A stretch of DNA of 64,000 bases, from positions 1 to 64,000 of the forward strand of contig JAKYXN010000027.1 of NCBI GenBank assembly GCA_022538095.1. Direction: 5' to 3'. A model generated the notes under the pieces. The model searched no databases. It had not been told where the DNA came from and worked only from the letters and a program-made list of their open reading frames with translations. Below, piece after piece: positions 1-64,000 of the stretch; the first letter of the stretch is position 1, and each line of letters starts with the position of its first letter. The position numbers and the translations under genes are program-made. The DNA is from Puniceicoccaceae bacterium K14 (GTDB lineage Bacteria > Verrucomicrobiota > Verrucomicrobiia > Opitutales > Opitutaceae).

Positions 1-292
1 TAGACGTAGCAGCGATCCGTTTCGATTCGAGACATCCACACAGAATATCAAATCAAAGATTCAAAAACAACATGCTCTACGCCGGACGCTTACGTTCTGA
101 GCAGACGGAAATACGGCTTCGGCTGGATCGAGAGAATCTGCCCGAGGTCAGGTACGCTTGATGCATTAGAGAAAAGGTGCCGAAATCTCCAGGCATCGTG
201 AAGCTACCGGTGAGTGCTATTCACCTCGCCACATTTGGACTCTTGACCAGAAGTATCGTTATCAGAGCCCTCTAAGAGAAAATCGCTTTAAA

Positions 293-2125
293 CTATTTCT
301 TAAGTTGTAGCTTACGAGAGGCAATTAGCTCTAGGAACTCGGTTTTGAAGTCTTCGAACTTCATAGTGCCTCGGTCGCCATCGAAGCGCGAGCGTACGGA
401 TACGTTTCCTTCTTCCGCTTCCTTGGCCCCTACAATTATCGTGTTCGGAACTTTGTCCAATTCGGCTCGGCGTATTTTAGCTCCTAGCTTTTCTGAAGCG
501 TTATCGAGGGTTACTCGAATTCCGGCTGCTTTCAGGTCTGCGTAGAGTTTATCTGAATACTCGTATACTTTTTCGCTTATTGGCAAAATACGAAGTTGTT
601 CAGGCGCAAGCCAAGTTGGGAAATCTCCGCCGAAATGTTCGATGAGTAGTCCACAGAAACGTTCCATAGAGCCAAACGGAGCCCGGTGGACCATGACTGG
701 ACGGTGTGGCTTGTTGTCGGCTCCAGTGTAATTTAGGTCGAAGCGAACAGGAAGATTGTAGTCGACTTGGACGGTGCCGAGTTGCCACTCGCGGCCAATT
801 ACGTCGTTAACTATAAAATCGATTTTTGGACCGTAAAATGCGGCTTCGCCTTCTACTTCTGCGAATGGTACGCCGAGTCCTTTAGCAGCATTACGAAGGG
901 CGTTCTCCGCTTTTTCCCAATTTTCGGCATCGCCGACGTATTTATCGGAGTTGGGGTCGCGTAGGCTTACGCGTACTTTGTAGTCTTCCATACCGAGTGT
1001 ACCGAGGACTGTTTTAACGAGATCGAGGCAACCTTTGATTTCGTCTTGTAGTTGGTCTTCAGTACAAAAGAGGTGCGCATCGTCTTGGGTGAAACCGCGT
1101 ACGCGCGTCATACCATTAAGTTCACCGGATTGTTCCCAGCGATAAACAGTGCCAAACTCAGCTAAACGCACGGGGAGATCTCGGTAGGAGTGTGGCTCCG
1201 AATCGAAAATCTTGATATGCATTGGGCAGTTCATCGGTTTGAGAAGGTAGCCGTCTATCTCCCCGTCGTCCATTTTGTTTGAGAGGTCTGAGCAGGTGCA
1301 TCCCTCGGATACAAACTCAGCCAGGCAATCACGGTCGATCACGGGCGGATATTGGGAATCCTGGTAGTAGGGGAAGTGTCCAGACGTTCGATACAAATCG
1401 AGCTTACCAATATGTGGTGTAAAGACTTGTTTGTAGTCTTGTTTGTTGAGCTCACCGGTAATGAAACTTTGGAGTTGCTCGCGAATGACGGCTCCTTTGG
1501 GTTTCCAGAGAATGAGACCTTGACCGACAGCTTCGTCGATGTGGAAGAGCCCCATGTCTTTGCCGATGCGGCGGTGGTCGCGCTTGCGGGCTTCTTCGAG
1601 TTGAGTGAGGTACTGCTCGAGTTCGTCTTTAGTAGCAAAGGCTGTTCCGTAGATTCGCTGGAGTTGTTTGTTGTTCTCGTCGCCTCGGTGGTAAGCACCG
1701 GCTATGCTAAGGAGCTTAAAGGCTTTGATTTTTTTGGTGTAGTTGACGTGCGAACCGGCACAGAGGTCGATGAAATCACCGTTTTGATAGAATGAGATTG
1801 TATCGCCTTCGGGTACGTCATCGAGACGACCGAGCTTATAAGTTTCTTGGCCAAAGTCCTTGATGATTTGAACGGCTTCTTCGCGAGAGACTTCTTTGCG
1901 CTGAAAACGTTGGTTTTCCTTGATGATTTTTTTCATCTCGGCCTCGATGTTTTGGAGGTCCTCGGCGGTGAACTTGTGATCCAAGTCGAAGTCGTAGTAG
2001 AATCCGGTTGCGGTTGGCGGTCCGATGTCTAGCTGCGCTTCCGGAAAAAGTCGGAGTACGGCAGTTGCGAGTACGTGAGATGACGAGTGGCGTATCTCTT
2101 CGAGTGGAGTCATTTGTTCATTCAT
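293..2125 (-). CDS. thrS: Threonyl-tRNA synthetase lacking the N-terminal TGS domain
   Basis: Charges tRNA-Thr with threonine in the cytoplasm and edits mischarged Ser-tRNA-Thr. The 610-residue product begins almost directly with the editing domain: HSSSH (His13, His17) and CAGSH (Cys122, His126) are the metal/editing-site motifs. The class II catalytic core follows, with the NCPMH motif, the motif 2 region YRWEQSGELNGMTRVRGFTQ and motif 3 near MVHRAPFGSMERF, then an anticodon-binding domain ending in KLQLKK. Usual bacterial ThrS is about 640 residues with a roughly 60-residue TGS domain in front; that domain is absent, and the bases upstream give no in-frame extension. It lies upstream of cysS in divergent-free order, separated by an 82-base spacer containing a short heptamer array. 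Family assignment is secure. Confidence 0.97.
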   Translation of the reverse strand: MNEQMTPLEEIRHSSSHVLATAVLRLFPEAQLDIGPPTATGFYYDFDLDHKFTAEDLQNIEAEMKKIIKENQRFQRKEVSREEAVQIIKDFGQETYKLGRLDDVPEGDTISFYQNGDFIDLCAGSHVNYTKKIKAFKLLSIAGAYHRGDENNKQLQRIYGTAFATKDELEQYLTQLEEARKRDHRRIGKDMGLFHIDEAVGQGLILWKPKGAVIREQLQSFITGELNKQDYKQVFTPHIGKLDLYRTSGHFPYYQDSQYPPVIDRDCLAEFVSEGCTCSDLSNKMDDGEIDGYLLKPMNCPMHIKIFDSEPHSYRDLPVRLAEFGTVYRWEQSGELNGMTRVRGFTQDDAHLFCTEDQLQDEIKGCLDLVKTVLGTLGMEDYKVRVSLRDPNSDKYVGDAENWEKAENALRNAAKGLGVPFAEVEGEAAFYGPKIDFIVNDVIGREWQLGTVQVDYNLPVRFDLNYTGADNKPHRPVMVHRAPFGSMERFCGLLIEHFGGDFPTWLAPEQLRILPISEKVYEYSDKLYADLKAAGIRVTLDNASEKLGAKIRRAELDKVPNTIIVGAKEAEEGNVSVRSRFDGDRGTMKFEDFKTEFLELIASRKLQLKK

Positions 2126-2147
2126 TTTTGGAAAGTGCTATATTGCC

Positions 2148-2173
2148 CACGAAGGACACAAAGTTGCACGAAG
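2148..2173. repeat. Short intergenic heptamer array CACGAAG/CACAAAG
   Basis: Between thrS and cysS three heptamers CACGAAG, CACAAAG, CACGAAG stand at 2148, 2157 and 2167, i.e. with spacers of 2 and 3 bases. The same 7-2-7-3-7 arrangement is seen with CACAGAT units at 57574-57599, and two units with the same spacing (reverse strand) at 38712-38727. This suggests a dispersed family of small intergenic repeats; the function is unknown. Confidence 0.5.
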
Positions 2174-2207
2174 AATTTAGTGAGAAATGGAGTTTTTGCT
2201 AGGGGGC

Positions 2208-3650
2208 TTATATTGTTTCGATTTCGTAGCTGTCTTTGGTGTCCTTTACGAGCCAGCCTTTTTCTTGGAGCTGAGCTCTGAATTGATCAGCGGCGGTCCA
2301 ATCTTTGGCTTGTTTGGCTTCCCATCGTTGCTGAGCGAGGGCTTTAATTTCTTCGGGGGCTTCGATTTTTGGCTTTTCGATGACTACAGAATCGAGGTCA
2401 TAGCCAAGAGCGTAGACGAGTTTGTGGAAAGCAATGGCGTTTTCGGCAGCTTCTTCGTTAGAGAGCTCAGTGGAATTGATTTCCTTAATAGCTGTGAAGA
2501 TGGCTCCAAGCGCCCCTGCTATGTTGAGGTCGTTGGAGAGCTGATCCCAGGCTTTTTGGAATTTAGCCCATGGTGCTTTGGTTTGCTTCCCTTTGTCGAT
2601 AGACTTGAGGAGGGTGCTGCGTTTCAGGCTCGTGGCTGCGAGTATGTCGTCGGAAAATTTCTTTAGTCGTGTGAGTGCACTTTGGGCGGCATTTAGGGAA
2701 TCGAGAGTGAAGTTGATTGTTTGCCGATAGTGCCCGCTGGTGAGAGCGTAGCGAAGAACGACTGGTTGATAGCCTTTTTTGAGAATATCATCTACTGTGT
2801 AGAAATTGTTGAGACTCTTCGACATTTTGCCGCCGTCAACCAGGAGGTGAGCACAATGGATCCAATGCTTGAAAAATTTGTGGCCGCAACTGCATTCACT
2901 TTGGGCGATCTCGTTATCGTGATGGGGGAATGTGAGGTCGACTCCTCCGGAGTGAATATCGAGGTTATTTGAGAGGTACTTCATGCTCATTGCTGAACAC
3001 TCGAGGTGCCAACCGGGGCGACCTTGTCCCCATGGGCTATCCCAATAGACATCACCATCAGTTGGCTTGCGGCTTTTCCAGAGAACGAAGTCTGCCATGG
3101 AATCGCGTTCGTACTCGTCACTATCGTTTGGAGTATCGCTTGCAGCATCGGTGGTGAGTTCACGATCCTTTACGCGGGATAGAGCCCCGTATTCTGGGAA
3201 TGAGGACACTCGAAAGTAGACCGAACCATCTTCCGTCGCGTAGGCGTTTTCTTTTTCGATGAGCGATTCTATCATAGAGGTTTGCTCAGGAATGTGCTCG
3301 GTCGCTTTGGGTTCGATCTGCGGTTTGAGCAGGTTGAGTCGTTCACAATCGTCGTGAAAAACTTCAGTCCAATGTTCGGTCACTTCGCGCAATGGTTTTG
3401 CCTCGGCAACAGATTTGGCGATAGTCTTGTCGTCTACATCGGTGAGGTTTCGAACGTGGATGACTTTGTATCCAGCGGTTTGAATCGTGCGCCGCATAAC
3501 GTCTTGCGCCAAGAATGTGCGGAAATTGCCGATATGAGCTTGAGCGTAAACGGTAGGTCCGCAGCAGTACATTCCGATTACATTGCCTTTGGTTGGCTGG
3601 ATCGCTTCGTTTTGTCTGGAAAGTGTATTGTGAAATGTGACTGGAGTCAT
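2208..3650 (-). CDS. cysS: Cysteinyl-tRNA synthetase
   Basis: Class I aminoacyl-tRNA synthetase that loads cysteine onto tRNA-Cys. The N-terminus carries YCCGPTVY with the zinc-binding Cys, followed by the HIGH-like signature AQAHIGNF; the KMSKS loop is GGKMSKSLNNF. Further zinc ligands are in GWHLECSAMS and the HHDNEIAQSE segment. A C-terminal DALR-type anticodon-binding domain completes about 480 residues, the usual family size. I start it at the ATG at 3650, nine codons inside the longest open frame, because MTPVTFHNTL matches the usual beginning of the family; the longer version from 3677 cannot be excluded. No Shine-Dalgarno is evident. It is divergent from hemB and upstream of thrS on the same strand. 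Confidence 0.96.
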   Translation of the reverse strand: MTPVTFHNTLSRQNEAIQPTKGNVIGMYCCGPTVYAQAHIGNFRTFLAQDVMRRTIQTAGYKVIHVRNLTDVDDKTIAKSVAEAKPLREVTEHWTEVFHDDCERLNLLKPQIEPKATEHIPEQTSMIESLIEKENAYATEDGSVYFRVSSFPEYGALSRVKDRELTTDAASDTPNDSDEYERDSMADFVLWKSRKPTDGDVYWDSPWGQGRPGWHLECSAMSMKYLSNNLDIHSGGVDLTFPHHDNEIAQSECSCGHKFFKHWIHCAHLLVDGGKMSKSLNNFYTVDDILKKGYQPVVLRYALTSGHYRQTINFTLDSLNAAQSALTRLKKFSDDILAATSLKRSTLLKSIDKGKQTKAPWAKFQKAWDQLSNDLNIAGALGAIFTAIKEINSTELSNEEAAENAIAFHKLVYALGYDLDSVVIEKPKIEAPEEIKALAQQRWEAKQAKDWTAADQFRAQLQEKGWLVKDTKDSYEIETI

Positions 3651-3844
3651 TGGTGAAAAAATTGTGCGGCTTACCACAGTTAGTAGAAGGGGAACAGTGG
3701 TCGAAGTAGAGCTCTTAGAGCGTGATTCGGCGTCTGTTGTCTTAGCAGGTGGTCGTGAAGGTACAACAACGACAAACTCTTGATTGGAAGAGTTCTTCTG
3801 AATTGCGTGTTGTTTGAGAAAGCTGCATGTTGGCTACAATTTTT

Positions 3845-4873
3845 ATGAAGAATTCGGATAACCTAGAAGATTTCAAGCTAGATTTGGTTAGACGCCCAAG
3901 GCGTTTGCGTCGCACTGCTTCTTTACGAGCAATGGTGGAAGAGATACAGGTGAGGGCAGAAGATTTTATTGCCCCGCTTTTCGTGATGGAAGGCACAGGG
4001 GAGAAAGAGCCGGTAGGGAGCATGCCTGGAATTTTTCGTTATAACCTCAAGGATTTGATTTCAGAGTGCAAAGAACTCATTGGCGTTGGCGTTCGAGCAG
4101 TGGCTTTGTTTCCTTATATTGATCCTTCGCTGAAGGATGCGGTTGGAAGCGAAGCGAAAAACCCGGATGGTCTGATACTTAGAACTGTGAAGGCGATCAA
4201 AGATGCTTTGCCGGAAATGGTTGTGATAACAGACGTTGCTTTGGATCCGTACACAACCCATGGCCATGATGGTGTGTTAAATGCGGCGGGCGATTATGTC
4301 GTTAATGATGCGAGTGTGGAGCGTTTGTGCTCGATGGCATTGTTGCAAGCGAAAGCAGGAGTGGATATCGTGGCTCCGTCCGATATGATGGATGGTCGCA
4401 TTGGGGCAATTCGTACCGTTTTGGATGGTGAGGGCTTTATTGATACAGCGATAATGGCGTACTCGGCAAAATTCAACTCGGCTTACTATGGACCATTCCG
4501 CGAAGCTGTCGGGAGTTCTAAAGCAGCGGGGACGACTTTGCTGGATAAGAAGACCTACCAGTTGAATCCATCGAATCGTCGGGAAGCTCTGGTAGACGCT
4601 CGATTGGATGAAGATGAGGGTGCTGATTTTTTAATGGTGAAACCAGCGGGTGCGTATTTAGATATAATTCGCGATTTGAGGAATGATACTGCACTGCCTT
4701 TGGCAGCGTATCAGGTGTCGGGCGAATATGCTCAAATCCACGCTGCTGCGAAAATGGGTTGGTTGGATTATGAAAAATCTAGAGACGAATCATTGTTGGC
4801 GATTAAGCGAGCGGGTGCGGACTTGATTTTGACTTATTTTGCCAAAGAAAAAGCCGCTCTCCTAAACGGATAA
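3845..4873 (+). CDS. hemB: Delta-aminolevulinic acid dehydratase (porphobilinogen synthase)
   Basis: Condenses two 5-aminolevulinate molecules to porphobilinogen, the second common step of heme and other tetrapyrrole synthesis, in the cytosol. Both Schiff-base lysines are visible: MAYSAKFNSAYYGPFR and FLMVKPAGAYLD. The metal site reads DVALDPYTTHGHDG, with Asp instead of the zinc-binding Cys triad, so this belongs to the magnesium/zinc-independent type. RRPRRLRRTASLRAMV near the N-terminus is the typical family opening. The ATG at 3845 is preferred; an in-frame ATG lies six codons upstream at 3827. The last codons overlap a hairpin that probably terminates the convergent neighbouring gene. 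Heme demand fits the octaheme cytochrome farther along. Confidence 0.96.
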   Translation: MKNSDNLEDFKLDLVRRPRRLRRTASLRAMVEEIQVRAEDFIAPLFVMEGTGEKEPVGSMPGIFRYNLKDLISECKELIGVGVRAVALFPYIDPSLKDAVGSEAKNPDGLILRTVKAIKDALPEMVVITDVALDPYTTHGHDGVLNAAGDYVVNDASVERLCSMALLQAKAGVDIVAPSDMMDGRIGAIRTVLDGEGFIDTAIMAYSAKFNSAYYGPFREAVGSSKAAGTTLLDKKTYQLNPSNRREALVDARLDEDEGADFLMVKPAGAYLDIIRDLRNDTALPLAAYQVSGEYAQIHAAAKMGWLDYEKSRDESLLAIKRAGADLILTYFAKEKAALLNG

Positions 4874-4888
4874 GCGGCTTTAAAAAAA
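4848..4888 (-). terminator. Hairpin terminator overlapping the 3' end of hemB
   Basis: AAGCCGCT (4851-4858) pairs with AGCGGCTT (4873-4880). Read on the minus strand the stem is followed by TTTTTCTTT, the expected U-tract, so it best serves the leftward acidic-protein gene ending at 4899, while its DNA encodes the last residues and stop of hemB on the plus strand. On the plus strand the stem is followed by A-rich sequence, not T. Confidence 0.7.
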
Positions 4889-4898
4889 TCTGTGCTAA

Positions 4899-5642
4899 TT
4901 AGAGAGGTTTTTCCTCTTCATCATCACCTGGAGGAGGGCCTTCGTAGGTGTCGTCCTTATCGGATTCGTCCTCATCGTCGTCTTCCCATTTGAGGCTTTC
5001 TTCTTGGCTGATCTTCTTTGCCTCTTCTTCGTCCTCGGTGAAATCTGGAATGTCTTCTAGGCCTTCCTCGATTTCTTCGGAATCGCCGTCGCCGTCTTCG
5101 TCTAGTTCGAATCCAGCAGGAACGTAGTCGAGGATTGTGGTAATCTCCTCAAACATATGAGTGGACTTGCCTTCGATGAAGTTGTTGTTCTCCTCTTCGC
5201 GAATGTGCTCTTCTACTTCGTCGATTGTGAGCTTTTGCTCGAATTCGATAATGTCGTTGAGCATGCTCACACGCATTTTTGTGATATGCGTTATGAAGTC
5301 TGCGAAGGGACCGTTTTCTTCGTCTACGATATCGGGTAAGCCAAAGAGAGGCTCGTCGGAGTCCAAGATGGATTCCTTACTACGGACGAGGCGTATGTAA
5401 CCGTCTCCCAGATCTTTATCTATACGGAAGGGGATAAAGGCTTGTTCGAAAATATCTTGGTCGAAGTGGTATTCTTGTAGCGGCTCAACGAGATCCGCTA
5501 TGTGGGCGATTTGGCGTGGGTCGACTACGCTGAGTCCGTCCACGTCCCAATGGATGTCATCGCTGACTTCCATAACCCACCAGTTATAGTCTTCACCGAG
5601 TTTTACGGTACACCATTCGATCTTGTTGTTTGAGGCTGCCAT
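4899..5642 (-). CDS. Unrecognised acidic protein with very acidic C-terminal tail
   Basis: I do not recognise this family. From the ATG at 5642 it is about 247 residues; a TTG start at 5690 would add 16. The N-terminal ~110 residues look folded (EWCTVKLGEDYNWWVMEV, then IPFRIDKDLGDGYIRLVR), the middle is helical, and the last ~70 residues are almost entirely Asp/Glu with a few Lys and Pro, ending in EEEKPL. There is no signal peptide or membrane segment, so it is probably cytosolic. The acidic tail could act as a chaperone-like or nucleic-acid-mimic segment, but that is only inference. It stands alone, convergent with hemB, sharing the hairpin that lies inside the hemB end. Coding potential is good; function unknown. 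Confidence 0.8.
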   Translation of the reverse strand: MAASNNKIEWCTVKLGEDYNWWVMEVSDDIHWDVDGLSVVDPRQIAHIADLVEPLQEYHFDQDIFEQAFIPFRIDKDLGDGYIRLVRSKESILDSDEPLFGLPDIVDEENGPFADFITHITKMRVSMLNDIIEFEQKLTIDEVEEHIREEENNNFIEGKSTHMFEEITTILDYVPAGFELDEDGDGDSEEIEEGLEDIPDFTEDEEEAKKISQEESLKWEDDDEDESDKDDTYEGPPPGDDEEEKPL

Positions 5643-6053
5643 ATTTGCAATTTGAAGTTGACGAAAAACTGACTGAACTGAGTAAGTCAACCTATCAAGA
5701 GTCTTTTTGGGTTAAAAATGCGTTTTTGTTTTTTTTCGGCAGTTTTTTCATAAAAAGCTGACATTTGAGAGGTTGCTAAATTTGGGATTGTCGCGGCTTT
5801 TTGGATATGAGCTTTTTCCATAGCGGACATCGACTTATTAGCGATCTCCTTAAGAATTGGATTCAATAAATGCGGCTATAAAAAATCGAGATGGCAAATA
5901 GCTACTCGGAATATGTAAAAACGGGCGAAAATTCTCAAATTCTTGGAACGTGGTGGATTGCCTCGATTGCATAATTGAATGCTTTTGAGGGATCCATCAA
6001 TTTGATTTTGCAATTCTACCACGAAGTATTGTGGTGCTCTGCGAATATCTTCT
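5643..6053. other. Gene-free stretch between acidic protein and pyrD
   Basis: About 410 bases, AT-rich with poly-T runs near 5704-5745. No open frame with convincing composition, no tRNA fold and no clear promoter was seen; it must contain the divergent promoters of the acidic protein and pyrD. A small inverted repeat ACCAC/GTGGT sits at about 6019-6036 just before pyrD. Confidence 0.5.
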
Positions 6054-7118
6054 ATGAGCGTACTCTACAAGTCTTGCATCAAACCACTTTTTTTTCAATT
6101 GGACCCTGAGTCTGCTCACGAATTGGCGGTTAACCTTTTAAAAGTCCTTTCAAACCTTCCTGTTGTTCGTGACGGCATGGCTTGGGCTAATCAGCTAAGC
6201 ATTGAAGCGGAGCCGGTTGAGCTTTTTGGGTTGGAGTTCCCTAATCGAGTGGGGTTGGCAGCTGGTTTCGATAAGAACGCGGTTTGTTGGCGAGCGTTTG
6301 AGGCTCTCGGGTTTGGCCACGTTGAGATCGGAACGGTGACTTTTCACGAGCAGCCAGGGAATCCTAAGCCTCGGATGTTTCGTTACCCAGAAGAAGAGAC
6401 GTTGCTGAACCGAATGGGTTTCAATAACCAGGGAGCGCATGCGGTAGCCGAGCGCTTGCGCAAATTGGACGGGCCTGGGGAGCGAGGCATTCCTTTGGGG
6501 ATCAATATCGGGAAATCGAAGGTGGCTCCGATTGATGAAGCAGTAGCGGATTACCTGGGGTCTTTTGATCTTTTAGCAGATTTGGCAGATTATTTGGTGA
6601 TAAATGTGAGTAGCCCGAATACGCCGAACTTACGTCAATTACAAGAGGGAGCTCGCTTGCGTGAGCTTCTCGGTGCTTTGCAGGAACGAAATAAGGAGCG
6701 TAGTGAACGTGTCGGTGGGGCCAAATTGCCGATTTTATTGAAAATCGCTCCTGACTTAACCGAAGGAGCTATCGACGATATTTTGCAGATTCTGTTTGAT
6801 TTTGAATACGCAGGAATCATCGCGACGAACACTACTATGGCCCGCACCGGTCCATTTGCCGACATAAATCAAGCCGGTGGCCTCAGCGGGAAAGTCGTTG
6901 AGGAAATGTCTACCAATGTTGTCCGCTACATTGCAGAAAAAACAGAGGGGAAGCTGCCGATTATTGGAGTTGGTGGCATCGACTCGCCGGACACGGCTCT
7001 TCGAAAACTGGATGCGGGGGCGAGTTTAGTCCAGATCTACTCTGGTATGATCTATCAAGGTCCGTTCTTGGGAAAAAAAATAGCCCGCTCTCTAGCGAAG
7101 AAAGCAGGCGATCTTTAA
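6054..7118 (+). CDS. pyrD: Dihydroorotate dehydrogenase (quinone), class 2
   Basis: Oxidises dihydroorotate to orotate in pyrimidine synthesis, passing electrons to membrane quinone. At 354 residues it has the class 2 layout: an N-terminal amphipathic helical region (KPLFFQLDPESAHELA) for membrane association, then the FMN-binding barrel. Seen motifs are FGLEFPNRVGLAAGFDKNA, the NRMGFNNQG segment, NVSSPNTPNLRQLQ with the class 2 catalytic Ser, PILLKIAPDL, and PIIGVGGIDS plus the phosphate-binding LVQIYSGMIYQGP. Class 1 enzymes have Cys in place of that Ser. It is convergent with dapF, 18 bases apart. No Shine-Dalgarno precedes the ATG. Confidence 0.97.
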   Translation: MSVLYKSCIKPLFFQLDPESAHELAVNLLKVLSNLPVVRDGMAWANQLSIEAEPVELFGLEFPNRVGLAAGFDKNAVCWRAFEALGFGHVEIGTVTFHEQPGNPKPRMFRYPEEETLLNRMGFNNQGAHAVAERLRKLDGPGERGIPLGINIGKSKVAPIDEAVADYLGSFDLLADLADYLVINVSSPNTPNLRQLQEGARLRELLGALQERNKERSERVGGAKLPILLKIAPDLTEGAIDDILQILFDFEYAGIIATNTTMARTGPFADINQAGGLSGKVVEEMSTNVVRYIAEKTEGKLPIIGVGGIDSPDTALRKLDAGASLVQIYSGMIYQGPFLGKKIARSLAKKAGDL

Positions 7119-7136
7119 AGCGTCTCTGTTTTTTGA

Positions 7137-7949
7137 CTACAGTGTAATTTTGCCCTGATAGATTACTTTGGCTGGACCGGTTAAGGTTATGTTGGAAATC
7201 GTGTCTCCTTGCTTATCGAAGTCTACTTTCAGTATGTCGCCTCCTTTTACCAATACTGAAATTGGGGTGGGGAGGCTGTTGGTGAGGTTTGCTGATAGGG
7301 CGACGGCTGTTACACCAGTGCCACAGGCGAGGGTCTCGTCTTCAACACCGCGTTCGTAGGTACGAATCTTTACAACTCCGCTATCTTGAATTTCGGCGAA
7401 ATTGATATTTGCCCCGTTTGGTTGGAAATGTCCGTGCAGGCGTAATGCTCTTCCTTCTGGCTTGATATCAATTGCACCAATATTTTCGGAAAAAGATATG
7501 ACGTGGGGAACTCCCGTATTCATAAAATGATAGGCGTATGTTCCATGTTCGGTTTCCGCTTCTTGGTTCATGCGAATATCAAACACAGGAGTCATGTTGA
7601 TAGTGAATTCCCCGTTTTCCGCTTTTGAAGACATTGGACCAGCGTCTGTCTGGAAGGAAACTGTTGATCCGTCGCCAACCTTGTTAATGAGGGCAAACGA
7701 AGTGAAGCAACGAGCTCCGTTCCCACACATTTCTGCTCGTGATCCATCTGCATTGTAATAGACCATGGTGGCGTCTTGATCCTCTAGAGTCTTAGGATTG
7801 AGTAGAATCAAGCCATCTCCTCCGATTCCAAAGCGACGATCGCACAGAAAGGCAACCTGCTCTTGAGTGAGCTCAATGCTTCCGTCTAAGTTTTCGATCA
7901 TTACGAAGTCGTTTCCAGCTCCGTGCATTTTTGTGAAGGCAATTTCCAT
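7137..7949 (-). CDS. dapF: Diaminopimelate epimerase
   Basis: Interconverts LL- and meso-diaminopimelate, the last step before lysine and a building block of peptidoglycan. The 270-residue protein starts with MEIAFTKMHGAGNDFVMIEN, characteristic of DapF, and has both catalytic cysteines of the cofactor-independent two-base mechanism: GNGARCF in the N-terminal half and ACGTGVTAVAL in the C-terminal half. Other family segments are FGIGGDGLI and the GRALRLHGHFQPNGANINF region. Presence of this gene argues for a meso-DAP peptidoglycan in this organism. It is a single gene facing pyrD, and 213 bases separate its start from the divergent fucosidase gene. Confidence 0.97.
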   Translation of the reverse strand: MEIAFTKMHGAGNDFVMIENLDGSIELTQEQVAFLCDRRFGIGGDGLILLNPKTLEDQDATMVYYNADGSRAEMCGNGARCFTSFALINKVGDGSTVSFQTDAGPMSSKAENGEFTINMTPVFDIRMNQEAETEHGTYAYHFMNTGVPHVISFSENIGAIDIKPEGRALRLHGHFQPNGANINFAEIQDSGVVKIRTYERGVEDETLACGTGVTAVALSANLTNSLPTPISVLVKGGDILKVDFDKQGDTISNITLTGPAKVIYQGKITL

Positions 7950-8162
7950 AGCTAATTATCTTATCTATGTAACGAAGGAGGGGAGATTTGCAATGCGTTT
8001 TCGTATTTGACGATGTTCAGATGTGCGAGCCGCTGGCTGGTAAGCGCTTTTTTGCATATCCTAGATGGTTATAATTGCAGTATGCGGCTTAGCCTATAAC
8101 GGTCTGAGGTAAAGAGAGTTGTCCATTTGCAAAGAGATAGTTAACCATTAATCATTCTTTTT

Positions 8163-9812
8163 ATGAGTAAATCTTCGTTGCTTGCATTTTTCGTCTGCCT
8201 GTTGAGTCCGTGCTTAGCCATCAACCTTATCGGCGAAGAAGAACCCGAAACCGCTGACGAGTCTGCTGTCATTGAAGACGACCAAATGCTGGAAAAAGAG
8301 AATGTATCTGAAGAAGCAGAGATTTCAGATGAGCAAAATGACCCAGAGCCGGAACCTCGATATAAGGAAACATGGGAGTCGATTGGTGAGCATAAAATAC
8401 CGAAGTGGTTTCAAGATGCTAAGTTTGGTATCTTTGTTCATTGGGGACCTTATAGCGTCCCAGCCTATGATTCCGAATGGTATCCTCGGCACATGTACAT
8501 GAATGATCAAGTTTGGAATGCAGATGGGGAGGTTATGCCAGAAGGAGGCGACTTACCGGCGAATCATGTGTATCGTCACCATGTCGCGACTTATGGTTCA
8601 CCATCAACTTTTGGCTACAAGGATTTTATCCCGATGTTCACCGGAATGAATTTCGACCCATATGAATGGACAGATTTATTCGCTGCTGCAGGGGCTCAGT
8701 ATGTTGTACCGATGGCTGAATTTCACGATGGCTTTGCGATGTATGGATCAAATGTGACGCGCTGGAATGCGGTTGGCATGGGCCCGCAACGAGATATTTT
8801 AGGTGAACTAATCGTAGCGGGACGAGAGAAGGGGTTGAAAGTTGGAGCGGCTTCTCACTTTGCATTTAATTGGGCTTATTTTCATAAGGGTGAGGATTTT
8901 GATACAACGAACCTCGATAATGAAGACTTGTATGGCTGGAATGCTGATCCGCTTGCTCCAGTAGACGACGAGTTTCTGGAACTTTGGTGGTCACGTCTTC
9001 AGGATTTGATTGATAATTACTCTCCCGACCTTCTCTGGTTGGACTTCTTTATGGATCGCGAAGAATTCGGTCCATACCACAAAAAACTAGCAGCGCACTA
9101 CTTTAGCCAGGCTCATGAATTGAAGCAAAAAGTAGCGATCCAATCGAAGAATTTCAATGGTTTTGATTCCTTTCCTGCTGGGGTGAATGTATTAGGTTTA
9201 GAGCGTGGGAGTATGGCGGAGGTTCATGAATACCCTTGGCAATGTGACACATCGATTGGAAAAAACTCCTGGGGTTATGTTGAAGATTGGGAAAGTAAGT
9301 CGCCTAATTCGTTGATAGATAACTTGGTCGATGTTGTGAGCAAAAATGGTAGTTTGCTACTGAGTGTTGGCCCTAGAGCGGATGGTAGTATTCCGGACGA
9401 CCAGAAGAACGTATTGATGGAAATCGGTTCGTGGCTGAATGTGAATGGGGAGGCGATCTACGGTACGCGGCCTTGGACACGCTTTGGCGAAGGACCTACG
9501 CAAATTATAAGTGGAAGTCAGTCTGAGCATGCGAATCCGGAACTTTCAGTGGATGACTTTCGTTTCACTCGTAAGGGTGATACCGTTTATGCGTTTGTAA
9601 TGGATTGGCCCGAGGATGGCAGGATAGAGATCAAGGCTCTCGGTTTGGATGCCCTTGACGAGAAAAGAGTACGTTCAATAAAGCTACTCGGCTTTAGGGG
9701 GAAGATGGCTTACCGGCAAAATGATGAAGAGTTGACGGTGTATTTTCCTAACCAAAAGATTGGCGAGTATGCACATGTTTTGAAGATTAAGTTTCGCGAA
9801 ACTTATCGCTAG
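8163..9812 (+). CDS. Secreted alpha-L-fucosidase, glycoside hydrolase family 29
   Basis: Retaining exo-hydrolase that would release terminal L-fucose from glycans such as fucoidan or glycoprotein chains. A signal peptide (MSKSSLLAFFVCLLSPCLA) is followed by an acidic, repetitive linker at residues ~22-65, then the GH29 barrel starting at PKWFQDAKFGIFVHWGPYSV. The nucleophile is Asp294 in PDLLWLDFF; FHDGFAMY and the HEYPWQCDTSIGKNSWGY segment are typical of subfamily A. NGSLLLSVGPRADGSIP marks the barrel end, followed by a C-terminal beta domain. Export suggests periplasmic or surface action. It is a monocistronic gene divergent from dapF with no Shine-Dalgarno visible. Substrate cannot be read from sequence. 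Confidence 0.93.
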   Translation: MSKSSLLAFFVCLLSPCLAINLIGEEEPETADESAVIEDDQMLEKENVSEEAEISDEQNDPEPEPRYKETWESIGEHKIPKWFQDAKFGIFVHWGPYSVPAYDSEWYPRHMYMNDQVWNADGEVMPEGGDLPANHVYRHHVATYGSPSTFGYKDFIPMFTGMNFDPYEWTDLFAAAGAQYVVPMAEFHDGFAMYGSNVTRWNAVGMGPQRDILGELIVAGREKGLKVGAASHFAFNWAYFHKGEDFDTTNLDNEDLYGWNADPLAPVDDEFLELWWSRLQDLIDNYSPDLLWLDFFMDREEFGPYHKKLAAHYFSQAHELKQKVAIQSKNFNGFDSFPAGVNVLGLERGSMAEVHEYPWQCDTSIGKNSWGYVEDWESKSPNSLIDNLVDVVSKNGSLLLSVGPRADGSIPDDQKNVLMEIGSWLNVNGEAIYGTRPWTRFGEGPTQIISGSQSEHANPELSVDDFRFTRKGDTVYAFVMDWPEDGRIEIKALGLDALDEKRVRSIKLLGFRGKMAYRQNDEELTVYFPNQKIGEYAHVLKIKFRETYR

Positions 9813-10013
9813 AATTGAGATTTACCGCCATTGTGACAATGCAATGTGTTGAGTGGGGAAGTCGGGTCAGTTTGACTCGAATTCTGCATTCATATTCGAG
9901 CGACTACCGTAACCTATTTTCACTATGTTACTGTTTGGCAAAGGTTTGGAGAATTTTAAGCTAAGTCCTGGGAACATGGAATAGTGGTTGCTTACAAAGG
10001 GAATTAAAACGCT

Positions 10014-10697
10014 ATGGAATTTTTAATATTAATCGTACCAACATTCATTCTTGGGCTGTGGGCCCAATCTAAGGTTTCCTCAACGTATAATAAGTTCGTA
10101 CAAATTCCGTCTCGTGGAAGAATTACCGGTGCAGAAGCCGCGGCAGCGGTGATCCGAAAATCTGGGATCAATGACGTTGAAATCGTGGAAATTCGTGGGC
10201 ATCTAACGGATCATTACGATCCAATAAAGAAGCGATTGGCTTTGAGTTCGGAAAACTATCGCGGTACAAGTTTGGCTGCTTTGGGCGTGGCTGCTCACGA
10301 AGCGGGACATGCGGTACAACATAAAGTTGGATACAATGCCCTTAAGGCTCGTATGGCACTCGTTCCAGTTACCAACATTGCATCGAGCGTTTTGCCTTGG
10401 GTAATGTTTGGTCCGTTTTTTCTGTTTGGATCAGCTGGTGGTGGACTTTTCCTGAATATCGGTATTGCGTGCTACCTTGTTTTGACGGCATTCAATTTGA
10501 TTACGTTGCCGGTTGAGTTCGATGCGAGTAAGCGTGCTAAGCAGGAGCTGGTATCGTTGGGAATTCTTGGTCAGGACGAGATGGTAGGTGTCAACAAGAC
10601 TCTAGATGCAGCAGCTTGGACTTACGTGGCTGCGTTTGTGTCCTCTTTGGCTTATCTTCTATACTTGCTAAGTATGGTTACGGGAAGGGACGATTGA
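10014..10697 (+). CDS. Membrane-embedded neutral zinc metallopeptidase (YugP/Zn_peptidase_2 family)
   Basis: Putative integral-membrane zinc protease. The zinc-binding HEAGH motif is in GVAAHEAGHAVQHKVGY; an N-terminal hydrophobic segment (EFLILIVPTFILGLWAQ) and three further hydrophobic stretches flank it (ALVPVTNIASSVLPWVMFG, FLNIGIACYLVLTAFNLI, and the last ~25 residues before RDD). The opening SKVSSTYNKFVQIPSRGRITGAEAAAAVI and the later FDASKRAKQEL are classic for PF04298 proteins. Length of 227 residues matches the family. The physiological substrate is unknown for the family as far as I know. It lies alone, convergent with the TonB receptor 18 bases away. Confidence 0.92.
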   Translation: MEFLILIVPTFILGLWAQSKVSSTYNKFVQIPSRGRITGAEAAAAVIRKSGINDVEIVEIRGHLTDHYDPIKKRLALSSENYRGTSLAALGVAAHEAGHAVQHKVGYNALKARMALVPVTNIASSVLPWVMFGPFFLFGSAGGGLFLNIGIACYLVLTAFNLITLPVEFDASKRAKQELVSLGILGQDEMVGVNKTLDAAAWTYVAAFVSSLAYLLYLLSMVTGRDD

Positions 10698-10715
10698 GCT
10701 CTCTTTTAAATTCGC

Positions 10716-12785
10716 CTAAAATTTACATCCCGCAGTTATTTGGAACGCCCGTCCGTCACCCAATGTACCTTTATCAAGAAGTGAAGAGTTGATAGGGTTA
10801 AGAGGATAACGTATTGTCTTATCAAAAATATTGTTCACCTTCAGTGCGACGTACATTTGTTTCCAAATATTATCCATTCGGATAGAGGCGTCAAAAACGG
10901 CATAGCCCCCGGATGTATCGCCGGCTGGCTCCAGGCTTTCTAAGTTATAAAATGGAGTCATTCCGCTAACGTATCGACCAATTAAAGCTGATGAAAGCTT
11001 TTCGTCTTCGTAAATGAGCTTTCCGTGTGCGACAGTCTTGGGTGAGTAGGTCACCTCGCGTTCTGGAAAGGTCTCGTCTTTAGAATCCTGTAATGTAATT
11101 GACAATTCGCTACGAAATTTTTCTCCGATGCGTTGCTGCAAGATTACTTCAGCTCCAATTGTATCAAGTTTGTTTCCTACGTTTGTCTTGGTTGCCAATG
11201 AACCGGTTGGTTCTACTTGTAGGTATTCGATCAATAGGTTGGAAAGGGAGTTCTGAAACAAACTAATGCTGAGCAGTGTATTTTCAACTGCTAACGTGTA
11301 CATCGCTTCCAACGTTCTTACATCTTCTGTGCCGTTGCCTCTAAGAGTTGAAGCTACTTTGGTGGCATCACCCGCCATTAGTTTAAATTGTTGGCTTTCA
11401 GAAACTTGATATATTAAAGAAATCCTTGGAGTTGTATTCGTGATTTCTGCAGGCATGCGAACAACGTCTTCAGTTGTATCACTTGCAACGATACGCGCAT
11501 AGGTCTTTATTCTTTCGACTCTGACTCCGCCAATCATTCTCACCTTAGGAGCGATCTCGTAGTTTATTTGGGCGAAGGCTGATTGGGTATCTCGTTGATC
11601 AATGTCTACTGTTTCGTTGGAAACTTGAACTCTGGGAATATGTGTGTACTCGTGGAGGTCTTCTAGTCGTTTACCATTGAAGCCTAGAGTTAAGTGAAAC
11701 TCATCAGATGGGGCGTGCGCTAAAACCGATTCGATCTCCCAGCTTACGAAGTCGAGATCGCTTATAGCTATAATGCCTGGGATAATTGCATCATAGTCTC
11801 GATCTGATTCAAAGGAGTTTCGGCTAATCCAGGTATCCACAGTAGTCTCTGGATTTATTTGGAACTTATAGCCCAATGTTAATCGTGAGTTCGTAGATCT
11901 GTCTATACTTCCGTCCACCAATGGAGGTAGCACATAAAAAATTTCTGTATCGGAATTGTTGTAACTATAGTCGAAATGAAAATTCTTCCATTCTCCCGCT
12001 ATTTGTAGATTGGTAGTCTCTATTTCAAGCTTATCATCCAAGTCTGTGTCTAGCTCTGGAATGGTGGGTCGAAGCGATTCTGGAACGTTTTCTAGTGTTA
12101 TAAGATCCGATAAGGTTGGGCTGAGTCCACCGGTGCGATAGTGACCAGCATTAACGACGAGATTGAAATCTTTTATCTGCGTAGACCAGCGTAATGCGGC
12201 CCGCGTGGTGGAATTTGAGCCGTAGCTTGCTACCACTTGATCTTGATGAAAAAAATCGTTGGTTATAATATTGATGGCACCGAAGAATGCTCCGTTGCCG
12301 TACATCACGGAATTTGGTCCTTTAATGATTTCGATGCGATCAATCGATTCGACTGGAAGAAATATAGAACTAGTTGGAGTTGAACGATTGTCTAACCTTG
12401 CTTGTGGTACTCCATTTACAAGAAACGCGACGCTGCCGTTCTGAGATCTACCATTCCAGTAACCTCGCATACCAAAATTACCGCTTATGCCGTTGTAATT
12501 GTTTATATTATATAAGCCGGGAACGTTTTCTAGAACTTCGGTAATGGAGCTGTACCCCTGTCTCTCTATATCTTTACGATCAATCAGGTAAACACTAGCA
12601 GGCGTATTTTGAATAGTTTCTGGAAGTTTTGCGGAAGTACTAATCTCTACCTGCATCAGTTCGTCCAAGGACAGACCGGAGAGATCAAACTCATTAGAAG
12701 TGGGGTCTGCCCTAAGTGTAGTGAAAAGGGAAATGCTAATGAATACTACCCAGTGGTGAAAGCGGAGTTTTGAAAAAATATTCAC
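10716..12785 (-). CDS. TonB-dependent outer membrane receptor
   Basis: Beta-barrel receptor for energised uptake of a scarce ligand across the outer membrane. From the GTG at 12785 it has a good signal peptide (MNIFSKLRFHHWVVFISISLFTTLRA, split here as two stretches), then a short SLDELMQVEISTSAK segment and a plug domain with TPASVYLIDRKDIERQGY, VPGLYNINNYNGISG and IEIIKGPNSVMYGNGAFFGA. The rest is barrel strands ending in Lys-Phe, the usual C-terminal Phe for outer-membrane insertion. A TTG at 12830 would give a longer, less convincing N-terminus. The plug opening (LMQVEISTSAK) resembles colicin I/vitamin-type receptors. No SusD partner is present, and no ligand can be inferred. Adjacent genes are not co-directional. 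Confidence 0.93.
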   Translation of the reverse strand: MNIFSKLRFHHWVVFISISLFTTLRADPTSNEFDLSGLSLDELMQVEISTSAKLPETIQNTPASVYLIDRKDIERQGYSSITEVLENVPGLYNINNYNGISGNFGMRGYWNGRSQNGSVAFLVNGVPQARLDNRSTPTSSIFLPVESIDRIEIIKGPNSVMYGNGAFFGAINIITNDFFHQDQVVASYGSNSTTRAALRWSTQIKDFNLVVNAGHYRTGGLSPTLSDLITLENVPESLRPTIPELDTDLDDKLEIETTNLQIAGEWKNFHFDYSYNNSDTEIFYVLPPLVDGSIDRSTNSRLTLGYKFQINPETTVDTWISRNSFESDRDYDAIIPGIIAISDLDFVSWEIESVLAHAPSDEFHLTLGFNGKRLEDLHEYTHIPRVQVSNETVDIDQRDTQSAFAQINYEIAPKVRMIGGVRVERIKTYARIVASDTTEDVVRMPAEITNTTPRISLIYQVSESQQFKLMAGDATKVASTLRGNGTEDVRTLEAMYTLAVENTLLSISLFQNSLSNLLIEYLQVEPTGSLATKTNVGNKLDTIGAEVILQQRIGEKFRSELSITLQDSKDETFPEREVTYSPKTVAHGKLIYEDEKLSSALIGRYVSGMTPFYNLESLEPAGDTSGGYAVFDASIRMDNIWKQMYVALKVNNIFDKTIRYPLNPINSSLLDKGTLGDGRAFQITAGCKF

Positions 12786-12980
12786 GGGGTGATTGTAGGG
12801 AGTCAATTTAGGCTTAGCACTTAAATGCAAATAAGATGATCGAGGTAAAATTTTCAGGCAAAGCTCTGATGAGGCAAGGAATTATGGATGATTTAGGTGA
12901 TGATACTAGGGCACTTTCGCAGGCTTAAATGCGATTTTTCTAGCCACCCCGGGGCTATGTGACTTTCCTGACAGCCTGTT

Positions 12981-13511
12981 ATGGATTGGAATATTACTCC
13001 ACTGGCGAAGAAGTCATATGTATCGGGTAAATTTTTCGAGGAAGGTGATCGAATCGCTAGCTTCTTGGTAAGGACTGGGGAAGGGATCGTAGAGCGTCTC
13101 GATTATTTGGCATCGGAAGAGGATGAGCTTGAAGAGTCCGGAGAGGGCGTATGTCGATGGACTCATGTTTTTAAGCCGAAGCCAGCAGACGGTAAGGAAG
13201 AGGCAGAAGCCGTAAAGTTTACTGCTGACAATCTCTTTATTAGCCTATTCGAGGGAGAGGAAGATCCGAATCCTGAAAATGAAAAATTGAAATTGTTTTT
13301 GGCCTTAATGCTCGAAAGGCGCCGTGTCTTGAGGGTTAAGGAGAAGACAGAAACTGAGACTTTGTACGTTCACCGACCAACGAAAAATGAATACTCGGTA
13401 AAGGCTGTGGATTTGGATCCAGAGTTTTTTATGGCGAACCAAGAGAAGCTAGACTTTTTGACGCAAGTGCCATCAGAAGAAGCGAACAAAGGGAGCGAGC
13501 CCTCTAGTTGA
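12981..13511 (+). CDS. Small acidic conserved-type hypothetical protein
   Basis: A 176-residue cytosolic protein without signal or membrane segment. It opens with MDWNITPLAKKSYVSGKFF, has a charged middle, and a recognisable helical LKLFLALMLERRRVLRVKEK segment around residues 113-132 followed by LYVHRPTKNEYSVKAVDLDPEF. From memory, proteins with this general shape (W-x-I-x-P start, then a lone MLERKR-like helix) are widespread in Planctomycetes/Verrucomicrobia genomes and usually carry Cys near the start; here those positions hold none. I cannot name a function. It is divergent from the TonB receptor (195 bases) and convergent with a thioredoxin gene. Confidence 0.78.
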   Translation: MDWNITPLAKKSYVSGKFFEEGDRIASFLVRTGEGIVERLDYLASEEDELEESGEGVCRWTHVFKPKPADGKEEAEAVKFTADNLFISLFEGEEDPNPENEKLKLFLALMLERRRVLRVKEKTETETLYVHRPTKNEYSVKAVDLDPEFFMANQEKLDFLTQVPSEEANKGSEPSS

Positions 13512-13514
13512 GCC

Positions 13515-13558
13515 ACAAAAAATCCTCACGTTCAATGACGAGAGGATTTGCATTTTGT
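13515..13558. terminator. Bidirectional hairpin terminator
   Basis: AAATCCTC (13521-13528) pairs with GAGGATTT (13543-13550) between two convergent genes. On the minus strand the stem is followed by TTTTGTGG, on the plus strand by GCATTTTG, so it can serve both, better for the leftward thioredoxin gene. Confidence 0.65.
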
Positions 13559-13574
13559 AAGTAAGAAAGTGGTC

Positions 13575-14003
13575 CTAGAGAGCCTTCAGTTGGCTTAGAA
13601 ATTCAGCAGCTCCACCATGAGTGTAACCTAACTTGCCGATTACTTCTCCTTCTGAGTTGAGCGCTAGAATGGTCGGAAATCCTCTTACTCCGTGTTTGTC
13701 GAGAAGCTTTTTGTTTTGTTCCTTCAATTCCGCAGACTGTGGGATTTTGCTCGGAAAGTCCAACTTAAGGAGAACGAGGTTTTCGTCCGCGTAGTCTTTG
13801 AACATTTTATCTGAGAAAATTTCGCCTTCGATCTTCTTACACCAGTGGCACCAGTCAGATCCTGTGAAATTCATAAGTAAGACTTTGTCTTCCGTCTTAG
13901 ACTCGTTAATTGCGGCTGCCGCGTCTTCTGTCCATTCCGAAGCTGATACACTGGCGGCGATAAATGCGATTGCGAATGTGAGTGTTGATAGAATTCGTTT
14001 CAT
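13575..14003 (-). CDS. Secreted thioredoxin-like protein with WCHWC active site
   Basis: Periplasmic or surface thiol-disulfide protein. I start it at the ATG at 14003, where a clean signal peptide begins (MKRILSTLTFAIAFIAASVSA), giving about 142 residues; the longer open frame adds 20 residues without such a signal. The active site is FTGSDWCHWCKKIEGEIF, followed by the thioredoxin cis-Pro region RGFPTILAL and a final FLSQLKAL helix. The CHWC dipeptide and the SDWCHWC context resemble the DsbD-gamma/thioredoxin_7 group rather than classical CGPC thioredoxin. A second protein with the identical FTGSDWCHWC string is at 52350-52811. It is monocistronic. Confidence 0.9.
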   Translation of the reverse strand: MKRILSTLTFAIAFIAASVSASEWTEDAAAAINESKTEDKVLLMNFTGSDWCHWCKKIEGEIFSDKMFKDYADENLVLLKLDFPSKIPQSAELKEQNKKLLDKHGVRGFPTILALNSEGEVIGKLGYTHGGAAEFLSQLKAL

Positions 14004-14212
14004 ATTGTTGAAGAATACGTCTGGTTGGAAATTTTGAATGCCCGAGTTTGTGATAAATGTCACTGTAAGTTGGTTAGCCCCTCGAGAATACCTTGGTGTT
14101 CCGTGATTATATATCCACTTAGAATTTTTTAGTCTGTCAAAAGATTCTCGTTGTACCAGGCGAACAAACCTGTAAATACTCCGGCAAACCTTATAATTAT
14201 AAATTCATATCG

Positions 14213-15289
14213 ATGATCGAACTAAAAAAAGATTTTAAGTACTCCCTCGTGATTCCAACGAGTATGGGAATTCGACTAACGCCGGTGAATGGCCAGCCGT
14301 TTCATTGCTCGGATACTTTGAAGATGCAGGCGACAAGTGCTGAGTCGAATGTAGGAAGTGTCTCTTCATTCCTAGGTTTGCCTGTTAAAATTTTGACTGC
14401 TTTTGTCAAAGGAAGCCCGGTTTCTCATTTCATCAAAGATAACCTTCGTAGCCGTCGAATGGACTATGAAGGTCCTGAGTTCGAACAAGAAGACCCATGG
14501 GGTGCGAGACACCAGATTAACCTAGCTGATAGCGGTTGGGGATCACGAGGACCCCGAGTTCATAATGACCGCGCGGGTGAAGTTGGGTGCAAGTTGAATG
14601 TAAAGGATTTTGATCTAGAACGAATTTTTGGTGAAGAAGGTGCTCAAATCGTTCACTTGTCTGGCTTGATTGCGGCTCTCTCTCCAGAAACTAGCCAATT
14701 CTGCTTGGATATTGCCCGCGCTGCCAAAAAGCACGGCACTCGCATTTCTTTCGATTTGAATTTCCGAGCCTCTTTTTGGAAGGGTCGTGAAGAAGAGTTG
14801 CGTGGTATATTTAGTGAGATCGCTTCTTTATCAGATATTTTGGTCGGTAATGAAGAGGACTTTCAGCTTTGCTTAGGAATCGAAGGACCTGAAGAAGGAG
14901 GTTCGGACTTGGATGGGAAGATTGATAGCTTTAAGGAGATGATCAACCGCGTGAAAGTGGCCTATCCAGATACATCTGTTTTTGCTACTACGTTGCGGGA
15001 GGTCGTTAGTACTAACAGTCACTTGTGGGGAGCGATCATGGCAATCGGTGACGAATGGCATGTTATCAAGCCTCGCGAAATTGGCGTTATCGACAGAATT
15101 GGCGGCGGCGATGGATTTGTTGGTGGGGTGCTCTACGCGATCATCAGAGGTTGGGAGACCGAAAAATGGCCTCAATTTGGTTGGGCTACCGGAGCGTTGG
15201 CTGCGACATTGCTAACAGATTACGGCCAGCCGGCAGACGAAGAGCAGGTTTGGAGTATTTGGAAAGGCAATGCTCGAGTTCGTCGCTAG
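14213..15289 (+). CDS. kdgK: PfkB-family sugar kinase, probably 2-keto-3-deoxygluconate kinase
   Basis: Likely phosphorylates 2-keto-3-deoxy-D-gluconate, the shared product of alginate, pectin and uronate catabolism, for the Entner-Doudoroff type aldolase. The 358-residue ribokinase fold shows the sugar-binding N-terminal half with GSVSSFLGLPVKILTAFVKGSPVSHF, the HGTRISFDLNFRASFWK segment typical of KDG kinases, LVGNEEDFQLCLG, and the ATP/catalytic motif DRIGGGDGFVGGVLYA, with Asp as catalytic base. No signal peptide: cytosolic. Its presence fits the polysaccharide lyases at 43-52 and 59-61 kb, but nothing in the immediate neighbourhood is co-transcribed, and other PfkB substrates remain possible. 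Confidence 0.85.
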   Translation: MIELKKDFKYSLVIPTSMGIRLTPVNGQPFHCSDTLKMQATSAESNVGSVSSFLGLPVKILTAFVKGSPVSHFIKDNLRSRRMDYEGPEFEQEDPWGARHQINLADSGWGSRGPRVHNDRAGEVGCKLNVKDFDLERIFGEEGAQIVHLSGLIAALSPETSQFCLDIARAAKKHGTRISFDLNFRASFWKGREEELRGIFSEIASLSDILVGNEEDFQLCLGIEGPEEGGSDLDGKIDSFKEMINRVKVAYPDTSVFATTLREVVSTNSHLWGAIMAIGDEWHVIKPREIGVIDRIGGGDGFVGGVLYAIIRGWETEKWPQFGWATGALAATLLTDYGQPADEEQVWSIWKGNARVRR

Positions 15290-15316
15290 ATTTCGAATTT
15301 ATTAACTGATAACTTT

Positions 15317-15347
15317 GGGAGCCGACTATTATAGTCGGCTCTTTTTA
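15317..15347 (+). terminator. Rho-independent terminator after the sugar kinase
   Basis: GAGCCGACTAT (15319-15329) is a perfect 11-base reverse complement of ATAGTCGGCTC (15331-15341), directly followed by TTTTT on the plus strand. Confidence 0.85.
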
Positions 15348-15394
15348 TGGTTGGTCTAAACGTTGGCAGTTGATTAGTCTCTTGAATTTTAGAA

Positions 15395-16303
15395 ATGCCG
15401 CAGAAGAGAAGTCATATTCCTAAACGCCTCATTGTTTTAGTAATTTTGTTTATTGGCATTTTCGTGCTTTCTCGTTTTGCGACAAATTGGGAGTCCGACG
15501 AAGGGAAGTTTGATGATTACTTAGCAATCGCCCAAAACCTTCCGGATATACCTGAAATGCAGAATTGGCCAACGGCGTATTATGACGCTTTGAAGTTGGC
15601 CTATTTGGGCGTGGGGGAGCTCGATGGGGACTATGTTGGAGCGTATGAAAAGATCGGCGGCCTTTATCTTGAGAATGGTTTTCTGGTAGAATCTCGAGTC
15701 GTTTTTGAAACCTTGTTGGCCATCGATCCCGAAAATGAGCTTTGGCTTTATTGTAAGGCGAAGAGTTTTGGTGAGCGTCTAAGTGAAGAGCGGTTCCGAT
15801 TATTGTATGAGCTGACGAGTATCGCGACGGAATATTCGAAAGCACAATCGATGCTTGTGGAGGCTTTGTGCTTAGATGGCCGTTTAGAAGAGGCACACTC
15901 GTTTGCTAGGCGTTCTCTTGAAAAATGGCCTGATGTTGTGAGTGCCAAATATGATTTGGTTAACGTGCTTTTAGCTAGTGGCCGTGCCTTAGAAGCGAAG
16001 CAGTTGATTGAGGCATCTGAAGGAGATCCCATTTTTGAGAACCGTTTGTTTGACGCATACGGAGATTTTAGGTCCGATTCTGGAGGGGCATTGGAATCGA
16101 AGAGTGTGGCTCGACTGAGTTCGGTTTACCGAGAGGATCGGTTTGAGGATTATTTATCCGAGTTTCAATACTCGTACTCGGACTTAGTAGAGCGGGTGAG
16201 TTCTGAAATTGAAATGGGTTTGTTGGAGCGTTCGAGTGCAACGCTTGATCGGATCAAAAATTTGTACCCTGAAGACGCCGTTCATTTACTTGGCGAGATG
16301 TAG
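15395..16303 (+). CDS. Membrane-anchored TPR-like protein
   Basis: A 302-residue protein with a single N-terminal membrane anchor (LIVLVILFIGIFVLSRFA at residues ~11-29) and a mostly helical remainder facing the periplasm. Helix pairs such as EKIGGLYLENGFLVESRVVFETLL, AQSMLVEALCLDGRLEEAHSFARRSL (each read in part) and AKYDLVNVLLASGRALEAKQLI look like degenerate tetratricopeptide repeats at residues ~80-215, implying protein-protein interaction. No catalytic motif seen. It begins shortly after a strong terminator, and is followed by the phosphate-regulated porin 248 bases downstream, so it is probably transcribed alone. Partner and process unknown. Confidence 0.8.
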   Translation: MPQKRSHIPKRLIVLVILFIGIFVLSRFATNWESDEGKFDDYLAIAQNLPDIPEMQNWPTAYYDALKLAYLGVGELDGDYVGAYEKIGGLYLENGFLVESRVVFETLLAIDPENELWLYCKAKSFGERLSEERFRLLYELTSIATEYSKAQSMLVEALCLDGRLEEAHSFARRSLEKWPDVVSAKYDLVNVLLASGRALEAKQLIEASEGDPIFENRLFDAYGDFRSDSGGALESKSVARLSSVYREDRFEDYLSEFQYSYSDLVERVSSEIEMGLLERSSATLDRIKNLYPEDAVHLLGEM

Positions 16304-16415
16304 AAAACGGTCGACTCGGCCAGGATCCATTTTGTCTAGAGCATGGTCTTTGGAGCAACAAGCGGACTATCTTTGTTGCGGGAAATTTACCTCTGACGAT
16401 CCGCAAACCACAAGA

Positions 16416-16468
16416 TTTGTTTTAAATGTTACGAACGTGTTACTTTCAACATGAAGCCTCAAGATTAT
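16416..16468 (+). promoter_or_regulatory. Putative Pho box and -10 region for the porin gene
   Basis: Two perfect TGTTAC hexamers start at 16427 and 16438, an exact 11-base pitch, the spacing of PhoB-binding direct repeats. A GATTAT -10-like hexamer lies at 16463-16468, 20 bases after the second repeat. The porin ATG is at 16552. An equivalent arrangement precedes pstS. Inference: PhoB-type activation under phosphate limitation. Confidence 0.55.
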
Positions 16469-16551
16469 GTTGATCCCTTACATGCACGTGTAAAAAGAAC
16501 GACATAAGGTGCGACAGATCAGTTCGCATCTCCCGTAACACAAAGCTTATT

Positions 16552-17706
16552 ATGAAAACTATCAAAACCATTGCGGCCTCGGCGTTTGTTGCCGGGCTCG
16601 TCCTATCGTCATCGCAGTCACTCGCGGCTGACGAAACCTCAAGCTGGATTGATGCCTACAAGTCCATGGGCAAGCTTTACTCTGACAAAGAGAACAAAAT
16701 TATCCAAGAAGTTAAAGTCTTCGGTCGTGCTCATTACCAATGGAATTACTCTGATGGGGATAGCGCTGGTTCCGATTTTAGCGGAAATGGTGAAGAGTTG
16801 CGTCGCCTCCGTGCCGGAGCGTCGGTTAAATTCCTAGACGGTTTCAAAGCGCTAGGCCGTTTGAATCTAGAGAAGGGTGGCTTCCGCGACACTTCGATAG
16901 GTTACCACAGTTTTGACGAACTCTACGTTGATTATGGAAAGAGCGGTTTTCTTGGTTTCGACAAGGCGTCGATTGGTTACGGCCGTTACAAAGTAGCGTT
17001 TGGCGGAGAAGAGCACGTGTCTTCTAAGCGAATCAAGACCGTTGAGCGAAGCAATATCAACAATCGCTTTGGGAGCCTTCGCCCAACTGGGATTGTTTTG
17101 AAAGGTGAAAAGAATGAAGTTGATTTCGTTGCTGGGATTTACTCAACGGAAGCTGATAGCGAGACTTGGGCGAATTGGGACGGGGGAGTTGCTTTCCAAG
17201 GGAGTACAACGTTTGCGGCGAACGAGGGCGAAATAACTCTAGATTTCATTTACGCAGACGATTCTGCCAATGAAGGTGACGTCTTTGATTTCGATTGGGC
17301 AGCTTCGGCTACTCATACGCGTCAATACAGCGAGTGGAATGTTCTGACGAGCGTAACTATCGGTAAGGATGGCAGTAATGATATATTCGGGTTTGTGGTT
17401 CTCCCATCCTACATGATTACAGAAAAGCTAGAAGCTGCTTTCCGCTATCAATACGGTAATGCTAGCGATACGACAGGTGTGCCAAAGAGCAGCGGCAGCC
17501 GAGGGATTCGTCGCGTGGCCCGCAACGATGGTGTCGGGACTGGATCGGGCGACGAAAACCACACGCTTTACGCTGGTCTGAACTACTATATTGCGGGTGA
17601 CAACCTCAAGGTAATGACTGGAGTCGAATACGAGTCGATTGACGGAGCGTCTGGGAGCGATCTTGACGGTCTTACATTCTGGACTGCGCTTCGTACGTAT
17701 TTCTAA
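16552..17706 (+). CDS. Outer-membrane porin, phosphate-selective OprP/OprO-like
   Basis: Outer-membrane channel probably supplying phosphate or polyphosphate to the PstSCAB system encoded just downstream. A signal peptide (MKTIKTIAASAFVAGLVLSS then QSLAADE) is followed by a lead helix region and antiparallel strands starting at VKVFGRAHYQWNY. LRRLRAGASVKFLDGFKALG and the later IGYGRYKVAFGGEEHVSS match the general OprP/O (PF07396) pattern. The mature protein ends in Tyr-Phe, the usual outer-membrane insertion signal. Length 384 residues, slightly under OprP. An 11-bp-pitch repeat lies upstream. The ion specificity is inferred from gene context, not from identifiable ligand-binding lysines. Confidence 0.88.
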   Translation: MKTIKTIAASAFVAGLVLSSSQSLAADETSSWIDAYKSMGKLYSDKENKIIQEVKVFGRAHYQWNYSDGDSAGSDFSGNGEELRRLRAGASVKFLDGFKALGRLNLEKGGFRDTSIGYHSFDELYVDYGKSGFLGFDKASIGYGRYKVAFGGEEHVSSKRIKTVERSNINNRFGSLRPTGIVLKGEKNEVDFVAGIYSTEADSETWANWDGGVAFQGSTTFAANEGEITLDFIYADDSANEGDVFDFDWAASATHTRQYSEWNVLTSVTIGKDGSNDIFGFVVLPSYMITEKLEAAFRYQYGNASDTTGVPKSSGSRGIRRVARNDGVGTGSGDENHTLYAGLNYYIAGDNLKVMTGVEYESIDGASGSDLDGLTFWTALRTYF

Positions 17707-18105
17707 GTCTATTATCGCATATATTGAGTCTCGGCGAGGGAGAATTGGGGCCGGCTCCTCTGCTCTCTCGCTCCTTAATCATGTTCGTTAACATCGCTCA
17801 TTTTAGGCGAGTTTTGCCTGAATCTTTTAAGGAAAAAGTTAGTTAGTAAGCGGATATTGTAACGGATGTGTTACACGCGCGTTACAATTGGCCTCCCCAG
17901 TTAAATTTTACTCGCTCAGCGATTAGCTGACCGCCAAACCGCGTACATACTAAATTTGTATCAATACCGAAAACACATGAATGGGGATCGATTTACTGAG
18001 GACAGGATGGCTGTAACACTAAAGTGACAGTAAAGGACTTGGCTCAGTAAAATTTATTCAGCACGTTTTAAAACGTCTAATTTTTTAAATTAACACCAAA
18101 TCATT
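17707..18105 (+). promoter_or_regulatory. Porin-pstS intergenic region with two sets of 11-bp-pitch repeats
   Basis: A 399-base region without a gene. An imperfect hairpin (GCGAGGGAG near 17735 with CTCTCTCGC near 17764) could end porin transcription but lacks a T-tract. Hexamers TGTAAC, TGTTAC, CGTTAC begin at 17858, 17869 and 17880 (pitch 11, 11). A second site near the gene has TGTAAC at 18012 and AGTGAC at 18023 (pitch 11), then TAAAAT at 18048-18053 as a -10 candidate, 20 bases after the second unit, the same geometry as upstream of the porin. pstS starts at 18106 with no Shine-Dalgarno. Confidence 0.55.
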
Positions 18106-18933
18106 ATGACAAAACTATCAAAAATCCTAAAGGGAACAGCGCTTTGCGCCATAGCTCTATCAACAAGCGTTTTCGCTGCCGAAAAGATCGTCGTTAAGGG
18201 GTCAGATACTTTGGGAGCTAAGCTCGTTCCTCAGTTGGCGGAAGAGTTCAAGGCCATGAAAGCAAAAGATGGCGTTGAAGTTATTTTCGAGATTGCAGCA
18301 GAAGGATCGTCTACTGGGATCGCAGCTGTGATCGATGGAACAGCAGACATCGGAATGGCGAGCCGTGAAGCTAAAACTACAGAAGTTTCTCGTGGATTGG
18401 TGAAAGGTGTTAAAATGGAGCCAATCACTGTCGCTAAGGATGGGATTGCTATTATCGTAAATGAAGGCAATCCAATGGAAGAGATCTCAGCTCGCGAAGT
18501 TGAAAAGATTTTCACTGGGGCTGTGGTAAGCTGGAGTTCTGTCAATGGCACTTCAGGAGATATTTCAATCTATACGCGCAATACATCGTCTGGAACTTAT
18601 GGCGCGTTCCAAAAGATGGCTATGCGTAATCGTGACTATGCTCCGTCTTCTCAAAAAATGGCTGGCAATGAGCAAATCGCTTCTGAAGTTGGCACTAACG
18701 AAAACGGAATCGGTTATGTTGGCCTTGCTTACTTGGGTACAAAAGGAACAAAGGTTCTTCCAGTTGATGGGGTCACGCCGGAAAAGGCTGATTATAAGTT
18801 CTCACGTCCATTGTACTACTATGTCGATGGAAATAAGGAGCTAAGCTCGATTGCTCAGGAATTCATTGATTTCACATTGAGTGATGCAGGCCAAAAGATC
18901 GTGAAGTCAGTACATTTTATTACAATCAAGTAA
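18106..18933 (+). CDS. pstS: Phosphate ABC transporter substrate-binding protein
   Basis: Periplasmic phosphate-binding protein that delivers Pi to PstCA. The signal peptide is [20 protein letters not shown] plus SVFAAEK. The phosphate-binding loops typical of this PstS group are visible: [10 protein letters not shown] near the mature N-terminus, [20 protein letters not shown], and [15 protein letters not shown] (Ser/Thr/Arg ligands). At 275 residues it is the short PstS class. It is separated from pstC by a hairpin terminator, which would make pstS the most abundant product of the operon. Regulation is probably by the upstream Pho-box-like repeats. Confidence 0.96.
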
Positions 18934-18959
18934 AAGACATATTCTAGTATTGGAATCAT

Positions 18960-19007
18960 TTCGAGAGCGTTCTTTCTTGAATTAAAGGAGAGCGCTCTCT
19001 TGTTCTA
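18960..19007 (+). terminator. Attenuating hairpin between pstS and pstC
   Basis: GAGAGCG (18963-18969) pairs with CGCTCTC (18993-18999), followed by TTGTTCT. Its place between the binding protein and the permease genes suggests partial termination so that pstS mRNA exceeds that of the permease. Confidence 0.6.
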
Positions 19008-19027
19008 GACCTTGAAATCTTTATACT

Positions 19028-20611
19028 ATGTCTGCACCAAACCGATATGATTTAAGTTCAAAGCAAAAGCGCTTTATGGGCCTGACCAGAGAGAATGCTT
19101 TGAAAGGGCTTTTTGGAGGCAATGCGTTTGTATCTATCTTGGTTTTGGGACTGATCACTCTTTTTCTGTTTAAAGAAGGAGCTGGTTTTTTTGGACAATA
19201 TCGCACAAGCCTAGCTCTTTACAGAAGTGCAGGTCTAGAGTACATTGAAATTGTTCGCGACGAGCAAAACTCGTTTGCGGCACTTACTCAGTATCTCAAT
19301 AAAATTCAGGCTGATCGAAGTAGGGAGTTGACCGAGCAAGGTGTCCCGTTTCGAGAGGTGAAGAAGACTCTTTCGTCATTGGATGACTTTGCGTATGATT
19401 TTGAAGATGCGGGCTATGAGTTGGGCGACTTCGTATATGAGATTACAGAGTTTGCGACCTCAGCTCGCGATCAATACGAGGCGAACGAGGATTATAAGGA
19501 TTTTAAGCAGAATCTCATTGATCAAGGGGATGTTGAGAAAGCGAATGAAGTCATTATCGAAGAAGTCGACTTAGGGCAAATTGTAGCGACTTTAAGAAGC
19601 AGAGAGCCAGAGTTAGCTCAACTGAATCAATCTTTGGCGGCTAAGCTCACAGAGTTACTTCAAGATGTTCCGGTTTTAGAAGACCCTGAGTATCAAAAGA
19701 GGCTGGAAAGATTCAAAGAAGTCACGATTCGGTTCGTGAACGAGTTGCCCACTTTTGACGAACGACTCAAGAAATGGGATTCGGAAAAAAGTGTTAGCTT
19801 GGGTACGGCCTTTACTTCATTTGTTTTCGGCAAGGACTGGGTCACAGGGGGCGCTCTTCAAGATTGGTATGGTTTGATGCCCTTATTAACAGGGTCTCTT
19901 ACTGTTGCTATGATTGCTATGGCAATTGCTACTCCGCTTGGAGTTGGAGCCGCGATTTATATAAACCAGGTTGCGAGGCCTAAAGAACAAGCTTTTGTAA
20001 AGCCTTACATCGAGTTTATCTCCGCGATACCGTCTGTTGTTATTGGCTTTTTTGGAATTGCGATTTTTGGAGAGTTTGTGCGTGAAGTCTCTAATAGCGA
20101 TGCCCTCAATTGGATAAGCTTCTTCCCACTCAGTGAGCGTTTGAATGCATTTACAGCGGGCTGTCTGTTGGCTTTAATGGCGGTACCGACGATTTTTACT
20201 TTGGCGGAAGACTCATTGAACAATGTTCCAAGAGCTTATAAAGAGGCGTCCTTTGCGATGGGAGCTAATCGGATTCAAACAATCGTTCGAATCATCGTAC
20301 CCACAGCTCTTTCTGGAATGATCTCAGCTGTCTTGCTTGGATTTGGGCGAGTGATTGGTGAAACGATGGTTGTTCTCCTTTGTGCAGGAAATCGAATTTC
20401 CATTCCTGATTTTTCAAAAGGAGTGGGGACTGTTTTTGAGCCAGTTCATACGATGACGGGGATTATCGCTCAGGAACTTGGCGAGGTTGAATATGGGAGC
20501 ATTCATTACAGAGCATTATTTATGATAGGCTTGGTCTTGTTTGCTTTGTCATTGTTAATTAATTACGCGGCTCAAAAAATAGTAATGAAGTATCAAATTT
20601 CTAGAGGTTAA
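19028..20611 (+). CDS. pstC: Phosphate ABC transporter permease PstC with large periplasmic insertion
   Basis: Inner-membrane permease subunit of the high-affinity phosphate importer. It has a cytoplasmic N-tail, TM1 at about residues 33-49, then an unusually large, charged, mainly helical region to about residue 278 before the standard PstC core: TM2 from LLTGSLTVAMIAMAIATPLG, the EAA-type loop with SFAMGANRIQTIVRIIVPTA and RVIGETMVVLLCAG. Typical PstC is around 300-330 residues; this one is 527, the difference being the ~220-residue insertion after TM1, which must face the periplasm. The core is intact, so transport function is expected. It is followed by pstA after 5 bases. Confidence 0.95.
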   Translation: MSAPNRYDLSSKQKRFMGLTRENALKGLFGGNAFVSILVLGLITLFLFKEGAGFFGQYRTSLALYRSAGLEYIEIVRDEQNSFAALTQYLNKIQADRSRELTEQGVPFREVKKTLSSLDDFAYDFEDAGYELGDFVYEITEFATSARDQYEANEDYKDFKQNLIDQGDVEKANEVIIEEVDLGQIVATLRSREPELAQLNQSLAAKLTELLQDVPVLEDPEYQKRLERFKEVTIRFVNELPTFDERLKKWDSEKSVSLGTAFTSFVFGKDWVTGGALQDWYGLMPLLTGSLTVAMIAMAIATPLGVGAAIYINQVARPKEQAFVKPYIEFISAIPSVVIGFFGIAIFGEFVREVSNSDALNWISFFPLSERLNAFTAGCLLALMAVPTIFTLAEDSLNNVPRAYKEASFAMGANRIQTIVRIIVPTALSGMISAVLLGFGRVIGETMVVLLCAGNRISIPDFSKGVGTVFEPVHTMTGIIAQELGEVEYGSIHYRALFMIGLVLFALSLLINYAAQKIVMKYQISRG

Positions 20612-20616
20612 AATAA

Positions 20617-21681
20617 ATGGACTCTCAGACATTAGAAAACAATTACACACCGGAAGAGAGTGACCTTTTTGCCAAGCCATCGAAGGCGAAGCGAAATGAG
20701 AAAGTTGCTTTTGCGTTCATGGGTATGGGAACCTACTTTATCGTTTTTTGCGCTTCCATAATCTTCCTCACAATCTTTTACAAGGGAAGCCAAACGGTAT
20801 TCCAGGCATCGTTTCCGTTTATAAATTTCGAATTCTTGACGGAGGCTCCTCAGACGCTGCATGTCTTTGAGCACGAGGGGGAGAAATATGAAATGAGCGA
20901 CAACAATTTCCGTGCGTTTCAGGAAGAAAACAATACTGAGTTGACGACGACAACCTACGCTTATTCTGGCGGTGGTATTTGGCCCTGTATCGTTGGGACT
21001 GTGTTTCTTGTGTTGGGTGCGATGGCCATTGCACTGACTCTTGGGGTTTTGTCGGCGATCTTTTTGAGCGAATACTCGCGGCCCGGAAAGGTTTTAAACA
21101 CGATTCGTTTGTCGATCTTAAACCTGGCAGGGGTGCCTTCTATTGTTTTTGGTATATTTGGCGTTGGATTATTCGTTTTATTTTTGGACTTCGGTGTCTC
21201 GTTGATTGCTGGGTGGTTTACGTTGGCGTTTATGGTTTTGCCGATCGTGATTTCTGCGAGTGAGGAATCATTGCGAGCGATACCGCAAGGACTTCGAGAT
21301 GCATCTCTGGCCTTGGGCGCCAGTAAGTGGACTGCGATCAGAACTAACGTGCTCCCCTATGCTATGCCTGGTATTTTGACTTCTTCAATTATAGGCGTCG
21401 CACGTGTCGCAGGGGAAACGGCTCCGATCATGTTTACCGCAGCTTATGCAAAGCGCGACCAACTTCCTTGGGAAGGATTAGAACATTGGTATGATTTCTT
21501 CTTTCAGGGGGTTATGGCACTTCCTTATCATATTTACGTCGTAAGCGCTAAAATTCCTCAAAATGAATATACGGAACGCATGCAATACGGAACTGCGTTT
21601 GTTTTTCTGGTAATCGTAGCATCAATCGCTTTATTCTCGATTGTTTTGAGAGAGCGGATGCGCAAAAAATATCGCTGGTAA
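20617..21681 (+). CDS. pstA: Phosphate ABC transporter permease PstA
   Basis: Second permease subunit of the Pst importer. TM1 is [16 protein letters not shown] at about residues 39-54, followed by a periplasmic stretch of ~60 residues ([20 protein letters not shown] and onward) larger than in the E. coli protein. The ABC permease core starts at [20 protein letters not shown], with [20 protein letters not shown], the coupling loop [21 protein letters not shown] and [19 protein letters not shown] Shine-Dalgarno-like AGAGG lies 8-12 bases upstream of its ATG, overlapping the end of pstC. Its stop overlaps the pstB start by one base (TAATG), implying translational coupling. Confidence 0.96.
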
Positions 21682-22559
21682 TGGTTAACACAATTTCGGT
21701 CACTGAAAAAACTCAGATAAGTTCGTCCAAGATGGCTAAAACGATAGATACAGAAACGAAGTCTAATGCAGGAGCGGCTGGTTCGAATGCACCCGATAGT
21801 GCGCGGACTCTGATCAAAATTTCCGACTTCGACTTTTTCTATGGTGAAAAACAAGCGCTCTTCAATATCGATATGGATATTAAGGAGAATGAAGTTACGG
21901 CATTTATCGGACCATCTGGGTGCGGTAAGAGCACTTTGCTTCGCTGTATCAATCGAATGAACGATATGATCGATATTGCGCGTATTGGTAAGGGGCAAAT
22001 TGACCTCAATGGCGTTAATATCTATGATCCGAGAGTTGATACTATTCAACTCCGGAAGCGAGTAGGAATGGTCTTTCAAAAATCGAATCCATTTCCTAAA
22101 TCCATCTACGAAAATATTGTATATGGCCTCCGAATACAGGGAGTTAAGAAAAAGTCGGTATTGGATGAGGCGGTTGAGCGTTGTTTAAAGGGAGCTGCTT
22201 TATGGGATGAAGTTAAGGATCGGCTCGACTCCAGTGGTCTTGGTTTGTCCGGTGGTCAGCAGCAACGATTATGCATTGCCCGCTCATTAGCGGTTGAGCC
22301 AGATGTTTTGTTGATGGATGAACCATGTTCTGCGTTAGACCCGATTGCTACGGCCAAGATCGAGGAACTTATCCACGAATTGAAATCTAAATACACAATT
22401 GTGATTGTCACGCACAGCATGCAACAAGCAGCGCGAGTCTCGGATAAAACTGCTTTCTTTTATTTGGGGAAATTGATTGAGATGGGCGAAACCGACCAGA
22501 TTTTTATGAGCCCGAACAATGAGCAGACCGAAGCTTACATCTCGGGAAGATTCGGGTAA
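21681..22559 (+). CDS. pstB: Phosphate ABC transporter ATP-binding protein
   Basis: ATPase of the Pst system, on the cytoplasmic face. The nucleotide-binding domain starts around residue 43 ([20 protein letters not shown]) after a low-complexity, Ser/Thr/Ala-rich N-terminal extension not found in shorter PstB proteins; an internal ATG at codon 18 is an alternative start. Walker A is GPSGCGKST, the Q-loop [12 protein letters not shown] is the PstB-specific form, the signature is [16 protein letters not shown], Walker B is [13 protein letters not shown], and the H-loop is [14 protein letters not shown]. Start codon overlaps pstA stop. phoU follows after 68 bases. Confidence 0.97.
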
Positions 22560-22627
22560 TAGAAGTTTAGGTGTATTTACGGAAATAGATTGTTTTTAAC
22601 CACTGAATACTTTTTAACTAAAAATCT

Positions 22628-23293
22628 GTGAAGCGCTATTTCCATGAAGAGTTAGAGAATGTACGATCTCATCTGATGTTGATGGGGGAGAAGGCTGTCG
22701 AAAACGTCAATACGACTATGCGAGCTCTCTTGGAGTGCGATATTGACCGAGCAGAGCAAGTTATCAAAGGTGACGATGAAATCGACGAGCTTGAAACTCT
22801 AATCGATGAGGAAGTCGCACGCTATGTTAGTTTAAGATCGCCCGTTGCGAGAGATTTAAGGCTATTGTTTGTTGCCATCAAAGTTAGCCACGATTTGGAG
22901 CGTGTGGGGGATGAGGCGACTAGTATTTGTAAACGAGCTCGCAAGGTATTTGCGAGCAGCGGCGGGAACGTAGACAGTTTAGCAAACATTCCGCGAATGT
23001 GTGAACATGCGATTGGTATGCTACAGGATGCTCTTTTTTGCTTTGTTGAAGAAGAAGAAGAGCGAGCCTACGGAATCATCTTACGCGACAAGCAAGTGGA
23101 TACTTTGAACCGTGAGAATTTCGCATATTACATAGAGGAAATGAAAGCCTCGCCTGATAGTCTTCATGCGTGTACGGAAATGATTTTTATCTCCAAGTCA
23201 TTTGAGCGTATCGCTGACCATGCTAAAAATATCGCTGAGCAAGTTTATTATTTGCTGACAGCGGAATCGCTTAAAGAAGCTTTGCGGGAGTGA
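22628..23293 (+). CDS. phoU: Phosphate-signalling protein PhoU
   Basis: Cytosolic negative regulator linking the Pst transporter to the PhoR/PhoB two-component system and controlling phosphate influx. It is a 221-residue all-helical protein with two PhoU repeats; the metal-binding E/D-x3-D motifs are seen at VIKGDDEIDELETLIDEEVA and again in the second repeat (ILRDKQVDTLNRENFAYY). RDLRLLFVAIKVSHDLERVGDEATSI and SKSFERIADHAKNIAEQVYY are the typical helix endings. It starts with GTG at 22628, without Shine-Dalgarno. It is the last gene of the phosphate block; no phoB/phoR is in this window. Confidence 0.96.
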   Translation: MKRYFHEELENVRSHLMLMGEKAVENVNTTMRALLECDIDRAEQVIKGDDEIDELETLIDEEVARYVSLRSPVARDLRLLFVAIKVSHDLERVGDEATSICKRARKVFASSGGNVDSLANIPRMCEHAIGMLQDALFCFVEEEEERAYGIILRDKQVDTLNRENFAYYIEEMKASPDSLHACTEMIFISKSFERIADHAKNIAEQVYYLLTAESLKEALRE

Positions 23294-23392
23294 TTATGCC
23301 GGCAGCTTGTACGAGAATGAGCGACGAGCAGAGCGGATAAAATTTCCTATTTAAAGTTTTGAGTTATGTAATTGGTCACGTAGGTGTTACTC

Positions 23393-25657
23393 ATGCGTAA
23401 AAACTTAGTTGCCCAATTTTGGCTGTTATTTGTAGGCTTTACCTCGACTGAATTAATTGCTGCTGATTTTGATAAACCTGGTGATTTGCTGGACAGTAGA
23501 ATCGAGTTGGCTAAAGGCGTTTATAAAACAGAAATAGAGGCACGGAGATACGAAAGGAGTATTATTTCCTTCTGGGACAGCCTGAGAGAGTCCGAATCAG
23601 GTTTTTCAATTTTGGAGGACTTTCCGTTTAACAAAATCGAATTGCCTGCGTTTTCGACGCCAGAGAAACTTCCTAATCGAATCTTAGAAAGCGCACACCG
23701 TAGGACTGGTAAGTCTCCGAATTTTATTAGTTTTGAGGCTGCTCTTGGGGCAATTGAAAATTTTGCGCAGAAGGGGTACAAGGTAGAGTTTAGTGAGTGG
23801 TTTTTAATCGATCATATTGCTGATGATTCCGGTAATGCGCAATCGATTGTTAGGTTTGAGATCCATGTAGATGGTCCTGAGCACACATTGTTCAAACGGG
23901 TGTTTAATGGTGAATTAGAAATTGTGTGGCAAGCTGAGGTTAGTGAAAAAGGTATTTATCTTCCAGATACGATTGCTTATAAAACTTTAACGATGAGAAA
24001 GCGTTCGAGTGTACAAAGCTTTGAAAAATCTGTGCTTATCGAAGGCGAAAATAGGGAGTCCGGGTATGGCCTAGTACTTGTTGATGATGTGGACAATGAC
24101 GGCGATTCCGATATTCTTTTTCCACGTTCAAATAAGCTAATGGTTAATAATGGGGACTTTGATTTTCGAGTAGAGCCTTTTTACGAAGTCTTTGTTGAAA
24201 ATTTCCTTCAAGCAAGTGCCTTCGCAGACATTGATTTGGACGGAACGCGAGAGAACATAGTAGCGGACAGTAAGGGAGGGTTATTTGTTTATTATAGAAA
24301 CTCGAAAACGGGAAAATATGATAAAAAGCCTAAGCGTCTGTTTAAAGCGAAGAAGGAATTTCGAGTAGAATCTATAGCTGTAGGTGATTTGAATGGAGAC
24401 ATGTTACCTGACATATTTTTGGCGCAGTCTCGATTATCGCATTTAAATGGGTATTTTCCTGACCCATATTTCAATGCAAACAACGGGCGTCCGAGTTACC
24501 TATTAATTAATAAAGGCGATGGCCGTTTTGAGGAAGAGGCGGCGAAAACAGCTATTAAGGAGCGCAGAAACAGAAATGTTTTTTCAAGCTCAATATTTGA
24601 TTTGAATGCTGACGGACGTATGGACCTTTTGACTGCCAGCCAGTATGCTGGCTTGGATGCGTATTTATCGAATTCGAGCAGCGATTTAGAAATCGCAGAT
24701 TCGGTTTTTGACGAGCCACGCTTGTCTGCTGGGGGGCATGTGCTGAATGATTTTAATGGTGATGGCCATTTGGATCTATTTGTTTCTGGGCGAACGTCAA
24801 ATTCTCTAGATCGTTTGCTTAACCTTGGCTTGAGCCGGGAAGGCGAAGATGAATACAATAAAATGCGAGAAATCATGGCCTCAGGCAACCGTTTGTACTT
24901 TGGCGATGGTACTGGAAGGTTTGCGATGACCGGAGCTAGCGAGGGCATCGCTAGTTCAGGATGGAGCTGGGGTTGTGCCGGAATGGATTTTAACAATGAT
25001 GGGTTCGATGACTTAATGGTAGCGAACGGAAATATTTCAAGAGCGACTGTTGCAAATTATGATTCAGAATTTTGGACCTATGATATTTATGATGGCATGA
25101 CCTCTGATCGGAGAGTACTTGATGTGGTATTTGATTTTTTCGGACCAAAAGTTAAAATATTTCAAGAGGGAATGAGCTGGAATGGGTTTGAGGCAAATCG
25201 CATGTTTTTGAATGTCAAAGGAGAAGAATTTATCGATATTTCTTATTTTATGGGCGTGGCAGATAGCGGAGATGGGCGTGCTTTGATTTCAGAAGATTTT
25301 AATTTGGATGGCCGAGTCGATTTCCTAGTGGTCAGCTTAGATCAAGTTGATCGAACGCAAAAAGTTTCTTTATATGAAAACAAAGTGGCTTCTCGTAATA
25401 ATTGGATAGGGATCCGCCTTAAAGAATCTAAAGGAAAATCGATTATGGGGACCCGAGTTCGTGTGGAGTCGGAATTGGGAGTTTTCGAGAAAGTCTATAC
25501 TCTCGGGAATGTGTATTCAGGCACTGACTCTAGCCAAATGCACTTCGGGATCGGAAGATCTAACTCAGTAAAGAAAATAGATATTGTTTGGCCTGATGGA
25601 GCGACGGAAACACTTGAAGCTCCCGAGATTGGCAAATATCACGTCCTTCAGCCATGA
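23393..25657 (+). CDS. Secreted FG-GAP/VCBS beta-propeller protein with ASPIC/UnbV domain
   Basis: Exported protein of about 754 residues starting at the ATG at 23393 (MRKNLVAQFWLLFVGFTSTE, then cleavage near LIAADF). After a ~200-residue unique N-terminal part there are calcium-binding FG-GAP type repeats: DVDNDGDSDILF, DLNGDMLPDIFL, DLNADGRMDLLT, DFNGDGHLDLFV, DFNNDGFDDLMV and DFNLDGRVDFLV, which should build a beta-propeller. The C-terminus (NWIGIRLKESKGKSIMGTRV to the end) is the ASPIC/UnbV domain, with DIVWPDGATETLEAP as its hallmark. Such proteins are common in Verrucomicrobia, Planctomycetes and Bacteroidetes; the function is unclear, usually surface binding. It follows the Pst operon but probably has its own promoter. 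Confidence 0.9.
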   Translation: MRKNLVAQFWLLFVGFTSTELIAADFDKPGDLLDSRIELAKGVYKTEIEARRYERSIISFWDSLRESESGFSILEDFPFNKIELPAFSTPEKLPNRILESAHRRTGKSPNFISFEAALGAIENFAQKGYKVEFSEWFLIDHIADDSGNAQSIVRFEIHVDGPEHTLFKRVFNGELEIVWQAEVSEKGIYLPDTIAYKTLTMRKRSSVQSFEKSVLIEGENRESGYGLVLVDDVDNDGDSDILFPRSNKLMVNNGDFDFRVEPFYEVFVENFLQASAFADIDLDGTRENIVADSKGGLFVYYRNSKTGKYDKKPKRLFKAKKEFRVESIAVGDLNGDMLPDIFLAQSRLSHLNGYFPDPYFNANNGRPSYLLINKGDGRFEEEAAKTAIKERRNRNVFSSSIFDLNADGRMDLLTASQYAGLDAYLSNSSSDLEIADSVFDEPRLSAGGHVLNDFNGDGHLDLFVSGRTSNSLDRLLNLGLSREGEDEYNKMREIMASGNRLYFGDGTGRFAMTGASEGIASSGWSWGCAGMDFNNDGFDDLMVANGNISRATVANYDSEFWTYDIYDGMTSDRRVLDVVFDFFGPKVKIFQEGMSWNGFEANRMFLNVKGEEFIDISYFMGVADSGDGRALISEDFNLDGRVDFLVVSLDQVDRTQKVSLYENKVASRNNWIGIRLKESKGKSIMGTRVRVESELGVFEKVYTLGNVYSGTDSSQMHFGIGRSNSVKKIDIVWPDGATETLEAPEIGKYHVLQP

Positions 25658-25854
25658 TCTTTGATTCTCTTTGTCTTAGCAAAGGTGGTATTAGTTTGGG
25701 TGCTTCTATTGGCTTGTTTTTGAGGGTTAATTATTAATATTAAGGTAAGGCTCATACGGTTTGAGGCATCACGTGTGTCAATCGCATGTAAAGTGAGCGA
25801 TGGAGTGCTTAGTTGATTAATGCCTGAACTGCGGGTCCGATTAAATGGGGGAGT

Positions 25855-28800
25855 ATGCACGATTCCCTACGCCAAAACTCGAATCCATATGTCCAAAGCG
25901 AGGAAAAGCTTATCAAGAAATTTGATAGGTTATGTGAGCTGTTTAAAAAGAACCTGGATTCGTTTAAAGAAGCAGCCGAGTTCTTCAATCGACCGGTTTC
26001 TGTTGTTAAAGAATATGGATTATATGAATTTATTAATGAGGAATTTTCTGAAATTTGTTCAAAAATACCTTGTATTGAGGATGCTGTTTCGAGAAGGGCT
26101 TTAAAATTTGCTAAAAACGATGACATCGGTTTTCTAAAAGAAGATCTCTACGTTTTTGACCCGGAAGAGCGATCCTTGGGAGAGGTCTATTACCTACAAT
26201 TGGACTCCAGTCATGTTATGGCAGTGCTGGCTGAAACTCCGGAAATTGAAGCGTTTAATGAAGAAATAAAGCAATTTGAGAATTCTGAGAAACTATCAAA
26301 AGTAGGCAATTGGTCATTTGATGTATTGAGCAAGCGCGTTACTTGGTCGAAGCAGATGTATCGCTTGTTCGATATGCATCCAAATCGAATGGATCCTTCG
26401 ATTTTGGACTTGGCTCGAAAAATTCACCCTAAGGACCGTAGGTCTTTGAAAAATGCGTTGAAAGATCTTTTGTCTAGTCCGACGGATCTGAATTTGGAGT
26501 TTCGCGTCATTACACAAAATGGGGGTGTTCGACACATGAGCCTGAATGTGTGCGTGATAAAGCACACTGCAAAAAATGCGGTTTTCCAAGGGTCTCTGCA
26601 GGATATAAGTCGAATTAGGCGAATGATCGATGAGAACGTTTATAACCAGAAGCGATTTAACGATCTTTTGGATACTGCTGGAGAATATATTTTCGAAGTG
26701 GATGTTGAAGGGCGATATACATTTGTTAGCCCTCGAATTGAATCCCTTTTAGGGTGTGGTCTGACGCGAATTTTAGGGCGCCCATTCTACGAGTTCATGG
26801 AAAGAGAGGAGTCTCTACGGATGATGAATATTTTCAATCAAAAGGCGATGAATTCGGAGTTGATTGAAAACGAAGAGTACAAGTCTGTATCCAAAGATGG
26901 GCGAGTTGTTTGGCATGCGATTAATGCAAGACCAATATTCTTGAAAGATGGTTCGTTTGTAGGATATCGAGGTGCCGGCTTGAATGTCACTGAATACAAA
27001 GAGACTGAGTTAGCCCTAAAGGATAGCGAGGAGCGCTATGAGCTTGCTATTGAAGGAGCCAATTCTGGGATTTGGGATTGGAATATTGCTGAAGATCAAG
27101 TTTATTGTTCCGCTCGATTGGCAGAGTCTTTGGGACTCGGTAATGGATCCTTTCATAGTGAAATGGATGAATTCAAAAGTAGAGTACATCCAGACGACTA
27201 TCAGAGTTTTGGTTTCCAATTAAGTATGCATCTTGAATACCGAAAAGAGTGTAATTTTGAATTCAGATTTCGCTGCGAGAACGGGGATTATTTGTGGGTT
27301 AATTTGCGTGGGCAAGCTCTCTGGAGTATGGATGGCCGTCCATATCGAATGGCGGGATCTATTGATGTAATCGATGAGAGAAAGCAAGCGGACCAAGCTC
27401 TTCGAGCGAGTGAAGAACGATTCCGTGCATTTGCTAAAGCATTGCCAGATATCGCGTTCGTCTTTGGCAAAGATGGAACGATTAGGGATGTCATGACTGG
27501 AAATGACAATGTCTTGCACGCTCAACAGCTGAAGCACAAAGGATCTACCATACAAAAATCGTTTGGAGAAATTAAGGCCAACTTGTTTCGAAAGATGATC
27601 GATGAGACGATTGCATCTGGAAGATCAAAGCAGATCGAGTATGATATTCGGTCTATGGGAAGTCGTTTTTGGTTCGAAGGTCGATCATCTTTGATTGAAG
27701 ACGAAAAGGAACCGTTAGTTTTATTTCTAGCTCGAAATATAACTGACCGTAAATCCTCGGACTTGAGGATGCAATATCTTCGACAGGCGATGGAGCTTTC
27801 AAGTGATGGAATAGCGGTCGTCAATCCTCTAGGTAACTTCACCTTTCTAAATGAATCTTATGCGAAGATGCATGGGTACGAATCTGTCGACGACGTTATG
27901 GGTAAGCATTGGCGGGATATGTATCCGGAAAGCAAGTTCGAATACTTCAATGAGGAAATTGTCCCAGCATTAGAAGAAAGTGGATCCTGGCGTGGACAAA
28001 TTGAGGCGATTCGAAAAGATCGGTCGATCTGTCCTCAAGAAATTTCATTAACGAGAATGCCCGACCAAGGGATTATTTGGGCTTGTCGAGACATTTCAGT
28101 TCGATTGCAGGCAGAGGCGGAGTTCCTACATGCCAAGGAAGAGGCAGAAGAACTGAATGAACAGCTGAGTATCGCTATTGCAAAAGCGAATCAAGCTGCT
28201 CTAGAGGCTGAATTAGCTAACATGGCTAAGAGTGAGTTTCTCGCTTCGATGAGTCATGAAATTCGCACCCCTATGAATGCAGTTATTGGAATGACTAGTA
28301 TTCTTCTGGATACTGATTTATCAGATGAGCAAGAGGATTATTTGAATACCATTAGAAATAGTGGAGATGCTCTTCTTGTATTGATTAATGATATACTAGA
28401 TTTTTCCAAGATTGAGTCGGGTCGCATGGATATGGAGGAATCTCCGTTTGACGTCCGCTGTTGCCTTGAGGAAGCCATTGATTTGCTTGCTGATAAAGTT
28501 AGAGCAAAGGGGTTAGAGATAGCCTATTATGCGTCTCCTACAGTTCCGTATACAATTATTGGTGATGTGACACGGCTTAGGCAGATTTTGGTCAACCTTA
28601 TTGGAAATGCTGTAAAGTTCACTAATGACGGAGAAATTATCGTCTACGTTGATTGCGATGCGAATGAAAGTGGCAAGCATGTCTTGAAGTTCAATGTTCA
28701 GGATTCAGGTATCGGAATTCCCAAGGACAAACAGAATAAACTCTTCCAATCGTTTTCTCAGGTTGATTCTTCCACCACTCGAAAATACGGTGGGACTGGG

Positions 28801-29769
28801 CTCGGGCTGGCCATTTCGAAAAAACTCTCTGAACTAATGGGAGGTGAAATGTGGGTAGAAAGCGACGAAGGTAAAGGCTCGCAATTCCAGTTCACAATTC
28901 AAGCTCTCGAGGCTGTGCCCATTACGTATGATCCTAGACGAATTGAAGTGCTTTCGAAGCTCTTGAAATCGAAGGACGTTTCCATTGCAGTTGTAGAAGA
29001 ACACTCGGTCCTACGGAGAATCTTGTCACAACAATTTTCTGATTGGAATCTCGATGCGACCTTCTTCGATAACGGACTGAATGCGTTGGAATCGATTAAG
29101 AAAAAGGCCTATGATATTCTAGTCGTCGATTTCGATATTCAATCGATACGTTCAGAGCAGTTTATCAAGGAAACGCAGGCCTTCCCTAATTGCGCGAACC
29201 AAAAATCGATTGTGCTCTGCCCAGTCGGCAAGAGTAAGCATTCGGAAGTATGGACGCATTCCTCGGTAAAACCAACCAAGCCGATGTCTTTACTGGAGAT
29301 GCTCGGTAAAGTTGCGAGTGGAGCTGACGGTAAAAACGTGAACCGCAAGAAAGAGAAGAGCTCGATTGAGAAGCTTGGAAAATGCTGTCCACTTAGAATT
29401 CTCCTCGCGGAGGACAATACCGTGAACCAAAAAGTCGCTACATTGCTCCTAAAGAAGCATGCGTACCAAGCGGACATCGCAAACAATGGGTTAGAGGTCT
29501 TGGAGTCGATTGAACGCCAAGACTACGATGTTATTTTGATGGATATTCAAATGCCAGAAATGGATGGTTATCAAGCGACACATGAAATTCGCACGCGTGT
29601 GTCTCAGGACAATCAACCGTACATTATTGCGCTTACGGCTAACGCTATGGAGGGTGATCGAGAAAAGGCTTTGGACGCGGGAATGGACGATTATTTGAGT
29701 AAGCCGATAAAGCCTGACACGCTCGGCAAGGCTTTGGAAACCGCGTTTCTCAAACACGTAAATGTCTAG
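25855..29769 (+). CDS. Soluble multi-PAS hybrid histidine kinase with two receiver domains
   Basis: A 1304-residue sensor without membrane segments, so presumably sensing a cytosolic cue. After a unique N-terminal ~140 residues come about five PAS/PAC units: starting near [76 protein letters not shown] and [20 protein letters not shown] coiled coil rich in Ala/Glu leads to the dimerisation motif [11 protein letters not shown] (phospho-acceptor His801), then the ATPase with [24 protein letters not shown] and [13 protein letters not shown]. The first receiver is degenerate (VVEEHS replaces the usual acidic pair, Asp1092 retained); the second is canonical with AEDN and Asp1230 in [20 protein letters not shown]-like Shine-Dalgarno precedes the ATG. 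No DNA-binding output is present, so a separate partner is expected. Confidence 0.95.
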
Positions 29770-29833
29770 GGCTTGGGCTTGCGAAAACGAAAATTGCTAC
29801 TAACTTCTGCCATAGGAAGAACTTTCCTAGCTT

Positions 29834-30637
29834 ATGGCTCGTTTGATTATTAGGTTCGTTGCGTTTAATCTTCTGATTTTGGTTACGCTATTATCTGTTT
29901 ATTCAGAGGATGAGAGTAGCTGGCAGAAGGAGATGCTGCTTGTGTACAACAAGGGCGCGGTAGAGATGAACCTGCTTAGAGCGGAGAGTCAGAATAACGA
30001 CAGGCTCAGAGATTACGTCGAAGCTTTGTCGAAAATGTATCAAGAGCCACGTGACGACGATAGCATAGAATTGTCGCAGAAGGAATTTCGAAAGCTTATT
30101 GAAGCAGATGGGGAGGATCAGATAGCTATCGCCTCTAAATTTTATGGAGCACTGATTTTGCAGGATTTCCTTCCCAAATCAGATTTAGAAAATGCAAAAA
30201 CAGAGTTTCGCGAGTTGTTCGATTCTCATCAAAATCGGTTCTTCGGGCAAATGGCATTGCTGAAATGGGTGGTGATCGTGCTCAACCACGACGAAGAGCG
30301 GCAAATGTTTTCTCGAATCGCAATGGCTGAAGGATACGAAGATCGTTTGACCAACCCAGATATCCGCAGAAGTTACCACAAGGTTCTAGGAGAAGTGTAC
30401 CGAACTAGCGGGCTTTCGAACTTTAAAGCATTCGAGCATCTAAAGAAAGCATACGAGATTGGTTTCACGATTCCACAAACCCAGTCGGACCTCGTGTTTT
30501 CGTTGGGCAAGCTTGCCGAGGAGCTTAATGAAAAGAGTGATGCTCTTGCTTATTATCGGGAGTTTATAGAGAAATACGAGCACGACCCGAGAGTCCCTGA
30601 ATTGGTTGAGCTTGTTGGGCAATTGGCTTCAAATTGA
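29834..30637 (+). CDS. Secreted TPR-like protein
   Basis: A 267-residue protein with an N-terminal signal or anchor (LIIRFVAFNLLILVTLLSVYS) and a helical remainder. The most convincing tetratricopeptide-like units are RSYHKVLGEVYRTSGLSNFK and SDLVFSLGKLAEELNEKSDA followed by LAYYREFIEKYEHDPRVPEL at residues ~170-260. No catalytic residues were recognised. It follows the hybrid kinase after 64 bases and precedes hslO by 67 bases, all on the same strand, so co-transcription with the kinase is possible, but a functional connection is only a guess. Confidence 0.78.
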   Translation: MARLIIRFVAFNLLILVTLLSVYSEDESSWQKEMLLVYNKGAVEMNLLRAESQNNDRLRDYVEALSKMYQEPRDDDSIELSQKEFRKLIEADGEDQIAIASKFYGALILQDFLPKSDLENAKTEFRELFDSHQNRFFGQMALLKWVVIVLNHDEERQMFSRIAMAEGYEDRLTNPDIRRSYHKVLGEVYRTSGLSNFKAFEHLKKAYEIGFTIPQTQSDLVFSLGKLAEELNEKSDALAYYREFIEKYEHDPRVPELVELVGQLASN

Positions 30638-30704
30638 ATGCGGTAAGCGAGTTTTTGGATCCGATTCTGGACAAGGATACAAAGAGAGCTCAAGGTCTGA
30701 TTCT

Positions 30705-31496
30705 ATGTCAGAAGAATTGCCTCAAGACATCCTAACTATTCCAACACAATTCGTACGCCAGCGAAATTCGCTGTTTGCTGTAGCTGATTTTGGACCGCTG
30801 TATGTCGATTATTATCTCCATTTGAAAGATAACCGTATCGAAATTTCGCCCGAGCATGATGCGATGCTAAAGGACGCATTAGCGGCGTTTTCGTTGCACT
30901 GCGTCTCGCGTCCACATAATGAAATCGTTGCTTGGACAGTGAATTTTCAGGATCCATTGTTGAATTTGTTTTTGGCAGGGGAAAATCGTGATGGGTCTGT
31001 AGTCGGAAGAATTTTTACAGAGAACATTAAGAAGGCGGACGATAATGTTTTTTATCAAGATCTGATAAGAGGGACTAAACCCGTTCACAGAAGTATTGTA
31101 TCTTTCAAGGAGGGCGACATATTCTTTGCGGTCGAAGAGTACTACCGCCAGAGCGAGCAGCGCCCAGCTCGTTTGTTTAGGCTGGGCGGAGAGAAATATG
31201 CGATCGTCACAGCGCACCCTGACTATGACGAGGAGTGGTTTGAGTCTTTGACTACCGACGATATAAAGTTATTCGATGAGAAGGAAGAATTGAATACACT
31301 TGAAGTTCGACCTGTGCGCTGGAATTGCGGCTGCAATCATGCTCGAATCTTGCGTACGCTCCTGCCTGTTTGGCATCAAGATAAGGATGAGCTTTTCTTG
31401 GGAGAAGAGTTGATCGAGGTCAACTGCCCTAGATGTGCAGCGAAATACCGAGTGAGTCGTGAGTCTATGGAGGCATTTGCAAACGATCAGAAATAG
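30705..31496 (+). CDS. hslO: Hsp33-type redox-regulated chaperone
   Basis: Holdase chaperone that binds unfolding proteins during oxidative stress in the cytosol. The C-terminal redox switch is intact: a CxC pair in WNCGCNHARILRTLLP and a CxxC pair in VNCPRCAAKYRVS coordinate zinc when reduced. The N-terminal substrate-binding domain begins MSEELPQDILTIPTQFVRQR and is more divergent than in proteobacteria, which makes the C-terminal motif the main evidence. I chose the ATG at 30705, because the upstream TTG at 30606 would overlap the previous gene by 32 bases and add an unrelated 33 residues. Length is 263 residues, a little below E. coli Hsp33. Confidence 0.88.
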   Translation: MSEELPQDILTIPTQFVRQRNSLFAVADFGPLYVDYYLHLKDNRIEISPEHDAMLKDALAAFSLHCVSRPHNEIVAWTVNFQDPLLNLFLAGENRDGSVVGRIFTENIKKADDNVFYQDLIRGTKPVHRSIVSFKEGDIFFAVEEYYRQSEQRPARLFRLGGEKYAIVTAHPDYDEEWFESLTTDDIKLFDEKEELNTLEVRPVRWNCGCNHARILRTLLPVWHQDKDELFLGEELIEVNCPRCAAKYRVSRESMEAFANDQK

Positions 31497-31519
31497 CCGT
31501 AGTTAGAAAATAATTGCAT

Positions 31520-32668
31520 ATGCCAAAATCTAAAAATAGAAAACGCAGTGTTCCACTCGTATTTGCGGACACTCATAAAAGCGCTGACCAACTCTATGTC
31601 GGAAAATTTTCAGTACCGGACCCATTTATATCTTTCAAGAAAGGACGGAAATGGTATGCGGTATTAAACCAGCTAGAGTATGCCCGTGCTCTTAAAGAAT
31701 CGGCATTCGACGAAGTATTACCCTTAGAAGACTGGCTGAAAAAAGCAACTGGATGCTTTCCGTCCGGTAAAGTTGGTTACGTTGAGATAATCGCAACATT
31801 AGCACAGGCGTTCAAATTCGAAGCGTTTAAAGTAGCTTCTGACTTTCCGGCAGGGATCGCATTGGGATTAATCGAAAAAGGCTTAGCGGTTAATGTGTCT
31901 GAAGGGTCACTGTTTCCAGAACGAGAAATAAAATCCGAAAAAGAGCTTCAACTCATCAAGGAAGGAAACGGTTGCAGTGCAGCGGGTATTAGGGCGGCGG
32001 AGCAAGCTCTCAAAGATTCGGTGATTAAGAAGGGAAAGCTTTATCTTGAGGGTAAAGCGCTCACGTCGGAACGCTTACGCGAAGTTATCGAAATTGCATG
32101 CCTCCGAAAGGGTTCATTGTCGATGGATACAATTGCAGCAGCTGGAGCACAAGCGTGCGATCCTCATTGTGCTGGGCATGGCCCAATTAGAGCCAACGAA
32201 TTAATTATCGTCGATGTCTTTCCACGAGTATCGAAATCTGGATACTTCGGAGATATGACCCGAACTTTCTTAAAAGGTACGCCAAGTGACGATCAAAGCC
32301 GTCTCGTCTCTTCTGTAAATAAAGTGCAGAAAGAAGCGATTAAAGCGGTTAAGGTAGGTGTGAAAGCGAACTCTATTCACCAGCACGTGATGAATCGTTT
32401 TATTAGCCTTGGGTATGAAACTAGGCGAGACAAGAGCGGAGCAGTTGGCTTTATTCATGGAACGGGACATGGGCTTGGCTTGGAAGTTCATGAAGCGCCT
32501 CGAGTTTCTATAGCTGATAACCGCCTAAAAGAAAATGCGGTGATTACAATTGAGCCAGGACTGTATTATCCGGAAATTGGTGGCTGCCGTATCGAAGACG
32601 TGGTGGCGGTAGGCAAAGAGAAACCGATCAAGCTTAGTTCGTATCACTACAATTGGGTCATCGCCTAA
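31520..32668 (+). CDS. M24-family metallopeptidase (Xaa-Pro aminopeptidase-like)
   Basis: Dinuclear-metal peptidase of the pita-bread fold, cytosolic, probably releasing N-terminal residues before proline. All five metal ligands are visible: Asp in LIIVDVFPR, Asp in YFGDMTRTF, His in FIHGTGHGLGLEVHE, Glu in VITIEPGLYYPE and Glu in CRIEDVVAV. The ~130-residue N-terminal domain is short and divergent compared with PepP/PepQ. ATG at 31520 is preferred over a TTG two codons earlier. The final TAA overlaps the start of the glycosylase gene (TAATG at 32666-32670), so the two are translationally coupled; the link to hslO (23-base gap) suggests a stress-related operon. Confidence 0.9.
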   Translation: MPKSKNRKRSVPLVFADTHKSADQLYVGKFSVPDPFISFKKGRKWYAVLNQLEYARALKESAFDEVLPLEDWLKKATGCFPSGKVGYVEIIATLAQAFKFEAFKVASDFPAGIALGLIEKGLAVNVSEGSLFPEREIKSEKELQLIKEGNGCSAAGIRAAEQALKDSVIKKGKLYLEGKALTSERLREVIEIACLRKGSLSMDTIAAAGAQACDPHCAGHGPIRANELIIVDVFPRVSKSGYFGDMTRTFLKGTPSDDQSRLVSSVNKVQKEAIKAVKVGVKANSIHQHVMNRFISLGYETRRDKSGAVGFIHGTGHGLGLEVHEAPRVSIADNRLKENAVITIEPGLYYPEIGGCRIEDVVAVGKEKPIKLSSYHYNWVIA

Positions 32669-33462
32669 TGCCTGAGCTTGCGGAAGTTGCTTTTCATTCG
32701 AAAGCTTGGCTTCCCGCCATTGGGGATGTCATTGAGGAAGTTTTGTTTAATGCGGATAAGAGGTGTTGTAAATCTCTTGTCGCTGAGAGAATTCAAAGTG
32801 ATTTGGTGGGAGAGTCTCTTGAGGAGCTACATACACACGGAAAGCGTATGCTCTTCAAGTTTAGTGGACAATGCTGCTTGAGTGTGCACTTGGGGATGAC
32901 GGGGAGCCTGCATTGCTCTAGTCTTCCTTTGAGTCGATCCAAGTTCGATCATTTCACTTTTTGCACTAAAGAGGGCGGCTTCATTTTTCGTGATCCTCGG
33001 CAATTCGGCAAAGTCGAATTGTTTGTAGGGGAGGAGATTCCAGAATGGTGGCGGTTATTGCCTCCAGAAGTGCTGGACCTTATGTTTAATTTTGAGTTGT
33101 TCGAATCTTATTGCGAGCGCCGAAAGCGACGACCGTTGAAAGCATTTTTGCTTTTGCAAGAGTGCTTTCCGGGAGTTGGCAATTGGATGGCCGATGAAAT
33201 TTTGTGGCAATCTCGTCTTAAACCAAACCGGCTTGTTTCGGCACTAAGTTCTGAGGAACGGCTGCAGTTGTTTAATTCGTTAAAAGCCGTGTGCCGAGGA
33301 GCTATGGATACAGTTGGGGTCGACTATTCGGATCCACCAGAAAGTTGGTTGTTTCGCCATCGTTGGAAACCGGGAGGTAACTGTCCTCAAACGGGAGATC
33401 CGCTTGCTCGAGAAACGATTGGAGGTCGAACGACGTGCTGGTCGCCTTCTTGGCAAGCGTAG
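32668..33462 (+). CDS. mutM: Fpg/Nei-type DNA glycosylase with degenerate zinc finger
   Basis: Base-excision repair enzyme that removes oxidised bases and nicks the abasic site. After removal of Met the chain starts PELAEVAFHSKAW, giving the catalytic Pro1 and Glu2; the conserved Lys of the N-terminal hairpin is in THGKRMLFKF, and HLGMTGSLH and the FRDPRQFGKVELF motif are intact. The helix-two-turn-helix is ECFPGVGNWMADEILWQSRL. The C-terminal finger, normally C-x2-C...C-x2-C, reads NCPQTGDPL and GGRTTCWSPSWQA: only one of the four zinc Cys remains at its place, while the DNA-contacting GGR is kept. It may thus be a zincless-finger enzyme. Fpg versus Nei specificity cannot be decided. Convergent with pdxH after 5 bases. 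Confidence 0.88.
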   Translation: MPELAEVAFHSKAWLPAIGDVIEEVLFNADKRCCKSLVAERIQSDLVGESLEELHTHGKRMLFKFSGQCCLSVHLGMTGSLHCSSLPLSRSKFDHFTFCTKEGGFIFRDPRQFGKVELFVGEEIPEWWRLLPPEVLDLMFNFELFESYCERRKRRPLKAFLLLQECFPGVGNWMADEILWQSRLKPNRLVSALSSEERLQLFNSLKAVCRGAMDTVGVDYSDPPESWLFRHRWKPGGNCPQTGDPLARETIGGRTTCWSPSWQA

Positions 33463-33467
33463 TTGTT

Positions 33468-34109
33468 TTATGGTGCTAGACGGTCGATTTCCCAATTGCC
33501 GTTGCTTGCCTTTGAGTACAAGAAACGATCATGTACTCTGCCTGCTCCACCTTGCCAAAATTCAATGTCTGTAGGCTTGATTCGATAGCCTCCCCAAAAT
33601 GATGGAAGGGGAACGTCTCCATCCTTAAATTTGTTTTTGAGTTCTTGAAGCTTGGCTTCAAGTAATGAGCGCGAAGATATTACCGAACTTTGTTGTGATA
33701 CCCATGCACCCAGACGGCTGGAGAACGGGCGACTGACAAAGTATTTGAGAGATTCAGCCGTCGAAACTTTTTCGACAATGCCATTTATAATTACTTGGCG
33801 TTCGAGCGTGACCCAAGGGAATAAGATACTGGCGTGGGGATTGGTTAGCAAATGCTTAGCTTTACGGCTTTCGTAGTTGGTGTAGAAGACGAAGCCATGT
33901 TCGTCATAGGCCTTTAGAAGAACAGTGCGTTGCCACGGGCGATTCTCAGGGTCAACGGTAGCCAGGGTCATTGCGTTCGGTTCTGCAATCTCGGCATCAA
34001 GCGCTTGTTGAAACCACGTACTGAATTGTTCGATCGGATTTTCGTTTAGATTTTCGCGAGAAAGCCCCCCGCGTAAATACTCCTCTCTGAGAGCTCCTAG
34101 GTTTGGCAT
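33468..34109 (-). CDS. pdxH: Pyridoxamine 5'-phosphate oxidase
   Basis: FMN enzyme making pyridoxal 5'-phosphate from pyridoxine or pyridoxamine phosphates. I start at the ATG at 34109 (MPNLGALREEYLRGGLSREN), which matches the family; the open frame reaches 34160. Seen motifs: FSTWFQQALDAEIAEPNAMT, ATVDPENRPWQRTVLLKAYD, FYTNYESRKAKHL, the GAWVSQQSSVISSRSLLEAK substrate/FMN segment, PSFWGGYRIKPTDIEFWQGG, HDRFLY and the C-terminal WEIDRLAP. The roughly 213 residues are normal. It is the last gene of the leftward phoH/HD/ybeY cluster, 60 bases after ybeY. Confidence 0.96.
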   Translation of the reverse strand: MPNLGALREEYLRGGLSRENLNENPIEQFSTWFQQALDAEIAEPNAMTLATVDPENRPWQRTVLLKAYDEHGFVFYTNYESRKAKHLLTNPHASILFPWVTLERQVIINGIVEKVSTAESLKYFVSRPFSSRLGAWVSQQSSVISSRSLLEAKLQELKNKFKDGDVPLPSFWGGYRIKPTDIEFWQGGAGRVHDRFLYSKASNGNWEIDRLAP

Positions 34110-34169
34110 GTCGAAAGATAACAACGCGAGACCACTGAGATGCAAGCTAGCAGTTGCCAAGATGCTTTT

Positions 34170-34643
34170 CTAAGTAGGAAATTTGAAGTTTGGAATGCTT
34201 CTGGATTCAATAATAATTGCCATCACGATTGATTCCGCTTCCCTCATTTTTTCTCGATCGTTGTCCTCGATGTCATCTAAGCCTGCGAGGTGGAGGTACC
34301 CATGAGCGAGATACAAAGTGAGTTCTCGCGAAAAATCGCCATTGTTTGCCTTGGCATATTCGTAGGCGACTTCGGGACACACGCAGATTTCGCCAGCCTC
34401 ATTAAAATCGGAGTCTCCAGGAAACGTAATTACGTCGGTTGGTGTTGGGTCGTCCATAAATTGGCCGTGCAAGCGAGATATTTCGTCTATGCTGACGAAG
34501 GCAATTGAAAGCTGACCAGGGGGAGCTTGAAAAGGGCTCTTTTGGCTGAGCGTTTGGTAAAGTTGGATAACTTCCTTTTCTTCGAAGCTAAGCTTCGAGC
34601 AAAGATTGCTTACTTGAGTGTGTTCCGCGTATTCGGATTCCAT
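34170..34643 (-). CDS. ybeY: YbeY-family rRNA maturation factor with altered active-site residues
   Basis: Member of the YbeY endoribonuclease family involved in 16S rRNA 3'-end maturation and ribosome quality control. The 157-residue chain has PTDVITFPGD, the CVCPEVAYEYAK segment, and the metal motif HGYLHLAGLDD: His114 and His118 are present but the third position, normally His (H124 in E. coli), is Asp124. The conserved Arg of the N-x4-R segment is also changed (LHGQFMDDPTPTDV). Family membership is clear from length, motif order and its place between a 7TM-HD gene and pdxH downstream of phoH, the usual neighbourhood. Whether it still binds zinc or cleaves RNA is open. Confidence 0.9.
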   Translation of the reverse strand: MESEYAEHTQVSNLCSKLSFEEKEVIQLYQTLSQKSPFQAPPGQLSIAFVSIDEISRLHGQFMDDPTPTDVITFPGDSDFNEAGEICVCPEVAYEYAKANNGDFSRELTLYLAHGYLHLAGLDDIEDNDREKMREAESIVMAIIIESRSIPNFKFPT

Positions 34644-34658
34644 TTACGGTTGACTTGG

Positions 34659-37037
34659 CTATTTTTGTGCCAGCGGCTCACGCTTAGTAGGTTGAGTGCT
34701 AGAGGGTTTAGAAGTCTCGGAAATCACTTTGTTTTCCTTTCCTCCTGGGTAAGCGATTCGTGAGTGCAACGAATTTAGAATAGTGAAGATGAAGCTCTCT
34801 CGGATTTTTGACAAATCTGATAGCGTGATTGGACTTTCGTCTAGTTGTCCGTCTTCGATGTTTACGCTCATGATGCGATCGACGAGTTCTTCGACATTAT
34901 TTGGCGTAACTTTGTGAAGGGAGCGACTGGCAGCTTCAAGGGAATCGGCGATTAGGATTACTGCGTTTTCTTTGGTTTGAGGCTTGGGGCCGTCGTAGCG
35001 GTAGGTCGATTCATGGACATCGGTAGAGGTTCCGCCTTCCGCTTCCGCTTGCTGTATTGCTTTGTGGTAAAAGAACCGAATAAGGTTGGTTCCATGGTGT
35101 TGGCGAATTACGTCGATAACTGGTCGCGGTAATTTGTAAGTTAGCCCAATATTCACGCCTTCTTTAACGTGGCTCTTTATGACCAAGGCACTGAAGGACG
35201 GGCTCTTTTCATCGTGTGGATTGTTGCCATCTCGTTGGTTTTCTGTGAAATAACCTGGCTTTACGAGTTTTCCGATGTCGTGAAACATGCAGGCTACGCG
35301 TGCCATTAGCCCGTTAGTGTTTATGGCGTTGCAGGCGTTTTCTGCTAGGTTGGCAACCATTAGGCTATGATGCCAAGTCCCTGGGGCTTCGAGTTGCATT
35401 CGACTCAAGAGAGGGTGATTGTAATCGCTCAGCTCTAAAAGGGTGATGTCCGTGGTACGTTTAAAAAGGCCTTCTAGAATAGGAAGTAGTCCTACAATAA
35501 CTACGCCTTCTGCTAAGCCAGTTATTAATCCGCCGAGCATTTGATTCGTTATGGTTGACCAAGGCAACTGAGCTACCCAATTGAAGAGCATTGTAAAAAG
35601 GGCGATTGCGGTACCGGCCCAGAAGCAGCTTGCGACAACTCTTCCACGCTTGCGAATCTTGCGGCTGAGGAAGATCGCGATTGCTGAAGAGAGGAAATAC
35701 ATGACGAGCAGATCGAGTCGGTTTCCGAACATGACTGCTGTGAAAAGGCTTATCATCAACGCTGTGAAGAATCCGGGACCGGTACCAATCAAGATCGCTA
35801 CGATAACTGGCGCGAGCATCGTAGGCGTGATGTAAGGCACAATGGAAGAAAAGGCTCCGTCGTAGATGAAGAACTCCAAGTTGCTTAGCTCGAAGCAAAA
35901 GCGGATAAAAGCCAGGTTGCAGACAACAACTAGAGAGAGGAGCCCGAGTCTTCCATTACTTTGGAGTGTGGCTCGATCTTCCATCCGGAAGTAAAACGTT
36001 GCAGCGATAAGCATTGCCAGAACAAGAAGAACGCGACCTGTTAGCTGGGAATCAATTTCGTTGATATCGGCACCATGAAGGTAACGTCTGTATTCGACGT
36101 ACTGCTCGTGTTGCTCAGCGGTGACTTTTGTATCCGGTTCTATGATGCTTGCACCTTTTTGCACTTGTACGATCACTGGTTCGAGACTGTTTAACATCTC
36201 TTGGCGAAGCGTCTCCATTTCGCTCTCGTCTTTGACGAGGTTGGGCTTTAAGCCATCACGAAAAAGTCGTATTACGGATGCAGATACGCTTGGAGGAACG
36301 TTCTGAGCGTTGAGTACAATTTGCAAGGATGTGAGCGCTTCTTGGATCGTTTCGATGCGGCGTTGCCCTATGCCGCCTTCTTGGCCGGCTATGTGGAAGA
36401 GGGCTACGGAATCTTCCCCAAAAGTGAAACTGGATTTGTTCTGATCGTAAATCCCAAGTTTGTAACTTTCACGTAGGCTGATGAGTCCGGTATTGATCAA
36501 ATCACGGCGGGTTTGATGGTCGGCGTAGTCTAAGATCGTAGTTAAGTCTGTTTGCGACAGTCTGTAATTTCCGAGTAAATTGAAGTCTTCGACTGATCTC
36601 CGAATAAAGCGCTCAGCCCCCTCTGCGGAAATATCGCGTTCGATCTCCGAGTAGCGCCGCATTTCGGATAGAAGCTGTCTGACGTGCTCGTTGAATGTTT
36701 CGTAAGGTTCGAGGTCTATGCGGTAGACATGGGGAACTTCGTTTAAGAGCTGTTCTTTGCGCTGGGCGGTTAGGATTTTACTTGGATAAGAAAACCCATC
36801 GGAAGCGATAATTCGAATCGAAGCGACTTGGTTGGGAAGTACCTGAATTGCGGAAGGGCGGATTCCCACAAAACTCGTGAGTACAATCGCGAGAACGGTT
36901 AACACAAAGACGAGGAAAGAGATTGCCCGGCTCTCTTCTAGAAACATGAGAAAGGAGGAAGAGGTCTCGGTCTTCCGCATGCGTTTTTTCTGAAAATGTT
37001 TCTGAAAAAACGCTCTTATCTGCTCTGATACGGGCAT
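34659..37037 (-). CDS. 7TM-HD phosphohydrolase (PgpH-like, candidate c-di-AMP phosphodiesterase)
   Basis: Integral-membrane protein of 792 residues. A first TM helix (ISFLVFVLTVLAIVLTSFVG, about residues 34-54) precedes a large extracytoplasmic 7TMR-HDED domain to residue ~335, then a cluster of further TM helices (about 335-545), and a cytosolic HD domain. The HD motif is ACMFHDIGKLVKPGYFTEN with His586-Asp587; HHSLMVANLAENAC and the later HHGTNLIRFFYHKA supply other metal ligands. Characterised relatives (PgpH) hydrolyse c-di-AMP; whether this organism makes c-di-AMP cannot be seen here. It lies between phoH and ybeY on the same strand with 15 bases to ybeY. Confidence 0.93.
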   Translation of the reverse strand: MPVSEQIRAFFQKHFQKKRMRKTETSSSFLMFLEESRAISFLVFVLTVLAIVLTSFVGIRPSAIQVLPNQVASIRIIASDGFSYPSKILTAQRKEQLLNEVPHVYRIDLEPYETFNEHVRQLLSEMRRYSEIERDISAEGAERFIRRSVEDFNLLGNYRLSQTDLTTILDYADHQTRRDLINTGLISLRESYKLGIYDQNKSSFTFGEDSVALFHIAGQEGGIGQRRIETIQEALTSLQIVLNAQNVPPSVSASVIRLFRDGLKPNLVKDESEMETLRQEMLNSLEPVIVQVQKGASIIEPDTKVTAEQHEQYVEYRRYLHGADINEIDSQLTGRVLLVLAMLIAATFYFRMEDRATLQSNGRLGLLSLVVVCNLAFIRFCFELSNLEFFIYDGAFSSIVPYITPTMLAPVIVAILIGTGPGFFTALMISLFTAVMFGNRLDLLVMYFLSSAIAIFLSRKIRKRGRVVASCFWAGTAIALFTMLFNWVAQLPWSTITNQMLGGLITGLAEGVVIVGLLPILEGLFKRTTDITLLELSDYNHPLLSRMQLEAPGTWHHSLMVANLAENACNAINTNGLMARVACMFHDIGKLVKPGYFTENQRDGNNPHDEKSPSFSALVIKSHVKEGVNIGLTYKLPRPVIDVIRQHHGTNLIRFFYHKAIQQAEAEGGTSTDVHESTYRYDGPKPQTKENAVILIADSLEAASRSLHKVTPNNVEELVDRIMSVNIEDGQLDESPITLSDLSKIRESFIFTILNSLHSRIAYPGGKENKVISETSKPSSTQPTKREPLAQK

Positions 37038-37116
37038 ATCGTTCTTTGACTATCGCTAGTGGAAAAGATTCAAAATACAGCAGAGAGCAAGCCAAACCTT
37101 GTTCTGCTCCTTGGCA

Positions 37117-38097
37117 TTAGTGCCTATTCTGGTACACATCATAGGCTTCTATGATTTGTTGGACCAGGTGGTGGCGTACGACATCGCCTTTCTTGAAGAA
37201 ATGGAACTGTATGCCCTTCAGTCGTTTAAGGATTTTTTGTACCTCTAGCAGCCCTGAGGTTTTAGAGCGGGGAATGTCGATTTGTGTGATGTCTCCGGTT
37301 ATCACCATTTTACTTTCATTTCCAAGTCGGGTGAGGAACATCATCATTTGCTCGGGAGTGGTGTTTTGGGCTTCGTCTAAGATTACAAAGGCATCGCTGA
37401 GCGTTCGCCCTCGCATGTAGGCGAGGGGGGCTATCTCGATGATTCCTCTGTCGATAAATTTCGCAACATCCTCCCTATCAAGCATATCGTAAAGGGCGTC
37501 GTAAAGGGGGCGAAGATAAGGAAGGATCTTTTCCTGCAAGTCGCCGGGAAGAAACCCCAGTGTTTCTCCAGCTTCTACGGCCGGTCGACTGAGGATAATT
37601 CTCTTAACCTTGCCGTTTAGTAGATTTGAAACAGCTGCCGCCATGGCTAGGTAAGTTTTTCCTGTACCTGCGGGCCCGATGCCAAAAACAATATCGTTTT
37701 TCTCGATATCCTTGAGGTACTGCTTTTGCCCGATCGTTTTGGGGATGATGCTTTTTCGCTTCGTCTTGATGACGGTGCTTTCTTCGAAAAGGGAGCGAAT
37801 CTCTTCCTCTTGTCCGTCTGCGATTCCTTTAACGACGTTGTTGAAGTCAGGGCTTTTGATGTTTAGGCCTTGCTCGCGTCCGTGATTGAGAATTTCGAAA
37901 ATCGTTTCAACAGCAGCTACTTGATCTGAGCTTCCATCAATTTGCAGCCATTCGTCGCGGGTAACCAAACGAACATCAAAGCATTTTTCGATGACACTGA
38001 GGTTGGACTCCTTGTTCGCGTACAGTTGGGCGAGATAGCGCGCGTTTGCGAAATGGAGTTTTTTGCTCAGATGGGTGGATTGTTGGGTATCCGACAT
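37117..38097 (-). CDS. ybeZ: PhoH-like ATPase (YbeZ)
   Basis: Cytosolic P-loop ATPase, probably an RNA-associated helicase-like partner of YbeY. Walker A is FGIGPAGTGKTYLAMAAA, Walker B DAFVILDEAQNTTPEQMMMF, and RLGNESKMVITGDITQIDIP is the characteristic PhoH segment; LSRPAVEAGETLGFLPGDLQ also matches. An N-terminal ~100-residue KH-like region (RYLAQLYANKESNLSVIEKC) precedes the ATPase. Length of 326 residues is usual. It is first of the leftward order phoH, 7TM-HD, ybeY, pdxH, and is followed by the HD gene after 79 bases. Despite the name it is not evidently part of the Pho regulon in this window. Confidence 0.95.
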   Translation of the reverse strand: MSDTQQSTHLSKKLHFANARYLAQLYANKESNLSVIEKCFDVRLVTRDEWLQIDGSSDQVAAVETIFEILNHGREQGLNIKSPDFNNVVKGIADGQEEEIRSLFEESTVIKTKRKSIIPKTIGQKQYLKDIEKNDIVFGIGPAGTGKTYLAMAAAVSNLLNGKVKRIILSRPAVEAGETLGFLPGDLQEKILPYLRPLYDALYDMLDREDVAKFIDRGIIEIAPLAYMRGRTLSDAFVILDEAQNTTPEQMMMFLTRLGNESKMVITGDITQIDIPRSKTSGLLEVQKILKRLKGIQFHFFKKGDVVRHHLVQQIIEAYDVYQNRH

Positions 38098-38136
38098 ACT
38101 TCTTTATATGTTTTCTAGGGAAATTGTTAGAGGGCT

Positions 38137-38634
38137 CTATTGCGAATCAAGAGTGTCGCAAGTCGCCTTTAGATGGTCCCACATGGCTGCTAAAGACTGC
38201 GGCAATACTCGAGTGGAACCGAGCACTGGCATAAAATTGGTATCGCCGCTCCAACGTGGTACGATATGCTGGTGCAAGTGTTTTGGGATGCCAGCACCCG
38301 CCGCGGTGCCCAAGTTTAGTCCAATGTTGAATCCGTCTGGGTTGAGAGCTTTTTTCAGGATACGCTTTCCCTTGACCGTTGTGTTAATGAAGCAAAGGCG
38401 CTCGGATTCGCTGAGATCTTCGAGGTCTGGAATTTCGCGATAGGGCAAGATCAGCAAATGGCCCGCATTATAAGGATAGCGGTTCATGATGATAAAGCTA
38501 TGTTCTTCCCGAGAGATGATCAAATTAGCTTTGTCGTCGGTTTGCTGGGGCAGTTCAGCGAATGGGCGACGTTCTTCAGGCGATTTTTCCTGAGTGACGT
38601 ATTCCATTCTCCAGTAGGCGTGAAGATTCTCCAT
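38137..38634 (-). CDS. HIT-family nucleotide-binding hydrolase
   Basis: Histidine-triad protein acting on nucleotide phosphates such as AMP derivatives or Ap4A. The triad is in GIPKHLHQHIVPRWSGDTNF; the N-terminal NRYPYNAGHLLILPYREIPD is the typical HIT substrate strand. At 165 residues it resembles the Fhit/Ap4A-phosphorylase-like branch common in actinobacteria and Verrucomicrobia. Located 39 bases upstream of phoH on the same strand, so probably co-transcribed with the phoH cluster. Confidence 0.93.
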   Translation of the reverse strand: MENLHAYWRMEYVTQEKSPEERRPFAELPQQTDDKANLIISREEHSFIIMNRYPYNAGHLLILPYREIPDLEDLSESERLCFINTTVKGKRILKKALNPDGFNIGLNLGTAAGAGIPKHLHQHIVPRWSGDTNFMPVLGSTRVLPQSLAAMWDHLKATCDTLDSQ

Positions 38635-38711
38635 GAGTAATTAAGGGGTGGAGAATAGAGTTCGTTCGAACCCTGTCAAAGCCTCATGTTTAGTTAGGGC
38701 TAATTGATCAA

Positions 38712-38727
38712 AGTTGTGGTCTTTGTG
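38712..38727. repeat. Partial heptamer repeat CACAAAG/CACAACT (reverse strand)
   Basis: Read on the minus strand, CACAAAG (38721-38727) and CACAACT (38712-38718) stand two bases apart and are followed by TTG, the same spacer as in the array at 2148-2173. It sits just downstream of the AraC gene and looks like a decayed copy of that intergenic family. Confidence 0.3.
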
Positions 38728-38732
38728 GCCTT

Positions 38733-39671
38733 TTAGCTTGCGGAGCGGATCAGCCTGCTAGGGTTTGAGCCAAAAGCTTCTTTGAAGGCTCGAGCAAAGT
38801 GGCTGGCGTTACTGTAGCCTACGGCGTTGGCCACTTCAATAATCGAAGATGCCCCATTGTCTAACAATTCGCGGGCTCGTTCCATTCGTTTTTGTCTTAG
38901 GTAGCCGAATACGGTGTTGTTGAAGCGTTCTCGGAAACCCTTTTTAAGCTTGAACTCGTTTAGGTGAACTTCGCGGCTAAGAGCCGACAAGGAATGAGGT
39001 TCGCTCAGTCTGTTTTCGAGAATTTGTTTGGCGGCGTTGAGTGCGAGCTCGTCTCGATTGAGGGTCGCTGGAACGACTATCTTGCATGGTGAAAAGACTG
39101 GGTGATCTAGTAGTAGGGCGAGCCACTCGAGAGTCTTGGCTTCGGCGATCATGCGTTCGCGAGAATCTTTACCGTCTAGATTGGAGAGGTCGTTGCCTAA
39201 GTTTCGCAGCCTGGTATCCGATTGTCCAACAGCGCAGTAGGGAATGTCAGAGTCTTGCAACTTGGCGTGAATTTGGCTGGAGAATCCCATTAAGCTTTGG
39301 CTCGCCAATGAATCGAATTCTATCCAGTGAAGGCTGCATTCCTTGAAGGCTCGAAACTTGAATGAAGCTCCTGCCGGTTTAGCGAGGAACCAATCTCCGT
39401 TGTTGAGAAGATGAGTCTGGCCTTTGGGTTCCACGAATTCGAAGTGACCTTTTTCTAGAAAAAGGATCATCAAATGGTTTTGGATGGGGAACGTAAGCAA
39501 CTCTTTGTGCTTGAAAGCAGGTATGGTGGCGTTGACCAGCGTCATACCAGGGCGTTGCTCGAAACGAAGAGTTTCGACTGCAGACTCGCCAATAGTTTGT
39601 ACACGCTTAAGGGGAGCCTTAAACGGGCAAAAAATTGGCGGATAGCCTCCTGTCTGTTGTTCGAGTTCCAT
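38733..39671 (-). CDS. AraC-family transcriptional regulator, PchR-like
   Basis: Transcription factor of 312 residues. The N-terminal ~200 residues form a cupin-like sensor part (LMILFLEKGHFEFVEPKG, NGDWFLAKPAGASFKF). The C-terminal AraC domain at ~210-312 has two helix-turn-helices: HSLSALSREVHLNEFKLKKG followed by FRERFNNTVFGYLRQKRMER and ASSIIEVANAVGYSNASHFA, RAFKEAFGSNPSRL. The LKKGFRERFNNTVFGYLR stretch is the form seen in PchR-type regulators of siderophore/iron uptake. It is divergent from the exbB-exbD pair across 470 bases, consistent with control of TonB-linked uptake, which remains inference. Confidence 0.9.
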   Translation of the reverse strand: MELEQQTGGYPPIFCPFKAPLKRVQTIGESAVETLRFEQRPGMTLVNATIPAFKHKELLTFPIQNHLMILFLEKGHFEFVEPKGQTHLLNNGDWFLAKPAGASFKFRAFKECSLHWIEFDSLASQSLMGFSSQIHAKLQDSDIPYCAVGQSDTRLRNLGNDLSNLDGKDSRERMIAEAKTLEWLALLLDHPVFSPCKIVVPATLNRDELALNAAKQILENRLSEPHSLSALSREVHLNEFKLKKGFRERFNNTVFGYLRQKRMERARELLDNGASSIIEVANAVGYSNASHFARAFKEAFGSNPSRLIRSAS

Positions 39672-40141
39672 TTGGATCGCGTCTGAAACTCGAATTGGTG
39701 AAATCTCTCGATAGTTATGTCAATTTGAAATTGAGACGCAGTTGCAAAAGAGATGTTGAAATTTGGAGAGAGGAGTGTCTTGGAGTGTGTTCTAGGCAGG
39801 GCCGTCTCAGCGGAAATTTGTCGCTTGTAGACAATTTTTGCAGGCAAAAATGGGATGGTTCTCACTTATAAGAAAAATATGTAGTAAAAATAGTACTACT
39901 TGGTATACTGAAAAATCACATCAAATCGATGTTGTTCGATAGTGTTTTAGCTTAATGGCAGCCCTTTCTATCGGTTCCCATATTTGGGAAATTGGGGACG
40001 AACGGCAATACTATCATCAAATGAATAGGTGCCCCCAAATAAACCAGATCGGCACCGAATTTTTTGTGAACAAGCTCAAGTGTTGACGGTCAGTGTCACC
40101 GGATTATCTAAATTAATGATAACGTTAGGACTTAGCTCCCC
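39672..40141. promoter_or_regulatory. Divergent intergenic region between the AraC gene and exbB
   Basis: A 470-base stretch without a convincing gene. It must hold both promoters. A TTGACG at 40083-40088 with a poorly matching AT-rich -10 zone at about 40104-40113 could be the exbB promoter. A GTAGTA/TACTAC inverted repeat with 7-base loop lies near 39882-39900. No Shine-Dalgarno precedes exbB (GCTCCCC before ATG). Confidence 0.35.
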
Positions 40142-40699
40142 ATGATTGATATTTTAAAAGACGCAGGTATTTTTGTTTATCCCTTAACTGTATGCTCCCT
40201 TTTAGGTGGCTTCATTATCTTCGAACGCCTGTTTTCCCTCCGACGGGGGGCGATCTTGCCAACTTATCTGGTCGAAAACGTGGTTTCTGCGAAGGACCTG
40301 AAAGGTGATCGGCATTCGTCTCTCGGCCGAATTATCGATTATTGGCATCAACACAAAAAGGATGATGGAGCTGTGAAAGCCTATGCTCGTTTGGAAGTAA
40401 ACAGAATGGAACGCGGCCTTGTCTTTTTGGAAATTATCATTGGGGCAGCTCCGCTACTAGGGCTTCTTGGAACTGTGACCGGTTTGGTAACTGTTTTTGG
40501 CAATGTTTCTGCAGATACTGGTTTACCAGATCCAGCGGCGTTCACTCAAGGAATCGCCCTCGCACTCACAACGACGGTCATTGGTCTTGCAGTGGCCATT
40601 CCATGTTTGATCGCCAATGGTTACTTGCAGCGTCGAGTTGAGACCTATGCAGTACAGATGGAATCGCTCCTCGAGCAAATGGGACTCAAGGACATATGA
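40142..40699 (+). CDS. exbB: MotA/TolQ/ExbB proton channel protein
   Basis: Inner-membrane proton channel subunit that with ExbD energises TonB, or with TolR the Tol system. Three hydrophobic segments are visible: GIFVYPLTVCSLLGGFIIFE near the N-terminus, EIIIGAAPLLGLLGTVTGLV, and IALALTTTVIGLAVAIPCLI. The last two form the conserved PF01618 core with the T-G-L-V-T-V-F loop. At 185 residues it is short, like ExbB of Bacteroidetes/Verrucomicrobia. The stop codon overlaps the exbD start (ATGA), showing tight coupling. No tonB is next to it. Confidence 0.93.
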   Translation: MIDILKDAGIFVYPLTVCSLLGGFIIFERLFSLRRGAILPTYLVENVVSAKDLKGDRHSSLGRIIDYWHQHKKDDGAVKAYARLEVNRMERGLVFLEIIIGAAPLLGLLGTVTGLVTVFGNVSADTGLPDPAAFTQGIALALTTTVIGLAVAIPCLIANGYLQRRVETYAVQMESLLEQMGLKDI

Positions 40700-41091
40700 G
40701 TTTACTTGTGAGAAAACGCCGCAAGGCAGCCATAGATATCATTCCTTTGATGGATGTATTAACTATTTTGATATTCTTCTTTTTAGTTAGTATGCAGTTC
40801 AAAGAAATGACAACCTTGAATCTAACTTTGCCGACGATCGAATCAGCAGGCAAGAATGAGTTTCCTGATAAAATTCAAATCGGCATCGACGAGGAAGGAA
40901 TCGTGTATTTGGAAAATAAGGTAATAGATGTTGAGCAGCTCAAAGAGGTAATCTCTGAACTGTCAGGGATCAGTAATGACATACCGGTTTTAATAAAGGC
41001 ACACAACACAACTCCACTGCAGACGATTACGGATGTGATGGACGCCTGCCGTCTGAATGGACTGAGCAAGATTCGTTTGCAATCGCGGTAA
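40696..41091 (+). CDS. exbD: ExbD/TolR biopolymer transport protein
   Basis: Partner of ExbB; a single N-terminal TM helix with the functional Asp (AIDIIPLMDVLTILIFFFLV) is followed by a periplasmic domain of about 95 residues ending in a helix/strand unit (TDVMDACRLNGLSKIRLQS). Size of 131 residues is standard. Start overlaps the exbB stop by four bases. It is convergent with the chemoreceptor gene 79 bases downstream. Likely powers the TonB receptors encoded at 10.7-12.8 and 52.8-55.0 kb, and others elsewhere, by inference. Confidence 0.93.
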   Translation: MSLLVRKRRKAAIDIIPLMDVLTILIFFFLVSMQFKEMTTLNLTLPTIESAGKNEFPDKIQIGIDEEGIVYLENKVIDVEQLKEVISELSGISNDIPVLIKAHNTTPLQTITDVMDACRLNGLSKIRLQSR

Positions 41092-41170
41092 CCGATGTAT
41101 TTTCAGTTTATCTGTTTTGCATCAGAATACCGGATGTGCGTGAAGACCATATTTTGCTAATGTCGGACGA

Positions 41171-43087
41171 CTAATTGTGATTGAAGTCGAGGAGCTGTGG
41201 TGATTGGCCACGTGATTTGACGTCGAATGTATCGTCGTCAAAAGAGGCGGCAATCTTATTTGTGGTTCCGTGGGTGTTTCCAACAAGCGCTTCAAGTTGT
41301 CTAACGCAGCCTTCCAAATTGCGTGCTTCGGCATTTAACTCGGCGGCGGTGCTTGCAGTTTCTTCAGATGAAGCCGCATTTTCTTGCGTTGTGCGGTCCA
41401 TGTCTGTCACTGCAGTATTAATTTGATCAATACCAACTTTTTGCTCTTGAGCGGATTGAGAGACTTCTTCGATAATAGTGGTAACTTCTTTGGTTTTTCC
41501 CAAAATAGTATTGAACCGCTCTGAGAGTTGTTTGCAGATGGCTTCGCCACCTTCGCTCTTTTGGGTTGCATCGGAGATACGTTCAGAAGTTTGCTTGGCT
41601 GCAGACGCACTTCTTTGGGCAAGGCTACGAACCTCGTCGGCTACCACAGCAAATCCAGACCCAGCTTCGCCTGCTCGAGCGGCTTCGACTGCTGCGTTCA
41701 GCGCTAGGATATTCGTTTGGAAAGCGATTTCATCGATTGTGTTGATGATTTCGGAAATATCTTTGCTCGATTCCCCGATAGCTGTCATTGCGTTTTCCAT
41801 CGCTTCCATTTCGGTGCACCCGGATTCTGCCTGAACCTTTGTTTCTGCAGCGACTTGTTGAGCCTTAATCGCGTTGTCAGTCGACTTTCCGACCATCGAG
41901 GCGATTTCCTCTAATGAGGCGCTGGTTTCTTCTAGGGTTGATGCCTGTTGGCTTGAGCTTGTCGCTAGCTTTTCGGAATTATTGGATACTTGGGCCGATG
42001 ACTGGCTAGAATGGTCGGCGGCACGTTGAAGCGATGTTACAACCGACAAAAGACTTTTCATCACTCTGCTTTTCACAAAGAAGGCTATTATAAGTGAGAG
42101 TACTAAGCTTCCGAGGCTTCCCCACAAGGTTATATTAAATGTGCGGGCTCCGTCGGCAGCGGTGAGCTTTCCAATCTCGAGACAAGCATCTATGCTGTGA
42201 TGGGCAATTTTTTGACTCGTGTAGATTACGCTGTGAAGAGATTTTACTACTTCCTTTTCTAAGGTCATGAGCTCGGTCCAATGGCTACCCAATGAGCTTA
42301 GAGCTTGGTGGTATATTTCTCGGGATTGATCTGCTTCTTTGAGCATTTTTTCCTCCGCTTCTGTGCCTGAAAATTCTTTAAACAAGCTTTCCAAAATGCC
42401 ATTTGTGGTATCTAGGCCTTTGAGAGCTTGATCAATGTATTTGGAGTCACGATACGTCTGTGCTCGAAGCGTTGCAATTTGAGCTTCCTCGAAAGTCTCG
42501 AGGATATCGTGCAGTCGCTCGATGATTTCGAATTCTTTTACTGTGCTTGGCGTGAGAGAGGAATTTGAAAGAATCGAATGAAATTTATTTCGGCGGGATT
42601 TGATTATAGCGTGTAGGTCTTTTTCGAATATGTCTGAAGACTCTCTCATTGCGACACTGACTTTTTCGATCTCGACTGCGTCTTTTTCGATACGCTTTGC
42701 AAGACTGTCAATCTTGTCTTTCTCATTTTCGATATCCCTGATGGGTGTTTTAAATTGATGAAGGTCTTGGAATTCATGGATTAGCGACTTCGTCGAGTCT
42801 GCGTTTTTTGTGAAAGAAGCAGATTTTTTGTAGAAAATGTTCATCGCCTTTTCGTCCCCGTTATGGATGAAATACTCAAGTTCAGCCATCATTTCGGACG
42901 CGTTGCTCGCCATTTCCTCAGACGCGGAAGAAACCGGGATGTACTCGGAGGCGAGGGTTTTTGATTCGTTTACAACGGTGTTGAGGCTTCTTAACGACAC
43001 TGCAGCGATGACTGCCGTGCAAATAGCCAAAAGGCTAAATCCAAGAAGGATTTGGCGGCCGATTGTCATATTATTTATAAATTTCAT
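41171..43087 (-). CDS. Methyl-accepting chemotaxis protein without obvious HAMP domain
   Basis: Transmembrane chemoreceptor of 638 residues. TM1 ([20 protein letters not shown]) is followed by a ~280-residue helical sensor of the four-helix-bundle type, TM2 ([15 protein letters not shown]) and directly a cytosolic coiled coil. The signalling tip is [20 protein letters not shown] with [20 protein letters not shown], highly conserved among MCPs. Between TM2 and the methylation helices there is too little sequence for a complete HAMP, an unusual point. A short tail ending LLDFNHN follows; no CheR-binding NWETF peptide. No other chemotaxis or flagellar gene is in this window. Confidence 0.93.
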
Positions 43088-43482
43088 GTCTGGTAGTAGA
43101 TTTGAGAGGTTCTGGGAAGAATGGAATAAAGGGATACCCGATCTTGGGCAAATGAGTAATCGGCTACGAATTCGTAGACTTAAGCCAGTGATTGAGCAAA
43201 AAAGTACTCATTGATTTTTGTTTGAACTTAGCTTGGGTTATTTTTCTAAGTATTTGCCCTTGTGTACCTTAGTGGGAGATGTACACTATTTGTTAGTGTT
43301 AAATATTTTATGACAAGGGTTTGGAGCGAGTTTACCTGTGTAACTTATCTCAGGAATCGTCATCCGAATGGCTGGCCGCCTATGCTTATGTACTTGGTCT
43401 AGGTTGATAGGCCACCTCATGTTTTTACGAAAATAGTTAAGTCACCAGACTGTCACCCAAACAATTAGTACCCTTGCTCATA
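43088..43482. other. Gene-free stretch upstream of the first giant lyase
   Basis: About 395 bases between two divergent genes. No protein-coding frame of convincing composition, no tRNA or hairpin terminator found. It should contain the promoters for the chemoreceptor and the lyase; AT-rich stretches around 43290-43312 (TTAGTGTTAAATATTTTATG) are possible promoter sequence, but no clear consensus. Confidence 0.4.
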
Positions 43483-46400
43483 ATGAGACGTTCTTTAGAA
43501 ATTGCATTTGCTCTAATATTTAAAAGTGCCCTAATTGGGGGATTTTCAGCTACATTGTCAGCTGTTGATACGGACAATGACGGAATAGATGATGACTTCG
43601 ACTTGTTTCCTAATGACCCACTTGAATGGAGTGACTTTGACCGAGACGGTGTGGGGAATAACTCCGATACTTTACAAGAGTTCAATGACGGAGCAGAGTA
43701 TGAGTTTTCCGAGGGGCACGAAAACCCCTTTTGGTACTCTTTTCGGGTTAACAATGCTACCTTGAATATTTCAGGGGGGATTCTCGAAGGGCAAACTCTT
43801 GATAATGTTTGGGATACCTGGGTGGGTGGCAATGCTGCCGGGCAGCGTGGCGTTGTGAATATGTCAGGTGGAGATGTTACGATGAATTTCATCGAAATCG
43901 CTCGTGGAGCTGGCTCTGAAGGTGCTTTCTACCAAAGTGGCGGGGCATTAAAACTTCCCTCTGAATCGCGTAAGAATCCTTACAATTTCTTTATCGGAGG
44001 AAATGACGGTGGAACTGGAGGAATAGGTATGTATGAAATTCGAGGTGGCTCGATAGCCACCAGAGGGGGAGTGGAAATTATTTCTGCTGGTTCTGTGTTC
44101 AGCGTTGTTGGGTCCGGACCTGAATCAATCGCGTTGGGTAGCATCGATTTGGAAAATACGCATCCTGGTACGCGCGATGACATGAATTACGATGGAGCTT
44201 GGTTGCAGCAACCTGGAGCAATTTTGCAGTTGGCTATAGATCAAGGGGGCCTTACTCCAATTATCCTTGATGGGCCAAGTTCGGGTGCTCGTTTCGAAGA
44301 AGGAGCTCTTCTCGATTTGAGTTTTACTGGCGATGCCATTGAGGGGAGTTGGGTGGCTATGCAATGGGTTGGTGGACTTGAAGACCTTGGTTTGTCTGTG
44401 GTTGCGGATGACGCTATTGAGGGCTGGAGTTTTTCTTTTGAGGACCGAGATAGCGCGGTTGTTGGAGATGACACTCTGATTGTTTCGTTCGAACCGTTTG
44501 ACCCAGCGGACCATCTCATAAAAGATGCCGAAGAAAGTTTGAAAATTGAATTCTCGTTTAGCGATCCATTCCGTTTTACGATTGATACAATTGATGGACC
44601 GAGATCAATTCCAGGAGACGTTATATTCGCCGAAGGATCGATCCTCGATATTAGCTTGAACAGGGGCGAAGTTGAAGAGGGGAGCTGGATCGTTTTCCAA
44701 TGGGAAGGCAGTTTAAATGATAACGGACTGCAGCTTAGTGCAGACGATGTGGCTGCGGGGTGGAGCTTTTCGTACGAAGACAATGGTATAAGCGAGAATG
44801 GCTTAGATACCTTAATCCTTACATACAAAACTCCAATTGATGTAAGTTTAGGGCGGACGTTTCAACACCCAGGGCTCGTACATAAACGGAGCGACTTGGA
44901 TCGAGCCAAATACAATATTGAAGCGGGGCTAGAGCCCTGGGCTTCTTCTTTTGCTGAGTTGGCAGCAAACCCATTTTCCAGTTATGATTACGATGTCGCG
45001 GGTGACCCTAGTTGGGAGCTTTTGAATCGAGAGAACCCAAGAATTCGTGGAAATGAATTTCAGTCGGATTTTGAGGCAGCCTATCAAAATTCTCTCATGT
45101 GGTATTTTACGGGCGACCAACGACACGCGGATAAGGCGATAGAAATTTTGAATACGTGGAGCAATTTGAAGTATGTAACGGGTATCCCGTTGGGGGCAGG
45201 TATCTACGGGCATCAAATGTTGCAATCCGCCGAAATTATAAGAAATACAAATGCCGGTTGGAAAGAAGAGGATATAAAGAAATTTGAAGCGATGCTCTTG
45301 TATCCGGGTTACTCAAACGAACAAGCCCCGGTTACTGACCTAGCGAATGATCGAGTTTCGTTCTATTGGAAATGCTATGTGGGTGATTCTAGTAGGGCGG
45401 GGAATCAAGATGCGTCGTGCTACCTCACTTTGATGGCGATTGGGGTCTTTTTAGACAATGCGATAATATACGAGCGTGGACTTCGGTATTTTAGAGATCA
45501 GCCGCACAATGACTTTGATTTACCTTATCCGTCAGGTCCTCACATTTCAACTACAGTTTCTTTAGAGACTCCTTATCAAATTTCTTGGAATTTCGTAAAA
45601 GACGACTCTATTGAAGACTATGGGTTCGATGGTGTATTGACTAATTACATCATTCCTAGTGGGCAAACACAGGAAACATCTAGGGATCAGTCTCACACTT
45701 TTTTAGGGATAAGTTTTTTGACTCGTGCAGCGGAAATTGCCTGGAACCAAGGAGACGATCTCTATGGTTGGGCTGATGATCGCCTGTTGTCGGGGTATGA
45801 ATACAACGGACGTTACAATGCTTCCTTTTTGCGGTCATATGAAGATCAGCCTGAGCCGTGGGAACCTTCAGTTGAGTCAGGAGAATTCGAGCAAATTGAA
45901 TCGCGTACAGGACGAACGACTTCACTGGCACCGAACCCTTGGGTCGGAGCAGACCTGACGCGCCCTTCTCGTGGGAATAGTGCCTTTATTGGTCGGCCGT
46001 TTTTTGAAATGCCTCTTAGTCATTATAAATATAGAACGAATCTCGATGAAGAAGACTACAAGTGGCTCCAACGTATAGTCGATATTAGCATTGAAGAAAA
46101 AGGCGGTTTCGAAGGGATGTCTGCAACTACATTAGATGCAACTGGTTTCGGGGCAATGAGTCATAGGCGAGGAGTGGGAATGGCTGGAGATCCAGTTGGA
46201 GAATTCAATGGAAATGTTCCGGAGTTCAATATTCCATTTATCCCAGGAATCGTTGAAGCAGAAAATTTCGATTTCTACATTCAAGAAGCGGGAGGTGGTG
46301 AAGGAATTACTTACCATGATTCTGATGATACGAATACTGGCGGAGAATACCGAATAGAGGAAGCTGTTGATATTGAGGTATGCTCGGAAGGTGGTTTTAA

Positions 46401-47631
46401 TTTAACTAATATGGAAAATGGAGAGTGGATTACTTACACTGTTCATGTTCCTGTATCAGGAGACTACAATATATCTGTGCGCTATGCGTCTGTTTCAGGT
46501 GAAGGTAGCATTCGATTTGCCTTCGCCGGAAGTGATGTGACCGGAGATGAATCATTACCCGCGACAGGTTCAGAGACTAACTGGAGTACGCATACAGTTG
46601 CGGAAAACGTTTCGATTGAAAAGGGCGTACAAGCGATGCGTCTATTCGTATCCGGAGACTCTAATGCTTATCTTTTAAATTCGATGATTCTTGAGCTTGT
46701 GACTTCTGATTTGACGACCAGATTCCAAGCGGAGGATTTTGGAACGGGTCGAGGTGTATCCATTGGAGAGTCTACAGATGAAGGTGGAGGGAGCATTATC
46801 GAATCGGCCCAAAGTGGATCCTGGTCTCAATATGACAGCATTTTCTTAGGGACAGCTTCTAAAATGAAATTTCGTGTTGCTCGCCCGGAAGGCACACCTT
46901 CTGGACGAATAGATATTCGATTAGGAGACCAAGGCGGTGAAATCGTTGGTTCAGTTGAAGTTCCAGTCACTGGTGGTTGGGATCAATGGGCAACTATTGA
47001 GACTGTCATTGGGTCAGCTGATGGAGCGAACAATGTCTTTTTGGTATACGAACAGAACGACAACTCAGCCCGTGCTCCCTTGTTTAATTTCAATTGGTTC
47101 GAACTTGGTTTTCTTGATACGGCGAAAGGACTTAAGGTTGAGGCTTTGGAAGGGGATCAAGCAACCATTTCTTGGGAGCCGGCGAAAGGTGCGACAGGCT
47201 ATTCTCTAAAACGTTCGAATCTCAGTGGTGGTCCTTATGATGAGATAGGATTTCTGAGTTCTACAGAAAGAAGCTTTTTGGATACGAACGTTGAGGAAGG
47301 GACTCAGTATTTCTACATTGTTAACTCTATCTACAATGATACAGAGGGAGTGGCTTCAGAGGAATTAATTGTGATTCCTTCGAAGGCTGTTAACTTGGAA
47401 GAGGCAAGTCTCTATGTCATGCGAAGAGTGGAAAATAATAGTCTTGCGATTTTGATTCCCAATACAGAAATCGGTCATGTCTACACATTGCAAAAGACAA
47501 GCTCATTAGAGGAACCTGTTTGGGAATATGTCGGCGAAGCTTTAGAAGGAACGGGTGGTGAGTTAGAAATAGAACTGCCTATCGATTCGTTCGATCCATC
47601 GATGTATTACCAATTGGAGGTTTCTCGCTAG
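43483..47631 (+). CDS. Giant secreted alginate-lyase-type protein with CBM6 and FN3 modules (copy A)
   Basis: Secreted polysaccharide lyase candidate of 1382 residues, starting at ATG 43483 (signal MRRSLEIAFALIFKSALIGG...ATLSA). Residues ~30-65 hold TSP3-like calcium repeats (DTDNDGIDDDFDLFPNDP, DFDRDGVGNNSD). Then a beta-strand-rich region (~80-450) resembling adhesin/autotransporter repeats, containing two copies of an ~85-residue module ending in GWSFSFED or GWSFSYED. The catalytic toroid begins FQHPGLVHKRSDLDRAKYN (Phe460) to about 890; its signature is QETSRDQSHTFLGISFL with Arg734 and His738. CBM6-like modules start at ~924 (VEAENFDF) and ~1081 (FQAEDFG), FN3 at ~1217, and a C-terminal domain ends YYQLEVSR. 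PL5/PL38-like alginate lyase superfamily is my best assignment; alginate itself is not proven. Confidence 0.85.
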   Translation: MRRSLEIAFALIFKSALIGGFSATLSAVDTDNDGIDDDFDLFPNDPLEWSDFDRDGVGNNSDTLQEFNDGAEYEFSEGHENPFWYSFRVNNATLNISGGILEGQTLDNVWDTWVGGNAAGQRGVVNMSGGDVTMNFIEIARGAGSEGAFYQSGGALKLPSESRKNPYNFFIGGNDGGTGGIGMYEIRGGSIATRGGVEIISAGSVFSVVGSGPESIALGSIDLENTHPGTRDDMNYDGAWLQQPGAILQLAIDQGGLTPIILDGPSSGARFEEGALLDLSFTGDAIEGSWVAMQWVGGLEDLGLSVVADDAIEGWSFSFEDRDSAVVGDDTLIVSFEPFDPADHLIKDAEESLKIEFSFSDPFRFTIDTIDGPRSIPGDVIFAEGSILDISLNRGEVEEGSWIVFQWEGSLNDNGLQLSADDVAAGWSFSYEDNGISENGLDTLILTYKTPIDVSLGRTFQHPGLVHKRSDLDRAKYNIEAGLEPWASSFAELAANPFSSYDYDVAGDPSWELLNRENPRIRGNEFQSDFEAAYQNSLMWYFTGDQRHADKAIEILNTWSNLKYVTGIPLGAGIYGHQMLQSAEIIRNTNAGWKEEDIKKFEAMLLYPGYSNEQAPVTDLANDRVSFYWKCYVGDSSRAGNQDASCYLTLMAIGVFLDNAIIYERGLRYFRDQPHNDFDLPYPSGPHISTTVSLETPYQISWNFVKDDSIEDYGFDGVLTNYIIPSGQTQETSRDQSHTFLGISFLTRAAEIAWNQGDDLYGWADDRLLSGYEYNGRYNASFLRSYEDQPEPWEPSVESGEFEQIESRTGRTTSLAPNPWVGADLTRPSRGNSAFIGRPFFEMPLSHYKYRTNLDEEDYKWLQRIVDISIEEKGGFEGMSATTLDATGFGAMSHRRGVGMAGDPVGEFNGNVPEFNIPFIPGIVEAENFDFYIQEAGGGEGITYHDSDDTNTGGEYRIEEAVDIEVCSEGGFNLTNMENGEWITYTVHVPVSGDYNISVRYASVSGEGSIRFAFAGSDVTGDESLPATGSETNWSTHTVAENVSIEKGVQAMRLFVSGDSNAYLLNSMILELVTSDLTTRFQAEDFGTGRGVSIGESTDEGGGSIIESAQSGSWSQYDSIFLGTASKMKFRVARPEGTPSGRIDIRLGDQGGEIVGSVEVPVTGGWDQWATIETVIGSADGANNVFLVYEQNDNSARAPLFNFNWFELGFLDTAKGLKVEALEGDQATISWEPAKGATGYSLKRSNLSGGPYDEIGFLSSTERSFLDTNVEEGTQYFYIVNSIYNDTEGVASEELIVIPSKAVNLEEASLYVMRRVENNSLAILIPNTEIGHVYTLQKTSSLEEPVWEYVGEALEGTGGELEIELPIDSFDPSMYYQLEVSR

Positions 47632-47841
47632 AAAGTATAATCCAGACCTGCCAAAAGGGTTAAAAATTTACACGAGGTTCTTTTTTCTGGAAGCATTTTG
47701 ATCTAAGTGCTTACTTACCAGTTTAAGTACGGTAATTTTTGAAATCGTTAGGTTGCTGCTTTCGTATGTTAGTGAGGGCCACTAGCAAAATTGAAAATTT
47801 CGATGCCCTAGTATTACTGTTCCCCAATTTAAATTCTCGTT

Positions 47842-50800
47842 ATGATTTATATATCGTCTTTTTTGAAAACGTTTTCTTTTGCAGCCCTTATCGGGGCGGC
47901 TAGCACTACCTCTTTGTTAGGTGTTGACTTTGTTTGGAATAATGCGGGAGGCGACAATGATTTCACGAACGCTGATAATTGGGATGGAGGGGTAGTTCCA
48001 GTAGGGACTGGAAATTTTGCCCATGTAAACGAGACAGGCGAAGACCGGGTTATTGTCAGTGACGGATCCAACCAAAACCTAAGTGCAATCTCCATCGGTA
48101 TAGGAGGAGAAGGTGAAATGGAGGTTACGGGAGGGGCTTTTGTTGCAACTTCGAATTCCAATCATATTTCCCGAATTGGCGAAGCTGGAGGCAGTGGAAC
48201 TTTAAATCAGAGTGGTGGAACAGTGACCATAAATGCTCTGTATATGGGGTTCCAGGCGGATTCTGTCGGGATCTACAATCTTACGGGTGGAGATTGTGTT
48301 ATAGCGCGAGGTCAAAATGGTGCGAGTCTTTTTGTGGGCAATATAGGAGAGGGAACGTTTGAAATTTCTGGAGGCTCATTATTGACTCGGTCAGTTTTGC
48401 AATTAGCTCCGAACAACGGTACGGGTGTATTCAGTGTGGTTGGTTCGGCGGCAACCGAGATTGGCATTGGCAGCCAAGGGAGTGTCGATGGAGGATGGAT
48501 CCAAGGTGGGAATGGAACCTTGAAGGTTGCTATTGATGACGGAGGGTTGACCAAAATTTTCGTTGACGACATCGACGATGGAACTGTTGGAGGAAACGTT
48601 ACGTTTGAAAGCGGGGCTTTGTTGGACGTAGAATATATAGGTTCGGGGGATTTAACAGACGGCAGTTGGGTCGTGATGGAGTGGGAAGGCTCTTTGGAGG
48701 ATTTCGGACTAACGCTCGATGCGAATGATGCGATTTTAGGATGGAGTTTTGCTTTTGAGGACAGAGGTGTAAATGGCGATGTTGAAGGCCCTGATACACT
48801 CGTGCTCAACTATGAACCATTGGTTGATGGAGAGCATCTAATTAAGCAAGACGGTGAGACTTTAGACGTTAGCATAGCCTTTGGCGACACAGATGTAATT
48901 ACAGTTGATGGGACCGAAGGAGTAGGCTCGGTTGTGGGGAATGCTATTTTTGCAGAAGGAGCAATCCTGGATGTGAGTTATACAGGTGAGCTGGTTGAAG
49001 GAAGTTGGACAATTTTTGACTGGCAAGGGACTTTGTCAGACAATGGATTGGCTTTGTCGCCCGAGGACGAAGAAGAAGGGTGGAAAATTTCATACGAAGA
49101 CAATGGAGTTAATAGTGAAGGTTTGGATACGCTTGTATTGAGTTTTTCTGAGCCTGAAATTCTTAGCACTAATCGGAAATTTCAACATCCAGGTTTGATG
49201 CACAACAAAACGGACTTGGATCGAGTTAAATTTAATATACAGGCAGGAATCGAGCCTTGGGCTACGCAATTTTCATCCTTAGCTGCCGACGAGTTTTCGA
49301 GCTATGATTACTCAGTGCAGGGTAACGAAAGTATCACTTATCTTAATCGTGAAAACCCACCGGTTAATAGGAACCAGTTCCAAAACGATTTTACTGCAGC
49401 GTACCAAAACGCATTAATGTGGTATTTCACTGAAGACCAGCGACATGCTGATAAGGCTATCGAAATTCTTAATACTTGGAACAATTTGACACATGTTGAT
49501 GGTATCCCTTTGGGGTCAGGAATCTACGGGTGGGGTATGCTTCAGTCAGCCGAAATCATCAAGAGTACTAACGCTGGCTGGAAAGAAGAAGATATTCAGA
49601 AATTCAAGGATATGCTGGTGTACCCAGGATACTCGACTACGGAACCTGCGACAGGCGAAGTTACTTTCTACTGGAAATGTTATGTAGGGGACCGCAATCG
49701 AGCGGGAAATCAGGATATGTCCTGTTACATGACATTGATGGCAATAGGGATTTTCATGGATAATGAAATTATTTACGATCGTGGTCTACGCTATCTCAAG
49801 GGCTTACCACATCGTGCTGATGATCTCCCTTATCCATCAGGGCCTTCTCGGCGTGTTGCCCTCACGGAAGAGACTCCCTATCAACAGATATTCAGCAATG
49901 AACAACTGAATACGATTGAAGATTATGGTTTCGACGGTGTTTTGACGAACTATATTCTTCCAAGTGGCCAGTGTATGGAGACTGCTCGAGACCAATCTCA
50001 CTCCATATTAGGAATGGGCTTCCTTAGCCGTGCGTCAGAAATGGCCTGGGTTCAAGGAGATGACTTATATGGCTTTGCTGATAATCGTTTACTTGCAGGA
50101 TGGGAGTATCATTGTCGCTATAATGCATCTTTTTTAAAGTCTTACCCAGATCAACTTACACCTTGGGAACCTACAGTTGAATCAGGGGAATATGAGATCA
50201 TGCCGACGCGGACCGGTAGATCTATCGGGTTGGCTCCGAATCCTTGGGTAGCTACTGATCTTACTCGTCAATCTCGCGGAGGTGCACTCATTGATAGGCA
50301 CTATATGGAAATGCCACTAAACCATTACATGGTTCGTGCGAATCTTGACCCGGAAGAATATAAATGGTTAGAGCGAGCGAGAGACCTCGATAGAGAAGAG
50401 CGGGGCGATTTTGAGACTAGATCGACCGGAAATTTAGCGATACCAAGCTATGGAACGGCAATGTTTACTCGTTTTGAAGGTATGGCTGGAGAACCAATTG
50501 GAGGATTTGATGGTGACTTTCCTCTACTGGAAACCCCATTTCTTCCTGGAAAAGTTGAGGCGGAAAACTATGACTATTATCAGCAGGAAGCTGGTGGGGG
50601 TGAAGGGCTAACTTATCACGACTCTGATGATGTGAATTCAGGTGGTGAATACCGGCTAAATAATGGTGTAGATATAGAAGTTTGTTCGGAAGGCGGCTTT
50701 AACTTAACCGAGCTTGAGGATGGGGAGTGGTTAACTTACACGGTTCACGTTCCGGTATCTGGCACTTATGCTGTTTCCGTTCGTTATGCTTCTGCTTCAG

Positions 50801-51933
50801 GCGGCGGAGCTATTCGGTTCGCTTTCAACGGTAGCGACGTAACCGGAGATGTATCTTTGCCAGCGACAGGGTCTGATGACACTTGGGCCACTCACACTGT
50901 AGCTGAAGACGTTTCGATTGGTAAGGGAGTTCAAGCGATGCGTGTTTACGTATCTGGAAGTTCCAGTGCCTACGATTTGAATTCGATGACTGTTGAGCTA
51001 TTGGAGTCGGAACTAACGACAAGAGTTCAAGCGGAGGATTTTGAAACGGAGCGAGGCACCTCTTTAGCCGAGAGTACAGACGAAGGTGAAGGAGACATGA
51101 TTGAATCAGCTCAAGCTGGTTCTTGGTCTCAATACAATAGCTTGTTTCTAGGAACAGGATCAAAATTGAAATTCCGAGTTGCCCGAGCTGACGGGACACC
51201 TTCTGGTCGAATAGATGTTCGCTTGGGCAGCCAAAGCGGCGAATTAGTAGGATCGGTTGACGTTCCAGTTACTGGAGGTTGGGATCAATGGGAGACCATT
51301 GAGACCTTCCTTAATGCAACGGAAGGAGGAAGCACTATTTATTTGGTTTACGAGCAGAATGATAATTCACCCCGAGCTGGCATGTTTAACCTTAATTGGT
51401 TCGAACTTGATTTTCTTGATGCAGCTGACGGCTTAGTTGTTGAATCTTTGTCTGAAAGCCAGACGGCTATTTCCTGGGGAGTTGTGGAAGGGGCAACTGG
51501 ATATTCTCTGAAACGTTCGGAATCTAGTGGAGGTCCTTATGAGGAAATTGCAGTATTGAATTCGGTGGGTACAAGCTTTGTGGATACGAATCTCGAGGAA
51601 GGTGTTCGGTATTATTACGTTGTAAACACTGTCTTCAATGATTTGGAAGGAGCGGCTTCAGAAGAACTTCTAGTTATTCCTTCTGGTGAGCTTGACCAAG
51701 ATGAGGCTTCGATCTATCTCCTGCGAAATAAAGAGGATAATAATGTAGTGGTGGTTATCCCGAATACGGAACTGGGCCATTTCTATCGATTACAGGCCGC
51801 TGATTCGCTGGAAGGATCAATTTGGGAATATCTTGGCGAGGCCTTGGAAGGAACTGGAGGCGAACTCAATATTGTACTGCCTTTCGAATCCTTCGACCCA
51901 TCGATGTTCTACCAATTAGAAGTTTCTCGATAG
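47842..51933 (+). CDS. Giant secreted alginate-lyase-type protein (copy B, tandem paralogue)
   Basis: Tandem paralogue of the preceding gene, 1363 residues. Signal peptide MIYISSFLKTFSFAALIGAA then STTSLLG. Unlike copy A it lacks the TSP3-like repeats and opens with FVWNNAGGDNDFTNADNWDG, the pattern of autotransporter-type beta-strand repeats. The double ~85-residue module recurs at ~245-425. The toroid domain starts FQHPGLMHNKTDLDRVKFN at residue 447 and carries METARDQSHSILGMGFLSRA (Arg716). CBM6-like modules start at ~905 and ~1062, FN3 at ~1198, C-terminus FYQLEVSR as in copy A. The catalytic parts look about two-thirds identical by eye. Both genes are separated by 210 bases; a perfect hairpin terminator follows this one, suggesting transcription ends here. 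Confidence 0.85.
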   Translation: MIYISSFLKTFSFAALIGAASTTSLLGVDFVWNNAGGDNDFTNADNWDGGVVPVGTGNFAHVNETGEDRVIVSDGSNQNLSAISIGIGGEGEMEVTGGAFVATSNSNHISRIGEAGGSGTLNQSGGTVTINALYMGFQADSVGIYNLTGGDCVIARGQNGASLFVGNIGEGTFEISGGSLLTRSVLQLAPNNGTGVFSVVGSAATEIGIGSQGSVDGGWIQGGNGTLKVAIDDGGLTKIFVDDIDDGTVGGNVTFESGALLDVEYIGSGDLTDGSWVVMEWEGSLEDFGLTLDANDAILGWSFAFEDRGVNGDVEGPDTLVLNYEPLVDGEHLIKQDGETLDVSIAFGDTDVITVDGTEGVGSVVGNAIFAEGAILDVSYTGELVEGSWTIFDWQGTLSDNGLALSPEDEEEGWKISYEDNGVNSEGLDTLVLSFSEPEILSTNRKFQHPGLMHNKTDLDRVKFNIQAGIEPWATQFSSLAADEFSSYDYSVQGNESITYLNRENPPVNRNQFQNDFTAAYQNALMWYFTEDQRHADKAIEILNTWNNLTHVDGIPLGSGIYGWGMLQSAEIIKSTNAGWKEEDIQKFKDMLVYPGYSTTEPATGEVTFYWKCYVGDRNRAGNQDMSCYMTLMAIGIFMDNEIIYDRGLRYLKGLPHRADDLPYPSGPSRRVALTEETPYQQIFSNEQLNTIEDYGFDGVLTNYILPSGQCMETARDQSHSILGMGFLSRASEMAWVQGDDLYGFADNRLLAGWEYHCRYNASFLKSYPDQLTPWEPTVESGEYEIMPTRTGRSIGLAPNPWVATDLTRQSRGGALIDRHYMEMPLNHYMVRANLDPEEYKWLERARDLDREERGDFETRSTGNLAIPSYGTAMFTRFEGMAGEPIGGFDGDFPLLETPFLPGKVEAENYDYYQQEAGGGEGLTYHDSDDVNSGGEYRLNNGVDIEVCSEGGFNLTELEDGEWLTYTVHVPVSGTYAVSVRYASASGGGAIRFAFNGSDVTGDVSLPATGSDDTWATHTVAEDVSIGKGVQAMRVYVSGSSSAYDLNSMTVELLESELTTRVQAEDFETERGTSLAESTDEGEGDMIESAQAGSWSQYNSLFLGTGSKLKFRVARADGTPSGRIDVRLGSQSGELVGSVDVPVTGGWDQWETIETFLNATEGGSTIYLVYEQNDNSPRAGMFNLNWFELDFLDAADGLVVESLSESQTAISWGVVEGATGYSLKRSESSGGPYEEIAVLNSVGTSFVDTNLEEGVRYYYVVNTVFNDLEGAASEELLVIPSGELDQDEASIYLLRNKEDNNVVVVIPNTELGHFYRLQAADSLEGSIWEYLGEALEGTGGELNIVLPFESFDPSMFYQLEVSR

Positions 51934-51956
51934 AGACAGAAATTTGTTAAAGGCAG

Positions 51957-51987
51957 AAGGAGTAAATTCAATGAATTTACTCCTTTT
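51957..51987 (+). terminator. Perfect long hairpin terminator after copy B
   Basis: AAGGAGTAAATTCA (51957-51970) is followed after one base by its exact reverse complement TGAATTTACTCCTT (51972-51985) and then TTG. The physical loop would be a few bases larger. It lies 24 bases after the stop codon. Confidence 0.8.
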
Positions 51988-52349
51988 GTAATTTAACTTA
52001 CGTTACAATTAAAATTCGAATCATTGTAAGTTCAGGATCTGCGGTTCTATGTTTTTAGCTGTTGCTCTCTCCAGGTTTTGTTCAGGAGGCCAACGAAATC
52101 TGAGTAGGCTTCGCTTGCGCGATCTGTAACTCGTTTTGAGTCTTGTTATGAGATCCTAGAATCCTTGGTCGATTCTACGGCTTCGCTTAGTTTGTTGCTG
52201 AGCAAGTTGAAAACAGTATCGATAATACAATCTACTCTGACGAGTTAACGATGGCTGTAGTCGATATCTAAAAGATGTTTTTAAGTCAAATCCACAAGTG
52301 CTTGTTAGAGGGGGCTCCCAACTGCTCAAAAGGTTTGCGTCCGTGGCGT
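51988..52349. other. Gene-free stretch with a possible coding remnant on the minus strand
   Basis: On the minus strand one frame is open from 52244 down to a TAG at 52047-52049 except for a single in-frame TAA at 52146-52148. Its translation looks protein-like on both sides of that stop (CIIDTVFNLLSNKLSEAVES, then RVTDRASEAYSDFVGLLNKT), but there is no start codon and I recognise no family. It may be a decayed small gene downstream of the thioredoxin gene, or chance. Confidence 0.25.
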
Positions 52350-52811
52350 TTAATGAGCCCTTGTTGAATGCTTCGATTGGTGGAGCAACTCAAGCAGGCG
52401 AATATAGTCTTCTGGTGTCGTTTCGAAATAGCCGTGGCGCCAGAGTTCTTTTCCCGAAAATGGGTCGTAAAGAATAACCGTCGGGAATGACGTAACTTCA
52501 AACTTAGCTTTTAACGTTTGGTTTTTGCGAAGGAGCTTGGGCGAAAGCTTTTTGCGTTGAGGAAAGTCGATTTTTGTAGGAATGACGATTTCTTCGATTT
52601 CCGTTTCAAAGTCCTTTTGAGCGAATACTTCTCGTTTGAGCTTGTGGCACCAGTGGCACCAATCTGATCCTGTGAAGAACAGAAGGATCAGTTTGTTCTC
52701 ATCGAGAGCTTTTTGTTGGGCTGAATTGTAGTTATCGAACCATTTTGCCTCGGCTGTGACTTGCCCAAGGTATAGTGCGACGCAGTAAAATAAAATTCGT
52801 GGAATGGTCAT
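52350..52811 (-). CDS. Secreted thioredoxin-like protein downstream of a TonB receptor
   Basis: A 153-residue periplasmic thioredoxin-like protein. The signal peptide is MTIPRILFYCVALYLGQVTA with cleavage near EAKWF. The active site is FFTGSDWCHWCHKLKREVF and the cis-Pro motif TSFPTVILYDPFSGKELW. The FTGSDWCHWC segment is identical to that of the protein at 13575-14003, though the rest is divergent. It follows the TonB receptor gene by only 9 bases on the same strand, implying an operon and a role in keeping or using thiols of the receptor or of its ligand; this coupling is inference. Confidence 0.9.
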   Translation of the reverse strand: MTIPRILFYCVALYLGQVTAEAKWFDNYNSAQQKALDENKLILLFFTGSDWCHWCHKLKREVFAQKDFETEIEEIVIPTKIDFPQRKKLSPKLLRKNQTLKAKFEVTSFPTVILYDPFSGKELWRHGYFETTPEDYIRLLELLHQSKHSTRAH

Positions 52812-52820
52812 GGCAGTCTA

Positions 52821-54998
52821 TCACCAATTGACTCCAGCCCGCATAACGTAGCTACGCGGAAAACGAGGGCCGTAGAAATAAGTGGTGTCTCGATCGGGGC
52901 CTATCGTTAGGTCAGGTTGGCGTTCGTCGAGGAGGTTTTTGACTCCTGCCATCAGATCGATGTGCAGTTCTTTTCCCCTAAGGTCTAAATGCAAATGTTT
53001 GGTGAAAGTGAGGTCAAAGACGAAGAATTCAGATGTGTTGCGGTTAAGGGAGCCTTCAGCTTCTCGCGCAGCGATCATGGGACCTGTGTATATGAGCCCT
53101 AGGAATATATCGACAAACTTATCGTTCTCGTATTTGAGTTGGGCAACGCCGCCCCATTCAGGTGTTTCTAGATAACGTTTTTCAAATACGCCTTGTAATA
53201 CTTCTTGAGCAGTTTCGAATGCAGCGTCGACGTAGGTTATGCCGACTTGAGTACTCCATTGTTTGGATAACTGGTAGATCGTATTGAGTTCAAATCCTTG
53301 AATGACGGCCCCGTCTGTATTCGTGCGTTCTTTGTATGGGTTCCCGTTGAGATCTATGTAAACGATGTCGGGAACGATGAATGTATCACGTATTTCTGTA
53401 CGATAGATGTCACCATCAACTTGCCACCGATTCCCATTGCTTTTTGGCGTCCAGACGAATCTCGCCGAAAACGAAGTAGAGCTTTCTTCGTTAAGATCAT
53501 TGGCGTTTTGTGTGCGTGTTGGATCGTCCAAAATTTCAATATGCAGGTCTTCATCGAATATTTCGGGAGCTCTGAATCCTGTAGCAATGGAAGCCCGCCA
53601 TGTCCAAGCATCGCTTGAGGTGTAGCGCAGAGCAAACCGAGGGGAGACAATCCAGTCGTCGAGCTCGGAGTGTTTATCGACTCGGACGCCAGTGATGAAG
53701 GTGGTGGATGTTGTTGGGGTCCATTCGTTTTGGGCGTAGATGCCGAGGTTTGAGAAATCTCCGCTAGCAATTGGATCTTGGCCTTTATAGTCGGCGAGTG
53801 ATCCGTCGCTGCGTAGAGCATTTCCGTGTTGGTCGCGTTTTTCGTCGAAAACATCATCGATTTGGTATTGTGCTCCCCAGGACAGGTAGTGATTTCCGAG
53901 TTGTTTTGAAAAATGGGAATCGAAATAGTGGCGTGTTGTATCTGAATACCCGTAGAGTAGACTTGAGTCTTCGAGAGCAGTTTTGTATTCTGTAGCGTCG
54001 TAATTTTCTTCTCCGGGGAGTTCTACGGAGCCTACGCCTCCATAATAGCTGTCGCGTTGTACATAGGAGAGAGAGCCAGTAAGCTGGTAATTGATCTCGC
54101 CGATTTGACTCTCCCAAGTGATGCCTCCGCGGTGCCAATCGTGTTCAAGTTGTTCGGTAATTTGAGTTTCGTGTGGCAAGAGATCGAAGGCATTTCCCCC
54201 CCGCCTTTTTTCCCAGCTGTAGGAATAGTTGAGGCTAAGCTTACCGTTTTCTGTAGGGTAGATCCACCCGTTGATCCCGATCGTTGCGAATTGCTTTTCT
54301 GTGATCTCAGAGAACCCATCGCCGTTGAGGTCGATAGCCGTATTGTCGTTGAATTGTCCGTACACAGACAACGCTGTCGCTCCTTCGGCCTGAGACCAAT
54401 CTTGGATAAAAGACATACTAGAAAAGGGCTGGCCTTTAACGCTTTCGATAGCGATATCGTAACTTTGTTTATTTACGACAGGTTCGTTGGGTAGTATATT
54501 GATTACACCTGCGACAGCACCCGGTCCATAAAGTGAAGAGGCTCCACCTTTGACGACTTCTATGCGGCTGATGAAGGCTGTGGGAATTTGTTCAATACCG
54601 TATACGGATGCGAGACCGGAGAAGAGAGGTTGACCGTCAAAGAGCAGGCGATTATAACCTGCTCCAAGTCCGAGCATTTTGATTTCCGCGGTTCCGCAGT
54701 TTTGACAGTTTGCTTCGGAGCGAACTCCAGGAAGATATTCAAGAGCGGAGGAAAGATCTCGAGCTCCCGCTGAACGGAAAGTATCGCTTGTAAGTAGCTC
54801 CGTGCGAATTGGGGCTTCCTTTGCGATGCGTTCAGTGCGAGTGCCCGTGGATACTAAATTGTAGGGGGCTAGTTTTATGGTTTCTCCGATAGGCTTATGT
54901 TCTGTTGTTTCGCAGAACGCAGCAGTGTGAAAGTTTAGTGGAAAAGCAACAATCAGCAAAGTCCGGCCTAAAAAACTAATTCTATTAATCAAAAACAT
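52821..54998 (-). CDS. TonB-dependent receptor with CxxC in the plug domain
   Basis: Outer-membrane active transporter of 725 residues. Signal peptide covers about the first 30 residues (FLGRTLLIVAFPLNFHTAAF then CETTEH). The plug includes VSTGTRTERIAKEAPIRTEL, YLPGVRSEANCQNCGTAEIK with Cys98-x2-Cys101, MLGLGAGYNRLLFDGQPLFS and FISRIEVVKGGASSLYGPGA. The barrel ends in ...MRAGVNW, an aromatic terminal residue. From memory, receptors with a Cys-x2-Cys at this plug position occur widely in Bacteroidetes-like uptake systems, often of metal or metal-complex type; the ligand here is unknown. A thioredoxin-like gene follows 9 bases downstream. The ATG sits within overlapping inverted repeats (54986-55018), suggesting operator or RNA-hairpin control. 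Confidence 0.93.
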   Translation of the reverse strand: MFLINRISFLGRTLLIVAFPLNFHTAAFCETTEHKPIGETIKLAPYNLVSTGTRTERIAKEAPIRTELLTSDTFRSAGARDLSSALEYLPGVRSEANCQNCGTAEIKMLGLGAGYNRLLFDGQPLFSGLASVYGIEQIPTAFISRIEVVKGGASSLYGPGAVAGVINILPNEPVVNKQSYDIAIESVKGQPFSSMSFIQDWSQAEGATALSVYGQFNDNTAIDLNGDGFSEITEKQFATIGINGWIYPTENGKLSLNYSYSWEKRRGGNAFDLLPHETQITEQLEHDWHRGGITWESQIGEINYQLTGSLSYVQRDSYYGGVGSVELPGEENYDATEYKTALEDSSLLYGYSDTTRHYFDSHFSKQLGNHYLSWGAQYQIDDVFDEKRDQHGNALRSDGSLADYKGQDPIASGDFSNLGIYAQNEWTPTTSTTFITGVRVDKHSELDDWIVSPRFALRYTSSDAWTWRASIATGFRAPEIFDEDLHIEILDDPTRTQNANDLNEESSTSFSARFVWTPKSNGNRWQVDGDIYRTEIRDTFIVPDIVYIDLNGNPYKERTNTDGAVIQGFELNTIYQLSKQWSTQVGITYVDAAFETAQEVLQGVFEKRYLETPEWGGVAQLKYENDKFVDIFLGLIYTGPMIAAREAEGSLNRNTSEFFVFDLTFTKHLHLDLRGKELHIDLMAGVKNLLDERQPDLTIGPDRDTTYFYGPRFPRSYVMRAGVNW

Positions 54999-55018
54999 TA
55001 TTTTGATTAGTCAAAATA
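54986..55018 (-). promoter_or_regulatory. Overlapping dyads around the receptor start codon
   Basis: Two perfect inverted repeats share one arm: TAATCAAAA (54986-54994) with TTTTGATTA (55001-55009), and TATTTTGA (54999-55006) with TCAAAATA (55011-55018). The receptor ATG is at 54998-54996, inside the six-base spacer of the first pair. As DNA this could be a repressor operator with three TTTTGA-type half-sites; as RNA, two mutually exclusive hairpins, one presenting AUG in its loop. Confidence 0.5.
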
Positions 55019-55404
55019 GCAAATTTAGGTCAAGTCTGATTTCTGTTTCCAATCTTTTTTGAGCGAGTGACTTCAAGCAATATAGGTGGTACGGATACGA
55101 GTTGCTTATACAAAAACGCCTGGAGTGTTGCCCGAGTCTCTTTCTACAATTCCTATTGCATTTGAGAAATTCTTAAGAAAACACGATGCGTCACCACACA
55201 CATATGATCTAGGTCGTGAAGGGGACGATGTACGGCTTATACTACTTATAAAATCATGCTTGGGGTTTGAACTCTCGCATTCTTCCAAAACAGGGTAAAG
55301 AGTCTGTTCAGAGGAAGATTTTGAGTGGTCGTTGTCGGAAAAGTTAAAAAGCAGAGGATTGTTTCTTGCTAGCCAGTGTTGTGGTTTTGCGTATGAATTG
55401 AAGC
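55019..55404. other. Gene-free stretch between TonB receptor and cytochrome
   Basis: About 386 bases between divergent genes. A 70-codon frame at 55086-55298 has no recognisable features and is matched by an equally long frame on the opposite strand, so I do not call a gene. No clear promoter consensus was found. Confidence 0.4.
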
Positions 55405-57564
55405 GTGACCTCTTTTTCTCGATTTTCTGTTTGTGCTTTTTCTTTGGCCATTGGTGCGATTATTTTGGTGTCTTGCTCGGAGCCAGAGTCGCAGCCTTTA
55501 GGAGCGGGGGAGCAGGCTATTTCTCAAACTGAGCCAACGGACGATTTAGCGTGGAATCACCCACAGGCGTGCTTCGAGTGTCATTCGGAAGCTCATAGAG
55601 ATTGGAAGGGGAGTCACCATGCCCGAGCGAATCGTCGTATCGATATGGATTTTGAGGATACGCCATTTGCGACAGACGAGGTAACGGATGAGGCAGGTAA
55701 CGTATATGAGTTTAAGGCGGAAGACGGTACATTTATCATTGAGGATCGATCGTTGGAGGGACATGCGCTAGAGTCTGTTGCCAAGAGTCCAGTCGATTCA
55801 GTGATCGGTACGACTCCAATCTGGCAATACTTAGTTCCTTTTCCTGGTGGGCGCTTGCAAACGCAATCACTTACCTGGGACGCGCTTGAAGAGGAATGGT
55901 ATAGCGTTTATGGAGCCGATGAACGTACTCCTGGGGATTGGGGCCATTGGACAGGGCAGGGGATGAATTGGAATTCAAATTGTGCCTTTTGCCACATGAC
56001 GGATTATAAAAAGAACTACGATTTCCATACAGACAGCTATGCTAGCACATGGCAGATCGAAGCGATTTCATGTATCCAATGTCACCAAGGTATGGAAGCT
56101 CATGTGGAATCTGCCCGACGCGGTGACTATGAATCGAAAGACTTGTCTGTGGATAAATCGATCACTATGGAAAACTGTGCTTCGTGCCATTCACGCCGCG
56201 AAGAATTGACGAAGAACGACTTCCATGCCGGCGAGTCGTTTGATGAGCATTTTCGGATGGTTCTACCGGATGTGCCGGGCTTGTATTTCGAAAATGGGCA
56301 AGCGTTGGAAGAAGATTATGTTTGGACCTCCTTTCGTCTAAGTAAGATGGGGCATGCTGGGGTGACGTGTTTTGACTGCCACGATCCTCACACTGCGGAG
56401 ACGAAGGTACCTGCGACGGACAATTCGCTTTGTATGCAGTGTCACTCTACCGGCTTGAACGAGGCTACAATAATTGACGAAAGTGCCCACAGTCATCATC
56501 CAGTTGGTACAACTGGTGCTCAATGTGTGCAATGCCATATGCCGGAGCGTGTTTATATGGGACGTGATCCAAGGCGAGATCATGGGTTTACGATTCCAAG
56601 TCCGTTGTCGACGATTGAAAGAGGAGAACCCAATGCGTGCACGCAGTGCCATAATGATCAAAGCGCAGAGTGGGCCTTGGAGCATTTTGAAAATTGGTAT
56701 GGCGATAGTGAACGTGTGAAAGAATTACATGATCGGGCTGCGGTATTGCACCGAGGGCACATGAATGAAGCCGATGCATGGCAGGATTTGATTCGCTTGG
56801 TGAACTCAGAGGAGAATCCGTATTGGCGTTCAACTTACGTCCGAATGTTGGCGAATTACCCAGAGCAAGATGACGCGCTAAAGGTAGCCTTGCAAGCTAA
56901 GCAATCGAAGAACCCTGTTGAGCGCGATGCTGCGATGATGCTTTTGACTCGTCGTCCGGACAGACTTGCAGATGTGGAGAGTGGGTTACGTGATCCTTCG
57001 AGAATGGTTCGTATTCGTTCTGCGGAGGCGTTGCGTAGTATGTACAACGGTAATCAATTGGCGTTCCGTGAATGGCGTGAGTACTTAGAAATGAATTCGG
57101 ATCGGCCAGCAGGCGCTCTACAATTAGCTGAGCTGAATTTGAGCCAAGGCAATGTAGACCTGGCCCGCCAATTAGTTCTGCAAGCAGTTGGATTTGATCG
57201 AAATAACTCATTACTCAAATACGATGCTGCCATCATTTTATCACGCGCGGGTGATTTAAAAGGAGCTCTGGCATTGTTGGAGGAAGGCCGTGAGCAGGAT
57301 GCGACAGTGGCCGTACTTGCGTATGGTCAAGGTTTGTTGCGGGCAGAATCGGGCGATTTGAGTGGTGCGATCAAATCTTTGGAAGATGCGGTTAAATTGG
57401 ATACGACGCAACCGCGCTGGTGGTACAACTTAGCGGTGAGCTATTACCAATTCGGACAATTTGAAAAGGCTGTGACTGCTGCTGAAAGGGCTTTGGAATT
57501 GGAGCCAGGAGTGCAGGCTTACTTGGAAATTATTCAGCTCGCCAAGGCTCGGGTCGACGAGTGA
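55405..57564 (+). CDS. Octaheme c-type cytochrome lipoprotein with HEAT/TPR C-terminus
   Basis: Exported redox protein of 719 residues, starting at GTG 55405. It has a lipoprotein signal with lipobox LVSC (Cys24), so it is membrane-anchored on the periplasmic or surface side. Eight CxxCH heme motifs begin at Cys56, 193, 223, 258, 322, 343, 374 and 412 (CFECH, CAFCH, CIQCH, CASCH, CFDCH, CMQCH, CVQCH, CTQCH), with additional His able to be distal ligands. Residues ~420-560 look like HEAT-type helical repeats (RDAAMMLLTRRPDRLADVES) and ~560-715 are tetratricopeptide repeats. Such multiheme-TPR proteins are frequent in Planctomycetes and Verrucomicrobia; the electron donor/acceptor is unknown. 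It is divergent from the CxxC TonB receptor and ends at a long inverted repeat. Confidence 0.93.
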   Translation: MTSFSRFSVCAFSLAIGAIILVSCSEPESQPLGAGEQAISQTEPTDDLAWNHPQACFECHSEAHRDWKGSHHARANRRIDMDFEDTPFATDEVTDEAGNVYEFKAEDGTFIIEDRSLEGHALESVAKSPVDSVIGTTPIWQYLVPFPGGRLQTQSLTWDALEEEWYSVYGADERTPGDWGHWTGQGMNWNSNCAFCHMTDYKKNYDFHTDSYASTWQIEAISCIQCHQGMEAHVESARRGDYESKDLSVDKSITMENCASCHSRREELTKNDFHAGESFDEHFRMVLPDVPGLYFENGQALEEDYVWTSFRLSKMGHAGVTCFDCHDPHTAETKVPATDNSLCMQCHSTGLNEATIIDESAHSHHPVGTTGAQCVQCHMPERVYMGRDPRRDHGFTIPSPLSTIERGEPNACTQCHNDQSAEWALEHFENWYGDSERVKELHDRAAVLHRGHMNEADAWQDLIRLVNSEENPYWRSTYVRMLANYPEQDDALKVALQAKQSKNPVERDAAMMLLTRRPDRLADVESGLRDPSRMVRIRSAEALRSMYNGNQLAFREWREYLEMNSDRPAGALQLAELNLSQGNVDLARQLVLQAVGFDRNNSLLKYDAAIILSRAGDLKGALALLEEGREQDATVAVLAYGQGLLRAESGDLSGAIKSLEDAVKLDTTQPRWWYNLAVSYYQFGQFEKAVTAAERALELEPGVQAYLEIIQLAKARVDE

Positions 57565-57734
57565 TTTTTTGCCCACAGATAGCACAGATCCCCACAGATG
57601 TTTATTTGTGAATCTGATTCTGAGAGCAATATCTCAAAAAAAGCTATAAATAGAAATCTTCTAAAGTGGAGTCGAAGTTTTTCATAACTCTCAAATCTAA
57701 TCCGTGGGGATCTGTGCTATCTGTGGGCAAAAAA
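57565..57734. repeat. 31-bp perfect inverted repeat filling a convergent intergenic gap
   Basis: The left arm (57565-57595) and right arm (57704-57734) are exact reverse complements over 31 bases, separated by 108 bases. The arms contain CACAGAT heptamers with 2- and 3-base spacers (57574, 57583, 57593) and begin with T6 and end with A6. The element spans exactly from the cytochrome stop to one base before the end of the acetyltransferase gene. It may be a MITE-like or REP-like element; it lacks the U-tract expected after a terminator stem, though the stem itself could stop transcription. Confidence 0.75.
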
Positions 57735-57735
57735 A

Positions 57736-58260
57736 CTAAATTCTCTTGGACATGTGGATGTCGCCGTCTTGTAGATACAGCAGGTTGCGATTTTTGCCTT
57801 TGAGAACTTCGAAGCCTTGGCTCAAATAAAATCGAACAGCTGATTCGGTTGGGGTTGCGGCTACGTAGAGCGTTTCCTTGTTGGCAGACTTGCTGGCATC
57901 AAACATCTCCAAGTAAAGCGATTTAGCGATGCCGCTTAATCGGTGGTCTGTGTCAACATAAAGAGCAAGGATTTGAGTGGCTCTGGCTTCGACGTCCATG
58001 GACATAATTGCGAAGCCTGCGAGCTTGTCTTTATCGTATGCAGCAAAGGCGACGGCGTTCTTTTCTATTGCTTCTTGCCAATTCCCGATGTGTCCATCCC
58101 AAAAATCATCATCATTTATAATTGTTACGTTTTCTTCCTTAGCGATCAATGCACCGCCCTCGTGCAGGTAACTTCGCCTTACCTCTTCACTACGATCCAG
58201 TTGGTAGATTGTTGATAGGTCTTCGAGTTTTAGAGGACGAATTTCGATTTGGGAAAACAT
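57736..58260 (-). CDS. GNAT-family N-acetyltransferase
   Basis: Cytosolic acyl-CoA-dependent transferase of 174 residues. The GNAT fold shows KDKLAGFAIMSMDVEARATQ (strand 4), LALYVDTDHRLSGIAKSLYL with an R/Q-x2-G-x-A/G-like acetyl-CoA loop (DHRLSGIAK), and a final strand pair with VRFYLSQGFEVLKGKNR. The N-terminus is IEIRPLKLEDLSTIYQLDRS. The acceptor substrate cannot be inferred. It is divergent from the HTH-MBL fusion gene (93 bases) and convergent with the cytochrome gene across the inverted repeat. Confidence 0.88.
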   Translation of the reverse strand: MFSQIEIRPLKLEDLSTIYQLDRSEEVRRSYLHEGGALIAKEENVTIINDDDFWDGHIGNWQEAIEKNAVAFAAYDKDKLAGFAIMSMDVEARATQILALYVDTDHRLSGIAKSLYLEMFDASKSANKETLYVAATPTESAVRFYLSQGFEVLKGKNRNLLYLQDGDIHMSKRI

Positions 58261-58353
58261 AGCGTGTTAACTGGAGGTAGTAGGAAATTATAAGTAAGAA
58301 CTTATTGGGCTCGTGTCTTAGTAGATATTTGAGATGAAAGAAAGGCGATACTT

Positions 58354-59175
58354 ATGAAGCTGTCCATTGAAGATGATTTTAACGATATTGTAAGCAAAGC
58401 TCAGTTGGGTTTTGGATATTCTACAGAGGAACTGGCGTTGAAGGCGGGGCTGAGTGTCAGCCAGGTACGTGATCTTCGTAAAGGAGTGTTCGAAGAGGCT
58501 TCACTGCGACAATTGGGAGAAGCGTTAGAACTGGATGTAGAGGCCTTGCTTACCCTTGCGGGTGGGAAGCTCTATCCGGAGAAGGTTGAGGAAATCGATG
58601 GCTTTTCTTTGGTTCCGACGCCGTTTTGGGGAAATTTTGTAAATTCCTACGTATTTTGGGATTTGGATACAAAGGAAGCGATTGCCTTTGATACGGGAAC
58701 GGATGAGGGGCCGTTGCTTGAGCTTTTGGCTACCAAGGATCTGAAACTGAGCACGCTTTATTTGACGCATACTGATAGAGATCATTGCGGGCGCGTTAGA
58801 CAGATTGTGGAGTCCACTGGATGTCGCGTTTGGGTGAATGCGTTGGAGGCAGATGCGGTTCCGTTATCGAATGCTTTGCGCGAAGGGTATGAATCGAGCC
58901 ACGGTTCTTTGCGAATAAAGACAATCGAAACAACAGGGCACACTGCGGGAGGAACCACTTACCTTGTCGAAGGCTTGTCTCGTCGCGTTGCAGTGGTTGG
59001 GGATGCTGTTTTCCCTGGGTCAATGGGAAAAGTTAGGATTTCCCGAGTCGATGCTATGGCGGGTTTGGAGCGTTTGTTGTCCTTGTCTGGAGATACTGTA
59101 TTAGCCTCTGGCCACGGTCCGCTCACTACTGTTGCGGAAGAGCGGGGGATGAACTGTTTTTTTCGTGCTATTTAG
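58354..59175 (+). CDS. Fusion of an XRE-type HTH domain with a metallo-beta-lactamase-fold hydrolase
   Basis: A 273-residue protein in which residues ~10-68 form a helix-turn-helix of the Cro/XRE type (GYSTEELALKAGLSVSQVRD, LGEALELDVEALLTL) and residues ~75-273 a metallo-beta-lactamase fold related to glyoxalase II-like enzymes. The metal motif reads LTHTDRDHCGRV: His139, Asp143 and His144 are in place, but the second position of the usual HxHxDH is Asp141. Other ligands are in TTGHTAGGTTY, AVVGDAVFPGSMGK (bridging Asp) and ASGHGPLT. A GAAAGG-like Shine-Dalgarno lies ~9 bases before the ATG. It could be a thioester or lactone hydrolase with self-regulation, or a metabolite-sensing regulator; not decidable from sequence. 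Confidence 0.88.
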   Translation: MKLSIEDDFNDIVSKAQLGFGYSTEELALKAGLSVSQVRDLRKGVFEEASLRQLGEALELDVEALLTLAGGKLYPEKVEEIDGFSLVPTPFWGNFVNSYVFWDLDTKEAIAFDTGTDEGPLLELLATKDLKLSTLYLTHTDRDHCGRVRQIVESTGCRVWVNALEADAVPLSNALREGYESSHGSLRIKTIETTGHTAGGTTYLVEGLSRRVAVVGDAVFPGSMGKVRISRVDAMAGLERLLSLSGDTVLASGHGPLTTVAEERGMNCFFRAI

Positions 59176-59454
59176 AGGGTGTTTGGGTGTTTAAAACCCA
59201 ATTTTGCGGATTTATAAATATTAACACCCGAGAATCCGTAATCCTGATTTTTTGATTAGTTTTAGGGCCTAATACCTAAAAAAAGCATCTTTCGGCCGCA
59301 GTTTTGTGAAATTCCTAGACAGGAAAGGAAATTTATAAATATAAATGAACTTTGCGATTTTTGCGTCCTAATTTCTGTGAGAACTTTTTTTGAAGTTTGA
59401 GAAGTGGGTGGGGCAAGGGTCGAAATTCACTCAGCCAAAAACCTTACAGAATTT
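59176..59454 (+). promoter_or_regulatory. Upstream region of the heparinase-like gene with an 11-bp direct repeat
   Basis: 279 bases without a gene. The sequence TTTATAAATAT occurs identically at 59211-59221 and 59332-59342, 121 bases apart and in the same orientation. Each contains TATAAA and could be a -10 region or a regulator half-site. The frame open from GTG 59404 continues into the gene but the ATG at 59455 is a better start. Confidence 0.35.
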
Positions 59455-61413
59455 ATGACTCAAGTAGCTTCTGACTTATTATCTCAAGTAAATGGGATTG
59501 TAGAAACGCCATTCGAATCGCTCGACGCCTGCTTCGATTTTTATCGTGACGTGTTGCCGAAACGCGTGGGTGCCTACCATCAAGAAGAAGTGGGGCCTAC
59601 CTATCACCACGATTTACCAGGGGAAGCTGATAAGTTCGTAAACAAAATTTTCCATTTGGGCGAAGGTACTATGGATATGTCCGATGGGCTTAACTGGTAT
59701 GGTACGGCAACGGGCGATCTTGAGTGGAATGGCGGTCTTGTGCGCCAAGGCTACTTTATGTTGCTTGCTGAAGAGTATCGCAAGACAGGGGATGAGAAGT
59801 ATGCGGCGACTATCGTTGAGCATATTCTTCACTACATTGAGAACGTTCCTCCGTTTGAGCCTGAAGGAAAGCCCTACTTAGAGTACAAGAAGTCTACTTG
59901 GCGTCCGTTCGAAGCGGCTGGTCGGGCAGCAGAGACTTGGCCTGAAGCCTTGGCTAAAATTATCAATTCGAAGTCAATGAACGCGGAGGCGTGGGCGAAG
60001 ATTTTGATTTCCGTTCACGAGCATGCGGTATTCCTTCGCAAGGAGCATTGGCAGACGGGCAACCACGCTACTTTGGAAGTAGCTGCAGTGGGCATCATCG
60101 CTGTGTTCTATCAAGAATTTAAAGAACGCGAAGCATGGCTGAAGTATGCAGTTGAGTTCCTAGACGGTATGTGGACGGAACTTTTCAACGACGATGGCTA
60201 TTCTAAAGAAATGTCCGGGAGTTACCATTGGGTGGCGATGCGTAGCTTTTTCACTTTCTATGAAGTGGCATTGAACAATGGCTACGTGGATATCTTCCCT
60301 GAGAATTACCGTGATCGTTTGATCCTCAATAGCTACGCTGAGTTCTATCAAGACAAACCGAATTTTTCGACTCCTATTAGCAATGACTCCAGCACGCGTA
60401 TCCTACGTCGCGAGCAGCTAGAGCGTATGCATAATCTCTTTGACCTTCCTGATATCAATTACTTCCTTACAGATGGCAAAGAAGGAACAAAGCCAGAGAT
60501 AACCTCGTACTTGTATCCAAATTCTCGCGTCGCAATTATGCGTGACGAATGGTCTTCGGATGCGAACTACATGTTCTTTGACATGGGGGACTGGGGAGAT
60601 AATCACATGAACCAGGATCAGCTTAACTTGGAGGTTTACGCCAAGGGGCGTCACTTTCTTGTGAATGGCGGTAAGTGGCGTTACACAACCTCGGATCCAG
60701 ATGCTGATTGGATGCCGTTGGCGAAGTACTTCAAGAACACATCGTCTTATAACTGTGTCCTGGTAAATGGATACGAGCAGATTTTTGGCGATGCGCGCGG
60801 TACGATGATCAGTGGCGAGAGCTTTGACTACGCCGATGGTACCTTCGATGCGGGATTCGGCGAAGTCGTTCCTGGTCGCGATGAGAAACTTTTCCGCGAA
60901 CGTGGGCTTTCGACCCTGATGGAAGATCGTATGCCGGGTGTCAGTCATCGTCGTCAGATCTTGTTCGTTAAGCCAGATTTCTGGATCGTACGTGATACAA
61001 TCGCAGGTCCAAATGTGGAACGAGCAGAGCAGCTTTGGCATTTCTACGATGGGGCGATCGCTCCAGTCGGAGGAGCGGAGAGTGCGTGGTCGACTCAATT
61101 TGAGGATTCCAATTTGATTGTGAAGACCATCGGTTCGGGCGAAATGAGCGCGAATTCGTACGAAGGACAAAAGGAGCCATTTATCGCTGGTTGGCATTGC
61201 CCTTATTACGATGTGGTTCGTCCTGCGCCAGAACTTCGTTTCGAGCAAAAAGCGAAGGATGAGATAGTATTTCATACTTTGATTGCTCCAGTAAACGGGG
61301 CGGTTACTGAAGCTCCGGAATTTTCAATTGAAGGTTCGACTTACAAGGTAAGCTTCAATGGCAAGAACTTCTCGATTGAGACAGCCGTCGAAGGCGCTTG
61401 GACAATCGCTTAA
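59455..61413 (+). CDS. Heparinase II/III-like polysaccharide lyase, probably cytosolic
   Basis: Lyase candidate of about 652 residues from the ATG at 59455; a GTG at 59404 would add 17 residues. No signal peptide is seen, so it probably acts on imported oligosaccharides. The N-terminal two-thirds is an alpha/alpha toroid (LNWYGTATGDLEWNGGLVRQ, EHWQTGNHATLEVAAVGIIA, SGSYHWVAMRSFFTFYEVAL), the remainder the beta-sandwich PF07940 part beginning at SRVAIMRDEWSSDANYMFFD. The hallmark segment reads DWGDNHMNQDQLNLEVYAKG followed by RHFLVNGG, where many relatives have H-x-H-x-D; here the second His is Asn. Family is clear, substrate (alginate, ulvan or heparin-like) is not. It ends at a terminator and is followed by a GH2 gene. 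Confidence 0.87.
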   Translation: MTQVASDLLSQVNGIVETPFESLDACFDFYRDVLPKRVGAYHQEEVGPTYHHDLPGEADKFVNKIFHLGEGTMDMSDGLNWYGTATGDLEWNGGLVRQGYFMLLAEEYRKTGDEKYAATIVEHILHYIENVPPFEPEGKPYLEYKKSTWRPFEAAGRAAETWPEALAKIINSKSMNAEAWAKILISVHEHAVFLRKEHWQTGNHATLEVAAVGIIAVFYQEFKEREAWLKYAVEFLDGMWTELFNDDGYSKEMSGSYHWVAMRSFFTFYEVALNNGYVDIFPENYRDRLILNSYAEFYQDKPNFSTPISNDSSTRILRREQLERMHNLFDLPDINYFLTDGKEGTKPEITSYLYPNSRVAIMRDEWSSDANYMFFDMGDWGDNHMNQDQLNLEVYAKGRHFLVNGGKWRYTTSDPDADWMPLAKYFKNTSSYNCVLVNGYEQIFGDARGTMISGESFDYADGTFDAGFGEVVPGRDEKLFRERGLSTLMEDRMPGVSHRRQILFVKPDFWIVRDTIAGPNVERAEQLWHFYDGAIAPVGGAESAWSTQFEDSNLIVKTIGSGEMSANSYEGQKEPFIAGWHCPYYDVVRPAPELRFEQKAKDEIVFHTLIAPVNGAVTEAPEFSIEGSTYKVSFNGKNFSIETAVEGAWTIA

Positions 61414-61422
61414 ATTTTATCA

Positions 61423-61454
61423 AGCCGCAGTCGCTATTTCGTGACTGCGGTTTT
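61423..61454 (+). terminator. Rho-independent terminator after the heparinase-like gene
   Basis: CCGCAGTC (61425-61432) pairs with GACTGCGG (61443-61450), directly followed by TTTTCTCGTTT on the plus strand. It separates the lyase from the following GH2 gene. Confidence 0.75.
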
Positions 61455-61511
61455 CTCGTTTAATTATCCCCAATCTTATCAATTAACAAAAAACATTTCC
61501 TCGATCATATT

Positions 61512-64000
61512 ATGTATAAGCAAATCGATATCTCATCCGGTTGGAGTCTTTTCTCCCAAGACTTGGACATGGGCTTGTTCGGCCATCTCGGCCGTGCCTA
61601 CCAACGCGATTACGTTCCAGAAGACGCGATAGAAGTGAGCCTTCCAGTGACTGCGCCAGCAGCCTACTTGAGCGCGGGCAAAATCGAAGATCCTTACTTC
61701 GGCATGAACAGCCGCGACATCACTTGGATGGAAAAAAAGGAGTGGTGGTACCTGAAGGATTTCGATCTTCCACGCACCGACGGTCAATACCGTATCAGTT
61801 TCCAAGGAGTTAACTACCGTGCGGAAGCATGGCTCAATGACGTACAAATCGGCGTTTGGGAAGGGAGCTTCATCAACCAAAAGATCGACCTCGATCCGGC
61901 TTTGCTTCTTGAGAAAGGGAACCGTCTAGCGATCCGCGTTCGCGCTCAAGAGCGCGCTTGGGAAGACGGGACGCAACCTGATCCACGTGGTTTCCAAAAC
62001 AGCTCGGCTCACATCCGCACACAGCGTCCGACTCCACAATTCGCATACGGTTGGAACTGGTCTCCGCATATGATTGCGGTAGGAATCTGGCGTCCAGTAA
62101 TTTTGGAATGGATGGAATCTGCTCGTTTCGAGGAAACACGTATCGATTCCAAGCTTAGCGACGATTTCAAGACGGGTGAGATTTCCTTCGAGGGAGAAGT
62201 GAAGAATCTTACTTCCAAGAAACTGGATGCGGAAGTTCAAGTAACGATAACCGGTCCTAAGAAAACGAAGATCGTCGAAACCGTTCCAGTAAAGGCGATC
62301 GGGAAAGGCCGTATCAAGAAGCTGAGCGCGAAGGTTACTCTAAGCAACCCAGCCCTTTGGTATCCGAATGGATTCGGATCGCAACCTCTCTACAAAGTTG
62401 ACGTTAAGCTCATCGTTGATGGGAAGGTATGCGATTCACGCGAGCGCAAGCAAGGTATCCGCAAGATCGAATTTATCCAGAACACCAACGCGGAAGCGGT
62501 TCAAGCGGAGTCTGGTCAAACTAACCGTATGTGGTCCATCGTAGGTAAGCCTTACCCATGGACAATGGTGGTGAATGGTGTTCGAATTTTCTCTAAAGGC
62601 TCGAATTGGTGTCCCGTGGACAATCTTTACCGTAATCGTGACGCTCACGTGCGTCGCCAGCTTGAATTGTCACGCGATGCTCATTACGTGTTCATGCGTG
62701 TTTGGGGCGGCGGTTTGACGGAGTCTGACCACTTCTACGATTGCTGTGATGAGATGGGAATCGTTTGTTTACAGGAGTTCTGGTTCGCTTGTGGATCCGC
62801 TCCAGCGATGGACTACAAAATTTTCTTGGACAATGCAGCGAGCGAAATCAAGCGCTTGCGCGAGCGTACGTCTATCGGCCTTTGGGGCGGAGGAAACGAG
62901 TTTAACCCAGATAATCACGAAAATCGTCCGATCATCAACTTGATCGATGATCTCGTAGATGAACTCGACGGTACACGTGAATTCCGCCGTGGATCTCCAT
63001 ACAGAGGAGATCGTCATGGAGGTCTCGTATCCACTCCTTACCGTACAACGAACAAGTACCGCGATTTACTCCCTGGTCGTAAGCGCCTTGTGTTGCTTCG
63101 TTCCGAGTGCGCGGTTGGTCGCTCGCCAACGCGTCCGTCAAACATTAAGAAATTTATGCCTGAGGATAGCCTCTGGCCGATTGATTGGAAGGTGTATCAA
63201 AATCACCACGCTCAGAAGCCTGAGTGGATGACGATCACAAAGCCATTCGGCAAGGCGCAGGAGTGGGAGCAAGAGTTGATTCATTCATCCGTTTTCCACT
63301 GTATCGATAGTCGCTTGAACATGGAGCATGCTCGTGCGAGCAAGTACGAAAGTTCGGGATGCTGGACTTGGCAGATCAACGCATCTTGGCCATCTTTCCA
63401 CCGTGAGCACGTTGATTGGTACGGCGATCCAAAGCCGGTTTATTACTGGTACAAGAATGCGTGTAAGCCCGTTATCACAATGGTTGATCTCGAGCGATTC
63501 GTGTACCACCCAGGTGAGAAACTTAATCCTGAAATCTACGCGGTTAACGATACTCACAAGAAGGTGTCGGTATCAGTCGATATCAAAGTGATCACAGTTG
63601 AAGGCAAGCTTGTGCATACAGAGTCCCACACTGCCAAGATTGGCGAAGATGATCGCACATTGATCGGACGTTTGGGCGCAGTTGTTCCAGAGAACTTGGC
63701 TGAGCAAGCTTTGTATATCTCTGTGAATACAACGCAGGGCAAGGACATCGTTCACCGTAACACATACTACGTGGCGATTTCTCCTGATACTCAATTCAAG
63801 ACGGGGCAGGAAATCGGAAACGATCTTACGCTTAAGTACATCGGAAACACTTACAAAGTGTCTGCTCCGCATTACTACACCTTGGCGGAGATTGTTGATG
63901 AGCCAACCGAGCATGATAAGGCGACAAAGAGCGCTGAAGGCAGCCAGTTGGATGCGGTTTACAGCAAGACATTCGACTTGGAGGCCTCTCTCGTAGGAAA
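61512..64000 (+). CDS. Glycoside hydrolase family 2 enzyme, beta-mannosidase-like (cut by window end)
   Basis: Open from ATG 61512 to the edge of the window, 829 codons seen, so the 3' end is missing. It begins MYKQIDISSGWSLFSQDLD without signal peptide. The N-terminal jelly roll (EWWYLKDFDLPRTDGQYRIS, FQGVNYRAEAWLNDVQIGVW) is typical of GH2; RPTPQFAYGWNWSPHMIAVG IW (read in two parts) is the beta-mannosidase-type segment. The barrel carries the acid/base in SIGLWGGGNEFNPDN and the nucleophile in VLLRSECAVGRSP; WTWQINASWPSFH is another conserved strand. Predicted to remove terminal beta-linked mannose or a related sugar from imported oligosaccharides. Its codon choice is richer in C-ending codons than the neighbours. 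Same strand as the lyase but past a terminator. Confidence 0.9.
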   Translation, partial: MYKQIDISSGWSLFSQDLDMGLFGHLGRAYQRDYVPEDAIEVSLPVTAPAAYLSAGKIEDPYFGMNSRDITWMEKKEWWYLKDFDLPRTDGQYRISFQGVNYRAEAWLNDVQIGVWEGSFINQKIDLDPALLLEKGNRLAIRVRAQERAWEDGTQPDPRGFQNSSAHIRTQRPTPQFAYGWNWSPHMIAVGIWRPVILEWMESARFEETRIDSKLSDDFKTGEISFEGEVKNLTSKKLDAEVQVTITGPKKTKIVETVPVKAIGKGRIKKLSAKVTLSNPALWYPNGFGSQPLYKVDVKLIVDGKVCDSRERKQGIRKIEFIQNTNAEAVQAESGQTNRMWSIVGKPYPWTMVVNGVRIFSKGSNWCPVDNLYRNRDAHVRRQLELSRDAHYVFMRVWGGGLTESDHFYDCCDEMGIVCLQEFWFACGSAPAMDYKIFLDNAASEIKRLRERTSIGLWGGGNEFNPDNHENRPIINLIDDLVDELDGTREFRRGSPYRGDRHGGLVSTPYRTTNKYRDLLPGRKRLVLLRSECAVGRSPTRPSNIKKFMPEDSLWPIDWKVYQNHHAQKPEWMTITKPFGKAQEWEQELIHSSVFHCIDSRLNMEHARASKYESSGCWTWQINASWPSFHREHVDWYGDPKPVYYWYKNACKPVITMVDLERFVYHPGEKLNPEIYAVNDTHKKVSVSVDIKVITVEGKLVHTESHTAKIGEDDRTLIGRLGAVVPENLAEQALYISVNTTQGKDIVHRNTYYVAISPDTQFKTGQEIGNDLTLKYIGNTYKVSAPHYYTLAEIVDEPTEHDKATKSAEGSQLDAVYSKTFDLEASLVG

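Follow-up and report, generated by a model that had tools for sequence, protein, structure and literature searches.

To our knowledge, the uptake of manganese across the outer membrane of gram-negative bacteria is poorly known. The closest described system is a locus of Stenotrophomonas maltophilia (PMC13217887, May 2026) in which, according to the part of that report available to us, a TonB receptor with a CQNC motif in its plug is followed by a gene for a periplasmic thioredoxin-fold protein with a CAPC motif (pTFP); the locus is controlled by MntR, being derepressed in an mntR deletion and induced by joint limitation of manganese and iron. The same part of the report describes synteny of the pair in Lysobacterales, Sphingomonadales and Opitutales, and suggests that the partner reduces the CQNC motif and that this motif helps to bind manganese. 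Literature searches for a CQNC or NCQNCG plug, or for a TonB receptor together with thioredoxin and CXXC, returned this report only among sources available in part. Copper is bound by OprC of Pseudomonas aeruginosa through Cys143 and Met147 of the plug together with His323 and Met325 of the barrel (PMC8610252, available in part), while the accessible text on the copper receptor CrtA contains neither 'thioredoxin' nor 'CXXC'.

The locus described here is found in the window (the whole 64,000-nucleotide stretch of DNA that was analysed), where a receptor with a cysteine pair, a thioredoxin-like helper and a DNA switch in common with a metal importer together look like a manganese-uptake system in a marine bacterium (Table 1). 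The original prediction for this locus regarded a redox-gated receptor, or a thiophilic metal bound by the plug, as a plausible new mechanism and has been overtaken in this respect, the same pairing having already been proposed in the accessible part of PMC13217887. As far as searches of partly available literature show, the new elements are the DsbH-type partner, a TroABCD regulon with two types of operator, and an invariant EDxH motif.

Table 1. Features of the receptor locus, with positions in the window
Feature	Position	Strand	Remarks
DsbH-like thioredoxin-fold protein	52350..52811	-	153 aa; NCBIfam DsbH 96.7 bits, PDB 2ju5 9e-19
Active site W-C52-H-W-C55 (SDWCHWCHK)	52647..52661	-	SDWCxWC in 9/9 close-clade partners; SDWCALC in L174
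TonB-dependent receptor, CQNC (plug CxxC) family	52821..54998	-	725 aa; Pfam Plug and barrel
E483-D484-x-H486 after GFRAP	53541..53552	-	E483, D484 and H486 in 47/47 covering homologues
D223...D227 (DLNGDGFSEI), expected outer loop	54318..54332	-	Both Asp in 48/48 covering rows
Plug motif C98-Q-N-C101 (EANCQNCGT)	54696..54707	-	Both Cys in 48/48 covering homologues
Palindrome TATTTTGA-TTAG-TCAAAATA, proposed MntR operator	54999..55018	.	8-base arms; abuts receptor start codon
Octaheme lipoprotein, divergent gene	55405-57564	+	Eight CxxCH motifs

The CQNC receptor and its invariant motifs

The receptor open reading frame matched the Pfam Plug (2.9e-20) and TonB_dep_Rec_b-barrel (2.3e-31) models, with the CQNC motif inside the plug. 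Cysteine occurs at positions 29, 98 and 101 of the protein; Cys29 lies, by eye, in the signal region, and Cys98 and Cys101 were found in an NCQNCG stretch just as had been predicted. The nearest solved structure by sequence was the colicin I receptor CirA, and alignments to CirA and PirA placed the region of Cys98 and Cys101 between the PGV motif and the following strand, which we take to be the apical loop of the plug in solved TonB receptors. The EDxH motif occupies a position that presumably corresponds to extracellular loop 7. By eye, the DLNGDGFSEI stretch resembles a calcium site. AlphaFold2 modelling of the receptor (6 sequences, mean pLDDT 42.7) gave no usable geometry of CxxC relative to EDxH, nor was usable geometry obtained from a plug-only model (5 sequences, mean pLDDT 34.1).

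The receptor was searched against 372 genomes of the order, 33 of which hold a homologue at E<=1e-40, and against 387 genomes of the phylum, where 15 held a homologue (11 of them already in the order-level set). Six Bacteroidota plasmid records were added from 1233 matching (H1, H4 and H9 are not among the six), giving an alignment of 49 rows. The CxxC region is missing from one row (L057) and the EDxH region from two (L081 and L084), L084 also having a gap at D223/D227; L057 and L084 were counted as one split receptor among the 42 Verrucomicrobiota homologues. Both plug cysteines were retained in every covering row, down to approximately 29% identity, a degree of conservation which, judged from the alignment, exceeds chance. 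Between them Asn100 is nearly fixed (0.96) and Gln99 is common; Glu505 was present in 47/47 and Glu282 in 48/48 covering rows. When the two motifs were scored by regular expression, 33 receptors had both CxxC and EDxH, five had neither (a small control, one gene being represented twice among the five) and none was discordant; an earlier, narrower test had covered 23 receptors and no controls. A further eight receptors encoded in the genome of the window have no plug CxxC, although one of them, L004, has a CxxC at residue 26, near the N-terminus. A GFRAP-linked EDxH was likewise not found in those eight, a weak comparison as the GFRAP strand was mostly unlocated there.

The thioredoxin-like partner and its occurrence beside the receptor

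The predicted thioredoxin-like WCHWC gene 9 bases downstream of the receptor was borne out. Its product scored above the Pfam cut-offs for Thioredoxin_2, Thioredox_DsbH and Thioredoxin_7, and is referred to here as DsbH-like because its score against the NCBIfam DsbH model NF043050 lies below the cut-off (96.7 bits vs 190). By eye, the N-terminus of the protein resembles a signal peptide. The best matches between the window's partner and the CAPC/CPNC-type neighbours of other receptors were at E 0.005-0.05, while the DsbH-type partner at L174 matched two CAPC-like partners at 3e-5 and 8e-5. With WCHWC in place of CAPC, the window's partner is set apart from the published pTFP by motif.

A same-strand [WFYH]CxxC thioredoxin-fold gene within 3 kb of the receptor was sought in each neighbourhood. 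Such a gene was found downstream of 15 of the 42 distinct Verrucomicrobiota receptors (the window's included), in 13 cases overlapping or within 40 bases and in two (L048 and L062) approximately 370-390 bases away. None was detected within 3 kb on the same strand for 26 of the 42 or for any of the six Bacteroidota CxxC receptors, and L077 could not be judged as its contig ends there. Upstream partners were not seen, save an overlapping frame of 99 residues at L067, taken as spurious. Close relatives (L049, L054 and L058) keep the CxxC without an adjacent partner. At L049 a divergent peroxiredoxin-like gene, outside the same-strand scan, adjoins the receptor.

Ten of the partners are of DsbH type (the window, L048, L050-L053, L055-L057 and L174), and that of L071 is a divergent DsbH. 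The remaining four, with CAPC, CFNC or CPNC motifs (L060, L062, L082 and L083), belong to another family, which may be the published pTFP; a plasmid search for a CAPC-type partner returned no match. Judged by their sequences, the partners come from at least two thioredoxin families. On a midpoint-rooted receptor tree (L057, L081 and L084 left out) they are scattered over separate clades, which implies that the gene was either gained more than once or lost more than once. Across 12 genomes, with 640 Plug domains between them, the best nine of 35 DsbH-like matches (E <= 1.5e-27) all adjoin a CxxC receptor, a ranking that is partly expected because the search started from the DsbH-like protein of the window. 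At least one of the 26 weaker matches (that of L071) lies beside a second CxxC receptor; another, at 13575-14063 of the window, lies approximately 0.7 kb from a receptor lacking the CxxC, with an opposite-strand gene between. The receptor-DsbH pair of L174 comes from outside the class, its receptor being 36-39% and its partner 36% identical.

These observations support the view that receptor and thioredoxin belong together and that their pairing is meaningful. The original prediction had named receptors with the same CxxC and no thioredoxin gene as evidence against such a link; with 15 of 42 receptors having a partner and 26 lacking one, that evidence was found in part, so that the adjacency is recurrent but, given also the six unpartnered Bacteroidota receptors, not obligatory.

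The octaheme lipoprotein encoded divergently from the receptor had been put forward as the electron source for the pair. This candidate was rejected: no octaheme homologue was found in 38 related neighbourhoods (L048-L085, some of them short), and a DsbD-type membrane protein (DsbD_TM), the usual electron source, is present in 12/12 genomes examined.

Operator candidates, regulators and transport genes

The palindrome abutting the receptor start codon is proposed, from its sequence and distribution, as a candidate MntR-type operator; both it and the surrounding metal-transport regulon lie outside the span of the original prediction (52350-54998). The exact core TTTTGA-N4-TCAAAA occurred at 21 sites in 12 genomes, compared to five for the reversed control; 11 of the 21 are at receptor or tro genes and ten elsewhere, the genes around five of these ten (L103, L106, L107, L108 and L110) having been inspected. 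In the nine genomes that encode a long MntR-like regulator, a relaxed core gave 42 sites (reversed-pattern control, 15), of which 20 are at the receptor, troA or troBCD, while nine others that were inspected (L103, L108, L110, L192, L193 and L195-L198) had no tro gene. In the window's own genome the box is common to the receptor (C198:55001), troA (C143:6796) and troBCD (C292:63116), i.e. to the receptor and a manganese-capable importer. The scan also led to troBCD boxes in G361 and G351 and to four troA genes (G000, G339, G351 and G361); of ten further stretches around box sites, four contained troA and six no tro gene. In all nine genomes with the long regulator, the receptor nearest to that of the window and the located tro units carry the box or share its gene run, and at L051, L052 and L053 the receptor, the DsbH gene and the tro genes follow directly in a row.

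Across the 42 Verrucomicrobiota receptors the box (<=2 mismatches) was found at 14, including two with a CAPC-like partner (L060 and L062). A second palindrome, TGTAGC-N4-GCTACA, which we take to resemble the E. coli MntR box, was found at five more. Neither box was found at 23 of the 42; these include 14 of the 15 receptors in the large clade around L063-L080, the second receptors of G339 (L071), G062 (L073) and G028 (L085), and L082 and L174, both of which have a partner (that of L174 being of DsbH type). Support for the manganese reading is therefore strongest in the clade to which the window's receptor belongs. The TGTAGC palindrome lies upstream of the receptors in G062, G028 and G003, and at troA in two of these. 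Since ten genomes gave ten such sites compared to nine in the reversed control, the argument from it is one of location only: five of the ten sites are at receptors (that of G094 having a CAPC-like partner), two are at troA genes, one lies in the interval from mntR to feoAB, and the other two (G062:C393 and G207:C65) are away from metal genes. The TGTAGC box was absent from G000, G361, G252, G236 and G144. A further palindrome, TTTAGAC-N2-GTCTAAA, was found upstream of two of the six Bacteroidota receptors, both from Persicobacter.

Nine genomes encode a DtxR-family protein of approximately 220 residues, nearest to PDB 5zr4 (a metal-dependent transcriptional regulator by entry name), then to 8pvt, ScaR and SloR; the entry name of 8pvt, a putative iron-dependent repressor, counts against the manganese reading. 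At the position of DtxR Cys102 the long regulator has Glu, which we assume to be a manganese-type residue. The NCBIfam MntR model NF047407 was the best match to the long regulator L119 but its score lies under the cut-off (157.5 bits vs 350), so that the protein is called MntR-like by similarity. Three genomes (G062, G028 and G003) have neither the long regulator nor the TTTTGA box at their receptors, and encode a short MntR-like protein instead; that of G028, whose gene is divergent from troA, is nearest to E. coli MntR (2h09, 4.4e-32). Fur-family proteins, a family which includes Zur, are present in all 12 genomes. The palindrome at the receptor tracks the presence of an MntR-like protein, and differs in sequence from the box given in the accessible part of PMC13217887.

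The binding protein encoded at L051 is nearest to TroA (3.6e-65), a likeness that would leave zinc or manganese, while at L059 the receptor is followed by a binding protein nearest to YfeA (1.2e-128) and MntC (6.3e-112), suggesting a manganese or iron line; the best NCBIfam model for both proteins was AztC (zinc), below its cut-off. As manganese alone is common to the TroA line, the YfeA/MntC line and MntR, we infer that it is the likely metal, and the regulon evidence, as far as sequence comparison can carry it, strengthens this reading. The original prediction of a thiophilic metal such as copper or zinc at the plug was right in its field, metal uptake, but its choice of metals is not supported, as the operator tracks MntR-like proteins and the transporters are of Tro type (zinc or manganese) or YfeA/MntC-like (manganese or iron). 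Mn(II) favours oxygen and nitrogen ligands over thiolates, which counts against the plug CxxC as a manganese site.

Proposed mechanism and its alternatives

From the gene order, the conservation, the common operator-like palindrome, the regulon members and the presence of MntR-like and DsbD-like proteins, we consider it reasonably probable that the two genes form an operon of a manganese-limitation regulon, encoding a manganese-importing receptor that is kept reduced by the DsbH-like protein. When manganese is scarce, the DtxR-family MntR would leave the palindrome and the derepressed CQNC receptor would carry Mn(II), either free or as a chelate, across the outer membrane; passage over the inner membrane would fall to the Tro ABC importer, made together with the receptor. 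The metal site may be formed or gated by the plug CxxC and the invariant outer-loop EDxH. Probably fed by DsbD, the DsbH-like protein would keep Cys98 and Cys101 reduced for metal binding, and as the apex of the plug points to the outside once the receptor is complete, this reduction most likely takes place in the periplasm prior to insertion, in competition with periplasmic oxidation. A more tentative possibility is that the outward plug dithiol is a redox-licensed site, with a periplasmic reductase, drawn from different thioredoxin families in different lineages, acting on the receptor on its way to the outer membrane; metal would then be captured between CxxC and EDxH by reduced receptors only, these being made in manganese starvation.

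It is somewhat unlikely that the plug CxxC is instead a structural or regulatory disulfide, folded or isomerised by the thioredoxin, with the metal bound elsewhere, e.g. by EDxH alone. The retention of CxxC in the 26/42 and 6/6 receptors without an adjacent thioredoxin gene, the poor match of Mn(II) to thiols and the general DsbD of all 12 genomes would suit a disulfide, but the near-fixed Asn100 and common Gln99 are seemingly more than a simple disulfide needs, and no fewer than two thioredoxin families have supplied the recurring partner. The periplasmic place of the thioredoxin would also fit action on the cargo, i.e. reduction of Mn(III), Fe(III) or a chelate in the periplasm with the receptor not its target; we regard this as quite improbable, DsbH-like proteins being nearest to a protein-disulfide reductase.

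That the receptor imports zinc is decidedly unlikely. Two thiolates with His or Asp make a classic zinc site, Tro can carry zinc, the L051 binding protein is nearest to T. pallidum TroA (zinc-binding according to entry 1k0f) and AztC was the best, sub-threshold model for the binding proteins of both L051 and L059; against this, the L059 receptor is paired with a YfeA/MntC-like manganese or iron protein, the His-rich receptor L005 of the same genome looks better suited to zinc, and the operators track DtxR/MntR-type regulators, yet untyped Fur-family proteins, which could include Zur, occur in every genome. Copper was rejected as the metal, the receptor scoring 22.4 bits vs a cut-off of 472.45 on TIGR01778 (which we take to be the model for TonB copper receptors of OprC/NosA type) and belonging to the regulon of a manganese/zinc ABC importer. 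Copper or another thiophilic metal handled in the manner of OprC, whose plug Cys and barrel His layout resembles that of the receptor (PMC8610252, available in part), is accordingly highly improbable. The MntR control of the S. maltophilia CQNC receptor, described in the accessible part of PMC13217887, is a further point against zinc.

The preferred reading, manganese import by a receptor kept reduced by its neighbour, offers a testable system with two invariant motifs, two MntR-type operator candidates and a recurrent thiol-active neighbour, and the pair is present in a named strain, Pelagicoccus mobilis KCTC 13126 (L017). The thiol step, if true, would represent a new form of control over a TonB receptor.

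Among known systems, ZnuD is a TonB zinc receptor within a metal-repressor regulon, as here, but with Zur and zinc, and MnoT of Burkholderia thailandensis is a manganese-specific TonB transporter, alike in the proposed TonB-dependent entry of manganese. DsbH of Chlamydia is a disulfide reductase and belongs, by profile and by PDB 2ju5, to the same thioredoxin-fold family as the window's partner, which differs in scoring half the NCBIfam cut-off and in having a receptor gene adjacent. OprC is alike in that its metal is bound by a cysteine of the plug on one side and by barrel residues, His among them, on the other, and differs in its CxxxM-HxM motifs compared to the CxxC and EDxH of the present receptor, where the site is a putative one and the copper-receptor model fails (PMC8610252, available in part). 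The CQNC locus of S. maltophilia shares the CQNC plug and the downstream thioredoxin-fold gene and is under MntR, as is proposed for the present locus, but has a CAPC pTFP and MntH where the window's genome has a DsbH-like WCHWC protein, a Tro-type importer and the operator TTTTGA-N4-TCAAAA (PMC13217887). Compared to what the available part of that report describes, the window's pair is a variant of the same, just-described kind, with another redox partner and another inner-membrane importer.

Predicted metal-sensing domain of the importer

A DtxR-type metal-binding and dimerisation domain was found at the C-terminus of the TroC-type permease of the tro locus and of its equivalents (Pfam PF00950 plus PF02742), and a long reading frame containing the PF02742 match was present in 11 of the 12 genomes examined, the exception being G003. 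From this domain composition, the importer itself is predicted to bear a metal-sensing domain. Upstream of two CQNC-type receptors of the Bacteroidota (L165 and L166, both Persicobacter) lies the palindrome TTTAGAC-N2-GTCTAAA, which may extend the manganese link to that phylum. The palindrome has the look of a DtxR/MntR operator.

Positions of the features discussed
Feature	Sequence	Position	Remark
TroC-type permease	L102 (G000:C292)	6961-8472	
CobW-type GTPase gene (PF02492)	L080	6572-8341	
Receptor with His/Asp/Glu-rich runs	L005 (G000:C336)	110311-110652 region	
Non-CxxC receptor	window	10716-12830	
Second DsbH-like protein	window	13575-14063	GSDWCHWCKK
Two similar proteins in tandem	window	43474-47631; 47842-51933	~1370 residues
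Calcium-loop-like segment	window	54318-54332	DLNGDGFSEI
Octaheme lipoprotein-like protein	window	55405-57564	C-terminal TPR repeats; divergent from receptor operon

Receptors and possible other metals

The distant CxxC receptor of L080 is followed downstream, on the same strand, by a CobW-type GTPase gene. As such GTPases are frequently zinc-linked, the clade of this receptor may have a different metal as its cargo. Another TonB receptor of the window's genome, at L005, is a candidate zinc receptor; long His/Asp/Glu-rich runs were observed in it.

Neighbouring genes and the receptor loop

The second DsbH-like protein shares 31% identity with the first; its gene is near a non-CxxC receptor, yet the two belong to separate gene runs. 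No counterpart of the octaheme protein adjoined the receptor in the 38 neighbourhoods of relatives that were compared, some of which are short. The tandem proteins appear polysaccharide-lyase-like by eye. Within the receptor, both Asp residues of DLNGDGFSEI were invariant in the homologue alignment (rows covering the site). This segment resembles the DxNxDG calcium loop.
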